The notes beneath the pieces were generated by a model that saw nothing but the letters and a program-made list of their open reading frames with translations, did no database searches and had not been told where the DNA came from. The position numbers and the translations under genes were made by a program. 50,540 bases of DNA from an uncultured Lachnospiraceae bacterium (GTDB lineage: Bacteria > Bacillota > Clostridia > Lachnospirales > Lachnospiraceae), in the NCBI GenBank assembly GCA_947627365.1, contig CANQVT010000013.1, positions 1 through 50,540 on the forward strand, in the 5' to 3' direction. Positions 1 through 50,540 of this stretch are shown piece by piece. Position 1 is the first letter of the stretch; each line of letters starts with the position of its first letter.

Positions 1-23
1 AGCAGTTCAGTCATTATATCCAT
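1..23 (-). CDS. Possible 5' end of a gene running out of the window (partial)
   Basis: Reading the minus strand, an ATG at 23 (second in-frame ATG at 14) opens a frame MDIMTELL that leaves the window. It lies directly behind a good promoter (49-77), with a weak GGTGAT ribosome-binding sequence. Too short to identify; the start itself is a guess supported mainly by the promoter. Confidence 0.3.
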
Positions 24-48
24 TATATCACCAGCTTTCTGTGCGTAT

Positions 49-77
49 ATTATATTCAAAATTAGCACAAAAATCAA
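49..77 (-). promoter_or_regulatory. Sigma-A-type promoter, minus strand
   Basis: On the minus strand TTGATT (77-72) is followed after exactly 17 nt by TATAAT (54-49), a near-consensus vegetative promoter. Transcription would start around 42 and drive the partial gene at the left edge. It lies about 70 nt beyond the end of the long biosynthetic operon and so marks the next transcription unit. No convincing terminator with a T-tract was seen between 78 and 148. Confidence 0.55.
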
Positions 78-148
78 TCATTTCATTCTTCTAAAGCAAC
101 AACCCTGTCAGCCGCCATTATTTTATCAATTGCGTGACGAACCTTTTA

Positions 149-727
149 TCATTTGCATATCGTGTAAACCACACCCTTTTTTTCTTCATTTACCCGGAAA
201 CTGACATCCGTGAGATCGGTCTGTGCGAACAGCTCAGGCAGGTCGTCTGAAATTCCCTGCCCTGTGTATTTCAGATAAGCTTCCTTCATCGTCCACAGCC
301 TGGTAAATTCGGCCGCGGGATCCGAAGCGGACAGGATACGGCGTTTTTCCGCTTCGCTGCAGCAATAATCGCACAAGGCGTCGTCTGGAAAAGCCGGGAT
401 TTCCTCTATGTCACACCCCACCTCCTGTTCGTCGATCACGCACAGGACGCCCTGCCTGCAGTGGCTTAAGTTAAAAAAAATGCCGGGGTGGTCTCGCAGA
501 TACGGTTTTCCGTTTTCCCCATAGGAGAACGCCGGATCCTCCCGTATCCCGTATTCCCGGTAAAGCCCTTCCTTTAAAAGCAGATATGCTTTTGCGCAGA
601 GTACCCGGTCTGTCAGGAAGCGGTACTCCATGACCCTTCTCCTTCTCCACGCGGGAAGAAGGAGAAGGTCACGCGTTAACTGTTCTTCACTTACCGATTC
701 CGGTTCCTCAAATAGCAGAATTTTCAT
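149..727 (-). CDS. Sfp-type 4'-phosphopantetheinyl transferase
   Basis: Activates carrier domains by moving the phosphopantetheine arm of CoA onto the conserved serine of NRPS T domains and of the ACP. The 192-residue protein shows the family motifs in order: GENGKPYL (about 69-76), FNLSHC (about 85-90), the Mg/CoA-binding VGCDIEEI (about 103-110) and WTMKEAYLKYTG (about 145-156). It is somewhat shorter than Sfp (about 224 residues), but every core motif is present. It is the last gene of the operon and starts 4 nt after the stop of the peptidase gene, with a weak GGGAAG ribosome binding site, so translational coupling is likely. Its substrates are presumably the five T domains of the NRPS and the small ACP of the same operon. 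Family assignment is firm; the choice of substrate is inferred from context. Confidence 0.95.
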   Translation of the reverse strand: MKILLFEEPESVSEEQLTRDLLLLPAWRRRRVMEYRFLTDRVLCAKAYLLLKEGLYREYGIREDPAFSYGENGKPYLRDHPGIFFNLSHCRQGVLCVIDEQEVGCDIEEIPAFPDDALCDYCCSEAEKRRILSASDPAAEFTRLWTMKEAYLKYTGQGISDDLPELFAQTDLTDVSFRVNEEKKGVVYTICK

Positions 728-731
728 ACTG

Positions 732-2489
732 TTATACTTCCCAGGACATAAACAGGTTCCAATAGCAGATATTGACCACTGCCATCACGCCGAAAAAGAT
801 CACCACCCAGTTATAGATCCTTACTCCTTTTGAGTAGTCCCCTCGGATGTTGCGCACAACGCCGAAGGCCAGAAGTCCCACAAGCAGCAGCGCGATTACG
901 CCGATGGCGATAAACATCCACAGATACGTATTCACCGGCAGGTAGACCGCGGACATGATCCTCAGGTACAGCAGCGGCACCGCAAACGGAAGAAAGCCGG
1001 TAAAGAAGCTCCATAGGGATAACGGTCTGCGCTTCTTCTCCCGTCTGATCAGCACCAGGCCCACCAGGAACGACAGCAGCGCAAATACCAGTCCCGCGGC
1101 AAACAGCGCCAGAAGGCCGGTCTCCGTCAAGGTCTGGAAAGCAGGAACACGGAAATAATCCATGTAGGCGAGCTCCACAGCGGGCCGCGCACTGTCCTCT
1201 GTCAAAGTCCAGTATTCCCTGCTCAAATCCTTGTCAAAGCCCGCAAGCAGCGCGGTGAGCTTGAACGGTCCCTTGCCCACGGTCTTCGCGTTGCGGTAGG
1301 TGCCTTCAGGCTTTTCCACGCCTGCCTGGTAAGCCGTTGCGTCGTATTCCCCGTAGAACAGCGGGAGAATGTTTTCCGTGTACACACTCTCGTTGCCCTG
1401 ATTGCTCATTACCACCGAACCGATGCCGTCCTGAAGGTCCAGCATCAGATAGCTGGAGCAGCCGGAGGTCCTTCCGATGTGACCCACGGTGGGAACGGCG
1501 TAATACACACCCCACAGACCGTGGTAGTTCTTCGCCATTTCCGTGTCTCCAAAGTAGTCCGTAGGAGTATACATCGTCTCCCACGTCTCCGCCTTCAGAA
1601 GCTTGTCGCTGCGCGTCAGCATCGCCTTGGCAAATGTCTCATAGTCGCTGAAGGTGGAATTGCACATGCCCGCCGGATAGAGCGTGATATAAAAATAAGT
1701 GTTCATCAGCCACGCGCCTTCGGGGGAATAGCATCTCAGCTTCTGACGCTGCTCCTGCACCCACTCGTTGTCGGACAGATCCTGACAGATGGCGCTGTGC
1801 TCCATGCCCAGAGGCTCGAAAATATTTTTGTGTACGTACTCGTAATACTGCATCCCGCTGAGCCGCTCCACAATGTACGCGGCAAGCGCGGTGCCCCAGT
1901 TGGAATAGCCGGTCAGTATCCCCGGTTCAAAGATCTGCTCCGGTTTGTGGGCGCTGACAGCCTCCTCCAGTGTGGTGAGGTACCCGCCCTGCGCCATATT
2001 CACGTCCACGCTCTGATCCTGGAAGCCGGCGTTGTGGTTCATCAGGTTGATCATGGTGACCGGCTGGTCATAGTTCAGATTTGTCAGGAAACCGTCCGGA
2101 AGATATTCTCGGATATCGGCGTCCAGATCCAGCTTTCCCTGCTCGTACATCTGCATGACGCAGACCCACGCGATGACCTTGGAACCGGAGCCCCACTCGA
2201 AAACGGTGTCCTCGTCCACCGCGATCCCGTTCTCCTTATCCGCGTATCCATAATAGCCGCGCGCGATATCTTGCGAGGCGTCAAACACGGAATACGCGAG
2301 GCCCACCGTGGTCTGCTCATGCTCCTGAATGTAGTTTTCGATCTCTGTGTTCAGATCCTCGTAGGCGATGCCTGAGGGCAACAGCTGATCCGCCGCGCCC
2401 GCCGTGCTTCCTGGCAGCAGCAACGCCATCGCCAGACACAGACTGCCAAGATACGCTTTTCCTTTTTTGAAATCACCTGTCTTTTTCAT
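732..2489 (-). CDS. Membrane-anchored ClbP-like serine peptidase (beta-lactamase fold, S12)
   Basis: About 585 residues: a signal peptide (hydrophobic stretch about 14-32, cleaved near TAGAA), a beta-lactamase/penicillin-binding fold, then four predicted C-terminal membrane helices (about 455-482, 492-513, 521-546, 561-581). Catalytic motifs are visible: S-x-x-K in GSGSKV (Ser about 101, Lys about 104), YSN (Tyr about 195) and a third motif HIGRTSG. Extracytoplasmic peptidase plus membrane tail is the layout of ClbP, XcnG and ZmaM, which remove an N-acyl-D-Asn cap from exported NRPS products; ClbP has Ser95, Lys98 and Tyr186 and three membrane helices. The NRPS of this operon starts with an acylating condensation domain and an epimerising first module, which fits such a role. 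An upstream ATG at 2507 is possible, but the ATG at 2489 has AAAGG at better spacing. Alternatives are a plain D-Ala carboxypeptidase or an esterase. The prodrug role is inferred. Confidence 0.85.
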   Translation of the reverse strand: MKKTGDFKKGKAYLGSLCLAMALLLPGSTAGAADQLLPSGIAYEDLNTEIENYIQEHEQTTVGLAYSVFDASQDIARGYYGYADKENGIAVDEDTVFEWGSGSKVIAWVCVMQMYEQGKLDLDADIREYLPDGFLTNLNYDQPVTMINLMNHNAGFQDQSVDVNMAQGGYLTTLEEAVSAHKPEQIFEPGILTGYSNWGTALAAYIVERLSGMQYYEYVHKNIFEPLGMEHSAICQDLSDNEWVQEQRQKLRCYSPEGAWLMNTYFYITLYPAGMCNSTFSDYETFAKAMLTRSDKLLKAETWETMYTPTDYFGDTEMAKNYHGLWGVYYAVPTVGHIGRTSGCSSYLMLDLQDGIGSVVMSNQGNESVYTENILPLFYGEYDATAYQAGVEKPEGTYRNAKTVGKGPFKLTALLAGFDKDLSREYWTLTEDSARPAVELAYMDYFRVPAFQTLTETGLLALFAAGLVFALLSFLVGLVLIRREKKRRPLSLWSFFTGFLPFAVPLLYLRIMSAVYLPVNTYLWMFIAIGVIALLLVGLLAFGVVRNIRGDYSKGVRIYNWVVIFFGVMAVVNICYWNLFMSWEV

Positions 2490-2546
2490 TGATTCGCCTT
2501 TCTGCATAAATGGAGTCCGCCGTTACAGTCCACTCCTTCGCTCAGA

Positions 2547-3431
2547 TCACACGGCGAAAAATTTGTATGCCACTTCGTCGATCACTTCCACGCTCTCCTT
2601 TAAATCGAGACGGTAGGCCGGAAACGCGTGCGTCAGTTCCTTCTTTCCCGTATAGTACAACAGCCTGCAGCTTTGACCGTTCTTTTTTAACGCGTCCGCG
2701 TATTTCAAAGTGTACTTCCTTAAGAAGTCCGCGTCGCTCGATACCAGGAGCATCGGAGGAAGGCTGCGCATGACCTCCGGATCCTCCGGGTTCATGTACC
2801 GCATAAATTCTCTGTCAAGGCATTTTTTGCCGTAAATCTGCAGCGGATAGGCCACTCCTATAAGATCCGCCTTCTTCGTGTAGAACATCCCGCTGAAGAA
2901 AGCCATTCTCCGGATCTGCAAGCCGGAGACGGGGCAGCCGATCTTTTCCCGTATCCGCTCTGAATTGTGCATGGCAGCCGTATAGAGCGTCAGGTATGCA
3001 CCCGCGCTCTCCGCGACCGCGTAAACCCTGTTTCTGTCGCCGTCATAGCGGGGAAGCAGCGCTTCCGCCTGCTGGAATCCCGCGCAGATATCCGCGATCT
3101 CCTGACAGGCGTCCGCCTCTGTGAGCAGCCGGTATTCCAGATTGAATACCAGAAAGCCTCTGCGCGCCAGCTCCTGGCAGATGGCGCTCGTCAGCTTCCG
3201 GCTGCCCACATAGAGTCCGCCGCCGTGTACCATGAGAATGACAGGCAGTTTGACCCCCGCGTATTTTTTCGCCCGGTAGATATCCAGGAATAGAGGATTA
3301 TGGCCGCCGCCCGAATACGCGACGTCCAGCTGCGCTTCGATGTCGCTTGCGACCGCCGTTTTTTGGCTGTCGTAATACGACTCCGCTTTTTTCTGCGCGT
3401 TTTTTGAAAAATAGTACAAAATCGTTTTCAT
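2547..3431 (-). CDS. Alpha/beta hydrolase, HSL/acetyl-esterase-like
   Basis: 294-residue cytoplasmic hydrolase of the hormone-sensitive-lipase type. Visible elements: oxyanion motif HGGG in MVHGGGLYVG (about 89-92), nucleophile elbow AESAGA (Ser about 160, with Ala in place of the first Gly of GxSxG), candidate acid Asp in SSDADFL (about 230) and candidate base His in LTHAF (about 268). It starts one nucleotide after the stop of the preceding gene, so the two are probably translated together. It is clearly a paralogue of the N-terminal half of that preceding protein (shared order: ELPVI-type strand, HGGG, EYRL, SAGA, MNPE, LPP). Substrate unknown; trimming or hydrolysis of an acyl or peptide intermediate of the pathway is plausible but unproven. 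Confidence 0.85.
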   Translation of the reverse strand: MKTILYYFSKNAQKKAESYYDSQKTAVASDIEAQLDVAYSGGGHNPLFLDIYRAKKYAGVKLPVILMVHGGGLYVGSRKLTSAICQELARRGFLVFNLEYRLLTEADACQEIADICAGFQQAEALLPRYDGDRNRVYAVAESAGAYLTLYTAAMHNSERIREKIGCPVSGLQIRRMAFFSGMFYTKKADLIGVAYPLQIYGKKCLDREFMRYMNPEDPEVMRSLPPMLLVSSDADFLRKYTLKYADALKKNGQSCRLLYYTGKKELTHAFPAYRLDLKESVEVIDEVAYKFFAV

Positions 3432-3432
3432 A

Positions 3433-5880
3433 TTATTTCTCTACGTAATAGTCAACCGTGCTTACGTCAAACAGGGCCCCCATCACATCCATCAGCAGCT
3501 TGCTCGGTCCCTTATCCGCGGCTCCTTCCGCAGAAGCCCCGGTCTTAGAGACTTCCGCTTTCATTTCCTTTTGCGCCATTATGCCGCCTCTCGTCATGAA
3601 GAGCAGAGAAAGCGCTTTGCTCACACGCTGTATATGCCTGTTCCAGTCCTCAGTCTTCTCCAGACGTTTCTTTCTGGCTTCGTCTGTCTCTCCCAGAGCC
3701 AGATAGGGTCCTGCCGCGTACGGAAGCTGCGGCATGAGCATAGGCAGCGGAAACGGCATAAACGCCGGCGCCGCCGGGCCGTCCCCGTAGGCGACGTTAG
3801 CGACATAATCCCTGGCGTGTGCCTTTTCGGCCTTCACCTCCGCCTTGGCGCCCCTTTCCTCCAGGAACTGTCTGATCTGTGCAAGCTCTTCTTTTGTGAC
3901 TGTCTTATCCTCGATACAGAGCTGATCGATGCTTGCAAAGTTAACCGGTTTTTCTTCCCCGCGCCACTGCTGCACCAGGGAAGCATACGCAAAGAGCGTG
4001 TCCACATGATAGGCTTCCACGGCCCTGCTGTACCTTCCGCTGTACCCCGCCTTGTAGGTCATCAGCACGGAATCGTTGAGCAAAAGCGCCTGATGAAGCT
4101 GTTTCGCCAGGGAATGTGTGTTATACAGATCCAGTGTCAGGCCGACGAACCGACGATGCTTATGTTTCCCGTACCCTTCAAGGGCGATCGCGTTAATCTG
4201 CGCATCGGAGAAGGAAACCGCGGTATATTCCCCGGCATCGTCTTTCTGCGTGTGAAGCGCCATGCTGGTCCTTGTGCAAGGTCTCGCCGCATAGGAAATC
4301 GGCGTCGCCTCATATTTTGCCAACAGCTCCGACATGAACAGCACGCCTTCCACCCTCTTCAGCTGCAGCTCGTTGGCTCTGGCCGCGCGCTTCTCTCTTT
4401 CACTCGCGCAGGGGCCTGCCGCCTCTGTGTGCAGGACGACGATGCTTTTCAGGCCAATCTCTTCTCTTTCTTCGGTCAGCCTGCGCAGCAGCGCGGGCGT
4501 GATCTCATAATCCGTAAGGATCAGATCCGTGAGCTTTTCTTTTTTGATCAGTTCAATCATCTGCCCGGTTTTTTGTACCAACGGGTACGGCAGCATGGAA
4601 ATGAACGCGCCCGTCATATCAAGGGCGTAGAAGCTGCTTGCCGCCTCCGCCGTCATCGCGCCTAAGATACCGACGCGGGCGGCGCCCTTTTCGGACATCC
4701 CCAGCGCGGAGAAGACTTCCGCGTATTTCTTCCACTGGCGCAGCATCTGGCGATAGGTGTATTTTCTGCTGTCTTCCACGATCGCCACCGCGTCCAGCTT
4801 ATCCTTCGATTCTGAATTCATGCCGGACACAGCTTCCCAGAGCCTCTGTTTGGCAAAGCTGCCATCTGCAATCTCCTGCCCGATCTCTTTTGCCCTTTTC
4901 TTCTCTCTGGAGATCGTCTTCTGTCTCGCTTTCGCAAGCGCTGCCTGCTCCTCGAAGAATTTCACCATCTTGTCGTTCGCGTCCTTACTCTGCGGCAGAT
5001 ACGGCCTTGAGAAGTTGAAGGTGTGGAGCAGATCCTGCTCTCCGTAGTAGAGGAGCTTTGTGGTCTTGCCCGCGTTTTTCAGCGCCTTGTGGAACATGAG
5101 CGTATAGTTGTTCAAAAAGTCTCCCCTCGATGTCACCAGGAAGGTAGGCGGAAGGTTGTTGATGATCTCCAGATGCTCCGGGTTCATGTACTGCAGGAAC
5201 TTTTTGTCATCAAACTTATCGCCGTAAAACTGCTCGGCAAGGAGCATTCCCAGAAGATCGTCGCCGTTGGTGTAAAACATTCCGCAGGAAAGTCCCAGCG
5301 CTTTGAAAGTCATTCTGCTGGGTTTATAGCCGATGGCGTCCTGCAGCTTTTTGGATTTTTTCATCGCGGCCGTGTAGATGGCAAGAAAAGCTCCCGCACT
5401 GTCAGCCGTCAGGAAGATCCTGGTCGGATCCACATCGTACTCGACGATTTTTTTGCCGACATAGTCCATTCCGGCGCAGACATCGTCCAGCTGTTCGCAG
5501 ATGGTAGCTCTGGGCGCAAGCCGGTATTCGATCGCAAATACCAGATATCCCCTGGATGCCATCTCCTTGCCCAGCTTAAAGGAGATCTTGCGGTCGCCCG
5601 TCACCAGGCCGCCGCCATGGATACTCACGATCACAGGGAGCTCCTTGCCGTCGTACTCCGGTCCCACCGGTTTGAAAATATCCATCGCCAGAGGAACTCC
5701 GGCGCGGTTGATATAGGGAAAGTTCAGCGATTCCTCTACGTTGGGCGGCACTTCGTCCTCCCCGTAGGGGTTCTTAAGATTGCTCGCCCCGACGCCCTGC
5801 AATACTTCCAGGGCAACGCGAACGCCGATCCTGCGAACGCTTCCCATAACATTTCTCTCGTGTTTCATCTCATGTTGCAT
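3433..5880 (-). CDS. Alpha/beta hydrolase fused to a degenerate adenylation (AMP-binding) domain
   Basis: About 815 residues. Residues about 35-315 form an HSL-type hydrolase with HGGG, nucleophile elbow ADSAGA, acid region SRGDFL and a His in LLHTF. After a basic linker, residues about 330-620 align with the N-terminal part of the adenylation domain of the neighbouring gene (shared TYRQM, KYAEVFSALG, VEGVLFMSELL, YEATPI). The ATP-binding signature HTSGTTKG is however replaced by HTQKDDAGE, and there is no YGxxE, no hinge aspartate and no catalytic lysine, so the adenylation half should be inactive. A Met/Pro-rich patch (MPFPLPMLMPQLPY) follows near residue 690-710. The start was set at the ATG at 5880 behind GAGGAGGGAG; a GTG at 5916 would overlap the previous gene. 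The role may be structural, by pairing with the active paralogue; this is inference. Confidence 0.85.
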   Translation of the reverse strand: MQHEMKHERNVMGSVRRIGVRVALEVLQGVGASNLKNPYGEDEVPPNVEESLNFPYINRAGVPLAMDIFKPVGPEYDGKELPVIVSIHGGGLVTGDRKISFKLGKEMASRGYLVFAIEYRLAPRATICEQLDDVCAGMDYVGKKIVEYDVDPTRIFLTADSAGAFLAIYTAAMKKSKKLQDAIGYKPSRMTFKALGLSCGMFYTNGDDLLGMLLAEQFYGDKFDDKKFLQYMNPEHLEIINNLPPTFLVTSRGDFLNNYTLMFHKALKNAGKTTKLLYYGEQDLLHTFNFSRPYLPQSKDANDKMVKFFEEQAALAKARQKTISREKKRAKEIGQEIADGSFAKQRLWEAVSGMNSESKDKLDAVAIVEDSRKYTYRQMLRQWKKYAEVFSALGMSEKGAARVGILGAMTAEAASSFYALDMTGAFISMLPYPLVQKTGQMIELIKKEKLTDLILTDYEITPALLRRLTEEREEIGLKSIVVLHTEAAGPCASEREKRAARANELQLKRVEGVLFMSELLAKYEATPISYAARPCTRTSMALHTQKDDAGEYTAVSFSDAQINAIALEGYGKHKHRRFVGLTLDLYNTHSLAKQLHQALLLNDSVLMTYKAGYSGRYSRAVEAYHVDTLFAYASLVQQWRGEEKPVNFASIDQLCIEDKTVTKEELAQIRQFLEERGAKAEVKAEKAHARDYVANVAYGDGPAAPAFMPFPLPMLMPQLPYAAGPYLALGETDEARKKRLEKTEDWNRHIQRVSKALSLLFMTRGGIMAQKEMKAEVSKTGASAEGAADKGPSKLLMDVMGALFDVSTVDYYVEK

Positions 5881-5912
5881 CTCGTCTCCCTCCTCTCGTT
5901 TCCCCGCAGTCC

Positions 5913-8582
5913 TCACTGACTCACCGGCGGAGTAAACAGCGGCATATACGGTACCTGCGGCATCTGCGGCATGTACGGCATCTGCGGCTGCGCGCCTGTC
6001 TGCTGCGGCATATACGGTGCCTGCGGCATCTGAGCCTGCGTGCCCGTCTGCTGCGGTGCGTATTGCATCTGCGGCATGTTCTGCATCAGCTGCATCTGCT
6101 GCATAGAGATATAATTCATCATCTGCGTCAGGCTGTTCATGATCTGCATACTCATAGCCTGCGCCATATTGAAGAACTGCATCATCATCTCAACCGGCTG
6201 CTGGTACAGTCTCTGCTGTCCTTTTGCAAATACCTCCAGCATGATCTTGGAATTTGCGATTCTTCCGGCAGCGTTCAGCACCGTCTCATCCGCTGTGGTG
6301 CTCTTTACGCTCTCCACGATCTGGGAAAGCTCATCCGGGATCGCGCCGTTTCCGACAGAATTCGACTCGTCGGCGTCGTACTCGAAGAGAATATCCTTAA
6401 GCACGCCGTTCCACTTTACCGGACGGATCACGTATCTGGCTCCTGTGACGCCGCCCTCTGTGATCTTATAGATGTCTACCTTGCCGTTTGCGTTGTGCGG
6501 GATCTGATCTACCATCACGCACTGCACCGGAAGATTGGTCTCTTCCGCCTTTCCGTTTTTGATAAAGACGTTCACCAGCGCGTCTTTTACGATCGCTATC
6601 GGCTCTTTGCCCTGATTAGCCGCTGTCTGCACATAGAGCACCGGCACTGTGTCGTGGGTCATGATCTTGTCGAACCACGGAACTACCGCGCACGCCTCGA
6701 TGCCCGGCTCCGCAGCCACCTGCGATTCCACCAGACCGGCGTTGAACTTGATTCCCTCATTGTTCACAAAGAAACGGTTCGCGCGGCCCTGCCATCTGAG
6801 GCTGCCGTCCTTGTTGACGCCGACTACATCGTTTGTACAGATATAGGGAATGCCGTCGATCATCTCCGGCTCGAAGAAGGATTCGTCGCCGATCTTTCCT
6901 TCGCTGATCGAATCGGAGCTGATATACAGAACGCCTGTGTGTTTGTCCTTGACGGAATAGAATTTTTCCTCGTTTTCATCGAAGATCTTGATCTTCACCC
7001 CGGGCAGCGGAAGCCCGATGGAATCGTCCTCCACCTCGTCCGTCTGGATGATGCAGGCGCCGCCTGTCTCGGACATGCCGTAGCCGTTGATAAAGGCCGC
7101 GTTTCCTCCTCTCGCCTTCACGATCTCGTCATAGTGCTTCCTCGCCTCGGCCGACAGATAGGAGCCGCCGAAGACGATCAGTTTTACAGACGAGAAATCC
7201 GGCAGGCATTCCGGCGGCATCTTCGCCCAGATCTCAAAATAGAACGGCGTGATGAAGAGAATATTCACCTTGTAGTGCTCGATTGCCTTCAGGGCAAAGG
7301 GATTGCTCGTCGCCATCGGCGGAATGAGCACGCTGCACCCGAAGGCGAGCGGCGCGTGGAGCTGATCTGCAAGCCCGTACACGGATGTCGCCACCATGAA
7401 ACACATGGATACCGCCCCGTTTTCAAACTGTTTAGCCTTTCCGCTCTTGATCAGGCTTTCCGCCGCCGCGTTTAACGCGATATCAGACAGCGGCGCCGGT
7501 TTGCTGATGCCCTTGGTCGTGCCGGAGGTATGGAGGATAAACGCGTCTTTTTCAAATACATCCGGACCGTATTTGATCGGCGTCGCCTCATACTCATTCA
7601 GTAGATCGTCCATGAACAGAGCACCCTGCACCTTCTTAAGCTGTGCGTAATTGTTGTTGCTCATCTGGATGAGCTCCGGCTCCATGTTCTCGTTTTCCAG
7701 CGAAACTCGTGCTACGATGATGTTGCGGAGTCCAAGCTTCGTTCTTTTCCTGAGAATGCTTACCAGCAGTTTGCTGTTGACCACCAGGTCGTTGATAAAC
7801 AGATCTGTGATCTTTTCTGTCTCGATCACTTTTTCAAGCGGATATTTGTCGGATATCGTGTACGGCGACAACCCCGCGATGGATGCGCCGGTCATGTTCG
7901 CCGCGTAGATCGCGAACGAAGATTCGGCCGAGGTGCAGTCGAAAACAGCCAGGCGGGAGTGGTTCTCCGCCGTAATGTTCAAGGCGGAAAATACTTCCGC
8001 GTACTTCTCCCAGGTGCGGAACATCTGGCGATAGGTATAGGTTCTATCCATGGAAATAAGAGCGACCCTGTCTAATCTCTCGTCGCTTGCGGAATTTTTC
8101 TCCACGATATATTTCCAGCTCTTCATGCGGATCGCTTCCGCATCCAGTTCATTTTTCTCCTTTGCCCGCCCCGCGGCTGCGCGTGTTCGCTTCGCGCCGG
8201 CGTTTGCCTTTCCTCTGGCCGTTCTTCCGGCGGCCTTCGCTGTCGCTGGCTTCGTTGACGCCGGCTTCGCGGTCGCTTTTCTTCTGCCGCGCCTCCTGGG
8301 TTCCTCCTGCACTACTTCCGCCACGGTTTTCTGTGTCTGATCCTGTGCTGCTTCCGCCACGGTTTCCTGCGTCTGAGCCTGCACTTCCTCCGCCTGAGCC
8401 TGCACTTCCTCCACCTGAGCCTGCACTTCTTCCGGTACCGGAGCGCCTTCTGCGCTCTCCTGCGCGGACGCGTCGCTTACAATCTCCTGTGCCGCGGCAT
8501 CGCCCGCAGTCCCCCGGATCTCGTTCTCGCCCGCGATTTCCTGCATCGCGCCGTCATTCGTGTTTTCATTGATCGGACTCAT
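5913..8582 (-). CDS. Adenylate-forming enzyme with charged N-terminal and Met/Gln/Pro-rich C-terminal tails
   Basis: 889 residues, an ANL-superfamily acyl/aryl acid ligase. Residues about 30-95 are an Ala/Glu/Gln/Val-rich segment with short VQAQ-type repeats; 95-143 are Lys/Arg/Ala-rich and histone-H1-like. About 150-690 is the adenylation domain, with HTSGTTKG, NGYGMSETG, CTNDVVG, WQGRANRF and C-terminal NANGKVDIYK carrying the catalytic lysine, so it looks active. The last 100 residues contain 20 methionines by my count and end in MPQMPY-like units also found in the repeat protein encoded just upstream in the operon. Both tails are expected to be disordered. The start is firm: ATG preceded by GAGGAGAACACT. 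It could activate a fatty, aryl or amino acid for the NRPS product. There is no carrier domain of its own. Substrate and tail function are unknown. Confidence 0.85.
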   Translation of the reverse strand: MSPINENTNDGAMQEIAGENEIRGTAGDAAAQEIVSDASAQESAEGAPVPEEVQAQVEEVQAQAEEVQAQTQETVAEAAQDQTQKTVAEVVQEEPRRRGRRKATAKPASTKPATAKAAGRTARGKANAGAKRTRAAAGRAKEKNELDAEAIRMKSWKYIVEKNSASDERLDRVALISMDRTYTYRQMFRTWEKYAEVFSALNITAENHSRLAVFDCTSAESSFAIYAANMTGASIAGLSPYTISDKYPLEKVIETEKITDLFINDLVVNSKLLVSILRKRTKLGLRNIIVARVSLENENMEPELIQMSNNNYAQLKKVQGALFMDDLLNEYEATPIKYGPDVFEKDAFILHTSGTTKGISKPAPLSDIALNAAAESLIKSGKAKQFENGAVSMCFMVATSVYGLADQLHAPLAFGCSVLIPPMATSNPFALKAIEHYKVNILFITPFYFEIWAKMPPECLPDFSSVKLIVFGGSYLSAEARKHYDEIVKARGGNAAFINGYGMSETGGACIIQTDEVEDDSIGLPLPGVKIKIFDENEEKFYSVKDKHTGVLYISSDSISEGKIGDESFFEPEMIDGIPYICTNDVVGVNKDGSLRWQGRANRFFVNNEGIKFNAGLVESQVAAEPGIEACAVVPWFDKIMTHDTVPVLYVQTAANQGKEPIAIVKDALVNVFIKNGKAEETNLPVQCVMVDQIPHNANGKVDIYKITEGGVTGARYVIRPVKWNGVLKDILFEYDADESNSVGNGAIPDELSQIVESVKSTTADETVLNAAGRIANSKIMLEVFAKGQQRLYQQPVEMMMQFFNMAQAMSMQIMNSLTQMMNYISMQQMQLMQNMPQMQYAPQQTGTQAQMPQAPYMPQQTGAQPQMPYMPQMPQVPYMPLFTPPVSQ

Positions 8583-8625
8583 AGTGTTCTCCTCTCTTTT
8601 ATGTTCTGTTTACGTTTCATACCGG

Positions 8626-8648
8626 CAGGCGCCAAGATGCGGCGCCCG
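8626..8648 (-). other. Intercistronic stem-loop
   Basis: Between the repeat-protein gene and the ligase gene lies an inverted repeat with 8-bp arms (one G-U pair) and a 7-nt loop. No T-tract follows, so it does not look like a terminator. A hairpin just downstream of a short gene inside a long operon could protect its message from 3' decay and raise its yield; this role is inferred. Confidence 0.4.
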
Positions 8649-8663
8649 CGTTCTTTTCATGTA

Positions 8664-9218
8664 CTATTTTTCTTCTTCCTTGGTAGCTGCTGCCGGCGCA
8701 AACGCGTACGGCATCTGCGGCATCGCCGGTGCGGCCGGCTGCTCACCTTCCTTCGGGGCAAACGCGTACGGCATCTGCGGCATCGTCGGTGCGGCCGGCT
8801 GCTCACCTTCCTTCGGGGCAAACGCATACGGCATCTGCGGCATCGTCGGCGCGGCCGGCTGCTCACCCGCCTTCGGGGCAAACGCATACGGCATCTGCGG
8901 CATCGTCGGTGCGGTCGGCTGCTCACCTTCCTTCGGGGCAAACGCATACGGCATCTGCGGCATCGTCGGCGCAGCCGGCTGCTCGCCTGCCTTCGGGGCA
9001 AACGCATACGGCATCTGCGGCATCGTCGGCGCGGCCGGCTGCTCGCCTGCCTTCGGGGCAAACGCGTACGGCATCTGCGGCATCTGCGCAGCGCATGCAT
9101 TCGGCGCCGCTATCGGCCCGAACATGTACGGCATCTGCGGCATCTGCGCAGCGCCCTCCTGCGGCTTACCCATTGTGAACGGTGCGTAGCCATTTGATGG
9201 ATTCTGTTGGTTTTTCAT
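8664..9218 (-). CDS. Tandem-repeat protein with MPQMPYAFAPK-type 20-residue units
   Basis: 184 residues, almost wholly repeats and likely unfolded. After a short N-terminal lead (MKNQQNPSNGYAPF) come eight units of about 20 residues built on MPQMPY(A/M)F followed by APK(A/E)GEQPAAPT; the two N-terminal units are diverged and the protein ends in a charged KEEEK. There is no signal peptide, membrane segment or known domain. The ribosome binding site AAGGAGG is perfect, so it may be the most abundant product of the operon. The MPQMPY core recurs in the C-terminal tail of the ligase encoded next and, more loosely, in the hydrolase/pseudo-adenylation protein, suggesting that the three proteins associate, for example as a scaffold. 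A peptide precursor is less likely because no cleavage or modification genes of that kind are present. Function unknown. Confidence 0.8.
   Translation of the reverse strand: MKNQQNPSNGYAPFTMGKPQEGAAQMPQMPYMFGPIAAPNACAAQMPQMPYAFAPKAGEQPAAPTMPQMPYAFAPKAGEQPAAPTMPQMPYAFAPKEGEQPTAPTMPQMPYAFAPKAGEQPAAPTMPQMPYAFAPKEGEQPAAPTMPQMPYAFAPKEGEQPAAPAMPQMPYAFAPAAATKEEEK
8701..9180 (-). repeat. 60-bp tandem repeat array, eight copies
   Basis: Eight consecutive 60-bp units with exact period. Six (8701-9060) differ from one another at only a few positions, mostly silent changes or Ala/Glu swaps; two (9061-9180) are diverged after the shared first 25 nt or so. The period of 60 keeps the reading frame and gives the 20-residue protein unit. 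Near-identity of the inner copies points to recent duplication or gene conversion, so copy number probably varies between strains. The lack of stop codons in the unit also creates long spurious open frames on both strands here. Confidence 0.95.
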
Positions 9219-9246
9219 ATGAATTCCTCCTTTTATAATAAATCTT

Positions 9247-11001
9247 TTATTGCTTGCTTTTTCCGCTCCAGGTCATGAATACCATGTTCTGACCATAGGA
9301 GTACTGATACTCCAGCTTCGGACAAAGGCTGTGAATCAGCTTCAGGCCATAGCCCTTTTCTTCCGCTGTGATGGGGTTAAACTGCACCCCGTCGTCCTTG
9401 ATGATCGCCAGTATCTCATCGTCATTTACCACGATCTTGAGATCAAGGAAGTGTTTCTTCTTTGCGCCCTGGTTCGCAAATTCAATGATATTCTTCATCA
9501 GCTCTTCCACGCAGAGGCGCACGCGCATCGCGACCCTGTGGTCGATGTTCTGCGCGTCAAAGAACGCGTTGGAATCCTTTAAGGTCTCCACAAGCGATTC
9601 CTTGTCGCAGGCAACAGAAATATCGTATACATTTCTGTTTCCCTGCTCGTTCGGCAACAGGCTGTAGAAGCTGCGTTTCTGTGGGGATCTCTTCCTCACG
9701 CCCTCGGTGAGCAGCACAAGGATCAGAAGGATCATGACCGCGGAGATCGGATATCCGAGCCACATTTTGTCATTGCCAAGCAGCGTACCGCAGGCGACCA
9801 GGCCGATGCCTACGCAGACCGGCTGGGAAATGCTGATCACCGGCAGGATGGACAGCGCGCCGGCGATCGCGTAGATGCTCGGCATGATCCATACGAGGGA
9901 GATCGGCACGACGAACAGAAGCGCCATACGAATCGCTCTGACAGAATAGCTGATCATCTCCGGAGACTTCGCGCCCATCATCGCCGCAAAGCCCGGCACA
10001 AAGATCATCACCAGAACCGCAAAGGCGGTGGAAAAGATAACAGATATCTTGATTCCCTTTTTGAACAGCAAATTGACGCCCTTGTAGTCCTTCTGGCCCG
10101 CCAGAAGTCCGCCTATAGCGTTGTAGCTCTTTTCCACGCCGCCCGACACGCCCTGGCACAGAGACGTCACCTGGGTGAGCAAAGATCCCGCGAACGCGCC
10201 GTTCACGCCGCCGAATTTCTGCGAGCAGAACGTACACACGTAGGAGTAAGCCACGACGGCAAGAGACTGCAGGGTGACCGGGAAACCGTAAATGAGGATT
10301 TCCTTTAAAGCGGAGCCGAATTCCTTGCCCGCGCCCACAAGCTTCAGCATACTGCCGTGCAGCTTAAAATCCGCGACAATGGCGAGCGCGGAGATCAGGG
10401 AACCCGTCAGGGTTGCAAGCGCCGCGCCCCTGATCCCCATATGAAACGCCGATACATAGATCACGTCGCACGCGATGTTGACCACAATGTTTGTGATACT
10501 GGCAATCGTTACCACTTTCGGTCTTCCCGCGATCCCCGCAAAGGAAAGCAGCGCGCCCGAGAGCATGGTGAGGGTGCTTCCTAGGAAACAGACCAGCATA
10601 TAATCCTTCGCGTACCCTCTCAGCGATTCCTCCAGGCAGACGAGCCTGGCGATCACGCCCAGACCAGCCACCGTCAGCACGGTGAACACGACACCGAGCA
10701 CAACCACGCTGATCAGAGAGACGGAGTAGTACTGATTCGCCTTCCTCTCCTCCCTGCCGCCAAGCGCGATAGACGCCAGCGTCGTCGCGCCGCCATACAG
10801 GAGCAGGCCCAGCGTCGCCACCATTCCGACCACCGGAAGACAGAGGTTGATCGCCGAGAATGCTTCCACTCCCAACAAACGGCCCATCAGAACACCATCA
10901 ATGATCGTGTTCAGGTTCTGAATCAGCATCGAAACGACGGCAGCCACCAGATAGGTCTTCATCGACACCGAAATCAGATAAGAATTTCTTCCCTTTTCCA
11001 T
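9247..11001 (-). CDS. MATE-family efflux transporter fused to an RsbW-like HATPase domain
   Basis: About 584 residues. Residues about 10-440 are a twelve-helix MATE/MOP-type exporter, the natural candidate for exporting the NRPS product. Residues about 450-584 are a GHKL ATPase of the anti-sigma-factor kinase type: N box VEELMKNIIEFA, G1 box KDDGVQFNP and G2 box GYGLKLIHSL, all intact. RsbW-type domains bind or phosphorylate STAS proteins, and a STAS gene is the first gene of this operon, so the fusion could be gated by, or sequester, that STAS protein. The start was set at the ATG at 11001, which has AAGGAGGTAACA directly before it; an ATG at 11028 lacks such a site. Transporter and ATPase assignments are firm; the regulatory link is inferred. 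Confidence 0.9.
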   Translation of the reverse strand: MEKGRNSYLISVSMKTYLVAAVVSMLIQNLNTIIDGVLMGRLLGVEAFSAINLCLPVVGMVATLGLLLYGGATTLASIALGGREERKANQYYSVSLISVVVLGVVFTVLTVAGLGVIARLVCLEESLRGYAKDYMLVCFLGSTLTMLSGALLSFAGIAGRPKVVTIASITNIVVNIACDVIYVSAFHMGIRGAALATLTGSLISALAIVADFKLHGSMLKLVGAGKEFGSALKEILIYGFPVTLQSLAVVAYSYVCTFCSQKFGGVNGAFAGSLLTQVTSLCQGVSGGVEKSYNAIGGLLAGQKDYKGVNLLFKKGIKISVIFSTAFAVLVMIFVPGFAAMMGAKSPEMISYSVRAIRMALLFVVPISLVWIMPSIYAIAGALSILPVISISQPVCVGIGLVACGTLLGNDKMWLGYPISAVMILLILVLLTEGVRKRSPQKRSFYSLLPNEQGNRNVYDISVACDKESLVETLKDSNAFFDAQNIDHRVAMRVRLCVEELMKNIIEFANQGAKKKHFLDLKIVVNDDEILAIIKDDGVQFNPITAEEKGYGLKLIHSLCPKLEYQYSYGQNMVFMTWSGKSKQ

Positions 11002-11082
11002 TGTTACCTCCTTGTTGCATACTTGCATTTATTTCTCATACATGTGCCATTCATGTATTCTTGTGTGACCGCCCCAGCGAAC

Positions 11083-11541
11083 CTACAGGAACTCGTCGAG
11101 TATCCTGTCGTATTCCGGCAGCAGATTCACGTCCGTGTGGAGCGTAAAGTGATCGCAGTCCGGGAATTCGATGATCTGCAGATCCTTCGCCACCTTCTTG
11201 GCCAGGAAGATTCTTCCCTCCACAGCGGTCTGGCTGCTGTCCTTTGACGCCAACAAAAGCACCGTGTGTCCGTCGTAGGGTTTTATGGTCTTCACCTTGG
11301 AGTTAAAGTAGCTCAGCATACTGTATCCGAACAGGATACCCTCCTGCGGGATGTCGTGCTCCTTCACCTTCTGGATCAGGTATTCGTCCAGATCGTCGAT
11401 GGTCAGCGTCTTTGCCGCACCGGTGCTCATGGACGGGATCATGTCCGTATCGCCCAAAAATACGATTGGCTTGCTGCCCCGGATCCTTTCTGTCCGCTCC
11501 GCCATCACAAAGCCCAGCTCTCCGGCGAAGGAATAGCCCAC
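11083..11541 (-). CDS. Thioesterase C-terminal half, separated from the NRPS by an in-frame TAG
   Basis: This frame is the direct continuation of the NRPS reading frame after its TAG (11563-11565). It holds the catalytic part of a type I thioesterase: nucleophile GYSFAGE, a candidate acid in FLGDTDM and a candidate base in DCDHFTLH. The only start near its head is a GTG at 11541, two codons before the catalytic Gly-Tyr-Ser, with no good ribosome binding site, so it is unlikely to be made as a proper independent enzyme. It would be produced only by read-through of the TAG, or it is a pseudogene fragment, or the TAG is a sequence error. Without the stop the NRPS would be about 7,389 residues and end in an ordinary TE domain. 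Confidence 0.7.
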   Translation of the reverse strand: MGYSFAGELGFVMAERTERIRGSKPIVFLGDTDMIPSMSTGAAKTLTIDDLDEYLIQKVKEHDIPQEGILFGYSMLSYFNSKVKTIKPYDGHTVLLLASKDSSQTAVEGRIFLAKKVAKDLQIIEFPDCDHFTLHTDVNLLPEYDRILDEFL

Positions 11542-11562
11542 AAATCCGAAAATCCTGTCTGT

Positions 11563-12360
11563 CTATGGAACCATAAGCTCCAGCAGCGTCATATACAGAT
11601 CCGCCACGTCGTCGAAGGTTCCGCCCTCGAACAGCTCTTTGAAGTGGAAGTTCACCGTATCGAAGGTGATCATGTTAAACTTGCGGCACCAGTCCTCAAC
11701 CAGATGCTGAATGCTGGCGTGAAAGATAATGCCGTATATGAACACAAGGGTCGGCTTGTTCTCGTCGAACTCATTGAAGTGTCCGCAGATTCGGTACCCG
11801 CCGCGCGTAAACTCTTTTTTCAGACTGTCGTCCACACGATCCGTGATCCGGAAATTCCTTCCCGTCTCGCCTGCGAGCAGAGCGATCAGCCGCGCCGACA
11901 GCAGATATTCGGACAGGCCGCAGATGCTGCCGAGCATCGGCGCGATCGCCGTCACCAGATAGCTGCTTCCCTCGTCCTTTTTCACGCAGTACAGCCTGAA
12001 CAGCGGATCTCTCTGCAGATCGACCTTCTCCTGCAAAAGCTCTTCCCGCAGGCTTCTCACGAATGAGAGCGGATCCGTCTCGCCGGACGCGTCTGTGTAG
12101 GTGCAGCGCAGTGTACGATCCGAGAGCACGCAGCGCGGAACGCTCACGCCCTCGTACACGATCGACGCAGCAAGTACGTCGTACATTTCCTCCATGCGAG
12201 CGAGCGCCCTGCTCACCGCAGCCTTTTTCGGCACGCTGTCGATCTCAAAGATACCGACAAACTCGTAGCTGGCGTCTCTTAATTCTTCTGTCTTTTCCCT
12301 GATCGCTTCCTCCTGCTCGGACGTGAACGGACGTATCTGCCTGATCTCTTCGCCGCGGCT
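11563..12360 (-). other. NRPS termination region: dead C-domain N-lobe plus N-terminal half of TE
   Basis: After E5 the sequence follows the start of a D-to-L C domain (IRPFTSEQEEAIREK, then a stretch parallel to C5), but where C5 has THHIIVDGWSQQN this copy has IAPMLGSICGLSE, so the catalytic histidines are gone; the second lobe is missing. It passes directly into the first strands of a thioesterase (CGHFNEFDENKPTLVFIYG). The frame stops at TAG 11563-11565, nine codons before the catalytic GYS of the TE. Confidence 0.8.
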
Positions 12361-15300
12361 CTCAAAATCCGCCTGCACGGCCTCGAATTCTTCTTCTGTC
12401 CACACCGTCTCTTTGTAGTCGCTCGCGGTTCTGACCACGCGCTCCAGGGAATTCAGGTATTCCGCTTCCTTCAGAAGCTCCGCGAGCACCTCGTCCATTA
12501 TGGCCTTCATCTGCTCCTGTCCGCAGAAATCCTCGCTGTAGGATACCGACAGCTTAAAGCAGCCGTTTTCTACCATGCAGTTGATATTGATATCCGAACC
12601 GAAGCAGTTTTCCTTCAAGCCCACCGCGCCGGTGTCGACGTCCGTCACCACGCGAAACAGGCTCTCTTCGCCGTCTTTTGCCTCTCTTGCCGTCTCGCCC
12701 AGATAGTTAAAGCTGATCTTTGCGATCTTTTCCTTGGGCCAGCCGAACGTCTCTTCTCCCTCTAGGAAGCGCAGCACGTTGTATCCCGCGCCCTTGTCCG
12801 GGACTTTGTGAAGCGTCTCCTTTACCCGGATCAGATCCCCGCGGATGTCATCGCCCGCGTTGACGCCGCGCAGGATAACCGGATAGATGGAAGTAAACCA
12901 CCCCACCGTCCGATCCAGAGTAAGCCCCTGCGCGATGTCCTCACGCCCGTGGCCTTCCAGCTGAACGGACACGCCGCCTGTCTGCATTTCCCTGCAGTAG
13001 GCTCGCGCCACCGCCGCCAGCAGGACGTCGTTCATATCCAAATTCATGTTTTCTTTCTTCGCGCTCAAAAGCAGCGCCGTTTCTTCTCTGCCGAGAGCGG
13101 CCTCCAGCATCGCGAAGCTGCGCGTGTAGTCCTTCAGGTCTGAGGTCTCTGTCTGCACAAGCTCCTCCTGCACCTTCTCCCAGTAGGGGATCTGCGCCTT
13201 TAAGGCTTCGCTGTCTCTGTACGCCTGCAGAGCCTCCGCGTAATCGCGGTAGTTGCTGGTCTTTTCTTCCAGAACCGGCGTCCTTCTGTCCAGCAGCTGC
13301 AGACAGGCCGTCTCCAGATCCGGCAGGAGGACGCGCCAGGAAACGCCGTCTATGATCAGATGGTGCGCCACCAGAAACAGCAGCTCCTCATCCGCCCTGT
13401 GGATCAGCGCCGCCCGAAGAAGCGCGCTCTCCATATCTATGCCTTTCTTTATGCCGGTGCACAGCTGCGTCAGCGCCTCCGCGCGGCTGTCCGTCAGCTC
13501 ATATTCCTCCAGCGCGATCACGGCCTCTTTGTCTCTTATGTACAGCCCGCCGTCTTTTACGACCGCGCGCAGCATATCGTGCTGGCGCGTCAGCTCCCTC
13601 AGCGCCCGCTGCAGCTTTTCGGCGTCCACACGCCCGCTTACCCTCAGCAGCATAGACTGCGTAAAGAACGAAGGCTGCGGCAGCTTCAGATACTTGAAGA
13701 AGCTCACGATGGCGCTGTCCGGTATGCTTCCGCTGATGGCCTCCTGGCTGACGGCGCTTGTCTCCTCCCGCTCCTGCGCCAGCGCCGCGATCTGCCGGAC
13801 ATTGTTCTGCTTTGTGATGTCCGAGATCTGCAGACGGATGTTCTTTTTGCGCAGAATGCTGACCATGCGCATCGCCTTGATGGAATCGCCGCCCAGCTGG
13901 TAAAAGTTGTCCAGCGCGCCCACCTGATAGCTGATGCCGAGCACATCCTGAACGCACTGCGCAATGGCGGTCTCGTACAGCGTCTCCGGCGCCACATAGT
14001 GCCTGCCCGCCACGACCGGCTCCGGCAGCGCGTTGTGATCCACCTTGCCGCCCGGAGTCAGCGGAATCTCATCAATGCACATAAAGTGCGTGGGCACCAT
14101 ATAATCGCTCAGCCGTTCCGCCAGATGCGCCTGCAGATCGGCCTCCATTTTTTCCAGCTCCTCCGCCTCCGGTTTTTCGTCCTTCAGCACATAGTACAGG
14201 ATCAGCTGCTCGTTCTTGACGGCAGCCACAGCCTTGCGGAGCGTCGGATACAGGATGGCATGGCTCTCGATCTCGCCAAACTCGATGCGATATCCCCTGA
14301 GCTTCACCTGGCTGTCGGTTCTTCCGATGTATTCCAGCTGCCCGTCTTCATTGTACCGCGCAAGGTCGCCGGTCTTATATACTCTGACAGCCGTATCCCC
14401 GACCATGATCTCTGTAAATTTCTCCGCCGTCATATCCGGCAGCTTCCAATAGCCCTCCGCCATCTGCGCACCGCTTAAGCAGATCTCGCCCGCCACGCCG
14501 CGCGGCAGCAGATTGCCGTACCGGTCGCAGATAAAGCTGGCCGTGTTCGGCACCGGTCTTCCGATGGGGATATTTTCCTCCCCGCCCTTTACCACATAGT
14601 AAGAGGTACACACCGTAAACTCGGTGGGCCCGTAGCCGTTTATGATGTCAAAGCCCTCATGCTCGCAGGGCAGCAGCTTTTCGCCGCCCATCATCAGGTA
14701 ATCCAGCTTCAGCTTCGGATTATAGCGGATCAGCTCCATGCCGAACTGCGTGGAGGCAGTCATACCGCTGATCTCGTGCGCCGAGAGATATTCGTCCATA
14801 TCGCTAAGGCTCCTGCGAAGGTCCTCGTCAAAGATGTGGACCGCCGCGCCCACTGAGAGCGGGCAGATCAGGTCGTCCAGCGAGCCGTCGAAGGAAAAGC
14901 TGTTAAAGTGGCCGTACTGCTTGCCCGCCTGTATGCCGAGCTTCTCCGTTCTCCAGCACGCGAACTGATGGAGGGATCTGTGGCTCTGGATCACGCCTTT
15001 CGGCCTGCCGGTGGAGCCCGACGTATAGATCATATACGCGTAATGCTCCGGCTTTGCCAGATTGACCGGCTGCGCCTCTTCCTTGCCTGTCATCATGATC
15101 TGCACGATATCTTCCGTGACGATCGCCTTCGCGCCGGAATCCTCCAGCATATAATTGACCCTGTCCTCCGGATAATCCGCGTCGATGGGCACGTAAGCCG
15201 CGCCGGCCTTCTGTATGCCGATCACAGCCACCGGGAACTCCCTGCCGCGCTTCATTTTGATCGCCACAAATTCGTTTGGCTTCACCCCGATGGAGAGCAG

Positions 15301-18300
15301 GGACGCCGCCACCAGATCGGAATACTGATCCAGCTCGCGATAGGTCATACTGCCCGTGCGGTCAACCACCGCGATCTGGTCCGGATACTGCTTCGCCGCG
15401 CGCAGGAACAGGTCGATCCACGTCTCATCCTGCGGGTACGCGATGCGCTCTCCCACGGAAACCGCGCACACTTCTTTTCGCTCTTCCTCGCTCACCCTCG
15501 CAAAGCGGCTGACCGGCATATCCGGCGAAACGGCGATCTGCTGCGCGAACAGTCGGAACAGCTCCATCACCTGACGGATCTGCAGCCCCGTATAGCGCGT
15601 CCGGTCGAAGGTAATGTGCAGGCAAAGCTCGCCTTCGGCATTGACAGATGCGTCCACGCTCAGTCCGTTGAAGGTCTCTTCTCTCAAGACAAGGGGCGTC
15701 ACTGTGATCCCCGCCGCGTCCTTAACGCCCTTTACATCCGCGCCGCTGTTGTAGTTCTGGAAGGCAAACACGGTCTGCAAAAGCTGGTCTCCCAGCACGC
15801 TCTGCCGCTGAATCTCCGCAAGCGGACAGTAGTCAAAAGCGTTTCCCGCGGTCGCCTGCTGCTGCAGTCGTCCAATCATCTGCCTCGCCGTCGCGTCCAC
15901 GTCTGTCGTCACGCGCACCGGAACGGAATTGATAAACAAGCCCGTCAGCGCGCTGACGTCCATATCCGCCTTGTCGCGGCCGGATACCACCTTGGCGAAC
16001 ACCGCGTCCTGTGTATTGTTATAAGTCTGGAGCACCAGCCCCCATGCAAGCTCCGCCACGTTGCTCAATGTCGCCTTTTCTTCCCTGCACAGCTCGGCCA
16101 ACGCATCTGTCGTCTTCCGATCAACCGTCAGGACAAGCTCATCCTGAGCGCTTTGTTTTTCCTCCGGCACCGTGCCGTAGGATGGGATCTCCGTCCTTGT
16201 ATCGTAGCCCTCCAGCAGCTCTCTCCAGTAAGCGAGCGCCTCGTTTTTATCAAGCGCAAGCACTCTTCGCACATACGTCTCGTACAGGCCGTCTAAGGAT
16301 CTGTCCTGCCTTGGCACTTCCGTACCTGCCATCTCCTGCAAAAGCCAGGTGAACAGGTCCGCTAAGTAATTTTGCTGGCTCCAGCCGTCCACGATGATAT
16401 GGTGGGTGACGACCAGCAGATAGCAGCTCTTTTCGTCCTTCTTCGCGCAGACAAGCTTAAAGAGCGGTTTCCGCGCAAGGTCAAACTCGTTTGTCAGGAT
16501 CTCCTCGCGCAGACGGCACACCGCCTCAAACGGATCCGCCTCGCCGGAGAGGTCAACGATCCGGTACGGGAGCAGCCGATCCGTGATCAGCTGTCTCGCC
16601 GCGGGTACGTTCTCATAGACGAACGCCGAGCGCAGCACCTCGTATTTTTCACCCAGTCTGTCCAGCGTGCTTCTGAGCTGGCGCTCCGTGGGGATGCCTC
16701 CCAGCTCGTATATGCTCACCAGGCGATACGCCCGGGAATCCGGCTCGGAAATATGCTTATAGAGCATTCCCTCCTGCATCGGAAGCAGCGGATAGATGCG
16801 GCTCACGTTCTCCCTGTGCAGCTTAAACTCGTTCATCACCGCCTCAAATTCTTCCTCGCTCCACTGCGTCTCACCAAAGTCTGAGGCCGTGACGATCTTT
16901 TCCTCGCAGGAATTTATAAAGTCCGCGAGCTTCCCAAGTTCCTCAAAGACGGCCGCGGCAAGCTTCTGCGCCTCTTCCTTTGTGTACAACGCTTCGTTGT
17001 AGGAAAGCGTCAGCGTAAAACTGCCGTCCGTGATCATGCTGTTCAGATCCAGATCCGGGCAGAAGCGATTCTTCTGGTGCTCCTCGTCCGTCCCGAGCCC
17101 GATGCTGTTCTCCACGGCAAACAGTCCTTCGGCCGCCTGTTCCGCGTCCATCTCTCCTAAATAGTTAAAGCCAAGCTGCGCGATCTCTTCTCTGGAATAG
17201 TCCGTCTTCTGCGCGCCTTCCATGTAGCGCAGCACGCCGTATCCCACGCCCTTATCCGGCACGCGGTGCAGCGTCTCTTTCACGCGGATCAGGTCCCGCT
17301 TCGGATCCGCGCCCGCAGTAATGTCTTCAAACACAACGGGATAGATGGAGGTAAACCATCCGATGGTGCGGTCAAGCGCCAGTCCCTGCGCAATGTTTTC
17401 GCGTCCGTGGCCCTCCATCTGGACGGACAGCGCGGCGCAGTGCTTCTCTTTGCAGTATGCTCTCGCCACCGCGGTAAGCAGCACATCGTTGACCGAAAGG
17501 CCCAACTTCTCCCTGTCTGCCCGGATCACCTTCGCCGTCGCCTCGCGGTCCATGGAAACGGACACGGCGGAAAAGCTCCTGTCAAAATCTTTCATATGCG
17601 ATACCGGCATGGAGAGCAGGCGCTCCTGCACACGGTTCCAGTACGGGATCTCCTGTGCCAGCCTGTAGCTGTCACGGTATGTTTGCAGCGCCTGCGCGTA
17701 GGACACGTAGCTCGCGGTCTTTGCCGGAAGCTGCGCCGCTCCCGTGCCAAGCAGACCCTCATAGGCCGTCTCCAGATCGGCGCTTAAAATCCGCCAGGAT
17801 ACGCCGTCCACGATCAGGTGGTGCGCCGCAAAGAACAGCTTGTCGCCGTTCCTGGTATGGATCAGCGCCGCGCGCAGCATCGCTGTTTTCGTATCAATAT
17901 GATCCTGAATCTCCATGCAGAGCGCGCGCACGTCTTTCTCTTCCGCCTCGTATTCCTCGACGGTGATAACGGCGTCCGCCTCTCTTGCATATAATTTATC
18001 TTCCCTTAACACGGCGCGGAGCATATCGTGCTGCTCCGTCAGCGCGTTTAAGGCCTCCTGAAGCACGCGGAGATCCGCCCGCTCCCGCATCCTCAGCAGG
18101 ATCGACTGCACCAGATGGGACGCATCCGGCTCCGGCAGCGCAAGGTCTTTGTAGAAGCAGATGATGGCGGTATCCGGCACTTCTCCCGTGACGGGCTCCT
18201 GGCTGGCGGCCGCTTCTTCCACGCTCTGCGACACACAGCCCGCGATGGCGCGCACGGTCTTTAAGCTCATCACATCCGACACGCGGACGGGCAGATCGCG

Positions 18301-21300
18301 CTCGCGCAACAGGCTCACCAGGCGGATCGCCTTGATGGAGTCGCCGCCTAAGGCAAAGAAGCTGTCCAACGCGCCCACAGGCTCAGAAAGCCCGAGGATC
18401 CTCTGCATGGCAGCGGCAACGGCGCTCTCACCCTCCGTCTGCGGTTCCACATATTCTTCTGAGGAGGTGACCACAGGCTCGGGCAGCGCGGACTTATCCA
18501 CTTTGCCATTCTGTGTCTTTGGCATTTCATCTAATTTTACATAGAAGGTGGGCACCATATAGTCGGCCAGCGTCTCCGCAAGATAAGCGGAAAGCTCCTC
18601 TTTTGTCGGCTCAGGCTCTTCGGTGTCGGCATACGGTATATAGTAAAGTACCAGCTGATCCCTCTTGATATCCACAACAGCGTACTCGATCGCCGGGTGG
18701 TCCATGGCGCGGTGCTCGATCTCGCCCAGCTCCACGCGGAACCCGCGGAATTTGACCATACTGTCGATGCGGTCGTAGTATTCCAGAAAACCGTCCTCGT
18801 TGTAGCGCACCAGATCCCCTGTGCGGTATGCTTTCCTCTTTTTGCCGCAGATCTCGCAGTCAACGAATTTTTCAGCCGTCAGCTCCGGACGCTTCCAGTA
18901 GCCGTCCGCTCTCTGGACGCCTGCCAGGTAGAGCTCTCCGATCACCCCTTGCGGCACCGGATTTCCATGGTTGTCGCAGACAATTCCGTAGTTTCCGGGC
19001 GCAGGTCTTCCGATAGGCGTATCGGCGTTGTTTCCGTCTTCCACCGGATGATAGGAGGAGAGGATCGTGAACTCGGTAGGCCCGTATACGTGGTAGACCG
19101 GGAATTCCGTCTTTCCGTAGGGCAGGAACTTGATGCCGCCGATCAGCAGGAAATCCACTTTCAGCGCCGGGTTATACTTTGCCATCTCCGCCCCGAACAG
19201 CGTCGGCATATACAAGCCGCTGATCTGATGCTTCGTCATGTACTCTTCCATCTCGATCAGGTTCCTGCGCAGGTCTTCGTCAAAAATATGTACGGTGCCG
19301 CCCGCCGCCAGTCCGCTGGCGTAGTCGATCAGGGAGCCGTCAAAGGCAAAGCTGGAGAGAATGCCGTATCTTCCCTCGTGCTTATAGCCGAAGGTCGGCA
19401 CGGTCCAGTTCGTGAAATTGTACAGGCAGCTGTGCAGCTCCAAAACGCCCTTGGGGACGCCGGTGGAACCGGAGGTATAGATCATGTAGGCATAGTGATC
19501 CGGTGCCGCCAGGTTCACGCTCTTGGCACCCTTATAATCGGCAATCGCCTGCTGCGTCAGCTCTCTTGTAAGCACAATCCTTGTCCCGGAGTCCTCCAGC
19601 ATAAACTGCACACGGCTTTCCGGGTACTCCGAATCAATCGGCAGATACGCGGCGCCCGCCTTAAATACGCCGAGGATCGCCACCATATATTCTTTTACGC
19701 GGTCCATGCGGATGGCCACGAAGCTGTTTTCCTTCACGCCGTTCGCCAGCAGGTACGCCGCCACCGCGTTGGACTGCTCGTCGAGCTCGCGGTAGGTCAT
19801 GCTGCTCTTTGCGTCCACCACGGCCGTGTGCTCCGGGTATTTCCGGGCGCTCGCGAGGAACTGATCCACCCAGGTCTCATCCGCCGGGTAGTTCAAATCT
19901 CCGCCCCATGAGAGCTCCATGACGGCCTTTTCATCCGCCTCGCTCAGCCTCGGAAGGCTGCGAAGGGGCGCATCCGGCTGCTGCGCGATGCCGGTGATCA
20001 GCACGCGGAACAGCTCCGTCACACGGTTCATCTGCAGCTCTGTAAAGAGGGTGTGGTCCGCGGCGACGTGCAGGCAGAGCTCTCCCGCATCCGTCACGTA
20101 GGCCGTCACATGCATCTCATCAAAGGTCTCTTCCTTCAGCACGAGGGGCTTTACCGAAAGCCCGCCGGGCAGTTCTTCCTGTTCCGCCTCGGCGCCGCTC
20201 GTGTAGTTTTCAAAGGCGAGCACCGTCTGCAAAAGCTGGTTCCCGAGCTCCGACTGGCGCTGGATCTCCGGAAGCGGGCAGAAATCCCATGCGTTGCTCT
20301 GCGCCGCCTGTCTCTGCAGCTTGTCAAGCATCTGCCTTGCCGTCGCGTCCGCGTCCGTCGTCACGCGCACCGGCACGGAGTTGATAAACAGACCCGCCAT
20401 ACGGCTGAGATCCATCCGGGTCTTATCGCGCCCCGACACGACTTTCGCGAACACCGCGTCGTCCGTGTGGCTGTAGGTCTGCAGCACAAGCCCCCACGCC
20501 AGCTCCACCGCGCTGTTTATCGTCGCCTTCTCCTCCATGCAGAGAGCGGCAAGCCGGTCGGTCGTCTCCTTATCTATCGTCAGCAGATAGTCGTCCGACG
20601 TCTGTTTTTCCACTTCTGTCACGCCGAAGGAAGGAATTTGCGCCTTTTTGTCATAGCCCTTTAAGAGCTCGCTCCAGTAGCGCAGGCCCTCGTTTTTATC
20701 CAGCTCAAGCAGCTGACGGACATACGCCTCGTACATGCCGTCCATGCTGTCTGTGTCATCCGTGCCGCCCGCGGCGTCAAAGATTTCCTCTCCGATATAG
20801 CGAAACAGATCCGTCATATAGTTCTGCAGGCTCCAGCCGTCCACGATCATGTGGTGCGCTGCCGATATAATATAGCAGCTGTTCGCATCCTTCTTCGCGC
20901 AGACGAGCCGGAACAGGGATCTGTGGGTAAGCTCAAAGCCATTGGTCAAAATATCCTCGCGGATGCGGCACGCGGCCGCGAAGGGATCCTGCTCCCCGCT
21001 CAGATCCGTCAGCGTAAACGGCAACGCGCGGTCCGTGATCACCTGTCTCGCCACCGGCACATTTTCATACACGATGGCAGTGCGCAGCACCTCGTATTTT
21101 TTGCCCAGCCGATCCAGTGCGCGGCGAAGCTGCTCCCCGTTGGGAAGCGCGTTCATCTCATAGATCTGAACCAGACGGTACCCCCAGGACGCCGGATCCG
21201 TGATATGCTTGTAGAGCATCCCCTCCTGCAGAGGCAGCAGCGGATAGATCCTGCTGATCTTTACGCCCTCGGCGGCAAATTCCTGCACTACCGCCTCAAA

Positions 21301-24300
21301 CTGCTCCTCCTGCCACTCCGTCTCTCCGAGATCCGAAGCCGTCCGGGCAGGCTCTTCGCTGCTATTTAAAAATTCCGTGATCTCTTTTAATTCCTGCAGC
21401 ACGGCGTCGGCCAGCTTCTTAGCGGCAGCGTCGTCGTACAGGCTCTCGTTGCAGGACATGCTTAAACGGAAGCATCCGCCCGTCACCGCGCAGTTCAGGT
21501 CAAGATCCGGACCACAGCAGTTTTCTTTTGCGCTCCAGCGGCCCGTATCGATGCTGCTGTCGATCGCAAACATACCTTCCCCGCTGTGCTCGGCGTCCGT
21601 CTCTCCCAAGTAGTTAAAGCCCATCATGGCAACGCGGTCCGCGCCAAGCAAAACGGCGCGCTCACCCGGAAGATAGCGCAGCAGGTTGTAGCCCACGCCC
21701 TTTATCGGCACGCGGCGCAGGGTCTCCTTCACACGGATGAGGTCATCGCGGATGCTGTCCGCGCCCTCTGTGCGGATCTTTTCAAACACTACCGGATAGA
21801 TGGAGGTAAACCAGCCCACCGTCCGATCCGTGATAAGGCCGTCGCCCAAAGCTTCCCGCCCGTGTCCTTCCATCTGGACCGACAGCTCCCCGCGGCCCGT
21901 CTGCGCGCAGAAAGCCCTTGCCACAGCGGTGAGCAGGATATCGTTGATCTCCAGTCTCCAGCCCTCTTTTGCGGCGCCGAGCAGCGACGAGGTCTCTTCC
22001 TGACTCATGGATACCGAAACCTCGGAGAAGCTTCTCTCATAGTCCTTTGCGCGCGAGCAGGGCATTGCTTCCAGCTGCTGCTGAACGCCGTTCCAGTAGG
22101 GAATCTCTTTTTCCAGGCTGTAGCTGCCGCGATAGGCTTCGATCGCTCCCACATAATCCGCGTAACTGCTGGTCTTTGCGGGAAGCGCGGGCTCTCTGCC
22201 CTCGGATGCCGCAGCGTAGGCGCCCTCCAGATCAGAGACCAAAATCCTCCATGACACGCCGTCTATGATCAAATGGTGCGCAAGCAGGAACAGAAGGTCC
22301 GCCTCCTGTGTATGGATCAGGGCAGCACGGAAAAGCCCCGATCCCATATCGATCCCGGCCTGGAGCCGTTCGCACAGTGCCGTCACCTCAGGCTCCTGTG
22401 CGGCAGTGTATTCTTCTATCGAGATCACCGTGTCCGCGCTTCTTATGTACAGGCTCTCGTCCTTCACCACGGCGCGCAGCATATCGTGCTGAACCGTCAC
22501 CGCGTGAAGCGCGGTCTGCAGCTTCGCAAGGTCGGCCCTGTCCGCAAAGCGCAGCAACACCGACTGGTTAAAGTGCGACGGAACCGGCAGATGCAGGTCT
22601 TTAAAGTAGCGGACGATCGCGCTGTCCCTTAAGCCGCCCTCGATCGGCTCCTGGCTGAGTGAGACCGCGTTTTTCCGGTCAGAAGCGCACTCGGCAATGG
22701 CGCGCACCGTCTTTTGCCGCATCACGTCCGCCACACGCAGCTCCATGTCTTTTTCGCGCAGAAGGCTCACCAAGCGGATCGCCTTGATGGAATCTCCGCC
22801 CAATGCGAAGAAGCTGTCCAGCGCGCCGACCCGTTCGCTTCTGCCGAGGATCCTCTGCATGCACTGCGCGACTGTCGCCTCATACCCGTCTTTCGGCTCC
22901 ACAAAGCTCTCATGCGACGTCAGATGCGGCTCCGGAAGTGCCTTGCGGTTCACCTTTCCGTTCGGCGTAAGGGGCATGGCGTCCATGCAGATATACACGG
23001 TGGGTAACATATAGTCGGTCAGTTCCTCTGCGAGGAAATGACGGATCGCCGCCTCGCCCGCGTCCTCCGTATCTCCGGCACGCTTTGTATAATAGAGCAC
23101 CAGCTGTTCGTTTTTCACCATCGCCACCGCCTGCTCGACGCCCGGGCAGAGCATCGCCCTACTCTCGATCTCGCCAAGCTCGATGCGGAAGCCTCTGAAT
23201 TTTACCTGATGATCCATTCGGCCGAGGTACTCGATCTGGCCGTCGGCCATATATCTTCCCAGGTCTCCGGATTTATATACTCTGCGCCTTGCGCCTGACA
23301 GCGTGATCTCAATAAATTTCTCGGCTGTCATCTCCGGCTTGTTAAAGTAGCCCGCTCCTACCTGTTCTCCGCCCAGGTACAGCTCTCCTGCCATCCCCTG
23401 CGGAAGCAGCTGTCCGTATTGGTCCACCACGTAGACGCAGCTTCCCGCCATGGGTTTTCCGATGGGAATGATCTTGCCGGAAAGGCTCTCGTCCACCTCG
23501 CAGTCGGACACGTCCACCGTACATTCCGTAGGCCCGTAGGCGTTGTACACGCGCCCGGTGCATTTTGGAACAGACGTCATCGCCTCGCCGGAGAGGCGGA
23601 TGTATTCCATTTCCAGACAATACTGGCTCCCCAAGAGCTGACCCATCTGGGTCGTGATATGGGTCCCGGTCACCTGATATTCCCGGAAGAAGTCATACAG
23701 CAGATCCACGTCTTTGCGCACGGATTCCGGCACGATGATCGTGCAGCCGCCAGAGCTGAGCACCGGGAAGATGTTCTCCACCGTCACGTCAAAGGAAAAG
23801 CTGGTATGGCAGGCGATCCTGCTCTCCGGTCTCATGTTCAGCCGCCCGATGATAAAGTGCACGAAGTTCAGCAGAGCGCTGTGGGGCACCATCGCACCCT
23901 TCGGCTTTCCGGTAGAACCGGAGGTATAGATCATGTACGCAAGGTTCCCCGGAGCGGCGAGATTCACGCGCTCCCTGTGCCCGGCGTCTCTTATCATCGT
24001 GTCCAGCGCCTCTTCAGTCAATCCTCGGTCTGCACCCTGCTGTTGCCCGCGAATGTCCTTTGTCACCGCCTCCAACACCTCTTCGGTCAGCACCACCCGC
24101 GCCTTCGAGTCTTCCAGCATGTAGCGGATGCGCTCCTCCGGATAGGACGCATCGATGGGCACATAGGCGGCGCCCGCTTTGTGGATGCCGGTCACCGCAG
24201 TGACAAATTCCTTTACACGGCCCATCTTCACCGCAACAAATGTATTTGGCTTTACATCGTTCTCCACAAGATAAGCCGCGACGCGGTCGGATTGTTCGTC

Positions 24301-27300
24301 CAGCTCGCGGTAGGTCAGGCTGCTTGCCTCATCCTGCACCGCGATATGATCCGGATCCTTCGCTGCCGCCTCGAGGAACAGATCGATCCAGGTCCGGTTC
24401 CGGTCGTAGGTAAGCGTCTCTCCCGTCGAGCGAGCGAGCATGCTCTGCTCTTCGCTCTCATCCAGAAGCTTTACGTCTCTTAAATATTTTTCTTTTGCAA
24501 GGTTAAGCGCCACATTTCCCATCGCTTTGGCAAACGCGTGCATATCCCCCCTACCGTAGCGTCTCCCATCGTATTCCATGGAGATCACATAATCCCCCTC
24601 ATCCGGGTACGCAGTCACGGAGAGCGCGAATTTTACGGTGTTCAGCTGCAGGGGAAGCTGTTCGGCGCCCTCGGCGTCGCCGCTCTCAAACACACCGCCC
24701 TGGAACACAAACATGATCTGCGCGCGGATTCCGTGATCCTCCACGATCCTGGTGTATGGATACAGCTCATGCTCCAGCGTCTGCTGCATCTGGCTGTATA
24801 CGCTCTTTACCAGTTCCGCCGCCTGGCAGTCCATATTCTCGCTGTCTCCGAGGGTGGCGGGCAGCGTTCTGGCAAACATTCCCATGCAGCCCAAGAGCTG
24901 CGGATCCGCCGAACGGCCGCTGCTGATCGTCGCATATACGGCGTTCTCTTCTCTGGTCACCCGCTTTAAGGTCTCTGAAAAGGCCGCCTGCATGAAGGCG
25001 CCGGGCGTCACTTCGTTTTTCTGGCAGAAGCGGTCGATGCTTTCTCCCGGGATCCGCACCGTCATGGTGGCGTAGTCCACGCCGTCCGGATGCACGGAAT
25101 CCGGGTAGTCCAAAGCCTCCGCGCCGCCCACCAGACGGTCAAAATATTCCTTTGCCGCCTGATATTCGCCGCTCTTCCTATAGCTCTGCTCAAACAGCGC
25201 GAAATCATACGCGCTGACGCTCTCCTTCGCGGGCGCGCCTCCGCGGTACACCCGCAGGATCTCGTTGATCAGAAGCCCGTTGGAAAGCCCGTCGTATATG
25301 ATATGGTGCGCATCGATGAACAGCCACGCCCTGTCGCCGCAAGACGCGATCTCGATGCGGTAAAGTCTGTCTTTCAAGAGGTCGAACGGGCGCACTTTCC
25401 CCTGAAAATACGCAGCGTCCGGCTCCTCCGTATGCTTGCTGCGAAGAATCTGCGTCTCTTCCGCGCAGGGCTTCTGCACAAGCTCGCCACCCACATAGAG
25501 CAGACGTGTTTTCAGGTACGGATGGGCGTCTACCGTCCGACGCACCGCCTCCTCGAGACGATCCGCGTCCGCGTGTTCCAGCACATAGACCGAGGGCACA
25601 TTGTACTGGGTGGTCTCGCGGTTCATCTCCCAGTCAAGGTATACGCCTTTCTGGTTCTCGGTGAGCGGATAATATTCCCGCGGCTCCTGCGCCGAAAGGA
25701 TGGCGCCTTTGTCCGCCGCATCCTCCGCCCTCCGGAGCACAGCGGCGATCTCGCGCACGGTGGGCGCTTTCATGATCTCCGCCACTGAGACGTGCCCGCC
25801 CAGTGTCCTTTTGATATCCGCGGCCAGCTTCATCATCGCCAGCGAGGAGAGTCCTAAGCTGATCAGATTGTCGGTCACGCCGAAACGGTCTGTTCCCAGT
25901 ATCTCCGCCGCCAGAGGAAGCAGCACGCGCTCCATGGCGCCCTCCGGCGCCGTCATCCGGACGTCTGCAAGATTCGGAGCCGGAAGCCTCCTTCTGTCCA
26001 CCTTGCCGCTCGGCGTGCTCGGCATCTGCTCCACGACCATGTAGAAGGACGGCACCATATACTCCGCCAGGCTTTCCGCCAGAAAAGCGTTCAGCTCTTC
26101 CTCGTCAACCGTCTGCCCTGCCGTGTAATACAGGCAGAGCCGCCCGTCTTTCACATCGGCCGCCGCCAGAGAAATCCCCGGGAATTCCTGCGCGCGGCTC
26201 TCGATCTCTCCGAGCTCCACGCGGTATCCTCTCAATTTGATCTGCTGATCCATTCTTCCCAGATATTCGATCTGGTTTTCGCTATTATATCTTGCCAGGT
26301 CGCCGGTGTGGTACATGCGCAGCCCCTCCGCGAAGGGGCAATCTGAAAACGCCTCTTTGCTGCGCTCTTCGTCTCTCCAATAGCCGCGGCCCACCTGCGG
26401 ACCGGCATAGCAAAGCTCGCCCGCGACGCCCTTCGGAAGAAGGTTTCCGTGCCTGTCAAGAATAAAGACAAAGCCGTTTTCCATCGGACGCCCGATGGGG
26501 ATCCGCTTATACTTTCTCCCGTACTCCATCTCGTATCGGACGGAGATGTTCGTACATTCCGTCGGACCGTATTTATTCAGGATCTGCGGCGCCGTGCTCA
26601 CAATATCGTTCAGCGCCTCGCCCATCAAGGCGACATAGCGCAGCTTCAGATCAAATTCTGTCACGATCATCTTGCCGATCGTCGTGGTGAACCCGCCTCC
26701 GGTGATCCGATTGTCATTTAAGAACCGGCAGATCAGCTCCGGCTCACGACGTATTTGCTCCGGCATGAGAAAGATCTGCGCGCCTGCCGCAAGCGGCGGA
26801 TAGACGTCCTCAATATGCGAGTCAAAGGAGAAGGAAAAATGATGTCCGATCCTGTCCTCGTGCGTCAGCCTGTTATATTTTGTCGTCGCGACGGTATAAT
26901 TCATCAGCGCGGCGTGATGGATCACCACGCCCTTGGGTCTTCCCGTGCTTCCGGAGGTATAGATCATGTAAGCGAAGGACTCCGGCCGCGCGGCACTCAC
27001 AAATTTTTCCGCCGCGTGGGAACCGGCCGTGATCGCTTTTACATCCTCCCCGGTCAGCACAAGCTTCGCCTGCGCGTTTTCAAGCATATAGTGGATCCTC
27101 TCCTCCGGGTAGGCAAGGTCGATCGGCACATAGGCAGCTCCCGCCTTATGGATGCCGACGACAGCGATCACAAATTCTTTTACGCGGTCCATCTTCAGCG
27201 CCACAAAGCTGTCGGGCTTCGCGCCGTTTTCCACAAGATAGCGGGCCAGGGCGTCAGACTGCTCGTCCAGCTCCCGGTAGGTGATGCTGCCCTCGCTGTC

Positions 27301-30300
27301 CGTCACCGCGACGCTGTCCGGATATTTCTCCACGCTGGCTGTAAACAACTCCAGCCAGGTCGCGCCGGTATCCACTTCCAGCGGATCGCCGGCTGAAAGG
27401 GCGCAGATCTTTGCCTTGGCATCCTCGCTGATTCTCGGAAGGCGGACAAGCGGCTCATCCGGCCTGTCTGCCATGCCCTGCGCCAGAACGCAGAACAGCT
27501 CGCCCACCTGCCTGATCTGCGCGTCGGCGTAAAGTTTTTTGTCATAGCTTAAGTGCAGGCAGAGTTCTCCCGCCTCTGTCACAGACGCGGCGACATTCAG
27601 CTCGCCATAGTTTTCCTCTCTGATCAGCGCAGGCGTGACGGCAATGTTCTGCCCTTCCTGCTCCAACTCCGTTTCGCTCTCCGCGCCGCTTCCGTAGTTT
27701 TCAAAGGCGAGCACGGTCTGCAGAAGCCGCTTTCCGAGAGCGGTCTGCTGCTGGATGCGTGACAGGCCGCAGTAATCGTATTCATTGCTCCTCGCCGCCT
27801 GCTGCTGCAGTTGGCCGAGCAGCTGCCTTGCGGTGAGCGTTTCGTTCACCGTCACCCGCACAGGGACGGAATTGATAAACAAACCAGTCAGCCTGCTGAT
27901 GTCCGTATCGGACTTATCGCGCCCGGACACCACCTTGGCAAAGACTGCGTCGTCCGTGTTGCTCCAGGTCATGAGCACAAGGCCCCACAAGAGCTCCACG
28001 CCGTTGCTGATCGTGGCTTTTTCCTCCTTGCAGAGACCGGCAATGCGCCCGGTGAGCTCCCTGCCGAGGGTGACAATCACCTCTCCGTCTGTGGAGGACA
28101 GCCGCGCCGCGCCCGATATCGCTTCTGTGTCTGAAACAGCCTGTGCTGCGCCCGCTGCCATGTCCGCTCCTGATGCGGCCTGTGCCGCGTCCTCCGGCGT
28201 CTCGTAGGCGGGGATCTCCGCCCGGGTCTCATAACCGCTCAGGAGCTCTCCCCAGTATCTCAACGCTTTGTTTTCATCCAGTTCCAGAATCTGTCGAACG
28301 TACCGCTCGTGCAGGCCGTCAAAAGATTCGTGTATTTCTTTCCGACCACTCTGAGTCGTGCCGCCGATTTCTTCTTTTAAGAAAGCGAACAGATCCGCCA
28401 TATAGTTCTGCAGGCTCCAGCCGTCCACGATGATGTGATGCACCGCGGTGATCAGATAGCAGCCGCCGTCCTTTTCCAGACATACCAGCCGGAACAGCGG
28501 TTTCGCCGCGAGATCATCAAAGGCCGAGCAAAGCAGCTCTTCCCGGATCTTCTTCGCCCGCTCAAACGGATCCCCGCCGTCTGCCTCGATCAGATTGAAC
28601 GGCAGGGCGCGGTCTGTGATGACCTGTCTGGGAACCGTCACGTTCTCATACACAATGGCTGCGCGCAGCACTTCATATTTTCTGCTTAAGCGATCCAGCG
28701 CCCGGCTAAGCTGCTCCTGCGTCGGAAGCGCGTCCATCTCAAAGATATTGACCAGGCGGTACGCCGGCACCTCCGGTTCCGAGACGTGCTTAAAGAGAAT
28801 CCCCTCCTGCATCGGAAGAAGCGGATAGATCCTGCTGATATGCTCGCCCCTGGCGGCAAACTCCGCCGCCACCGCCTGAAATTCCTCCTGACTCCACTCG
28901 GTCTCTCCAAGATCCGTGGCGGTGACGACCGTCTGCTCGAAGGCATGCAGAAACGCAAGAATACGCTCTGTCTGCGCAAGGATCTCCCGCGCAAGCTTCT
29001 CCGCCTCGTCGCGCGCGCAGACCGCCTCATTGTACTGCAAAAACAGCCGGAAGCAGCCGCCCGTGACCATGCAGTTGATGGAGAGAGCTGGACCAAAGCA
29101 GTTCTCCTTTGCCGAGAGCAGTTCCACCGGGATCCCGTCCGTCACCGTAAACAGACTCTCTCTCTCCTGCGTCTCGTCCATCTCGCCCAGATAATTAAAG
29201 CCAATCTGCGCACCGGTATCCTTCGCGTACTCCGCCGCGCCCGGACCTTCCAGATAGCGCAGCACATTATAGCCCGCGCCCTTATCCGGGATCGCGTGCA
29301 ATTCTTCCTTCACCCGAATGAGATCGTCCAAAAGCTGCGCTTCCTCATCCGCGCCGGAGATTCCCTCAAGAACCACCGGATAAACAGAGGTAAACCACCC
29401 GATCGTCCGGTCTGTAATCAGACCATCCGCCAAGTTTTCCCTGCCATGCCCTTCTAACTGAAGGGAGACGGCGTCCGCCCCCTTCACTGCGCAGTAAGCC
29501 CGCGCGACCGCGGCGGTCAAAATGTCGTTCGCCTCCAGATTCAGTTTCTCTTTTTCCGCCCCTGCAAACGCTGCGGTGGACGCCTCGTCCATCGACACCG
29601 AGATCGTTCCAAAGCTGCGACCGTAATCCTTCAGGGCGGAAGCAGGAAGCTTTTCCAGTCTCCTCTGTACCCGGTTCCAGTATGGTATCTGCTCTTGCAG
29701 ATGATAGCTCTCGCGATACTGATACAACGCCTGCACATACGCGGCATAGCTGCTCGTCTTCGCGCTCAGGCGGACTGCCTCTCCTTTCCTCGCAGCAGCA
29801 TAGGCCGTCTCCAGATCGGAGGCAAAAATGCGCAGGGAGACAGCGTCTATGATCAGATGATGCGCCACGGCGCACAGGAAATCAACGCCCTCCGTGCGGA
29901 TCAGCGCCACTGCAAACAGCCCTTCCTCCATGTGGAAAAGGGGCATCAATCCGGCACAGACGGAGCGCACTTCTTCCTCTGACGCAGCATGGTACTCCCG
30001 GATCTCGATCATAGTATCCGCCGGTCTTACATACAGCGTTTCGTCCTTATACACCGCGCGCAGCATATCATGCTGTGCCGTAACGGCGTTCAGCGCTTCC
30101 TGAAGCGCGTCTTTGTCCGCTTTTCCATTTATTTTGAGCAAAATCGCCTGATTGAAGTATTCCGGCACCGGGAGCCGCAGATCTTTATAAAAGCGCACGA
30201 TCGCGCTGTCCGAAACGGCACCCTCAATGGGCTCCTGGCTGATGGCCGCCGTCTGCGGCTGCTTGGCCGCGCACGCCGCAATGGCGCGCACCGTCTTCCG

Positions 30301-33252
30301 GGCCATGATATCCGAGACGCGGATCTGCACGTCCTGTTCTCTTAACAGGCTTACAAGGCGAATTGCCTTGATGGAATCTCCGCCGAAGGCGAAGAAGCTG
30401 TCCAGCGCGCCGATCCGGCAGTTTTCGCCCAGCACCTTCTGCATACACTGCGCAACGGCCTGCTCCAACGGAGTCTCTGGGCTTACGTATTCCTGCGCGG
30501 ATACCGCAGGATCTGGCAGCGCCTTTTTGTCGATCTTGCCGTTCGGCGTGAGGGGCAGCGCATCCAGGCGCATGTACGCGCCCGGCAGCATATAGTCCGC
30601 CAGCTGCTCTGCAAGATTTCTTCGCAGCTCATCCTCCATGGACTGCTGCTTTTCGGTATTTACGGTATAGTACAAAACGATCTGCCCGTTTCGCACGTCC
30701 GCCGCCGCCTGCTCCACAAAGGGTAGCGCGACTGCCTGGCTTTCGATCTCCCCAAGCTCCACGCGGTACCCACGCAGCTTGACCTGACTGTCGATCCTTC
30801 CCATGTATTCCAACTGGCCATCCGCGTTGTACCGCGCCAGATCGCCGGTCTTATACACTTTAATCTTTTTATTCTGAACGGTGATTTCCGTAAATTTCTC
30901 TCTCGTGAGCTCCGGCTGCTTCCAATAGCCCTCCGCCATCTGCTCGCCCGCCAGCAGCAGCTCGCCTGTGATCCCCTTTGCGAGCAGGTTGCCGTTGGCG
31001 TCGCAGATATAGCTCGCCGTGTTGGGCACCGGTCTGCCGATGGGGATCTCCCGCTTGCTGCCCTGCACCACATAGTAGGAGGAACAGACGGTAAACTCCG
31101 TGGGGCCGTATCCGTTGATGAGCCGCACCTGCGTATCGCCGCAGGGATAGAGCTTCTCGCCGCCCATCATCAGGTAGTCCAGCTTTACCGCCGGATCGTA
31201 CTTGATCAGCTCCATGCCGAACAGCGTGGAGGTGGTCAGGCCGCTGATCCGGTTCTTTTCGATAAACGCGTCCAGCTCCGCAATGTTTCTGCGAAGTTCC
31301 TCATCCAAAATATATACGCTTGCGCCCGCCGCAAGCGGGCAGGCCAGATCGTCCAGCGAGGCGTCAAACGCGAATCCGCTGAAGTGGCCGTAATTTTTCT
31401 CGTGTCTGATCTCCAGCTTCTCCACGCGCCAGCTCACAAACCGGCAAAGCGACCTGTGGCTCTGGATGACGCCCTTAGGTCTTCCCGTGGAACCGGAGGT
31501 GTAGATCATATAGGCATAGTGATTCCGTCTGGCGCGGTTGATCTTCCCCGCATCTTTTTTCTCAGCGGTGATCGCGTGTACCAGCTCTTCTGTCAGAACC
31601 ACCTTCGCCTCTGAGTCCTCCAGCATATAGCGGATGCGCTCCTGCGGGTACTCCAGGTCGATGGGAACATACGCCGCCCCTGCCTTCTGGATGCCAAGCA
31701 GAGCGATCGCATACTCCTTCACGCGGCCCGTCTCAATCGCAACAAAGTCGTTTTCCCGTATCCCCTGTTCGATGAGATAAGACGCCACCGCGTCGGACTG
31801 CCGATCCAGCTCCCTGTAGGTGATACTGCTCTTGCAGTCTGTGATCGCGATATGATCCGGATATTGTTCCACATTCTTCGCAAAGAGATCCAGCCAGGTT
31901 CCCTCCTGCGCATAAGCGATCCGCTCTCCCTCGGACAGGGCGAGCATTTCCCGCTCTTCTTCCTCGGAGAGCGTGGAGATCTCGCGAATCGGGGTGTCCG
32001 GATCGCGCATCATATTCAGAAGCGTATTCCTGACCGCGCGGGAAAAGGCGGCCAACAGCACACGGTCGTTCATCTGATCGCTGGAAGTCACACGGATCTC
32101 ATAATTCTCCCCGCTGCGGTAGATGGACGCCGTCATATCCTCAAAAGCGGAGGGCGGCTCCGGTTGTCTGAGCGGGCATACCTGATCACCGAAATGGATT
32201 TCCTCGTTTGCTTTATCAAATGCGACAAAATTAAAACCTGCACCCGGCACAGTGTGCAGCTCCTGGCAGAAATGCGTAAAGGGATAAAAATGGTGCCGCA
32301 TTGCAGTCATTTTTTCGGAAGCACAGGCGCTTATGAACTCCCGGACCGTCATCTGCGCTGTCTCCTCCGCAAACACCGGAATCGTGCTCACGTACATTCC
32401 GTAGCTGTCGCGCAGCTTTTTGTCAAAGCGTGCCTCGCTCATCATGCTGTACGCCACCCGGTCCGTGCGCGCGTAAACCATCAGCGCATGGCTGAAGGCC
32501 GCCTGGAACAGGACGTCCACGGGCACCTTGTTTTCGGCGCACCACGCGTCCGTCTGTTCAATATTTACATACGAAGACTCTTTCAGCAGATGCCCCACCG
32601 GGCTGCCGCTGCCGCCTGAGAGCGTGGTCATCGGGCAGTCTTTAAATTTATCAAGGAAATACGCCCGGTCCCTGTCGTAGTTCTTTCCGCTTAAAACCTC
32701 GGTCTGCGCGTGCGCGAGCATTCCGTAGGCGTAAGGCGCAAGCGTGCCTTTGGCGTACGCCTCGGGCAGGTCGCGGTTGATGAAATGGAAACAGGAAATA
32801 CCGTCCATCAGAATATGATGGTAATCCCACAGCAGATAGGCCTTTTTCTCCGTCTGTACGATCTCGGCGCGAAACAACGGTTCGTCGCCCAGAAGATCAA
32901 ACGGCCGTATGAATTCGTGTTCCGCATAGTCGAAAAGCTCCGCTTCCCCTATGATTTTTCTGCGCACACAAAACCGGCCGTCCTCGGCGGCATACTGAAC
33001 AGGCATCCCATTCTCGTCCAGCAAAAAGCGGATGCGCAGCTCCTCGCGCACCTCATTTATGATGTATAACGCCTTCTCAAGACGCGCAAGGTCAACGCCG
33101 TCCGCGATCTCTGCGATACCGGGCAGGTTATACTGTGTAGATTCCGGGTATTTTAAGCATTCCACAAAGATACCCATCTGTGTCTGCAATAACGGATATG
33201 TCTTCAACTTTCCTGTCTCTCCTTTGTGTTTCCACTTTGCGTTTCCAGACAT
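11563..33252 (-). CDS. Five-module nonribosomal peptide synthetase (7,229 aa), TE truncated
   Basis: A single protein with domain order C-A-T-E / C-A-T / C-A-T-E / C-A-T-E / C-A-T-E / degenerate C fragment / N-terminal half of TE. Every A domain keeps YTSGSTG, YGPTE and a C-terminal Gly-Lys-Val/Ile catalytic site; the five T domains keep GGDSI or LGLSS; five C domains have HHxxxDG. An N-terminal C domain with no upstream module, next to a ligase and an ACP, implies acylation of the first residue. Expected product: N-acyl pentapeptide with D residues at 1, 3, 4 and 5. A TAG at 11563-11565 ends the frame inside the TE. The annotated ATG at 33252 overlaps the leader and lacks a clear ribosome binding site; a TTG at 33207 behind GGAGAGACAGG, right before the C domain, is an alternative. 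No known compound is recognised. Confidence 0.95.
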   Translation of the reverse strand: MSGNAKWKHKGETGKLKTYPLLQTQMGIFVECLKYPESTQYNLPGIAEIADGVDLARLEKALYIINEVREELRIRFLLDENGMPVQYAAEDGRFCVRRKIIGEAELFDYAEHEFIRPFDLLGDEPLFRAEIVQTEKKAYLLWDYHHILMDGISCFHFINRDLPEAYAKGTLAPYAYGMLAHAQTEVLSGKNYDRDRAYFLDKFKDCPMTTLSGGSGSPVGHLLKESSYVNIEQTDAWCAENKVPVDVLFQAAFSHALMVYARTDRVAYSMMSEARFDKKLRDSYGMYVSTIPVFAEETAQMTVREFISACASEKMTAMRHHFYPFTHFCQELHTVPGAGFNFVAFDKANEEIHFGDQVCPLRQPEPPSAFEDMTASIYRSGENYEIRVTSSDQMNDRVLLAAFSRAVRNTLLNMMRDPDTPIREISTLSEEEEREMLALSEGERIAYAQEGTWLDLFAKNVEQYPDHIAITDCKSSITYRELDRQSDAVASYLIEQGIRENDFVAIETGRVKEYAIALLGIQKAGAAYVPIDLEYPQERIRYMLEDSEAKVVLTEELVHAITAEKKDAGKINRARRNHYAYMIYTSGSTGRPKGVIQSHRSLCRFVSWRVEKLEIRHEKNYGHFSGFAFDASLDDLACPLAAGASVYILDEELRRNIAELDAFIEKNRISGLTTSTLFGMELIKYDPAVKLDYLMMGGEKLYPCGDTQVRLINGYGPTEFTVCSSYYVVQGSKREIPIGRPVPNTASYICDANGNLLAKGITGELLLAGEQMAEGYWKQPELTREKFTEITVQNKKIKVYKTGDLARYNADGQLEYMGRIDSQVKLRGYRVELGEIESQAVALPFVEQAAADVRNGQIVLYYTVNTEKQQSMEDELRRNLAEQLADYMLPGAYMRLDALPLTPNGKIDKKALPDPAVSAQEYVSPETPLEQAVAQCMQKVLGENCRIGALDSFFAFGGDSIKAIRLVSLLREQDVQIRVSDIMARKTVRAIAACAAKQPQTAAISQEPIEGAVSDSAIVRFYKDLRLPVPEYFNQAILLKINGKADKDALQEALNAVTAQHDMLRAVYKDETLYVRPADTMIEIREYHAASEEEVRSVCAGLMPLFHMEEGLFAVALIRTEGVDFLCAVAHHLIIDAVSLRIFASDLETAYAAARKGEAVRLSAKTSSYAAYVQALYQYRESYHLQEQIPYWNRVQRRLEKLPASALKDYGRSFGTISVSMDEASTAAFAGAEKEKLNLEANDILTAAVARAYCAVKGADAVSLQLEGHGRENLADGLITDRTIGWFTSVYPVVLEGISGADEEAQLLDDLIRVKEELHAIPDKGAGYNVLRYLEGPGAAEYAKDTGAQIGFNYLGEMDETQERESLFTVTDGIPVELLSAKENCFGPALSINCMVTGGCFRLFLQYNEAVCARDEAEKLAREILAQTERILAFLHAFEQTVVTATDLGETEWSQEEFQAVAAEFAARGEHISRIYPLLPMQEGILFKHVSEPEVPAYRLVNIFEMDALPTQEQLSRALDRLSRKYEVLRAAIVYENVTVPRQVITDRALPFNLIEADGGDPFERAKKIREELLCSAFDDLAAKPLFRLVCLEKDGGCYLITAVHHIIVDGWSLQNYMADLFAFLKEEIGGTTQSGRKEIHESFDGLHERYVRQILELDENKALRYWGELLSGYETRAEIPAYETPEDAAQAASGADMAAGAAQAVSDTEAISGAARLSSTDGEVIVTLGRELTGRIAGLCKEEKATISNGVELLWGLVLMTWSNTDDAVFAKVVSGRDKSDTDISRLTGLFINSVPVRVTVNETLTARQLLGQLQQQAARSNEYDYCGLSRIQQQTALGKRLLQTVLAFENYGSGAESETELEQEGQNIAVTPALIREENYGELNVAASVTEAGELCLHLSYDKKLYADAQIRQVGELFCVLAQGMADRPDEPLVRLPRISEDAKAKICALSAGDPLEVDTGATWLELFTASVEKYPDSVAVTDSEGSITYRELDEQSDALARYLVENGAKPDSFVALKMDRVKEFVIAVVGIHKAGAAYVPIDLAYPEERIHYMLENAQAKLVLTGEDVKAITAGSHAAEKFVSAARPESFAYMIYTSGSTGRPKGVVIHHAALMNYTVATTKYNRLTHEDRIGHHFSFSFDSHIEDVYPPLAAGAQIFLMPEQIRREPELICRFLNDNRITGGGFTTTIGKMIVTEFDLKLRYVALMGEALNDIVSTAPQILNKYGPTECTNISVRYEMEYGRKYKRIPIGRPMENGFVFILDRHGNLLPKGVAGELCYAGPQVGRGYWRDEERSKEAFSDCPFAEGLRMYHTGDLARYNSENQIEYLGRMDQQIKLRGYRVELGEIESRAQEFPGISLAAADVKDGRLCLYYTAGQTVDEEELNAFLAESLAEYMVPSFYMVVEQMPSTPSGKVDRRRLPAPNLADVRMTAPEGAMERVLLPLAAEILGTDRFGVTDNLISLGLSSLAMMKLAADIKRTLGGHVSVAEIMKAPTVREIAAVLRRAEDAADKGAILSAQEPREYYPLTENQKGVYLDWEMNRETTQYNVPSVYVLEHADADRLEEAVRRTVDAHPYLKTRLLYVGGELVQKPCAEETQILRSKHTEEPDAAYFQGKVRPFDLLKDRLYRIEIASCGDRAWLFIDAHHIIYDGLSNGLLINEILRVYRGGAPAKESVSAYDFALFEQSYRKSGEYQAAKEYFDRLVGGAEALDYPDSVHPDGVDYATMTVRIPGESIDRFCQKNEVTPGAFMQAAFSETLKRVTREENAVYATISSGRSADPQLLGCMGMFARTLPATLGDSENMDCQAAELVKSVYSQMQQTLEHELYPYTRIVEDHGIRAQIMFVFQGGVFESGDAEGAEQLPLQLNTVKFALSVTAYPDEGDYVISMEYDGRRYGRGDMHAFAKAMGNVALNLAKEKYLRDVKLLDESEEQSMLARSTGETLTYDRNRTWIDLFLEAAAKDPDHIAVQDEASSLTYRELDEQSDRVAAYLVENDVKPNTFVAVKMGRVKEFVTAVTGIHKAGAAYVPIDASYPEERIRYMLEDSKARVVLTEEVLEAVTKDIRGQQQGADRGLTEEALDTMIRDAGHRERVNLAAPGNLAYMIYTSGSTGKPKGAMVPHSALLNFVHFIIGRLNMRPESRIACHTSFSFDVTVENIFPVLSSGGCTIIVPESVRKDVDLLYDFFREYQVTGTHITTQMGQLLGSQYCLEMEYIRLSGEAMTSVPKCTGRVYNAYGPTECTVDVSDCEVDESLSGKIIPIGKPMAGSCVYVVDQYGQLLPQGMAGELYLGGEQVGAGYFNKPEMTAEKFIEITLSGARRRVYKSGDLGRYMADGQIEYLGRMDHQVKFRGFRIELGEIESRAMLCPGVEQAVAMVKNEQLVLYYTKRAGDTEDAGEAAIRHFLAEELTDYMLPTVYICMDAMPLTPNGKVNRKALPEPHLTSHESFVEPKDGYEATVAQCMQRILGRSERVGALDSFFALGGDSIKAIRLVSLLREKDMELRVADVMRQKTVRAIAECASDRKNAVSLSQEPIEGGLRDSAIVRYFKDLHLPVPSHFNQSVLLRFADRADLAKLQTALHAVTVQHDMLRAVVKDESLYIRSADTVISIEEYTAAQEPEVTALCERLQAGIDMGSGLFRAALIHTQEADLLFLLAHHLIIDGVSWRILVSDLEGAYAAASEGREPALPAKTSSYADYVGAIEAYRGSYSLEKEIPYWNGVQQQLEAMPCSRAKDYERSFSEVSVSMSQEETSSLLGAAKEGWRLEINDILLTAVARAFCAQTGRGELSVQMEGHGREALGDGLITDRTVGWFTSIYPVVFEKIRTEGADSIRDDLIRVKETLRRVPIKGVGYNLLRYLPGERAVLLGADRVAMMGFNYLGETDAEHSGEGMFAIDSSIDTGRWSAKENCCGPDLDLNCAVTGGCFRLSMSCNESLYDDAAAKKLADAVLQELKEITEFLNSSEEPARTASDLGETEWQEEQFEAVVQEFAAEGVKISRIYPLLPLQEGMLYKHITDPASWGYRLVQIYEMNALPNGEQLRRALDRLGKKYEVLRTAIVYENVPVARQVITDRALPFTLTDLSGEQDPFAAACRIREDILTNGFELTHRSLFRLVCAKKDANSCYIISAAHHMIVDGWSLQNYMTDLFRYIGEEIFDAAGGTDDTDSMDGMYEAYVRQLLELDKNEGLRYWSELLKGYDKKAQIPSFGVTEVEKQTSDDYLLTIDKETTDRLAALCMEEKATINSAVELAWGLVLQTYSHTDDAVFAKVVSGRDKTRMDLSRMAGLFINSVPVRVTTDADATARQMLDKLQRQAAQSNAWDFCPLPEIQRQSELGNQLLQTVLAFENYTSGAEAEQEELPGGLSVKPLVLKEETFDEMHVTAYVTDAGELCLHVAADHTLFTELQMNRVTELFRVLITGIAQQPDAPLRSLPRLSEADEKAVMELSWGGDLNYPADETWVDQFLASARKYPEHTAVVDAKSSMTYRELDEQSNAVAAYLLANGVKENSFVAIRMDRVKEYMVAILGVFKAGAAYLPIDSEYPESRVQFMLEDSGTRIVLTRELTQQAIADYKGAKSVNLAAPDHYAYMIYTSGSTGVPKGVLELHSCLYNFTNWTVPTFGYKHEGRYGILSSFAFDGSLIDYASGLAAGGTVHIFDEDLRRNLIEMEEYMTKHQISGLYMPTLFGAEMAKYNPALKVDFLLIGGIKFLPYGKTEFPVYHVYGPTEFTILSSYHPVEDGNNADTPIGRPAPGNYGIVCDNHGNPVPQGVIGELYLAGVQRADGYWKRPELTAEKFVDCEICGKKRKAYRTGDLVRYNEDGFLEYYDRIDSMVKFRGFRVELGEIEHRAMDHPAIEYAVVDIKRDQLVLYYIPYADTEEPEPTKEELSAYLAETLADYMVPTFYVKLDEMPKTQNGKVDKSALPEPVVTSSEEYVEPQTEGESAVAAAMQRILGLSEPVGALDSFFALGGDSIKAIRLVSLLRERDLPVRVSDVMSLKTVRAIAGCVSQSVEEAAASQEPVTGEVPDTAIICFYKDLALPEPDASHLVQSILLRMRERADLRVLQEALNALTEQHDMLRAVLREDKLYAREADAVITVEEYEAEEKDVRALCMEIQDHIDTKTAMLRAALIHTRNGDKLFFAAHHLIVDGVSWRILSADLETAYEGLLGTGAAQLPAKTASYVSYAQALQTYRDSYRLAQEIPYWNRVQERLLSMPVSHMKDFDRSFSAVSVSMDREATAKVIRADREKLGLSVNDVLLTAVARAYCKEKHCAALSVQMEGHGRENIAQGLALDRTIGWFTSIYPVVFEDITAGADPKRDLIRVKETLHRVPDKGVGYGVLRYMEGAQKTDYSREEIAQLGFNYLGEMDAEQAAEGLFAVENSIGLGTDEEHQKNRFCPDLDLNSMITDGSFTLTLSYNEALYTKEEAQKLAAAVFEELGKLADFINSCEEKIVTASDFGETQWSEEEFEAVMNEFKLHRENVSRIYPLLPMQEGMLYKHISEPDSRAYRLVSIYELGGIPTERQLRSTLDRLGEKYEVLRSAFVYENVPAARQLITDRLLPYRIVDLSGEADPFEAVCRLREEILTNEFDLARKPLFKLVCAKKDEKSCYLLVVTHHIIVDGWSQQNYLADLFTWLLQEMAGTEVPRQDRSLDGLYETYVRRVLALDKNEALAYWRELLEGYDTRTEIPSYGTVPEEKQSAQDELVLTVDRKTTDALAELCREEKATLSNVAELAWGLVLQTYNNTQDAVFAKVVSGRDKADMDVSALTGLFINSVPVRVTTDVDATARQMIGRLQQQATAGNAFDYCPLAEIQRQSVLGDQLLQTVFAFQNYNSGADVKGVKDAAGITVTPLVLREETFNGLSVDASVNAEGELCLHITFDRTRYTGLQIRQVMELFRLFAQQIAVSPDMPVSRFARVSEEERKEVCAVSVGERIAYPQDETWIDLFLRAAKQYPDQIAVVDRTGSMTYRELDQYSDLVAASLLSIGVKPNEFVAIKMKRGREFPVAVIGIQKAGAAYVPIDADYPEDRVNYMLEDSGAKAIVTEDIVQIMMTGKEEAQPVNLAKPEHYAYMIYTSGSTGRPKGVIQSHRSLHQFACWRTEKLGIQAGKQYGHFNSFSFDGSLDDLICPLSVGAAVHIFDEDLRRSLSDMDEYLSAHEISGMTASTQFGMELIRYNPKLKLDYLMMGGEKLLPCEHEGFDIINGYGPTEFTVCTSYYVVKGGEENIPIGRPVPNTASFICDRYGNLLPRGVAGEICLSGAQMAEGYWKLPDMTAEKFTEIMVGDTAVRVYKTGDLARYNEDGQLEYIGRTDSQVKLRGYRIEFGEIESHAILYPTLRKAVAAVKNEQLILYYVLKDEKPEAEELEKMEADLQAHLAERLSDYMVPTHFMCIDEIPLTPGGKVDHNALPEPVVAGRHYVAPETLYETAIAQCVQDVLGISYQVGALDNFYQLGGDSIKAMRMVSILRKKNIRLQISDITKQNNVRQIAALAQEREETSAVSQEAISGSIPDSAIVSFFKYLKLPQPSFFTQSMLLRVSGRVDAEKLQRALRELTRQHDMLRAVVKDGGLYIRDKEAVIALEEYELTDSRAEALTQLCTGIKKGIDMESALLRAALIHRADEELLFLVAHHLIIDGVSWRVLLPDLETACLQLLDRRTPVLEEKTSNYRDYAEALQAYRDSEALKAQIPYWEKVQEELVQTETSDLKDYTRSFAMLEAALGREETALLLSAKKENMNLDMNDVLLAAVARAYCREMQTGGVSVQLEGHGREDIAQGLTLDRTVGWFTSIYPVILRGVNAGDDIRGDLIRVKETLHKVPDKGAGYNVLRFLEGEETFGWPKEKIAKISFNYLGETAREAKDGEESLFRVVTDVDTGAVGLKENCFGSDININCMVENGCFKLSVSYSEDFCGQEQMKAIMDEVLAELLKEAEYLNSLERVVRTASDYKETVWTEEEFEAVQADFESRGEEIRQIRPFTSEQEEAIREKTEELRDASYEFVGIFEIDSVPKKAAVSRALARMEEMYDVLAASIVYEGVSVPRCVLSDRTLRCTYTDASGETDPLSFVRSLREELLQEKVDLQRDPLFRLYCVKKDEGSSYLVTAIAPMLGSICGLSEYLLSARLIALLAGETGRNFRITDRVDDSLKKEFTRGGYRICGHFNEFDENKPTLVFIYGIIFHASIQHLVEDWCRKFNMITFDTVNFHFKELFEGGTFDDVADLYMTLLELMVP
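12420..16812 (-). other. NRPS module 5: C - A - T - E
   Basis: C5 (VTHHIIVDGWS) is of the D-to-L kind. A5 core is near residue 6073; its pocket (D, G, D, T, M, G, G, V, C) differs from A1 at one of the nine positions read, and the surrounding core is also closest to A1, so residues 1 and 5 may be the same or related. T5 has DNFYQLGGDSIKAM (about 6455). E5 has HHLIIDGVSW (about 6633). A D residue is expected at position 5. Confidence 0.8.
16880..21265 (-). other. NRPS module 4: C - A - T - E
   Basis: C4 (AAHHMIVDGWS) is of the D-to-L kind. A4 core is near residue 4589; pocket residues read by eye D, G, I, Y, L, G, V, I, L, not recognised. T4 is nearly identical to T3 around GGDSIKAIRLVSLLRE. 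E4 has HHLIVDGVSW (about 5146). A D residue is expected at position 4. Confidence 0.8.
21330..25690 (-). other. NRPS module 3: C - A - T - E
   Basis: C3 (DAHHIIYDGLS) resembles C1 and follows a T without E, fitting the L-to-L type. A3 core is near residue 3105; pocket residues read by eye D, V, E, H, R, S, A, V, D, not recognised. T3 is at about residue 3485, and E3 has the normal HHLIIDGVSW motif (about 3661). A D residue is expected at position 3. Confidence 0.8.
25695..28838 (-). other. NRPS module 2: C - A - T
   Basis: C2 (VHHIIVDGWS) follows an epimerase and should be of the D-to-L type. A2 core is near residue 2095; pocket residues read by eye D, S, E, G, A, M, K, N, I, not recognised. 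T2 has the non-epimerising-type core NLISLGLSSLAMM (about residue 2468), and no E domain follows, so an L residue is expected at position 2. A linker of about 30 Ala/Ser-rich residues is inserted within the C domain (about 1690-1720). Confidence 0.8.
28918..33204 (-). other. NRPS module 1: starter C - A - T - E
   Basis: C1 (His motif DYHHILMDG) is probably acyl-loading because nothing precedes it. A1 core YTSGSTG lies near residue 581; pocket residues read by eye are D, A, D, T, M, G, G, V, C, which match no specificity code I know. T1 is at about residue 956 (GGDSIKAIRL). E1 (about 1005-1440) has EGHGRE and NYLGEMD motifs, but its His motif reads HHLIIDAVSLR instead of HHLIIDGVSWR, so activity is likely but not certain. 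Confidence 0.8.
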
Positions 33253-33263
33253 AAAATCAGTTT

Positions 33264-34916
33264 TTACTCGACGGAATTTCTCAGGATCTTCCCGCTGGAA
33301 TTCCGCGCAAACGGAGTGGTCCGAAACTCCGTCAGCAATATCTGCTTAAAGTTTGCCGCGCCTTCGTTGAGTTTCCGGATATGCGCGCGGATGCACTCCC
33401 GGGCGTCGATTCCTTCCCGGGCGGCGTATTCCTCGTCCGCGAAGATCTGCGCGGCGATCTTTTTGTTTTTCTCATAGACGAGCACTTCTTTTACCGCGCG
33501 GCACGCAAGGATCCGCGCCTCCAGCTCTTCCGGAGAAACGTTTTCGCCGTTTGCCAGAATGATCAGATTTTTCTTTCTGCCCGAGATGTAAAGGTAATTG
33601 TCCTCATCCAGATACCCGATGTCCCCGGTATGGAACCAGCCGTCCTCGAGTGCCTCTGCGGTCGCTTCCTCATTCTTGTAATAGCCCAGCATCACGTTGG
33701 GGCCTTTGATGCAGACCTCGCCTTCCATGTCTTCGTTCGGCTTGTCGATCTTCACCTCGAGGCCTACGATGATCTGCCCGACGCTTCCCCGCTTGATGTG
33801 TCCCCGCGGATTGCCCGATATCATAGGAGAACACTCTGTGATGCCATAGCCCTCCATGATCTCAATTCCGAAGTCGGCAAAACCGTTGTACAGCTCCTCG
33901 TTCATCGGCGCGCCGCCGGATACCAGCACTTCCAGACGGTTCCCGAGGATCCCCGTCACATCGCGGAACCGCTCCCGTTTCTGCGCGTTGGAGAGCGTCC
34001 CGTCCCGGCGTGTCTCTTCGATCCTCTTTCTGACCTCTTCCTCGAGCCCCCTGTCGCGTATGCTCTTCCATAAGCTATGGTAAACGTTCTCGATGAGCAG
34101 AGGCACCAGCACCAGTCCCACCGGATTCTCGGCCTGAAGGTCCTGATACATATATCTCATGTTCTGATTGATATGCGTGCTGACCCCGCCCAGTATATAG
34201 TTCAGATTCGAGCAGGTCAGCGCAAACGCATGGTGCAGCGGGAGCAGAATGACGCCGTCGTAATAGAAGATCGTATCCATGAGCGCGTTTGAAACGATAT
34301 TTTTCTGGCTCAGCATTACGCCCTTGCTCTTTCCGGTCGTGCCGGAGGTAAACATGATGACCGCAGGTACCTCGCAGTCGATGGAAAGATTCAGACAGTC
34401 CGTTTTCCCCTGCGCGATCAGCTTGCGTCCCTCGCGCACCAGACGGTCGATCTCTTCCAGCTTAAAAATCTCAATGCCGAGCTTCGCCTTAAACTCCAGC
34501 GCTTTTTTTTCATAGTTCTGCGAATAAAAGAGCGCTGTGCATTCGCCCTCCCGCAGGAATCCCAGAAGGACGTCCCGCTCCAGATTTTTATCCAGGGGGA
34601 TCGCAACATTCCCGCTGCACATCAAGGACTGCAGCGCCAGCAGCCACTGGTAGGAGTTATCCCCCATGATCGCGACGTGCTTTTGCCCCGCATAGCCGTT
34701 CTCATAGAGCCAGGTGCTGACCGCCTGATACTGCTCCTGGAACTTGCGCGGCATGATCTCGGTCCTCTGTCCGCTGGCATAATCGGTATAGGTATAAAGC
34801 ACCGTATCCGGATAATGCTTCACCCTGTATTCCGCCACGTCTCGGAAGGTCAGGCATTTCAGTTCAAGCTCCTGATCCATTTTCCCATACAGCTTTCTGT
34901 TCCTTATATCCGCCAT
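33264..34916 (-). CDS. Long-chain acyl-CoA/acyl-ACP ligase-type AMP-binding protein
   Basis: 550 residues, an ANL-family fatty acid ligase. Motifs: FTSGTTGKSKGVMLS (about 194-208), EGYGITECSP (about 355-364), the hinge/ATP-binding FHTGDIGYLDEDNYLYISGRKKN, and the C-terminal lysine in NSSGKILR. It lies between the ACP and the NRPS, which begins with a condensation domain, so the simplest role is to activate a fatty acid and load it on the ACP (or release it as acyl-CoA) for N-acylation of residue 1. The start ATG at 34916 is preceded by AAAGGAGAGGAAG. It ends 11 nt before the annotated NRPS start, consistent with co-expression. Chain length cannot be read from sequence. Confidence 0.9.
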   Translation of the reverse strand: MADIRNRKLYGKMDQELELKCLTFRDVAEYRVKHYPDTVLYTYTDYASGQRTEIMPRKFQEQYQAVSTWLYENGYAGQKHVAIMGDNSYQWLLALQSLMCSGNVAIPLDKNLERDVLLGFLREGECTALFYSQNYEKKALEFKAKLGIEIFKLEEIDRLVREGRKLIAQGKTDCLNLSIDCEVPAVIMFTSGTTGKSKGVMLSQKNIVSNALMDTIFYYDGVILLPLHHAFALTCSNLNYILGGVSTHINQNMRYMYQDLQAENPVGLVLVPLLIENVYHSLWKSIRDRGLEEEVRKRIEETRRDGTLSNAQKRERFRDVTGILGNRLEVLVSGGAPMNEELYNGFADFGIEIMEGYGITECSPMISGNPRGHIKRGSVGQIIVGLEVKIDKPNEDMEGEVCIKGPNVMLGYYKNEEATAEALEDGWFHTGDIGYLDEDNYLYISGRKKNLIILANGENVSPEELEARILACRAVKEVLVYEKNKKIAAQIFADEEYAAREGIDARECIRAHIRKLNEGAANFKQILLTEFRTTPFARNSSGKILRNSVE

Positions 34917-34973
34917 GATTTCTTCCTCTCCTTTTAGGTCTTTACCCGTCCGTGCAAAGCAACCCGGCTTCCT

Positions 34974-35198
34974 CTAGCTGATCAGTTCCACCATGTCCTT
35001 GACGCTCCGGAGCTTTTCAAGCTGGCTGTCCTCGACCGTCACGCCGTATTCCTGCTCCAGATCGTCGATGATCGAAAAAAAGGAGAGCGAATCGATCCCC
35101 AGATCCGTCCGAAGCTGGGAATCCCCGCTGATCTCCCCCATTTCCGGGTCCGCGTATTCCTGAATGATCTCAATGATCCTTTTCAATTTTTCCTCCAT
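34974..35198 (-). CDS. Acyl carrier protein
   Basis: About 74 residues, a typical four-helix ACP with the phosphopantetheine attachment motif GIDSLSFFSI (Ser about 36) and an acidic surface. The start was set at the ATG at 35198 behind AGGAGGAG; a longer frame to 35252 has no better site. Expected to be modified by the phosphopantetheinyl transferase at the operon end and to carry the acyl starter made by the adjacent ligase to C1 of the NRPS. It is not in a fatty-acid-synthesis gene context, which supports a dedicated role. Confidence 0.93.
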   Translation of the reverse strand: MEEKLKRIIEIIQEYADPEMGEISGDSQLRTDLGIDSLSFFSIIDDLEQEYGVTVEDSQLEKLRSVKDMVELIS

Positions 35199-35263
35199 CG
35201 ACTTCTCCTCCTGTAGGCTCTTTTTCATTGTCTGAATGTTTTGACCCTTCATCCGCAGGTAGC

Positions 35264-35563
35264 TTAATCTTCGATCGTCAGCATATCTGAAAAACCGGTG
35301 ATCTCAAATACCTCCATGATCGTCTCGTTAGCGTGGCGCACTACCATTGTCCCCTGTTTATCCATCAGCTTCTGGGCCTGGAGCAGTGCGCGAAGTCCGG
35401 CGGAAGAAATGTACTCAAGCTCTGCCAGATCAAATGCCAGATCTGTCACATCGCCGGTGATCTTCTGGAGTTCCTCCTCCAGCTGCGGCGCGGTCGTCGT
35501 GTCCAGACTTCCGGAAAGTGTGAGTTCAACTGCGTTCCCTTCTTGATTTTTACTGATTGTCAT
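35264..35563 (-). CDS. STAS-domain anti-sigma-factor antagonist (RsbV/SpoIIAA-like)
   Basis: About 99 residues forming one STAS domain: LSGSLDTTTAP at the front, then DLAELEYISSAGLRALL with the phosphorylatable serine in ISSAGL, and the C-terminal helix ending FEITGFSDMLTIED. Such proteins bind RsbW-type kinases when unphosphorylated and are released after phosphorylation; a SpoIIE-type phosphatase reverses this. It is the first gene of the NRPS operon, whose exporter carries an intact RsbW-like domain, so the two may interact; no sigma factor gene is present here. The start was set at the ATG at 35563 behind GGAGGG; ATGs at 35578 and 35590 are alternatives. Confidence 0.92.
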   Translation of the reverse strand: MTISKNQEGNAVELTLSGSLDTTTAPQLEEELQKITGDVTDLAFDLAELEYISSAGLRALLQAQKLMDKQGTMVVRHANETIMEVFEITGFSDMLTIED

Positions 35564-35593
35564 TCCTTTTCCCTCCATATTGGCTTTCATATT

Positions 35594-35611
35594 TATACTA
35601 AAATTAGTATA
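35594..35611. promoter_or_regulatory. Inverted repeat upstream of the NRPS operon (candidate operator)
   Basis: Two 8-bp arms, TATACTAA and TTAGTATA, separated by AA, 31 nt upstream of the STAS start. The arms contain TATACT and TATAAA-like -10 elements on the minus strand, so a bound regulator would cover the operon promoter. No strong -35 element is visible, as expected for an activator-dependent promoter. A dimeric regulator binding here is inferred; it may or may not be the neighbouring LytTR protein. Confidence 0.45.
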
Positions 35612-35666
35612 CCGTATCAGTTCCCGCCCATGCGGTCATACGTGCTCTCCCCGCATTCATACATAT

Positions 35667-35697
35667 AAAAGACTGTCGGCTCTACGAACCGACAATC
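35667..35697 (-). terminator. Hairpin with T-tract, minus strand
   Basis: On the minus strand a 12-bp stem (two or three G-U pairs) with a GTA loop is followed by TTTTAT, a good Rho-independent terminator shape. It lies between the LytTR gene and the NRPS operon. It could stop minus-strand transcripts of the kinase gene that run antisense through the LytTR gene, insulating the NRPS operon, or it could act as a leader attenuator if the operon starts upstream of it. Confidence 0.5.
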
Positions 35698-35767
35698 CCG
35701 CCGAATGATCTGTTACCTGTCAAAATAAACTTATCAAATTTTATTTTTATCACCTGATCTAAGAATC

Positions 35768-35796
35768 TTGCCACTTTTGTCTGTTTATGATAAAGT
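35768..35796 (+). promoter_or_regulatory. Promoter of the LytTR gene
   Basis: TTGCCA (35768-35773) and TAAAGT (35791-35796) are separated by 17 nt, giving a plausible vegetative promoter about 40 nt upstream of the response-regulator start. The rest of the 280-nt gap between the two divergent genes contains the hairpin and the inverted repeat listed separately. Confidence 0.45.
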
Positions 35797-35843
35797 AAGA
35801 ACAATAAAAACACTTTTTCTATTTATAAAGAGGTAATACTGCT

Positions 35844-36563
35844 ATGTATGAAATTGCGATCTGCGACGACGACCGCACGTTTATGTCCGAGCTGGAAGCA
35901 CTGCTGCATGAGCTGCTCTCGGAGCGCGGAACGGACTGCCATGTCACACAGTTTTCAGATCCATCCGCTCTGCTTGCCGCCATAGAGCAGGGCATGTGCT
36001 GCGACCTTCTGTTTCAGGACATCTTCTTCGGCCAGGAAAAGGGGTTCCGCTGCGCCCAGATCCTGCGCGACCGAAACTACGACGCTGATCTGGTGTTTGT
36101 CACTACCAGCAAGGATTACGCCGTAGATTCCTACAGCGTCCGTGCGCTGCATTACCTGCTCAAGCCCCTCTCCCGCACGGAGTTGACGCGTGCTCTGGAT
36201 TGTTTTCTGCAGCAGCGTACGCCGCGCATTCTGCACCTGACGACGCCCCAGGGCTCCTTGCGGGTCCCCATGGCGAATGTGCTCTATTTTGAGATCTACA
36301 ATCACACCATTGTGATCCATCTGTCGAACGGCGACAACAGATCCTGGCGCGGCTCTCTCCAGGAGCTGGAGACCATTGTGCCTTCGGATCAGTTTGTGCG
36401 CACGCACCGCAGCTTTCTCGTGAATCTGGAGCACATCTCCGAGATCAGCCACAACCAGATCCTGCTTACCACGGGGGATACCCTGCCCGTCAGCAGAAGT
36501 GCCCTGGCGAATGTGCGCATGAGCCTGCTCTCCTTTGACCGACGCAGACACCTTTCTCCTTAG
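35844..36563 (+). CDS. LytTR-family response regulator (AgrA/LytR type)
   Basis: 239 residues: an N-terminal receiver domain (IAICDDD at 4-10, phospho-acceptor Asp in LFQDIFF about residue 59, conserved Thr in FVTTSKDYA and Lys in YLLKPLS) followed by a LytTR DNA-binding domain (about 135-235, with YNHTIVIHL, FVRTHRSFLVNLEHI). It likely partners the GHKL histidine kinase whose gene converges on it, the two stop codons overlapping by 4 nt. It is divergent from the NRPS operon and is the nearest candidate regulator of it. RBS AGAGG. Target sites are not known. Confidence 0.93.
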   Translation: MYEIAICDDDRTFMSELEALLHELLSERGTDCHVTQFSDPSALLAAIEQGMCCDLLFQDIFFGQEKGFRCAQILRDRNYDADLVFVTTSKDYAVDSYSVRALHYLLKPLSRTELTRALDCFLQQRTPRILHLTTPQGSLRVPMANVLYFEIYNHTIVIHLSNGDNRSWRGSLQELETIVPSDQFVRTHRSFLVNLEHISEISHNQILLTTGDTLPVSRSALANVRMSLLSFDRRRHLSP

Positions 36564-38500
36564 GGGCTCTGGCTTTCTTCCTTTTTCATTCCCTGTCTGT
36601 TTAAGCAAAAATCGCTCTCGACCAGAAAACCATCCCGTGTGCGCTCCGCCACCAGAACGCTGTTATATTTTTCCGCGACCGCGCGCATGGCGGCGAGTCC
36701 ATACCCGTGTCCCGGGCGCCTTTTTCGCTCCTCCTGGGCCGGCGCGCTGTTGACGCACTGTATAAACAGGAACTTTCCCCGCAGGTGCATATCCACCTTA
36801 ATGCGACGTTTCGTCCCCTCTACCCTTCTGCAGGCTTCTAAGGCGTTCTGCATCATGTTGCTCAGGAATACGCTCAAGTCCTCATCCGCAATGTCCAGCT
36901 CCGGCGGCACGTTCAGATGGTGCTCCTCCTGAATCCGCTCCGCACGGGCCTGATCCAGGTAGCTTCCCACGATCACGTTTACCAGCATATTCTTGCTGTA
37001 CCTTCCCTCCGGGATCTGTTCCAGGTCCCCTATGACGGCGTCCACATACCGATTCGCCCGCCCGATGTCTCCGGTTTGCAGGATACCGGACAGGGCTGTC
37101 ATGTGGTGGCGCATTTCATGCCGCACGGCGCTGGTAGCTTCCTCTCTCTCCAGCAGACGGTTGTAGCTTTCCAGTGTCTGCCGCGCGCGGTCCTTCAGCA
37201 CGCTGTTCTGCTGTAAGGTGCTCATGGTACGGAAGATAAATTCCAGGATCACCGCGATTATCGTCATTACGGAAATCACATAGTTGACAGGCTCCATGGC
37301 AGGATCAAAGTTACCCTGCAAAAGCGGGGACCATATCCCGACCAGATAATTGCCCAGTCCATCCCAGACAATCGCCCTGTCCGCCAGATAGATGGCAAGG
37401 ACCGCCGTGGCGGTCAGTCCGTAGCCGAACAGCATTTTTTTGTTCAGACCTTCTCTTTTGCTCCGGCAAAGGCTCTCCGCGCCAAGCGCCGCCGCCACTG
37501 CCAGACATACCACCATAGAACCCGGCCCGATGAAGTCCGCATTCCCGGCCTCCTTACTCATCACCGCAATCCACCAGACAGCTTCATAGGCCGACCAGAG
37601 GAGCACAGCGCCGGAAAGCGGGATCCTCCACCGCCCTTTCAGCCGCAACGCCAGATACAGGTACAGCGGGGCCATATACAAGCGGGACAGGATACTGGTG
37701 TTCAGAAACGGACCCAGATCACTGTAAAAGCCTGAAAAGGATACGCTGGCCGCTCTCAGAAACTGCATCAGAAAATACAGAGACAAAAGCAGCGTCCTGC
37801 TGTCTCCGCCGCTGTTGCGCACATCCAGAAGAAACATGGCAGCGATGAGCACCGACAGGATCGCATACAGCGTCATATTAAAGTTATCTTTCAGGCCTTT
37901 TACTACAATAGGCGCAACGTACGCCTCCGGACTGGTCAGATAAGGATACACCGGCACCAGGTCTTCGTACCCGTCCGGAAAATAGCTCACAACACTGAGC
38001 GTTTCGCCCAGGTAATCCGACGGGAGACCTATGCCAACCTGCCTCGCATTCTTCACATCCTCCGACAGTTTCCGACTGTTTTGTTCCCAGTCCTTTTGGG
38101 TCAGTCGCAGGAACTCATCGTCCCCGCGCTGCGCCTGCCCGAAATCGGTGTACAGAAGTTCTCCATCCAGGAATACTTCCACGCAGACACCTGCGCTGTA
38201 CCACCCAAGCTGGGCCCCCGGGATCTCTTCCTCCATGACGCGTGTGATGCGTACCGCCGTGGTCCCCTCCGGCAGCGCCAGGGTGAACTCGTCCTCCTGG
38301 AACTGCGGTTCATACGGGCGCACCTCGCCGTTCGTCATCACTTCATAACTCCAACCGAAGCGCCCGTCCGACCAATCGCGGAGGGGCTGCTCTTCCACGT
38401 TCACTCGCCCCATCAGGGAAAAAGCGGCAAGCAGCACCGCCATTACCGCCAACAGCGCTGCCGCGCCGCAGACTGTCTTTATGTCAGTCCTCTTTTGCAT
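36560..38500 (-). CDS. Membrane sensor histidine kinase, GHKL (AgrC-like)
   Basis: About 646 residues. One N-terminal membrane helix, an extracellular domain (about 35-205) of likely 7TMR-DISM type, about seven further membrane helices (about 210-420), a dimerisation/H-box with RHEMRHHMTAL (His about residue 458-464) and a GHKL ATPase with N box FLSNMMQNALEAC and glycine-rich GHGYGLAAM. Expected to phosphorylate the LytTR regulator encoded head-on. The ligand is unknown; the DISM-type outer domain in other proteins often senses sugars, but the NRPS product is also possible. The start was set at the ATG at 38500 behind GAGGGGGAG; the ATG at 38524, with AAGGA, is also possible. The stop overlaps the regulator stop, an unusual tail-to-tail arrangement. 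Confidence 0.92.
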   Translation of the reverse strand: MQKRTDIKTVCGAAALLAVMAVLLAAFSLMGRVNVEEQPLRDWSDGRFGWSYEVMTNGEVRPYEPQFQEDEFTLALPEGTTAVRITRVMEEEIPGAQLGWYSAGVCVEVFLDGELLYTDFGQAQRGDDEFLRLTQKDWEQNSRKLSEDVKNARQVGIGLPSDYLGETLSVVSYFPDGYEDLVPVYPYLTSPEAYVAPIVVKGLKDNFNMTLYAILSVLIAAMFLLDVRNSGGDSRTLLLSLYFLMQFLRAASVSFSGFYSDLGPFLNTSILSRLYMAPLYLYLALRLKGRWRIPLSGAVLLWSAYEAVWWIAVMSKEAGNADFIGPGSMVVCLAVAAALGAESLCRSKREGLNKKMLFGYGLTATAVLAIYLADRAIVWDGLGNYLVGIWSPLLQGNFDPAMEPVNYVISVMTIIAVILEFIFRTMSTLQQNSVLKDRARQTLESYNRLLEREEATSAVRHEMRHHMTALSGILQTGDIGRANRYVDAVIGDLEQIPEGRYSKNMLVNVIVGSYLDQARAERIQEEHHLNVPPELDIADEDLSVFLSNMMQNALEACRRVEGTKRRIKVDMHLRGKFLFIQCVNSAPAQEERKRRPGHGYGLAAMRAVAEKYNSVLVAERTRDGFLVESDFCLNRQGMKKEESQSP

Positions 38501-38633
38501 CCGCTCCCCCTCTTTAAATCTCATTCCGGCATCCTTATCTCATTGCGGCGTTTCCCGCCCATTACCGGCTCGCACATCTATATCTCTGCCTTCCATAGTA
38601 AGTAGCCGTAGTCTGAAAATTCCGTTCATTTTT

Positions 38634-38662
38634 AGTAAACACGATATCTTTTTCTTTGTCAA
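38634..38662 (-). promoter_or_regulatory. Promoter of the histidine kinase gene
   Basis: On the minus strand a perfect TTGACA (38662-38657) is followed after 17 nt by TTTACT (38639-38634). It predicts a leader of about 100 nt before the kinase start. The 316-nt gap between kinase and permease holds only this promoter, this leader and the permease terminator; I see no further gene. Confidence 0.6.
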
Positions 38663-38749
38663 CGAAAGTGACACGAACTGCATTTATATGTCGTGAATGG
38701 TAAACCGATGTCCCGCTTTGAATCGTCAGATTTCGCAGATTTCGACAGC

Positions 38750-38796
38750 AAAAAAGGGCATCCCTCAAGTCATTTCAAATGACTTTTGGGACACCC
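38750..38796 (-). terminator. Rho-independent terminator of the permease gene
   Basis: On the minus strand a long stem is formed by GGGTGTCCC with GGGATGCCC and by the inner arms AAGTCATTT and AAATGACTT, with one small internal mismatch, followed by TTTTTT. It lies 44 nt after the permease stop and isolates that gene from the kinase promoter. Confidence 0.9.
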
Positions 38797-38840
38797 TCTC
38801 CTTTCAGCAACTCTGTGACCGGCCGTTTCTCTCCTTTTCC

Positions 38841-40247
38841 TCAATGCGTCACAAAGAACATGACGGCAAAGAGCGCCGCGATCACCCATGTTCCTGCCTT
38901 TACGTTCCTTGCCTTTCCGGTAAACACGCTGATCAGCACATGAGAGATCACGCCGAAGGCGATGCCGTAAGAGATATTGTAGGTCATAGGCATCATCGCC
39001 AAAGTCAGAAACGCCGGGACTGCATCCTCTGTTTTCAGCCAATCGATCTGTCTGGCACAGTTCATCATCATGATCCCCACATAGATGAGCGCCGCAGCTG
39101 TCGCACATCCCGGTACAAGCATCGCGACCGGGCTCAAAAACATGCTGACAAAAAACAACGCTCCCGTCACCATGGCGGCCATGCCTGTCTTTCCGCCCTC
39201 CGCAATACCTGTGGAGGCCTCCACATAAGAGCTTACCGTGGATGTACCGCAGACCGCGCCGCACACGGTAGCTATGGCGTCCGCAAGCATCGCCCTGTCC
39301 ATATTGGGCACTTCCCCCTCTTCGGTCAGAAGATTTCCCCTGGCACAGGCTCCGTACAGGGTGCCGATCGTATCAAACATGTCCACCAGACAAAATGCGA
39401 GCGCAGTCGTCGCGATCAATACCGCAAGCTCCATTGTGCTGTGCTCCGCCAGATAGGGCGAAAAGTCAAAGCCCTCTGTGAAGACCCTGCCGAACGCCTG
39501 CCTGCCAAAATCCCCAAACGCCGCGAACGGATTAAAATTCAGATTGTCTGTAAAACCATTATAAAATCCGGGAACCGTAAGACCAAGCAGATAATACAGC
39601 CCCGTTCCCCCGAGTATGCCCCAGAGCACGGCGCCCTTTACCCGCCTGCAGGTCAGGACCGCGATCACGATCACAGCGGAAAGTGTGACAAGCATCGGCA
39701 TGATATCCTTCCACGCCACATTTCCGGAAAGAAGGTTGAAGGAGGCAAGGCTGACATAGGTGGAGGAATCTGCCACCACGATCCCGGAATCCTTAAGCCC
39801 GATGAAGGCGATAAACAGTCCGACTCCCGCCGGGATCGACACCCTTACCGGCGTCGGGATCGCTTCAAATATCTTCTTTCGCAGCCCTGTCACCGTGAGC
39901 AGGATGAACAGGATACCGTCCAGCAGAACGAGCACCAGGGCATTGGCATAGCTCAGCCCAAAGCCGAAGCACACCGTATAGACAAAGAAGGCATTGGAAC
40001 CCATGGCGGACGCCTGCGCCAGCGGCAGGTTCGCCAGAAGCCCGATCAGCACCGTCCCGATGCAGGCGGAAATGGCCGTCGCGATATAGATCGCGTTGTA
40101 TGACACTCCCGGCAGCTCCGCAAACATCCCGGAGTTGACCATGAGGATATACGCCATGGTCATAAAGGTGGTAGTTCCCGCCAAAACCTCCGTTTTCGCC
40201 GTAGAGCCGGCTTCCCTTACATGAAATATTTTTTCCATTGATAACAT
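38841..40247 (-). CDS. NCS2/AzgA-type purine (adenine/guanine/hypoxanthine) permease
   Basis: About 468 residues with 12-14 membrane helices. Sequence features match the AzgA/PbuG branch of the NCS2 family: TEVLAGTTTFMTMAYILMVN near the start, SAMGSNAFFVYTVCFGFG, IPAGVGLFIAFIGLKDSGIV and the late FDTIGTLYG and GTSTVSSYVEASTGIAEGGKTG segments. It probably imports purine bases by proton or sodium symport. It forms its own transcription unit (promoter 40286-40314, terminator 38750-38796). No purine riboswitch is visible in the short leader. The start was set at the ATG at 40247 (AAGGATCA before it); 40238 is possible. Exact base preference cannot be read. Confidence 0.92.
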   Translation of the reverse strand: MLSMEKIFHVREAGSTAKTEVLAGTTTFMTMAYILMVNSGMFAELPGVSYNAIYIATAISACIGTVLIGLLANLPLAQASAMGSNAFFVYTVCFGFGLSYANALVLVLLDGILFILLTVTGLRKKIFEAIPTPVRVSIPAGVGLFIAFIGLKDSGIVVADSSTYVSLASFNLLSGNVAWKDIMPMLVTLSAVIVIAVLTCRRVKGAVLWGILGGTGLYYLLGLTVPGFYNGFTDNLNFNPFAAFGDFGRQAFGRVFTEGFDFSPYLAEHSTMELAVLIATTALAFCLVDMFDTIGTLYGACARGNLLTEEGEVPNMDRAMLADAIATVCGAVCGTSTVSSYVEASTGIAEGGKTGMAAMVTGALFFVSMFLSPVAMLVPGCATAAALIYVGIMMMNCARQIDWLKTEDAVPAFLTLAMMPMTYNISYGIAFGVISHVLISVFTGKARNVKAGTWVIAALFAVMFFVTH

Positions 40248-40285
40248 TGATCCTTGCACCCCGCTTTCTTTCTATATTTTTCTAC

Positions 40286-40314
40286 ATTATATATTTTTCT
40301 ATATTCAAATTCAA
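40286..40314 (-). promoter_or_regulatory. Promoter of the purine permease gene
   Basis: Minus strand TTGAAT (40314-40309), 17-nt spacer, TATAAT (40291-40286): a near-consensus promoter in an A/T-rich stretch, about 40 nt upstream of the permease start. Confidence 0.75.
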
Positions 40315-40373
40315 GTCCGGCTGAATCACTTTCTTACGGCCTCAGCAGCAAGTGCTTCGGCCTGGTCTGAACA

Positions 40374-41960
40374 TCAGATCCGGCTTTTCAGGGTATCCAC
40401 ATCCAGCATCTCCAGCGAACCGCCCAGATCTGTCAGCACCATCTGCAAACAGAACAGATCTGACGCTGTGGCGAGGAACTCCAGGATCACGTTCAGGGCC
40501 GTCATGATGGCCACGGCCTCCATGGGCATGCCCAACTGGGTGAACAGTAGCGTGTAGCAGGTGAGCGTCGACCCCGGTACCGGCGGGGCTGCGATGGCCA
40601 GCATCACGCAGATGAACAGCGCCGTCAGCAGCCACGCAGGCGTGATGGGTACGTCATAAATCTCCGCCATGCACAGACCTGCTACCAGAAACAGCACCGC
40701 CGCGCCTGGCATGTATATGACCTGCCCCAGGGGGATGCCAAAGCGGGTGATCTTCTCGTCTATGCCCAGCCGCCTTTCACAGCAGTCCTGATTGGTGGGA
40801 TAGGCCGCCACAGAGGACGCGGTACTCAGGCCGATGAGGAAGGTGGGCATGGTCTTTTTCAGCACCGTCACAGGCCCGACCTTCCACCGCAGGCACACCA
40901 AAGCCAGGCTGCATACCATCACCACCGCCGTGGCCAGGACGATGACGGGGATGATCTTATAGGAGCGGGTCAAAAGCCGGAACTCGTCCCCCAGAAACAT
41001 CCGGAAGACGCTGCCAAACACGAACACGGGGACCAGAGAACTGACCGCCTCCATAATGAGCTGGACCACGTAGTTGGACTGCTCCACAAATGTGGTCGCC
41101 ACGGAGACCTTCTCCCCCAAAAGCAGCAGCGCTATGCCGATGAGCACCGCCACGAAGATGATCTGCAGGGGGTTGCCTTCCGTGAAGGGGGTGAAGAAGT
41201 TGGAGGGCACGATGTCCAGCACCATGTCCATCAGCTCCGATGGGTCGAAGGCCCGGCCGCCCCCTGCGGCAATGCGGAAGAAGGGCAGCACGGCCGCCCC
41301 CGCGACAACCGTCAATACGACGGTGAACAGGATGAACTTGGTGATCATCCGCTTGCCGATGCGGCCGAAGGAGGCCACGTCACCGATGCAACAAATGCCC
41401 CAGGTCACCGAGAGGAATATCATAGGTCCGGATACGGCGGTGAGAAGGCCCATGAAGGTGTCAAATATGGGTGTCACCAGCTTATCCGAAAGCGCCAGCC
41501 GGGCTGCCTCCGGCAGGAAACGGCACAGATAGCCCAACACCACCGCCAGCACCAGAGCGACGGCCAGGGAGCCCATGAGGGAGTGCTTTTTCCGCTTGGG
41601 GGTGAACAGGACGCGGTTCGTCCCGTCCTTGTACTGCCAAAGCGGCGCCAGCCCCATCTGGGCCATCATGCCCGTCAGCGCACCGCTGTCGGGCCGGTCC
41701 TCCTCCGACAAGGGGTCCATGGACGGGCCAGGCACGGTGAGCTCCACCCGCAGGGCGCGGAAACGCCGGCGGCAGCGCAGGGTGAATCCCTCCGCCGTCC
41801 CCTCGTCCCGGTACCGCAGCAGCGCCTCCTCCAGGGCCAGTCGGACCCGGAGGGCATCCTTCCGCTCCACCTTGGCGTCCGTGAGGAAGCTGTAAGCCGC
41901 CTCCGCGGCATCGTCGATGCCGGGCCCATTCAGTTCAAATCTCTCTTCTGTGTTTTCCAT
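40374..41960 (-). CDS. Dicarboxylate/amino-acid:cation symporter (DAACS) with N-terminal RsbW-like domain, copy 2
   Basis: About 528 residues. The first 110 or so form a degenerate HATPase/RsbW-like domain (VRLALEEALL, then VELTVPGPSMDPL and a C-terminal strand WQYKDGTNRVLF); the N-box Asn and the G2 glycines are missing, so ATP binding is doubtful. Residues about 120-528 are a sodium:dicarboxylate/glutamate symporter with the helical-hairpin motifs LSTASSVAAYPTN and PPVPGSTLTCYTLLF. The start was moved to the ATG at 41960, behind AAGGAG; the open frame continues upstream into the ABC gene, but that part is not protein-like. It follows the ABC gene by 11 nt. The coding region is visibly G+C-richer than the phosphatase gene of the same operon. 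Substrate is probably a small amino or dicarboxylic acid. Confidence 0.9.
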   Translation of the reverse strand: MENTEERFELNGPGIDDAAEAAYSFLTDAKVERKDALRVRLALEEALLRYRDEGTAEGFTLRCRRRFRALRVELTVPGPSMDPLSEEDRPDSGALTGMMAQMGLAPLWQYKDGTNRVLFTPKRKKHSLMGSLAVALVLAVVLGYLCRFLPEAARLALSDKLVTPIFDTFMGLLTAVSGPMIFLSVTWGICCIGDVASFGRIGKRMITKFILFTVVLTVVAGAAVLPFFRIAAGGGRAFDPSELMDMVLDIVPSNFFTPFTEGNPLQIIFVAVLIGIALLLLGEKVSVATTFVEQSNYVVQLIMEAVSSLVPVFVFGSVFRMFLGDEFRLLTRSYKIIPVIVLATAVVMVCSLALVCLRWKVGPVTVLKKTMPTFLIGLSTASSVAAYPTNQDCCERRLGIDEKITRFGIPLGQVIYMPGAAVLFLVAGLCMAEIYDVPITPAWLLTALFICVMLAIAAPPVPGSTLTCYTLLFTQLGMPMEAVAIMTALNVILEFLATASDLFCLQMVLTDLGGSLEMLDVDTLKSRI

Positions 41961-41971
41961 AGGTATTCTCC

Positions 41972-44677
41972 TTAAAATACAATCGTTATCGTGTTGACCC
42001 CGTCGGCATAGGCGTGGGCGCTGCTCCTGGTCCGGCTGAGAGCCAGGGCCGTGCTCAGCTCGTCTCCCTGCGTCAGCGGATCGAACTCCTTTCCCTTCCA
42101 GCGGATGACAGCCTCGCATTCGCTTCCGTCTTCCCTGCAGAGAGCGTCGAAGCTCAGACTGCACCCGTCGTCCGGCAAGGCCGGCAGGATGCTCGTCACG
42201 CACAGCTCCTCAAAGATCTGCTGATACTTGAGCGATTGCTGCGCGCCCAGCAGCTGCTTTCGGGCAAAGCGGTCGATGTCGGTCGCCGCGCCGATAAAGT
42301 CGAACTCCCTGGAGTCGATGTCAATGTGGAGGGTCTTCAGCCGGTGGACAAATGCCCGGCAGCGGTCGGTTTTCGGATGATCGAACACCTGCTCCGGCGT
42401 CCCGTCCTCGTAGACGACGCCTTCGTCCATGTAAAAGACCCGCGTCGATACATCCCGCGCAAACTTCATCTCGTGGGTCACGATCAGCATGGTCAACCCT
42501 TGCTCGGCCAGGCTGCGGATGACTGCCAGCACCTCCCCCACCATGGTGGGATCCAGCGCGCTGGTCGGCTCGTCAAAGAGTATGATCTCCGGCTGCATCC
42601 CCAGGGTGCGGGCGATGGCGACACGCTGTTTCTGGCCGCCGGAGAGCTCATCCGGATAGTTGAACGCCTTTTCCGCCAGCCCCACCTTGGCCAGCAGACG
42701 CATTCCCTGTTCATAGGCCTGCTGCCGGGTGCAGTCGAGCAGCTCCACCTGTCCCAGCATGATATTTTCGATCACCGTCAGATGCGCGAACAGGTTGAAG
42801 CTCTGGAACACCATCCCCATGCGACGGCGCACGGCGCCAAGCTGCGCCGGCTTCACGCCGGTCACCGGCTGGCCGAACACCTCAATCTGTCCTTCCGTCG
42901 GCGTCTCCAGACGGTTGATGCAGCGCAGAAGGGTGCTTTTGCCCGTACCGGAGGGCCCGATGATGGAGATGACGTCCCCTGTGTTGATGACGGCGTTGAC
43001 GTCCTTCAAAGGCGTCGCGTTGGGGAAGACCTTCTTCAGATGGGAGATGGTGATGACCGGTCCCCCGCCCTGCGCGGCCTTCTTTTCTGCCGGGGCTTCC
43101 GGCAAGGGGATATTTCGGTCGACTCCCTTCGGCTCCCGGCGACGGCGGCGGGGATCGATCTTCCTCTCCACCAGTCCCAGCAGGGAGGTCAGGCACCACG
43201 CCAGCAGGAAATACAGGACTGCGGTCAGAATCAGCGGGAAGAACGCCTCAAAGGTACGACTGCGGATCAGGTCGGTCGCCTTGGTCAGGTCCTGCACCGC
43301 GATATACCCTACCACGGACGTCATCTTCACCATGGAGATGAATTCGCCCTTGTACACCGGCAGGATATGCCGCGCCGCCTGGGGCGCGATGATCTTTGTA
43401 AAGGTCTTGACCCGGCCGAAGCCCATGGCGGCCGCCGCCTCCCACTGGCCGGCGTCCACGGCGTCGATGCCGGTTCGGATCATTTCGGAGACATAGACGC
43501 CAAAGTTGATGGTGAAGCCGATGACAGCCACGGCGATCCCGTCCAGCCTCGCGCTGGCGAACACGACGTAGAACAGCACCATCAGCAGCACCAGCACCGG
43601 GATGCCCTGGATCAGCCGGACAAAAGCCGCCGTGATCCCGGAGGCGATCTTATTGCGGCTGCGGCGCAGCATGCACAGGCCGAAGCCCAGCACCGTGCCG
43701 AACAGCGCCGAGAAAATCGATATGACGAATGTGACGCCCAGGCCGGAGAGGATCATCCGCCACCGGTCTTCCTGGATGAAGTTCTTATAAAGGCTGTTTT
43801 TAAGCCCCGCCCAGAAGCCCGTTTTTTCCGCTTCTACGGCCGCGCCCGTATCTTCGCTTCGGACAACGAGCACCACGCCGCCGGAGTAATCCGGCTCGGC
43901 GAAATTCACGCGCTCCGCCCGTTCCTCCGTCACGGTCAGACCGGTGGCCGACACGTCATACATGCCGGTGGCAAGACCCGTGAAAATAGACGATATCTCC
44001 GTGCCGGTCACCTCCAGCCCGTAGCCATAGGCCTTACAGAAGCGAGCCATGATATCGACATCGTACCCGACGATCTGACCGTTCAGGATATAGCAGAAGG
44101 GCACGATATCCGTTTTCACCGCCATGTGGATGACGCCGTTTTCCGCCGGGAAGGAGGTCCAGTCCTCCACTGCCTTTTTGCTCTCGTCGGCGCCCAGCCA
44201 GATCCCGTCGATCTCCTCCAGGGTGCCGTCCGCCCTGATCTGCTCCAAAAACTCGTTATACTCGTCCCGCAGCGCAGCGCCGCGCTCGGTCTTTGAAAAA
44301 GCGGCGGCGTAGCTTTCCTCCACCAGCACGTCGGGCAGATAGGTCACCGCCTGGTTTTCCAGACACAGCGTACGGGCAATGGGTTCGTCGATCAAAAACC
44401 CGGCGATCTTCCCCTGTTCCACCGCCAGGGCCAGATCCGGGATCTTATCGTAATACTGCTTGTCCGCATCGTTGATGAGATTGTCGGTATGGGCGTCAAA
44501 GCTGGAGCCAGTCAGCACGCCGACGGCCTGTCCGTCCATCTGACGGATGTCAGTGATCGCCTCGCTTTTCCCGCCGCTTTTCGCACAGCCCGCAAGAAGC
44601 AGACCTAGAAGAAGAATTGGCAAAAACCAGTAAAAGCGAAATTTTTGTTTTTTGAATATTTTATTGTTTTCCTTCAT
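41972..44677 (-). CDS. Single-chain amino-acid ABC transporter: permuted binding domain - permease - ATPase - RsbW-like tail
   Basis: 901 residues. Signal/lipobox LLLAGC; about 34-165 resembles lobe II of a family-3 binding protein ([10 protein letters not shown] ... [10 protein letters not shown]) and about 172-270 resembles lobe I ([38 protein letters not shown]), the reverse of the usual order. Permease about 300-515 (polar amino-acid type, [14 protein letters not shown]). ATPase about 545-785 with [17 protein letters not shown] and [13 protein letters not shown]. The last 110 residues look like a degenerate RsbW/HATPase domain ([16 protein letters not shown]). All parts of an importer in one chain, probably working as a dimer. 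It overlaps the upstream symporter gene by ATGA, indicating coupled translation. Importer for polar amino acids; exact substrate unknown. Confidence 0.9.
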
Positions 44678-46278
44678 GACACACTCCTTTTCAACTTTTT
44701 CTCATCAAGCATCCCGACGCCCTCCGCCGCGAGCGCTACCTGAACCTGCAGGCAGGCCTGGCCAGCGGCCGTCATAAAGAAGTCCATGATCACGTTGATC
44801 GCAGCCGCCAGGGCAAGCGCCTCATCAGGAATGCCAAGCTGCGCAAACATGACCGTGAACACGGAAAGAGGTCCGCCGGGGATCGGCGGCACCGCCATGG
44901 AAAGAAGCCCGATCGTCAGGACCGACATGAACAGGAACAGCGGCGTGATGGGAATGCCATAAGACTCCGCCATGCACAGGTCCATAATAAAAAGGCCTAC
45001 CACAAAGCCCGGCTTGTAAAGAACCTGTCCCAAGGGGATGGCGAAATCCGCGATCTTTTTCGGGATGCCAAGCTCCTTTACACACGTCTCCAGATTCGTC
45101 GCCAGGGCGGCGGCCGAGGAGGCCGTCGTCAGAGAGATCAGATAAGCCGGCAGCGCTTTCTTCAACAGCAGACCAGGGCTGACCTTCAGCCGAAACGCCG
45201 CCCAAAAGATATAAAACAACGGCAGGATAAAGCACGCCGGTATCGCGAGCACAAACACCTTGAACAGGCTGGAAAATCCGCTGTCAAAATCAGATATGAC
45301 AAGGTTAAACAGGCTTAAGAACACAAACAGCGGGATGATCTTCCCCAGCATTCCCATCAGAAACTGTACCGCGTCGTACATCTGCATCAGGGTATTTTGA
45401 GCCGTCGTCACCCGCTCGCCCAATATCAGCAGGGCGATTCCCACGCAAATGCCCAGAAACACAAGCTGCAGCGCGTTTCCATTCAGGAATGGCGACACGA
45501 TATCCGAGGGCACGATCTCCAGCACCATCTGATAGATGTCCGAAAAATTGCCGGAGATCTTATCGCCCGCCGTGGCGACCGGGAACAGCAGGCTGCCCGC
45601 CAATGCCATGACCACCGCCAAGGCGAATATCCCAGCGACCATTCTTAAGATCAGCTTTCTGCCGATCTTTCCTACCATCGTGAGATCGCCGATGCTCACG
45701 ATACTACAGCAGATAGCCAGAAACACCAGCGGCGAGGACACTGCGCGGAGCGCTCCCAGGATCATGTTGAACAGAGGTTGCGTGACCGCAAGGGCCGTTG
45801 TCTGTATGCCCGGGAACCGCCTTGCGGCTGCGCCCAGAAATGCTGCCAGAAACACCGCAGCCAAAAGCAAAGCCACCTGTCCCATGGACGACTTTTTCTT
45901 CCGGGGATTGCAGGTCAGGCAGTTTTTCCCGTCCTTATAAACGTATGTAAACGACAGCCCTGCCTGAGAGAGCATACGGCTGCTGAGCAGGAATGTCTCG
46001 TCATCCTCCCATGCGTCGTCCATGGCCGGGCCATCTACGCTGACTTTCAGAAAAACCCGCCCAAATTTCTGTCCGCAGTCCACGTGGACCAAAGCTCCCC
46101 TCAGGGACGCAAGCCAGACGCCAAGAATCTCCTCCAAGGACAGACGCAGGCGGATGATATCCTTTTTATCCGCTCCTGCCTCAGAAAGCGTCTGCACGCA
46201 GATTTCGGACACTTCGTCAATCGTCTGTTCCGACAGATTGAATTTTTTACTGTGATTGCTTACCATACCTATACCCAT
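44674..46278 (-). CDS. Dicarboxylate/amino-acid:cation symporter (DAACS) with N-terminal RsbW-like domain, copy 1
   Basis: 534 residues, a paralogue of the symporter at 40374-41960. Residues about 1-115 form a degenerate RsbW-like domain ([41 protein letters not shown]), lacking the N-box Asn and the glycine box. Residues about 130-534 are the DAACS transporter, with hairpin motifs [12 protein letters not shown] and [16 protein letters not shown] and a serine/alanine-rich segment as in glutamate symporters. It begins 22 nt after the phosphatase gene and overlaps the ABC gene by 4 nt. RBS GGAAGG before the ATG at 46278; the ATG at 46266 is an alternative. That a cytoplasmic regulatory domain sits before the first helix suggests direct control of transport; inferred. 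Confidence 0.9.
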
Positions 46279-46300
46279 TTACCTTCCGTAACTACCATTT

Positions 46301-49144
46301 TTATGTCTCCCAACTCTTTTTCATCGTCAAACGGTTCATCCCCTCCGAATACTCGTATATCACATCATCCATTGTTTTCTTCACCATAAAAATGCCAAGT
46401 CCGCCTATTTCTCTCTCATCCGCCGAAAGGGTTGTGTCAGGGTCTTCCTTATCCAGCGGATTGTATGGGCTTCCGTTGTCCACAAATACCAACGTGATCC
46501 TGTTTTCACTAACCGAGCACTCTAATTCTGCTTTCGTTGCGTCGCTGTAACGCTGAATATTGGAATATATCTCATCTGCCACAATGTTCATCTTCACAGC
46601 AATTTTCATGGGCACTTCAGCCTCTGCAAGCGTCTTCTCCACAAAGGACACCACGGCTTGCATGGTATCTTCCCGCGGATCGACTATGATGCTTTGCTTT
46701 GGCGTAAGGCGAAGGCAGAGCATGGTCATATCGTCAAACTGGGGCGCTTCTCCCACAAAAGCATCTACATCCTGTTTCACGCCCAGGCAGATTTCTTTTG
46801 CGCTCGCTCCCGTCATCCTGTCCAGAACAGCCTTTAGCCTGGCATCGCCGTAGAGACTGTTGTTGGCATCCGTTGCCTCGGTCACGCCGTCCGTATAAAG
46901 GAATATTTCGTCTCCCGGCATAAGTTTTAATTCACCGTTTTCGTACTTCACACCCTCCATGCCCGCCAGGACAAAATCGGGACGAGTCTTAAAATATTCA
47001 AACTTTCCGTCCTGATGTCTGACAAGCGGTGGATTATGTCCCGCGTTTGCAAAATATACTGTATGTGTCCTAAAATCCAGAATTCCCATCCAGCAGGTCA
47101 CAAACATTTCCGCCTCGTTATTCTCGCATAAATCCGCATTGGCCCTTGTCAGAATCCTTGATACGTCGCTCTCCTTGTCGGCATAGCTTTTGATCAGCGT
47201 TTTTGCTTTCATCATAAACATTGCCGCGGATATTCCCTTGCCAGACACATCCGCAATCAGAAACGCCAGACGGTTTTCGTCAAGCAGATAAAAGTCGTAA
47301 AAGTCTCCTCCCACCTCTTTTGCCGTATCCATAGTCGCGTGGATGTCAAAATCTGTCCTGTCCGGATAAGGCGGAAATACACAGGGGAGTGTGGAAACCT
47401 GGATCGTCTTCGCAAATTCCAGTTCCTTGTCTATCCTGGCGGCCGCCTCTGCGATATATCCTTTCAACGTATGTACCGTGGAATTGATGTCGTCGGACAG
47501 TGATACAAATTCCTCGTTGCTCCGCACATCCACGGTTACATTCAGGTTTCCGCCCGTGATCTCTTCCAAAGAGCGGTTGATCTTCTGGATGTTCTCTACC
47601 ACCAGCTTTTTTACCAGGAAGTAGATCAATACGAACAGAGCCGCAAATACCATGATTTCAATAAACACCGTGGTATATAATTGCATATTGCGGTTAAAAG
47701 CAACCTCTGACTTTGGCAATGCTCCTATAATATAATATCCTTCCGTGACGCCGTACATCACATAACAGCTTTTTTCGAAAACCGATTCTGTGAGTATCTG
47801 CCATTCTCTCCCGAATTTTTCAGAAGAAACGTCATAGTTATCCTCATCCGGCGTCAGTTTGATCCCTGTCACATCAAGAGACATCCCCTCATGTCCACCC
47901 GGGTCGCTCACGAGGCGGAAATCTTCATTCGCTATGAGCATAAATCCGTCTTCGCCCACATGGCGGTTTCTTGTGAGTCCGACCACCTGTCCGTCAATAT
48001 CTGCCTGAAACCGTTCTGAATTATATCCCACCTGCACAAAACCGCCGTTATCTAAAACGGCTCCCGCATATTTCATGGAAACACCCGCGTTACGGGAAAT
48101 GGCCTGATAGCGCTGCACAAGCTCCTTTTCCCCATGAAGCAGCGCTATAAATTCGTTCGACTGCTCGCCGCTTGTCATGTCAAATCCAAGATACTCGGGT
48201 GTCGTACTTGCGATAATGATGCCATTTTCGTCAATAATATTGATTTCCGATACATCGTGAGCCTCAAGCAGGGATAAAAGAACCGTTTCCTCATAATCCC
48301 CGCTCTGCTCTAAGTCATCCCGTATCTCCCTTGTCAGCTCTAAAAGATTTTCATCTGAAGCATCGTTAATATCCGACCTGACATCTTCAATATAGAGGGA
48401 GAGCATCTTCTCCGCGTCATTCATCGCAAGCCTTGTCTGCAGTACATAGATAAACAGGCTGGACACCGAAAATGCCAGCACGACACAGAGCAGCAGCCAT
48501 CGTGAAAAGGTCTGCGCAAGCTGATACCTGTTTTTTCCTCGGGCTTTTTTTAACTCGCCCGCCAGGGCGGATACCACCAGCATGGCCAGAGTCACCGCCC
48601 CCGCATTCAGGACGACCATTGGAAGGGTACATTTCTCTACCAGTTGAAATGCCCTGTGTACATCCTCCATATTTATGAGGAACACCATAAGCATGTTTAC
48701 CACTTCCACCACGACCCCCGCCGCCAGGCCATAGTACCAGAAAGGACGTTTGTTGTCAAACATCCATTTCCGCAGCGCAGCGCCCAGCAATCCTGCAAGA
48801 AGGGTGGTGAGGCTCGCTCCGATTCCTGTGTATACCCCTGCTCCCCATATCGCCGCAAAAAATCTCCATGCACCTCCGATAAAACCTGCAAAAATGCCCG
48901 CCGGCACACCGAAAACCAATCCGGCGCACAATGGGGCAGCATCCCTCGCACTGATCAAGGCTCCATCCACCTGGGAGCCAAACTCTGTGCTCAAAATGGC
49001 AAGCAGTCCAAATACAAAGCCATACACGCCCTGCTTTGCTTTCCCAGACAGCTTTGAAAAGCCTGTTGCCCTATTACACCAATAGAACAAGGCGGACACT
49101 ATGGCGGGACACAGGGCTGCCAACCCAAGTTGTATGTATAACAT
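46301..49144 (-). CDS. SpoIIE-type PP2C phosphatase with LytS-like membrane sensor and C-terminal RsbW-like kinase domain
   Basis: About 947 residues. N-terminal 5-6 helix region resembling the 5TMR-LYT module (DAAPLCAGLVFG, GFIGGAWRF), a further helix, an extracellular Cache-like sensor (about 245-490), a helix, a HAMP-like linker, a PP2C/SpoIIE phosphatase (about 575-790; EVGGDFYDF, IADVSGKGISAAM, YTDGVTEA, FDDMTML) and an intact RsbW-type ATPase (about 805-947; VADEIYSNIQRY, VDNGSPYNPL, GGLGIFMVKK). It thus carries both halves of a STAS phosphorylation cycle and could act on the STAS protein of the NRPS operon. Start at the ATG at 49144 behind GGAGGAGG; a TTG at 49177 is poorer. It follows a binding-protein gene, which may feed it an extracellular signal. 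Confidence 0.93.
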   Translation of the reverse strand: MLYIQLGLAALCPAIVSALFYWCNRATGFSKLSGKAKQGVYGFVFGLLAILSTEFGSQVDGALISARDAAPLCAGLVFGVPAGIFAGFIGGAWRFFAAIWGAGVYTGIGASLTTLLAGLLGAALRKWMFDNKRPFWYYGLAAGVVVEVVNMLMVFLINMEDVHRAFQLVEKCTLPMVVLNAGAVTLAMLVVSALAGELKKARGKNRYQLAQTFSRWLLLCVVLAFSVSSLFIYVLQTRLAMNDAEKMLSLYIEDVRSDINDASDENLLELTREIRDDLEQSGDYEETVLLSLLEAHDVSEINIIDENGIIIASTTPEYLGFDMTSGEQSNEFIALLHGEKELVQRYQAISRNAGVSMKYAGAVLDNGGFVQVGYNSERFQADIDGQVVGLTRNRHVGEDGFMLIANEDFRLVSDPGGHEGMSLDVTGIKLTPDEDNYDVSSEKFGREWQILTESVFEKSCYVMYGVTEGYYIIGALPKSEVAFNRNMQLYTTVFIEIMVFAALFVLIYFLVKKLVVENIQKINRSLEEITGGNLNVTVDVRSNEEFVSLSDDINSTVHTLKGYIAEAAARIDKELEFAKTIQVSTLPCVFPPYPDRTDFDIHATMDTAKEVGGDFYDFYLLDENRLAFLIADVSGKGISAAMFMMKAKTLIKSYADKESDVSRILTRANADLCENNEAEMFVTCWMGILDFRTHTVYFANAGHNPPLVRHQDGKFEYFKTRPDFVLAGMEGVKYENGELKLMPGDEIFLYTDGVTEATDANNSLYGDARLKAVLDRMTGASAKEICLGVKQDVDAFVGEAPQFDDMTMLCLRLTPKQSIIVDPREDTMQAVVSFVEKTLAEAEVPMKIAVKMNIVADEIYSNIQRYSDATKAELECSVSENRITLVFVDNGSPYNPLDKEDPDTTLSADEREIGGLGIFMVKKTMDDVIYEYSEGMNRLTMKKSWET

Positions 49145-49169
49145 GGAACGCCTCCTCCACAAAAAGAGC

Positions 49170-50321
49170 TTACTCAATCGTTAAAATATCTGAAAAACCT
49201 GTGACCTCTTCAAGAGCGGAATCCATCCAATCGCAGGACGGCATAAAGCTTCTGTCCGTGTAGGCATCCTCCGCCACGTCCGAAAGATTTTTTACGGTAA
49301 TATCCTGTTCGGACATAACCTGCTCCTGCGTCACCACCACGGACGGGATCTCCATCCACATTCCCGGGCTTTCACAATAACTGGAAGCTGCCTTGATGTC
49401 GTCATACTGTCCGGCCATTTCCAAAGCCAGCACCCGGCAGGCAAACTCTCCGTTCAGCGTCCAGTTGGTCGTGGCGCAGGCCTTCCAGTTTTTGCCCTCC
49501 GCCATGAGCTGAATATCCTCGTCACAGAGATCTACCGATACCATGGGAATATCGCTGCCCATTTCCTGCAAGGCTTGATACACTCCCCTGGCATAAGTGT
49601 CATAGCAGCACCATATCGCGTCTATTTCATCGTCATCGTATTTCCCAATGATCTTCTCCGCCACTTCCTGCATGGAAGATTCGGGGCTTAAGTGGTCCTC
49701 CGGGGCCATCTGCTCCAGCGTCCTGATCCTCCCCTCCGTCTCGTAAGGCTGATAGCCCGCCTGGCGGCGGTCAAAGGCAATGATGTAGTTTTCCTCCTGT
49801 ACCTGCAGGATATTGACCGCTTCGTTTTTCTCCGCTTTGTCCGGATACATGGCCAGGATCTCCTCCACCAATGCCGCCGCAAGTCCAGAATCCTGCTGGA
49901 ATAGCTGGACCACGCCGTCGATCGCTTCCGTTTCCCCGTTTTCATTTCTGAAAGAGGTGTCAAAGGTCGCTATCTTCAGATCCGGGTATTCTTCCAGCAC
50001 GCCCGCCAGAAATTCCCACGCATAGTCGACTCCGCCATGAGACACCAGCAGTCCGTCATAGCCGTCTTTCGCGCATTGCAAAATTCTGTCTTTCCATTCC
50101 TCGTCGCTGTCCTCACAGAAAAAAGTGTCCGCCTCCATGCCGAGGGCTTCCGCCGTCCTGGTAAAGGACTCCGACCACAGCTCAAAAATGGGCGAGGAAG
50201 ACATATACATGATATATGCTACTTTTTTCCCTTCCACCGGACTGTTTTCCTTTGAAGCGAAGCCTGTCAGACAAGTAACTGTCAAGACGGTCGCCACAAA
50301 CATTGCGATTATTTTTTTCAT
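49170..50321 (-). CDS. Periplasmic-type sugar-binding protein with STAS-like C-terminal tail
   Basis: 383 residues with an N-terminal signal peptide (about 1-21; the Cys at 17 is not in a good lipobox) and a type-1 periplasmic-binding fold (Peripla_BP_4, as in ribose/galactose-binding proteins): VAYIMYMSSSPIFELWSES, DGLLVSHGG, FDRRQAGY, IDAIWCCYD, IPMVSVDLCDEDIQ. No sugar ABC permease or ATPase is near, so it probably serves sensing with the SpoIIE phosphatase next to it. Its last residues, EVTGFSDILTIE, match the end of the STAS protein at 35264 (EITGFSDMLTIE), and 14 bases of DNA there are identical. The start ATG at 50321 is preceded by AAGGAG and overlaps the preceding gene by ATGA. Confidence 0.88.
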   Translation of the reverse strand: MKKIIAMFVATVLTVTCLTGFASKENSPVEGKKVAYIMYMSSSPIFELWSESFTRTAEALGMEADTFFCEDSDEEWKDRILQCAKDGYDGLLVSHGGVDYAWEFLAGVLEEYPDLKIATFDTSFRNENGETEAIDGVVQLFQQDSGLAAALVEEILAMYPDKAEKNEAVNILQVQEENYIIAFDRRQAGYQPYETEGRIRTLEQMAPEDHLSPESSMQEVAEKIIGKYDDDEIDAIWCCYDTYARGVYQALQEMGSDIPMVSVDLCDEDIQLMAEGKNWKACATTNWTLNGEFACRVLALEMAGQYDDIKAASSYCESPGMWMEIPSVVVTQEQVMSEQDITVKNLSDVAEDAYTDRSFMPSCDWMDSALEEVTGFSDILTIE

Positions 50322-50540
50322 TCCTGATCTCCTTCCTGGTTCTTTAAATATTCCGCAAACTCATCTGTTGTCATGGTAAACGCGATCTCTGTCCGTGACG
50401 GGTCGCGCACCAGAAATTCCGTCAGCCCGTATTCCTGCGTTCCGCCCCAATCGTAGGTATAGCCCAGTCTTGTCCAGGGGTAATCGCTTTCAAAATAAGA
50501 AAACAGGATGTTGGAATCAAACCATTCTTTCCACTCTCCG
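50318..50540 (-). CDS. C-terminal end of an unidentified protein (partial)
   Basis: A minus-strand open frame enters from the right edge and ends with TGA at 50318-50320, overlapping the start of the binding-protein gene by ATGA. The visible 73 residues are soluble and rich in aromatic and acidic residues (WKEWFDSNILF, YPWTRLGYTYDWG, EYGLTEFLVRD). I do not recognise the family. The tight overlap puts it in the same operon as the binding protein and phosphatase. Confidence 0.7.
   Translation of the reverse strand, partial: GEWKEWFDSNILFSYFESDYPWTRLGYTYDWGGTQEYGLTEFLVRDPSRTEIAFTMTTDEFAEYLKNQEGDQE

Follow-up and report, generated by a model that had tools for sequence, protein, structure and literature searches.

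In the pyrenoid, EPYC1 and many other proteins are described as having a Rubisco-binding motif in common (PMC10473226), while the granules of Pseudomonas are described as bearing PhaF, PhaI, PhaC and PhaZ together with an acyl-CoA synthetase (PMC5658603). The window analyzed here, i.e., the whole stretch of 50,540 nucleotides from an uncultured Lachnospiraceae bacterium, resembles the first of these systems in that one motif occurs in a repeat protein and in other proteins, with one mismatch in the latter (889 and 827 amino acids [aa]). An earlier note, made from the letters alone, had reported that three adjacent genes share the motif MPQMPY and had proposed homotypic contacts that gather the enzymes; the observation of a shared motif was partly confirmed, with corrections.

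The 184-aa repeat protein (positions 8664..9218, minus strand; ORF and motif scan) carries eight tandem copies of the 20-aa unit MPQMPYAFAPK(A/E)GEQPAAPT. The eight MPQMPY units reported for it earlier are all exact and recur every 20 aa (residues 26, 46, 66, 86, 106, 126, 146 and 166), and the protein is rich in Pro (40), Ala (40), Met (19) and Gln (19). Of the strong translation ascribed to it earlier, the visible sign is a strong Shine-Dalgarno sequence (AAAGGAGGAATTCAT) preceding its ATG. No family matched it in a Pfam scan, and NCBIfam gave a single match of 14.4 bits, far under the 1700-bit cutoff. The gap between the repeat gene and the ANL gene (8583..8663, minus strand) contains a 10-bp GC-rich stem; the region 8583-8666 had an MFE of -20.1 (z = -2.0, equalled by 5 of 200 shuffles), and no T run was seen.

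The 889-aa protein (5913..8582, minus strand; Pfam domains and ANL core motifs) is, by Pfam cutoff and core motifs, an ANL (AMP-binding) enzyme: it passes PF00501 with 132.4 bits against a cutoff of 29.9 and retains LHTSGTTKGISK, GYGMSE, CTND and NANGKVD. An acidic N terminus (residues 1-65, net -14) and a basic AKPA-like tract (95-143, net +17) are followed by AMP-binding (168-562), a weak AMP-binding_C (618-701) that lies under its cutoff (20.3 versus 24.5 bits), and the C-terminal tail (5916..6197, minus strand). This tail comprises a Met/Gln-rich segment (residues 796-842, Met 14 of 47; hydrophobic moments of 0.25-0.43 in windows starting at 777-819) and then a Pro/Gln/Met tract. The enzyme had been said to end in MPQMPY/MPQVPY units within a Met-rich tail; MPQVPY and the Met-rich tail are present, but exact MPQMPY is absent, and five one-mismatch hexamers stand instead (MPQMQY at 836, MPQAPY at 852, QPQMPY at 865, MPQMPQ at 871 and MPQVPY at 874), all within the last 54 residues.

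The third motif-bearing protein (827 aa; 3433..5916, minus strand; Pfam scan and alignment to the 889-aa enzyme) more likely starts at an ATG at 5880, judged by the Shine-Dalgarno sequence there. Described earlier as of the adenylation type, it is instead an alpha/beta hydrolase (residues ~76-330) followed by half an ANL domain (~341-692) without a P-loop, whose position is occupied by LHTQKDDAGEYT, and then by MPQLPY at 728 (codons 3718..3735, minus strand; motif scan); the MLMPQLPY attributed to this ORF is indeed there. With 29.5 bits it falls under the PF00501 cutoff of 29.9, and its homology to the 889-aa enzyme (31% identity in the half-ANL domain) stops at residue 692. The piece shared in the window is six residues only, never exact in the 889-aa enzyme and in a single copy in the 827-aa protein. 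A 294-aa alpha/beta hydrolase (2547..3431, minus strand; Pfam), from which the motif is absent, aligns over 268 aa, at 41% identity, with the 827-aa protein's hydrolase half.

A class-wide search yielded one true homologue of the 889-aa enzyme, in G798 (E = 1.9e-135, 35% identity over residues 121-864), and searching round G798 revealed a second, in G856. The class search also matched a protein of G826 (E = 2.8e-36, 27%); it has no tail at its end, and we regarded it as a generic ANL enzyme. The tail of the G798 enzyme is 59% identical to the next gene's product over 80 aa (E = 3e-29), with two full copies and a third, cut copy of the small protein lying downstream; in G856, four small proteins just downstream have a common core with the enzyme tail. 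Across both loci, tails and small proteins are 56-63% identical over this 73-position core, which its composition suggests to be helical, and the fourth small protein of G856 adds a long AKPA-type basic tail to it. The window's 889-aa tail was compared with the core and no homology was detectable, so that one arrangement recurs here with sequences that are unrelated. Alignment scores of the 889-aa enzyme were 410 bits for G798, 351 for G856, 166 for the 827-aa half and at most 130 for 10 other aligned rows (8 from outside loci, 2 from NRPS domains). Clade support was 100/99 in a first ANL tree of 10 rows, from which a motif filter had removed 7 of 10 outside loci, and 76/100 (recovered in 78% of 200 bootstrap trees) in a second of 16 rows, which omits a 550-aa ligase and includes fragments of 85 and 119 aa that are probably wrong frames.

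A tail that matches the small neighbouring protein or proteins was found in all three full-length members known of this ANL clade (window, G798 and G856), two of which come from one genus. A shared module, its multiplication and its recurrence with unrelated tails characterize the clade, and we infer that the module binds itself, assembles in cells and serves the enzyme's reaction. Of the earlier proposal, it is the sharing between an enzyme tail and a small neighbour that gains by this recurrence, in 3/3 clade members and with two unrelated sequences, which suggests that small neighbouring proteins gather the ANL enzyme into larger assemblies. In the window, the repeat protein would be a multivalent assembly partner of the 889-aa ANL enzyme, and probably of the 827-aa hydrolase/half-ANL protein too, with contacts between like modules clustering the enzymes; we regard this reading as evenly balanced. 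The tail appended to the ANL enzyme would carry the small protein's module, which is multiplied in the window by eight tandem repeats within a single protein and in G798 and G856 by copies of the gene next to one another, and like modules would touch, so that the enzymes collect in a cluster or form a coat.

It is possible, although unlikely, that the motif instead binds a common hub (a third partner, or else a pocket that the 889- and 827-aa proteins share in their ANL-like halves), and that the repeat protein strings such hubs together, much as EPYC1 links Rubisco. The Rubisco-binding motif common to the pyrenoid repeat protein and many others is a precedent (PMC10473226), and the two window proteins have in common both a homologous ANL half and the motif. 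In G798 and G856, however, the module is no short motif but a core of 73 positions, and self-association or coating therefore fits better than a hub.

Alternatively, the small proteins and tails would be phasin-like and cover the surface of a hydrophobic granule or of a membrane; the enzyme would then be a granule-bound acid activator, and the hydrolases would mobilize the content. The fourth small protein of G856, a core plus an AKPA-type basic tail, follows the PhaF plan, the window's enzyme has its own AKPA-like tract, and the set of proteins on Pseudomonas granules would fit. Against this, no phasin model was among the best 25 of 34 (Pfam) and 25 of 36 (NCBIfam) families listed for six small proteins (E ≤ 10), in a scan whose HMMER filters discard most weak matches, and the 184-aa repeat protein matched no phasin family in Pfam. 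The class III PHA synthase model (TIGR01836, E = 0.001), through which alone other synthase classes were covered, had no match in G000, G798 or G856 (84.5, 96 and 75% complete) yet matched G677, of G798's family and the one positive among seven genomes. The repeat protein, because it is proline-rich, would moreover hardly form an amphipathic helix, and we consider a granule coat of this kind quite improbable.

Low-complexity drift, by which slippage would create Met/Pro/Gln tracts that resemble one another without function, is also a poor candidate, and a weaker one. The array is young in part, as its near-identical inner units show; in the two diverged outer units, however, 18 of the 20 motif-half positions are kept, compared with 3 of 19 in the spacer half (Fisher P = 3e-6), which marks the motif as the part held. 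In ungapped BLOSUM comparisons (20 shuffles per pair), the repeat protein scored 50 against the 889-aa tail, not above composition (shuffle maxima 57 and 61), and 49 against the 827-aa protein, above shuffles of the latter (maximum 39) but not above those of the repeat protein (maximum 51); the 827-aa protein also scored 49 with two unrelated window proteins. Counts of hexamers one mismatch away from MPQMPY, in contrast, exceeded composition: among 50,000 shuffles of residues 826-889 of the enzyme, one such hexamer arose 2,195 times, two 43 times, three twice and more never, against five observed, and in the 827-aa protein (residues 701-760, 50,000 shuffles) a single one, as observed, arose in 12. 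No hexamer within two mismatches was present in 16 other window proteins tested. The all-codon pattern MPQ[FILMV]PY had 16 matches in 47 genomes of the genus, 10 of them inside this operon; the remaining six fall in frames 20-203 aa long, and in five cases a longer frame overlaps. Drift would also leave the same tail/neighbour arrangement in G798 and G856 unaccounted for. Sharing by plain descent between the 827- and 889-aa proteins is unlikely, since the half-ANL domain is equally far from the 889-aa enzyme and G798 (166 bits each) and the motif sits at another place.

In favor of drift, MPQxPY doublets occur in unrelated proteins, and those of MPQMPY in low-complexity stretches of unrelated clostridial ones. 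Among genome contigs of 84,980 species, a set that may omit our own or very near genomes, the two-copy pattern was found in six stretches, including a 144-aa Met-rich protein of Herbivorax and a Vampirovibrio stretch outside listed ORFs; four of the six are in proteins that we take to resemble FliY. No ANL gene was noticed near the six (≤8 kb each, by eye), and viral contigs had no match to the pattern.

That the repeat protein is a multicore peptide precursor or a Met-based metal binder, and hence a substrate or copper sink rather than a scaffold, is very improbable: its eight near-identical 20-aa units and M-x-x-M spacing (presumably akin to metal sites) would suit this, but Pfam/NCBIfam scans of the window proteins except the NRPS ORF held no peptide-modifying or metal-handling family, and the motifs in the enzyme tails and the G798/G856 arrangement would stay unexplained.

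A tie of the repeat protein and enzymes to the NRPS is suggested by the operon only: the NRPS ORF (7229 aa; 11563..33252, minus strand) belongs to this gene run and lies upstream. The suggestion that the assembly forms round the NRPS was not borne out: the NRPS ORF does not contain the MPQMPY-like motif, and neither an NRPS-like ORF nor an 827-like protein was seen on the G798 and G856 contigs (short, 5.6-7.7 kb, ORFs read by eye). A prodrug reading on the colibactin plan, in which a beta-lactamase-like protein whose C-terminal segments are hydrophobic is paired with MATE, was dropped because the presumed specificity positions of the first A domain did not look Asn-like.

Across 98 related and 397 family genomes, the repeat protein was found in its own copy only, after a large repeat-rich frame (G030, related genomes) and a TPGTTMP-repeat protein (G428, family genomes) were rejected as composition matches. 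A repeat protein without a tailed enzyme, which the earlier note had named as evidence against its proposal, was not seen, but no second repeat protein was found anywhere searched. In the same genomes, matches to the 889-aa enzyme outside its own locus were all in the range of 24-29% identity (family search scoring at most two candidates per genome), and none was confirmed in the 84,980-species set. Among 47 genomes of the genus and 397 of the family, matches to the 827-aa protein from other loci spanned its hydrolase half only. All 12 hydrolase neighbourhoods of the family and a single ANL neighbourhood (4.9-20 kb each) matched window proteins only by hydrolases and two weak MATE matches, and the MATE fusion had no other copy at E = 1e-60 in 98 genomes. 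Plasmids gave no match, viral contigs none that was confirmed, and phages two records at 23-24% identity. A literature search did not find MPQMPY, and for NRPS with scaffold, disorder and condensate only unrelated work was among the matches listed.

A broader and more doubtful reading is that of an unnamed clostridial assembly, in which the tail of each ANL clade member would be the self-associating module of the adjoining small proteins, and the whole would form, in the absence of PHA synthase, a condensate or a granule coated with enzyme. Its module would be replaceable (a Pro/Met repeat here, a phasin-like core in G798 and G856), and in the window it would have been recruited into an NRPS operon. 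If true, enzymes recruit themselves to a scaffold by bearing the scaffold's own module as a tail, and evolution can exchange that module for an unrelated one; this would be a simple natural rule for enzyme gathering, and the assembly a candidate for a new clostridial protein granule.

The 889-aa enzyme and its G798 and G856 homologues match the ANL superfamily (Pfam AMP-binding) but are set apart from it at large by alignment scores and by tails shared with neighbours. Pbp1/ataxin-2 likewise has a Met-rich low-complexity region, which self-associates, but it is eukaryotic and, as far as the source describes it, without a repeated motif common to a neighbouring gene's protein (PMC8394241). Cereulide synthetase is also an NRPS pathway organized in space, although the tether described there is the ABC transporter CesCD binding a condensation domain, not a shared motif (PMC7527721). 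With the Pseudomonas PHA granule (PhaF/PhaI, ACS1), as described, the clade shares small proteins built on a single core, of which one has a basic tail of the AAKP type, and an acid-activating enzyme adjoining them, plus hydrolases in the window; here, however, the enzyme itself bears the small proteins' core as a tail, and the window uses a Pro/Met motif (PMC5658603). The likeness to EPYC1 lies in a repeat protein and several others that carry one short motif at different places, but the pyrenoid motif is reported to bind a known hub, the Rubisco small subunit, whereas the motif-bearing enzymes of the window may themselves be the hub (PMC10473226).

The 184-aa repeat protein (minus strand, 8664..9218) consists of eight 20-aa units, each headed by MPQMPY, in agreement with the earlier note's count. 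Units 2 to 7 are near-identical (pairwise dN of 0 to 0.047, dS of 0 to 0.41). In the outer units, 1 and 8, the spacer is gone but the motif half persists, with 2/20 positions differing against 16/19 in the spacer half (Fisher P = 3 × 10−6), so that the conserved part is MPQMPYxFxP. No Pfam family matched the protein, and its single NCBIfam match reached 14.4 bits against a cutoff of 1700. A strong Shine-Dalgarno sequence stands upstream of the gene and a GC stem of 10 bp downstream, a setting that would fit production of the small protein in excess of the enzyme.

The next gene (5913..8582, minus) encodes the 889-aa ANL enzyme, which also contains an acidic region, a basic tract of AKPA-like sequence and a Met/Gln/Pro tail; as its ANL motifs are retained, it is plausibly catalytically active. 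The tail had been described as ending in MPQMPY/MPQVPY units: the final 54 residues do hold five hexamers at one mismatch from MPQMPY, none of them exact. No more than three near-motif hexamers occurred in any of 50,000 shuffled tails. The 827-aa protein (3433..5916, minus) carries the claimed MPQLPY-type motif as a single MPQLPY, a count reached in 12 of 50,000 shuffles of the segment. It does not bear out its reading as a second adenylation-type protein: the first part is a hydrolase with 41% identity to the 294-aa neighbor (2547..3431, minus), the second is one half of an ANL domain, lacking the ATP loop (31% identity to the 889-aa enzyme), and the whole resembles a hydrolase-bearing pseudo-ANL adaptor. 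None of 16 other window proteins tested had a hexamer within two mismatches of MPQMPY. By ungapped BLOSUM score the enzyme tail did not exceed its own composition, and the 827-aa protein scored 49 with the repeat protein (whose shuffles reach 51) and likewise with the ORF at 35844 and an ABC protein; the signal lies in the motif rather than in overall similarity.

Searches of 98 relatives and 397 family genomes for the repeat protein returned its own copy and, in each set, one composition match, and for the 889-aa enzyme generic matches only; a scan of genome_contigs found zero relatives of the enzyme. As to the motif elsewhere, which the earlier note proposed to seek, across 47 genus genomes 10 of 16 pattern matches fell in this operon, and two-copy matches in genome_contigs all lay at unrelated places. 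A Herbivorax locus (L036, 5397-5831) encodes a 144-aa Met/Pro-rich protein with two MPQMPY copies; no ANL gene was noticed in the 8 kb of sequence at this locus. In a class-wide search of 391 genomes, the genome G798 held the sole true homologue of the enzyme (E = 1.9 × 10−135); a match in another genome, G826, was judged generic. One further homologue, in G856, came from 21 genomes around and including G798.

Downstream of a 779-aa enzyme, the 7,545-bp G798 contig encodes a small protein twice in full (104 and 108 aa) and a third time cut short, and the enzyme tail matches the first small protein at 59% over 80 aa (E = 3 × 10−29). Between the small-protein genes (locus L084, 5560-7545) lie a 75-nt repeat in three copies (99%) and a 199-nt repeat in two (95%), with palindromic parts. 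In G856 the enzyme, apparently divided between two contigs, precedes four small proteins (113, 109, 127 and 197 aa), the fourth ending in a long AKPA-type basic tail. Over the core common to both genomes, tails and small proteins share 56 to 63% identity and the two tails 81%. The window's 889-aa enzyme tail did not score above shuffles against the profile of this core, homology being undetectable.

The three enzymes form an ANL clade (supported at 100/99 in a tree of 10 rows and at 76/100 in one of 16 rows, two of them poor), with bit scores to the 889-aa enzyme of 410 (G798), 351 (G856), 166 (827-aa half) and ≤130 (10 other rows). In all three full-length members known here, two of which share one genus, the tail matches the adjoining small protein or proteins, and in all three the module is multiplied, inside one protein or as gene copies, with two unrelated tail sequences. 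Plain inheritance of the motif between the 827-aa protein and the 889-aa enzyme is probably not the explanation, because the 827-aa half is equidistant from G798 and the 889-aa enzyme (166 bits each) and the motif positions differ; the argument is only suggestive since the branch of the 827-aa half is longer. The most economical reading of the pattern is that matching modules of enzyme tail and small neighbors would co-assemble.

The genes described within 149-35590 are all on the minus strand and mostly tightly packed, in a genome of 2.82 Mb (104 contigs, completeness 84.5%). A STAS protein (35264-35590) comes first, followed by a 550-aa AMP-binding enzyme, a 7,229-aa NRPS ORF, a 152-aa ORF (thioesterase-fragment-like by eye, without Pfam match), a MATE transporter fused to a HATPase_c_2 domain, the repeat protein, the 889-aa enzyme, the 827-aa protein, the 294-aa hydrolase, a beta-lactamase-family protein and a PPTase. 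The beta-lactamase-family protein (PF00144; 732-2507), near MATE and PPTase, has hydrophobic C-terminal segments and resembles prodrug-activating peptidases. The NRPS ORF stops at an in-frame TAG, beyond which the same frame stays open and carries a GYSFAG motif, thioesterase-like (11083-11565); the break may be a natural split, a pseudogene or an assembly error. The neighborhood of the NRPS (9247-11028 and 35264-50321) has a partner-switching flavor, with the MATE-HATPase_c_2 fusion, the STAS protein, a SpoIIE phosphatase with HATPase_c_2 (46301-49177) and two SDF symporters with additional N-terminal parts. The STAS protein ends in ITGFSDMLTIED and a periplasmic-binding-type protein (49170-50321) in VTGFSDILTIE (top ungapped score 54; maximum of 200 local shuffles 49), which on sequence is a second instance of a common tail among near genes. 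Only the operon context would point to enzymes gathered around the NRPS. The scaffold "perhaps round the NRPS" of the earlier note finds no echo in the NRPS ORF, where MPQMPY-type motifs are absent, or in the short G798 and G856 contigs, where no NRPS-like ORF was seen by eye.

Tethering of an NRPS by different means is documented for cereulide synthetase (PMC7527721). The arrangement of tailed ANL enzymes and small proteins resembles Pseudomonas PHA granules (PMC5658603), where the common core of PhaI and PhaF is extended in PhaF by a histone-like AAKP tail, and the granule also bears an acyl-CoA synthetase. The likeness does not extend to phasin membership: no phasin model was among the matches listed for the small proteins, and class III PHA synthase had no match in the window genome, G798 or G856 (two of the three incomplete) and did have one in G677, which belongs to G798's family. 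Pbp1 (PMC8394241) exemplifies a Met-rich low-complexity stretch that can self-associate. A second likeness is the pyrenoid, in which one binding motif is common to a repeat protein and many other proteins (PMC10473226).
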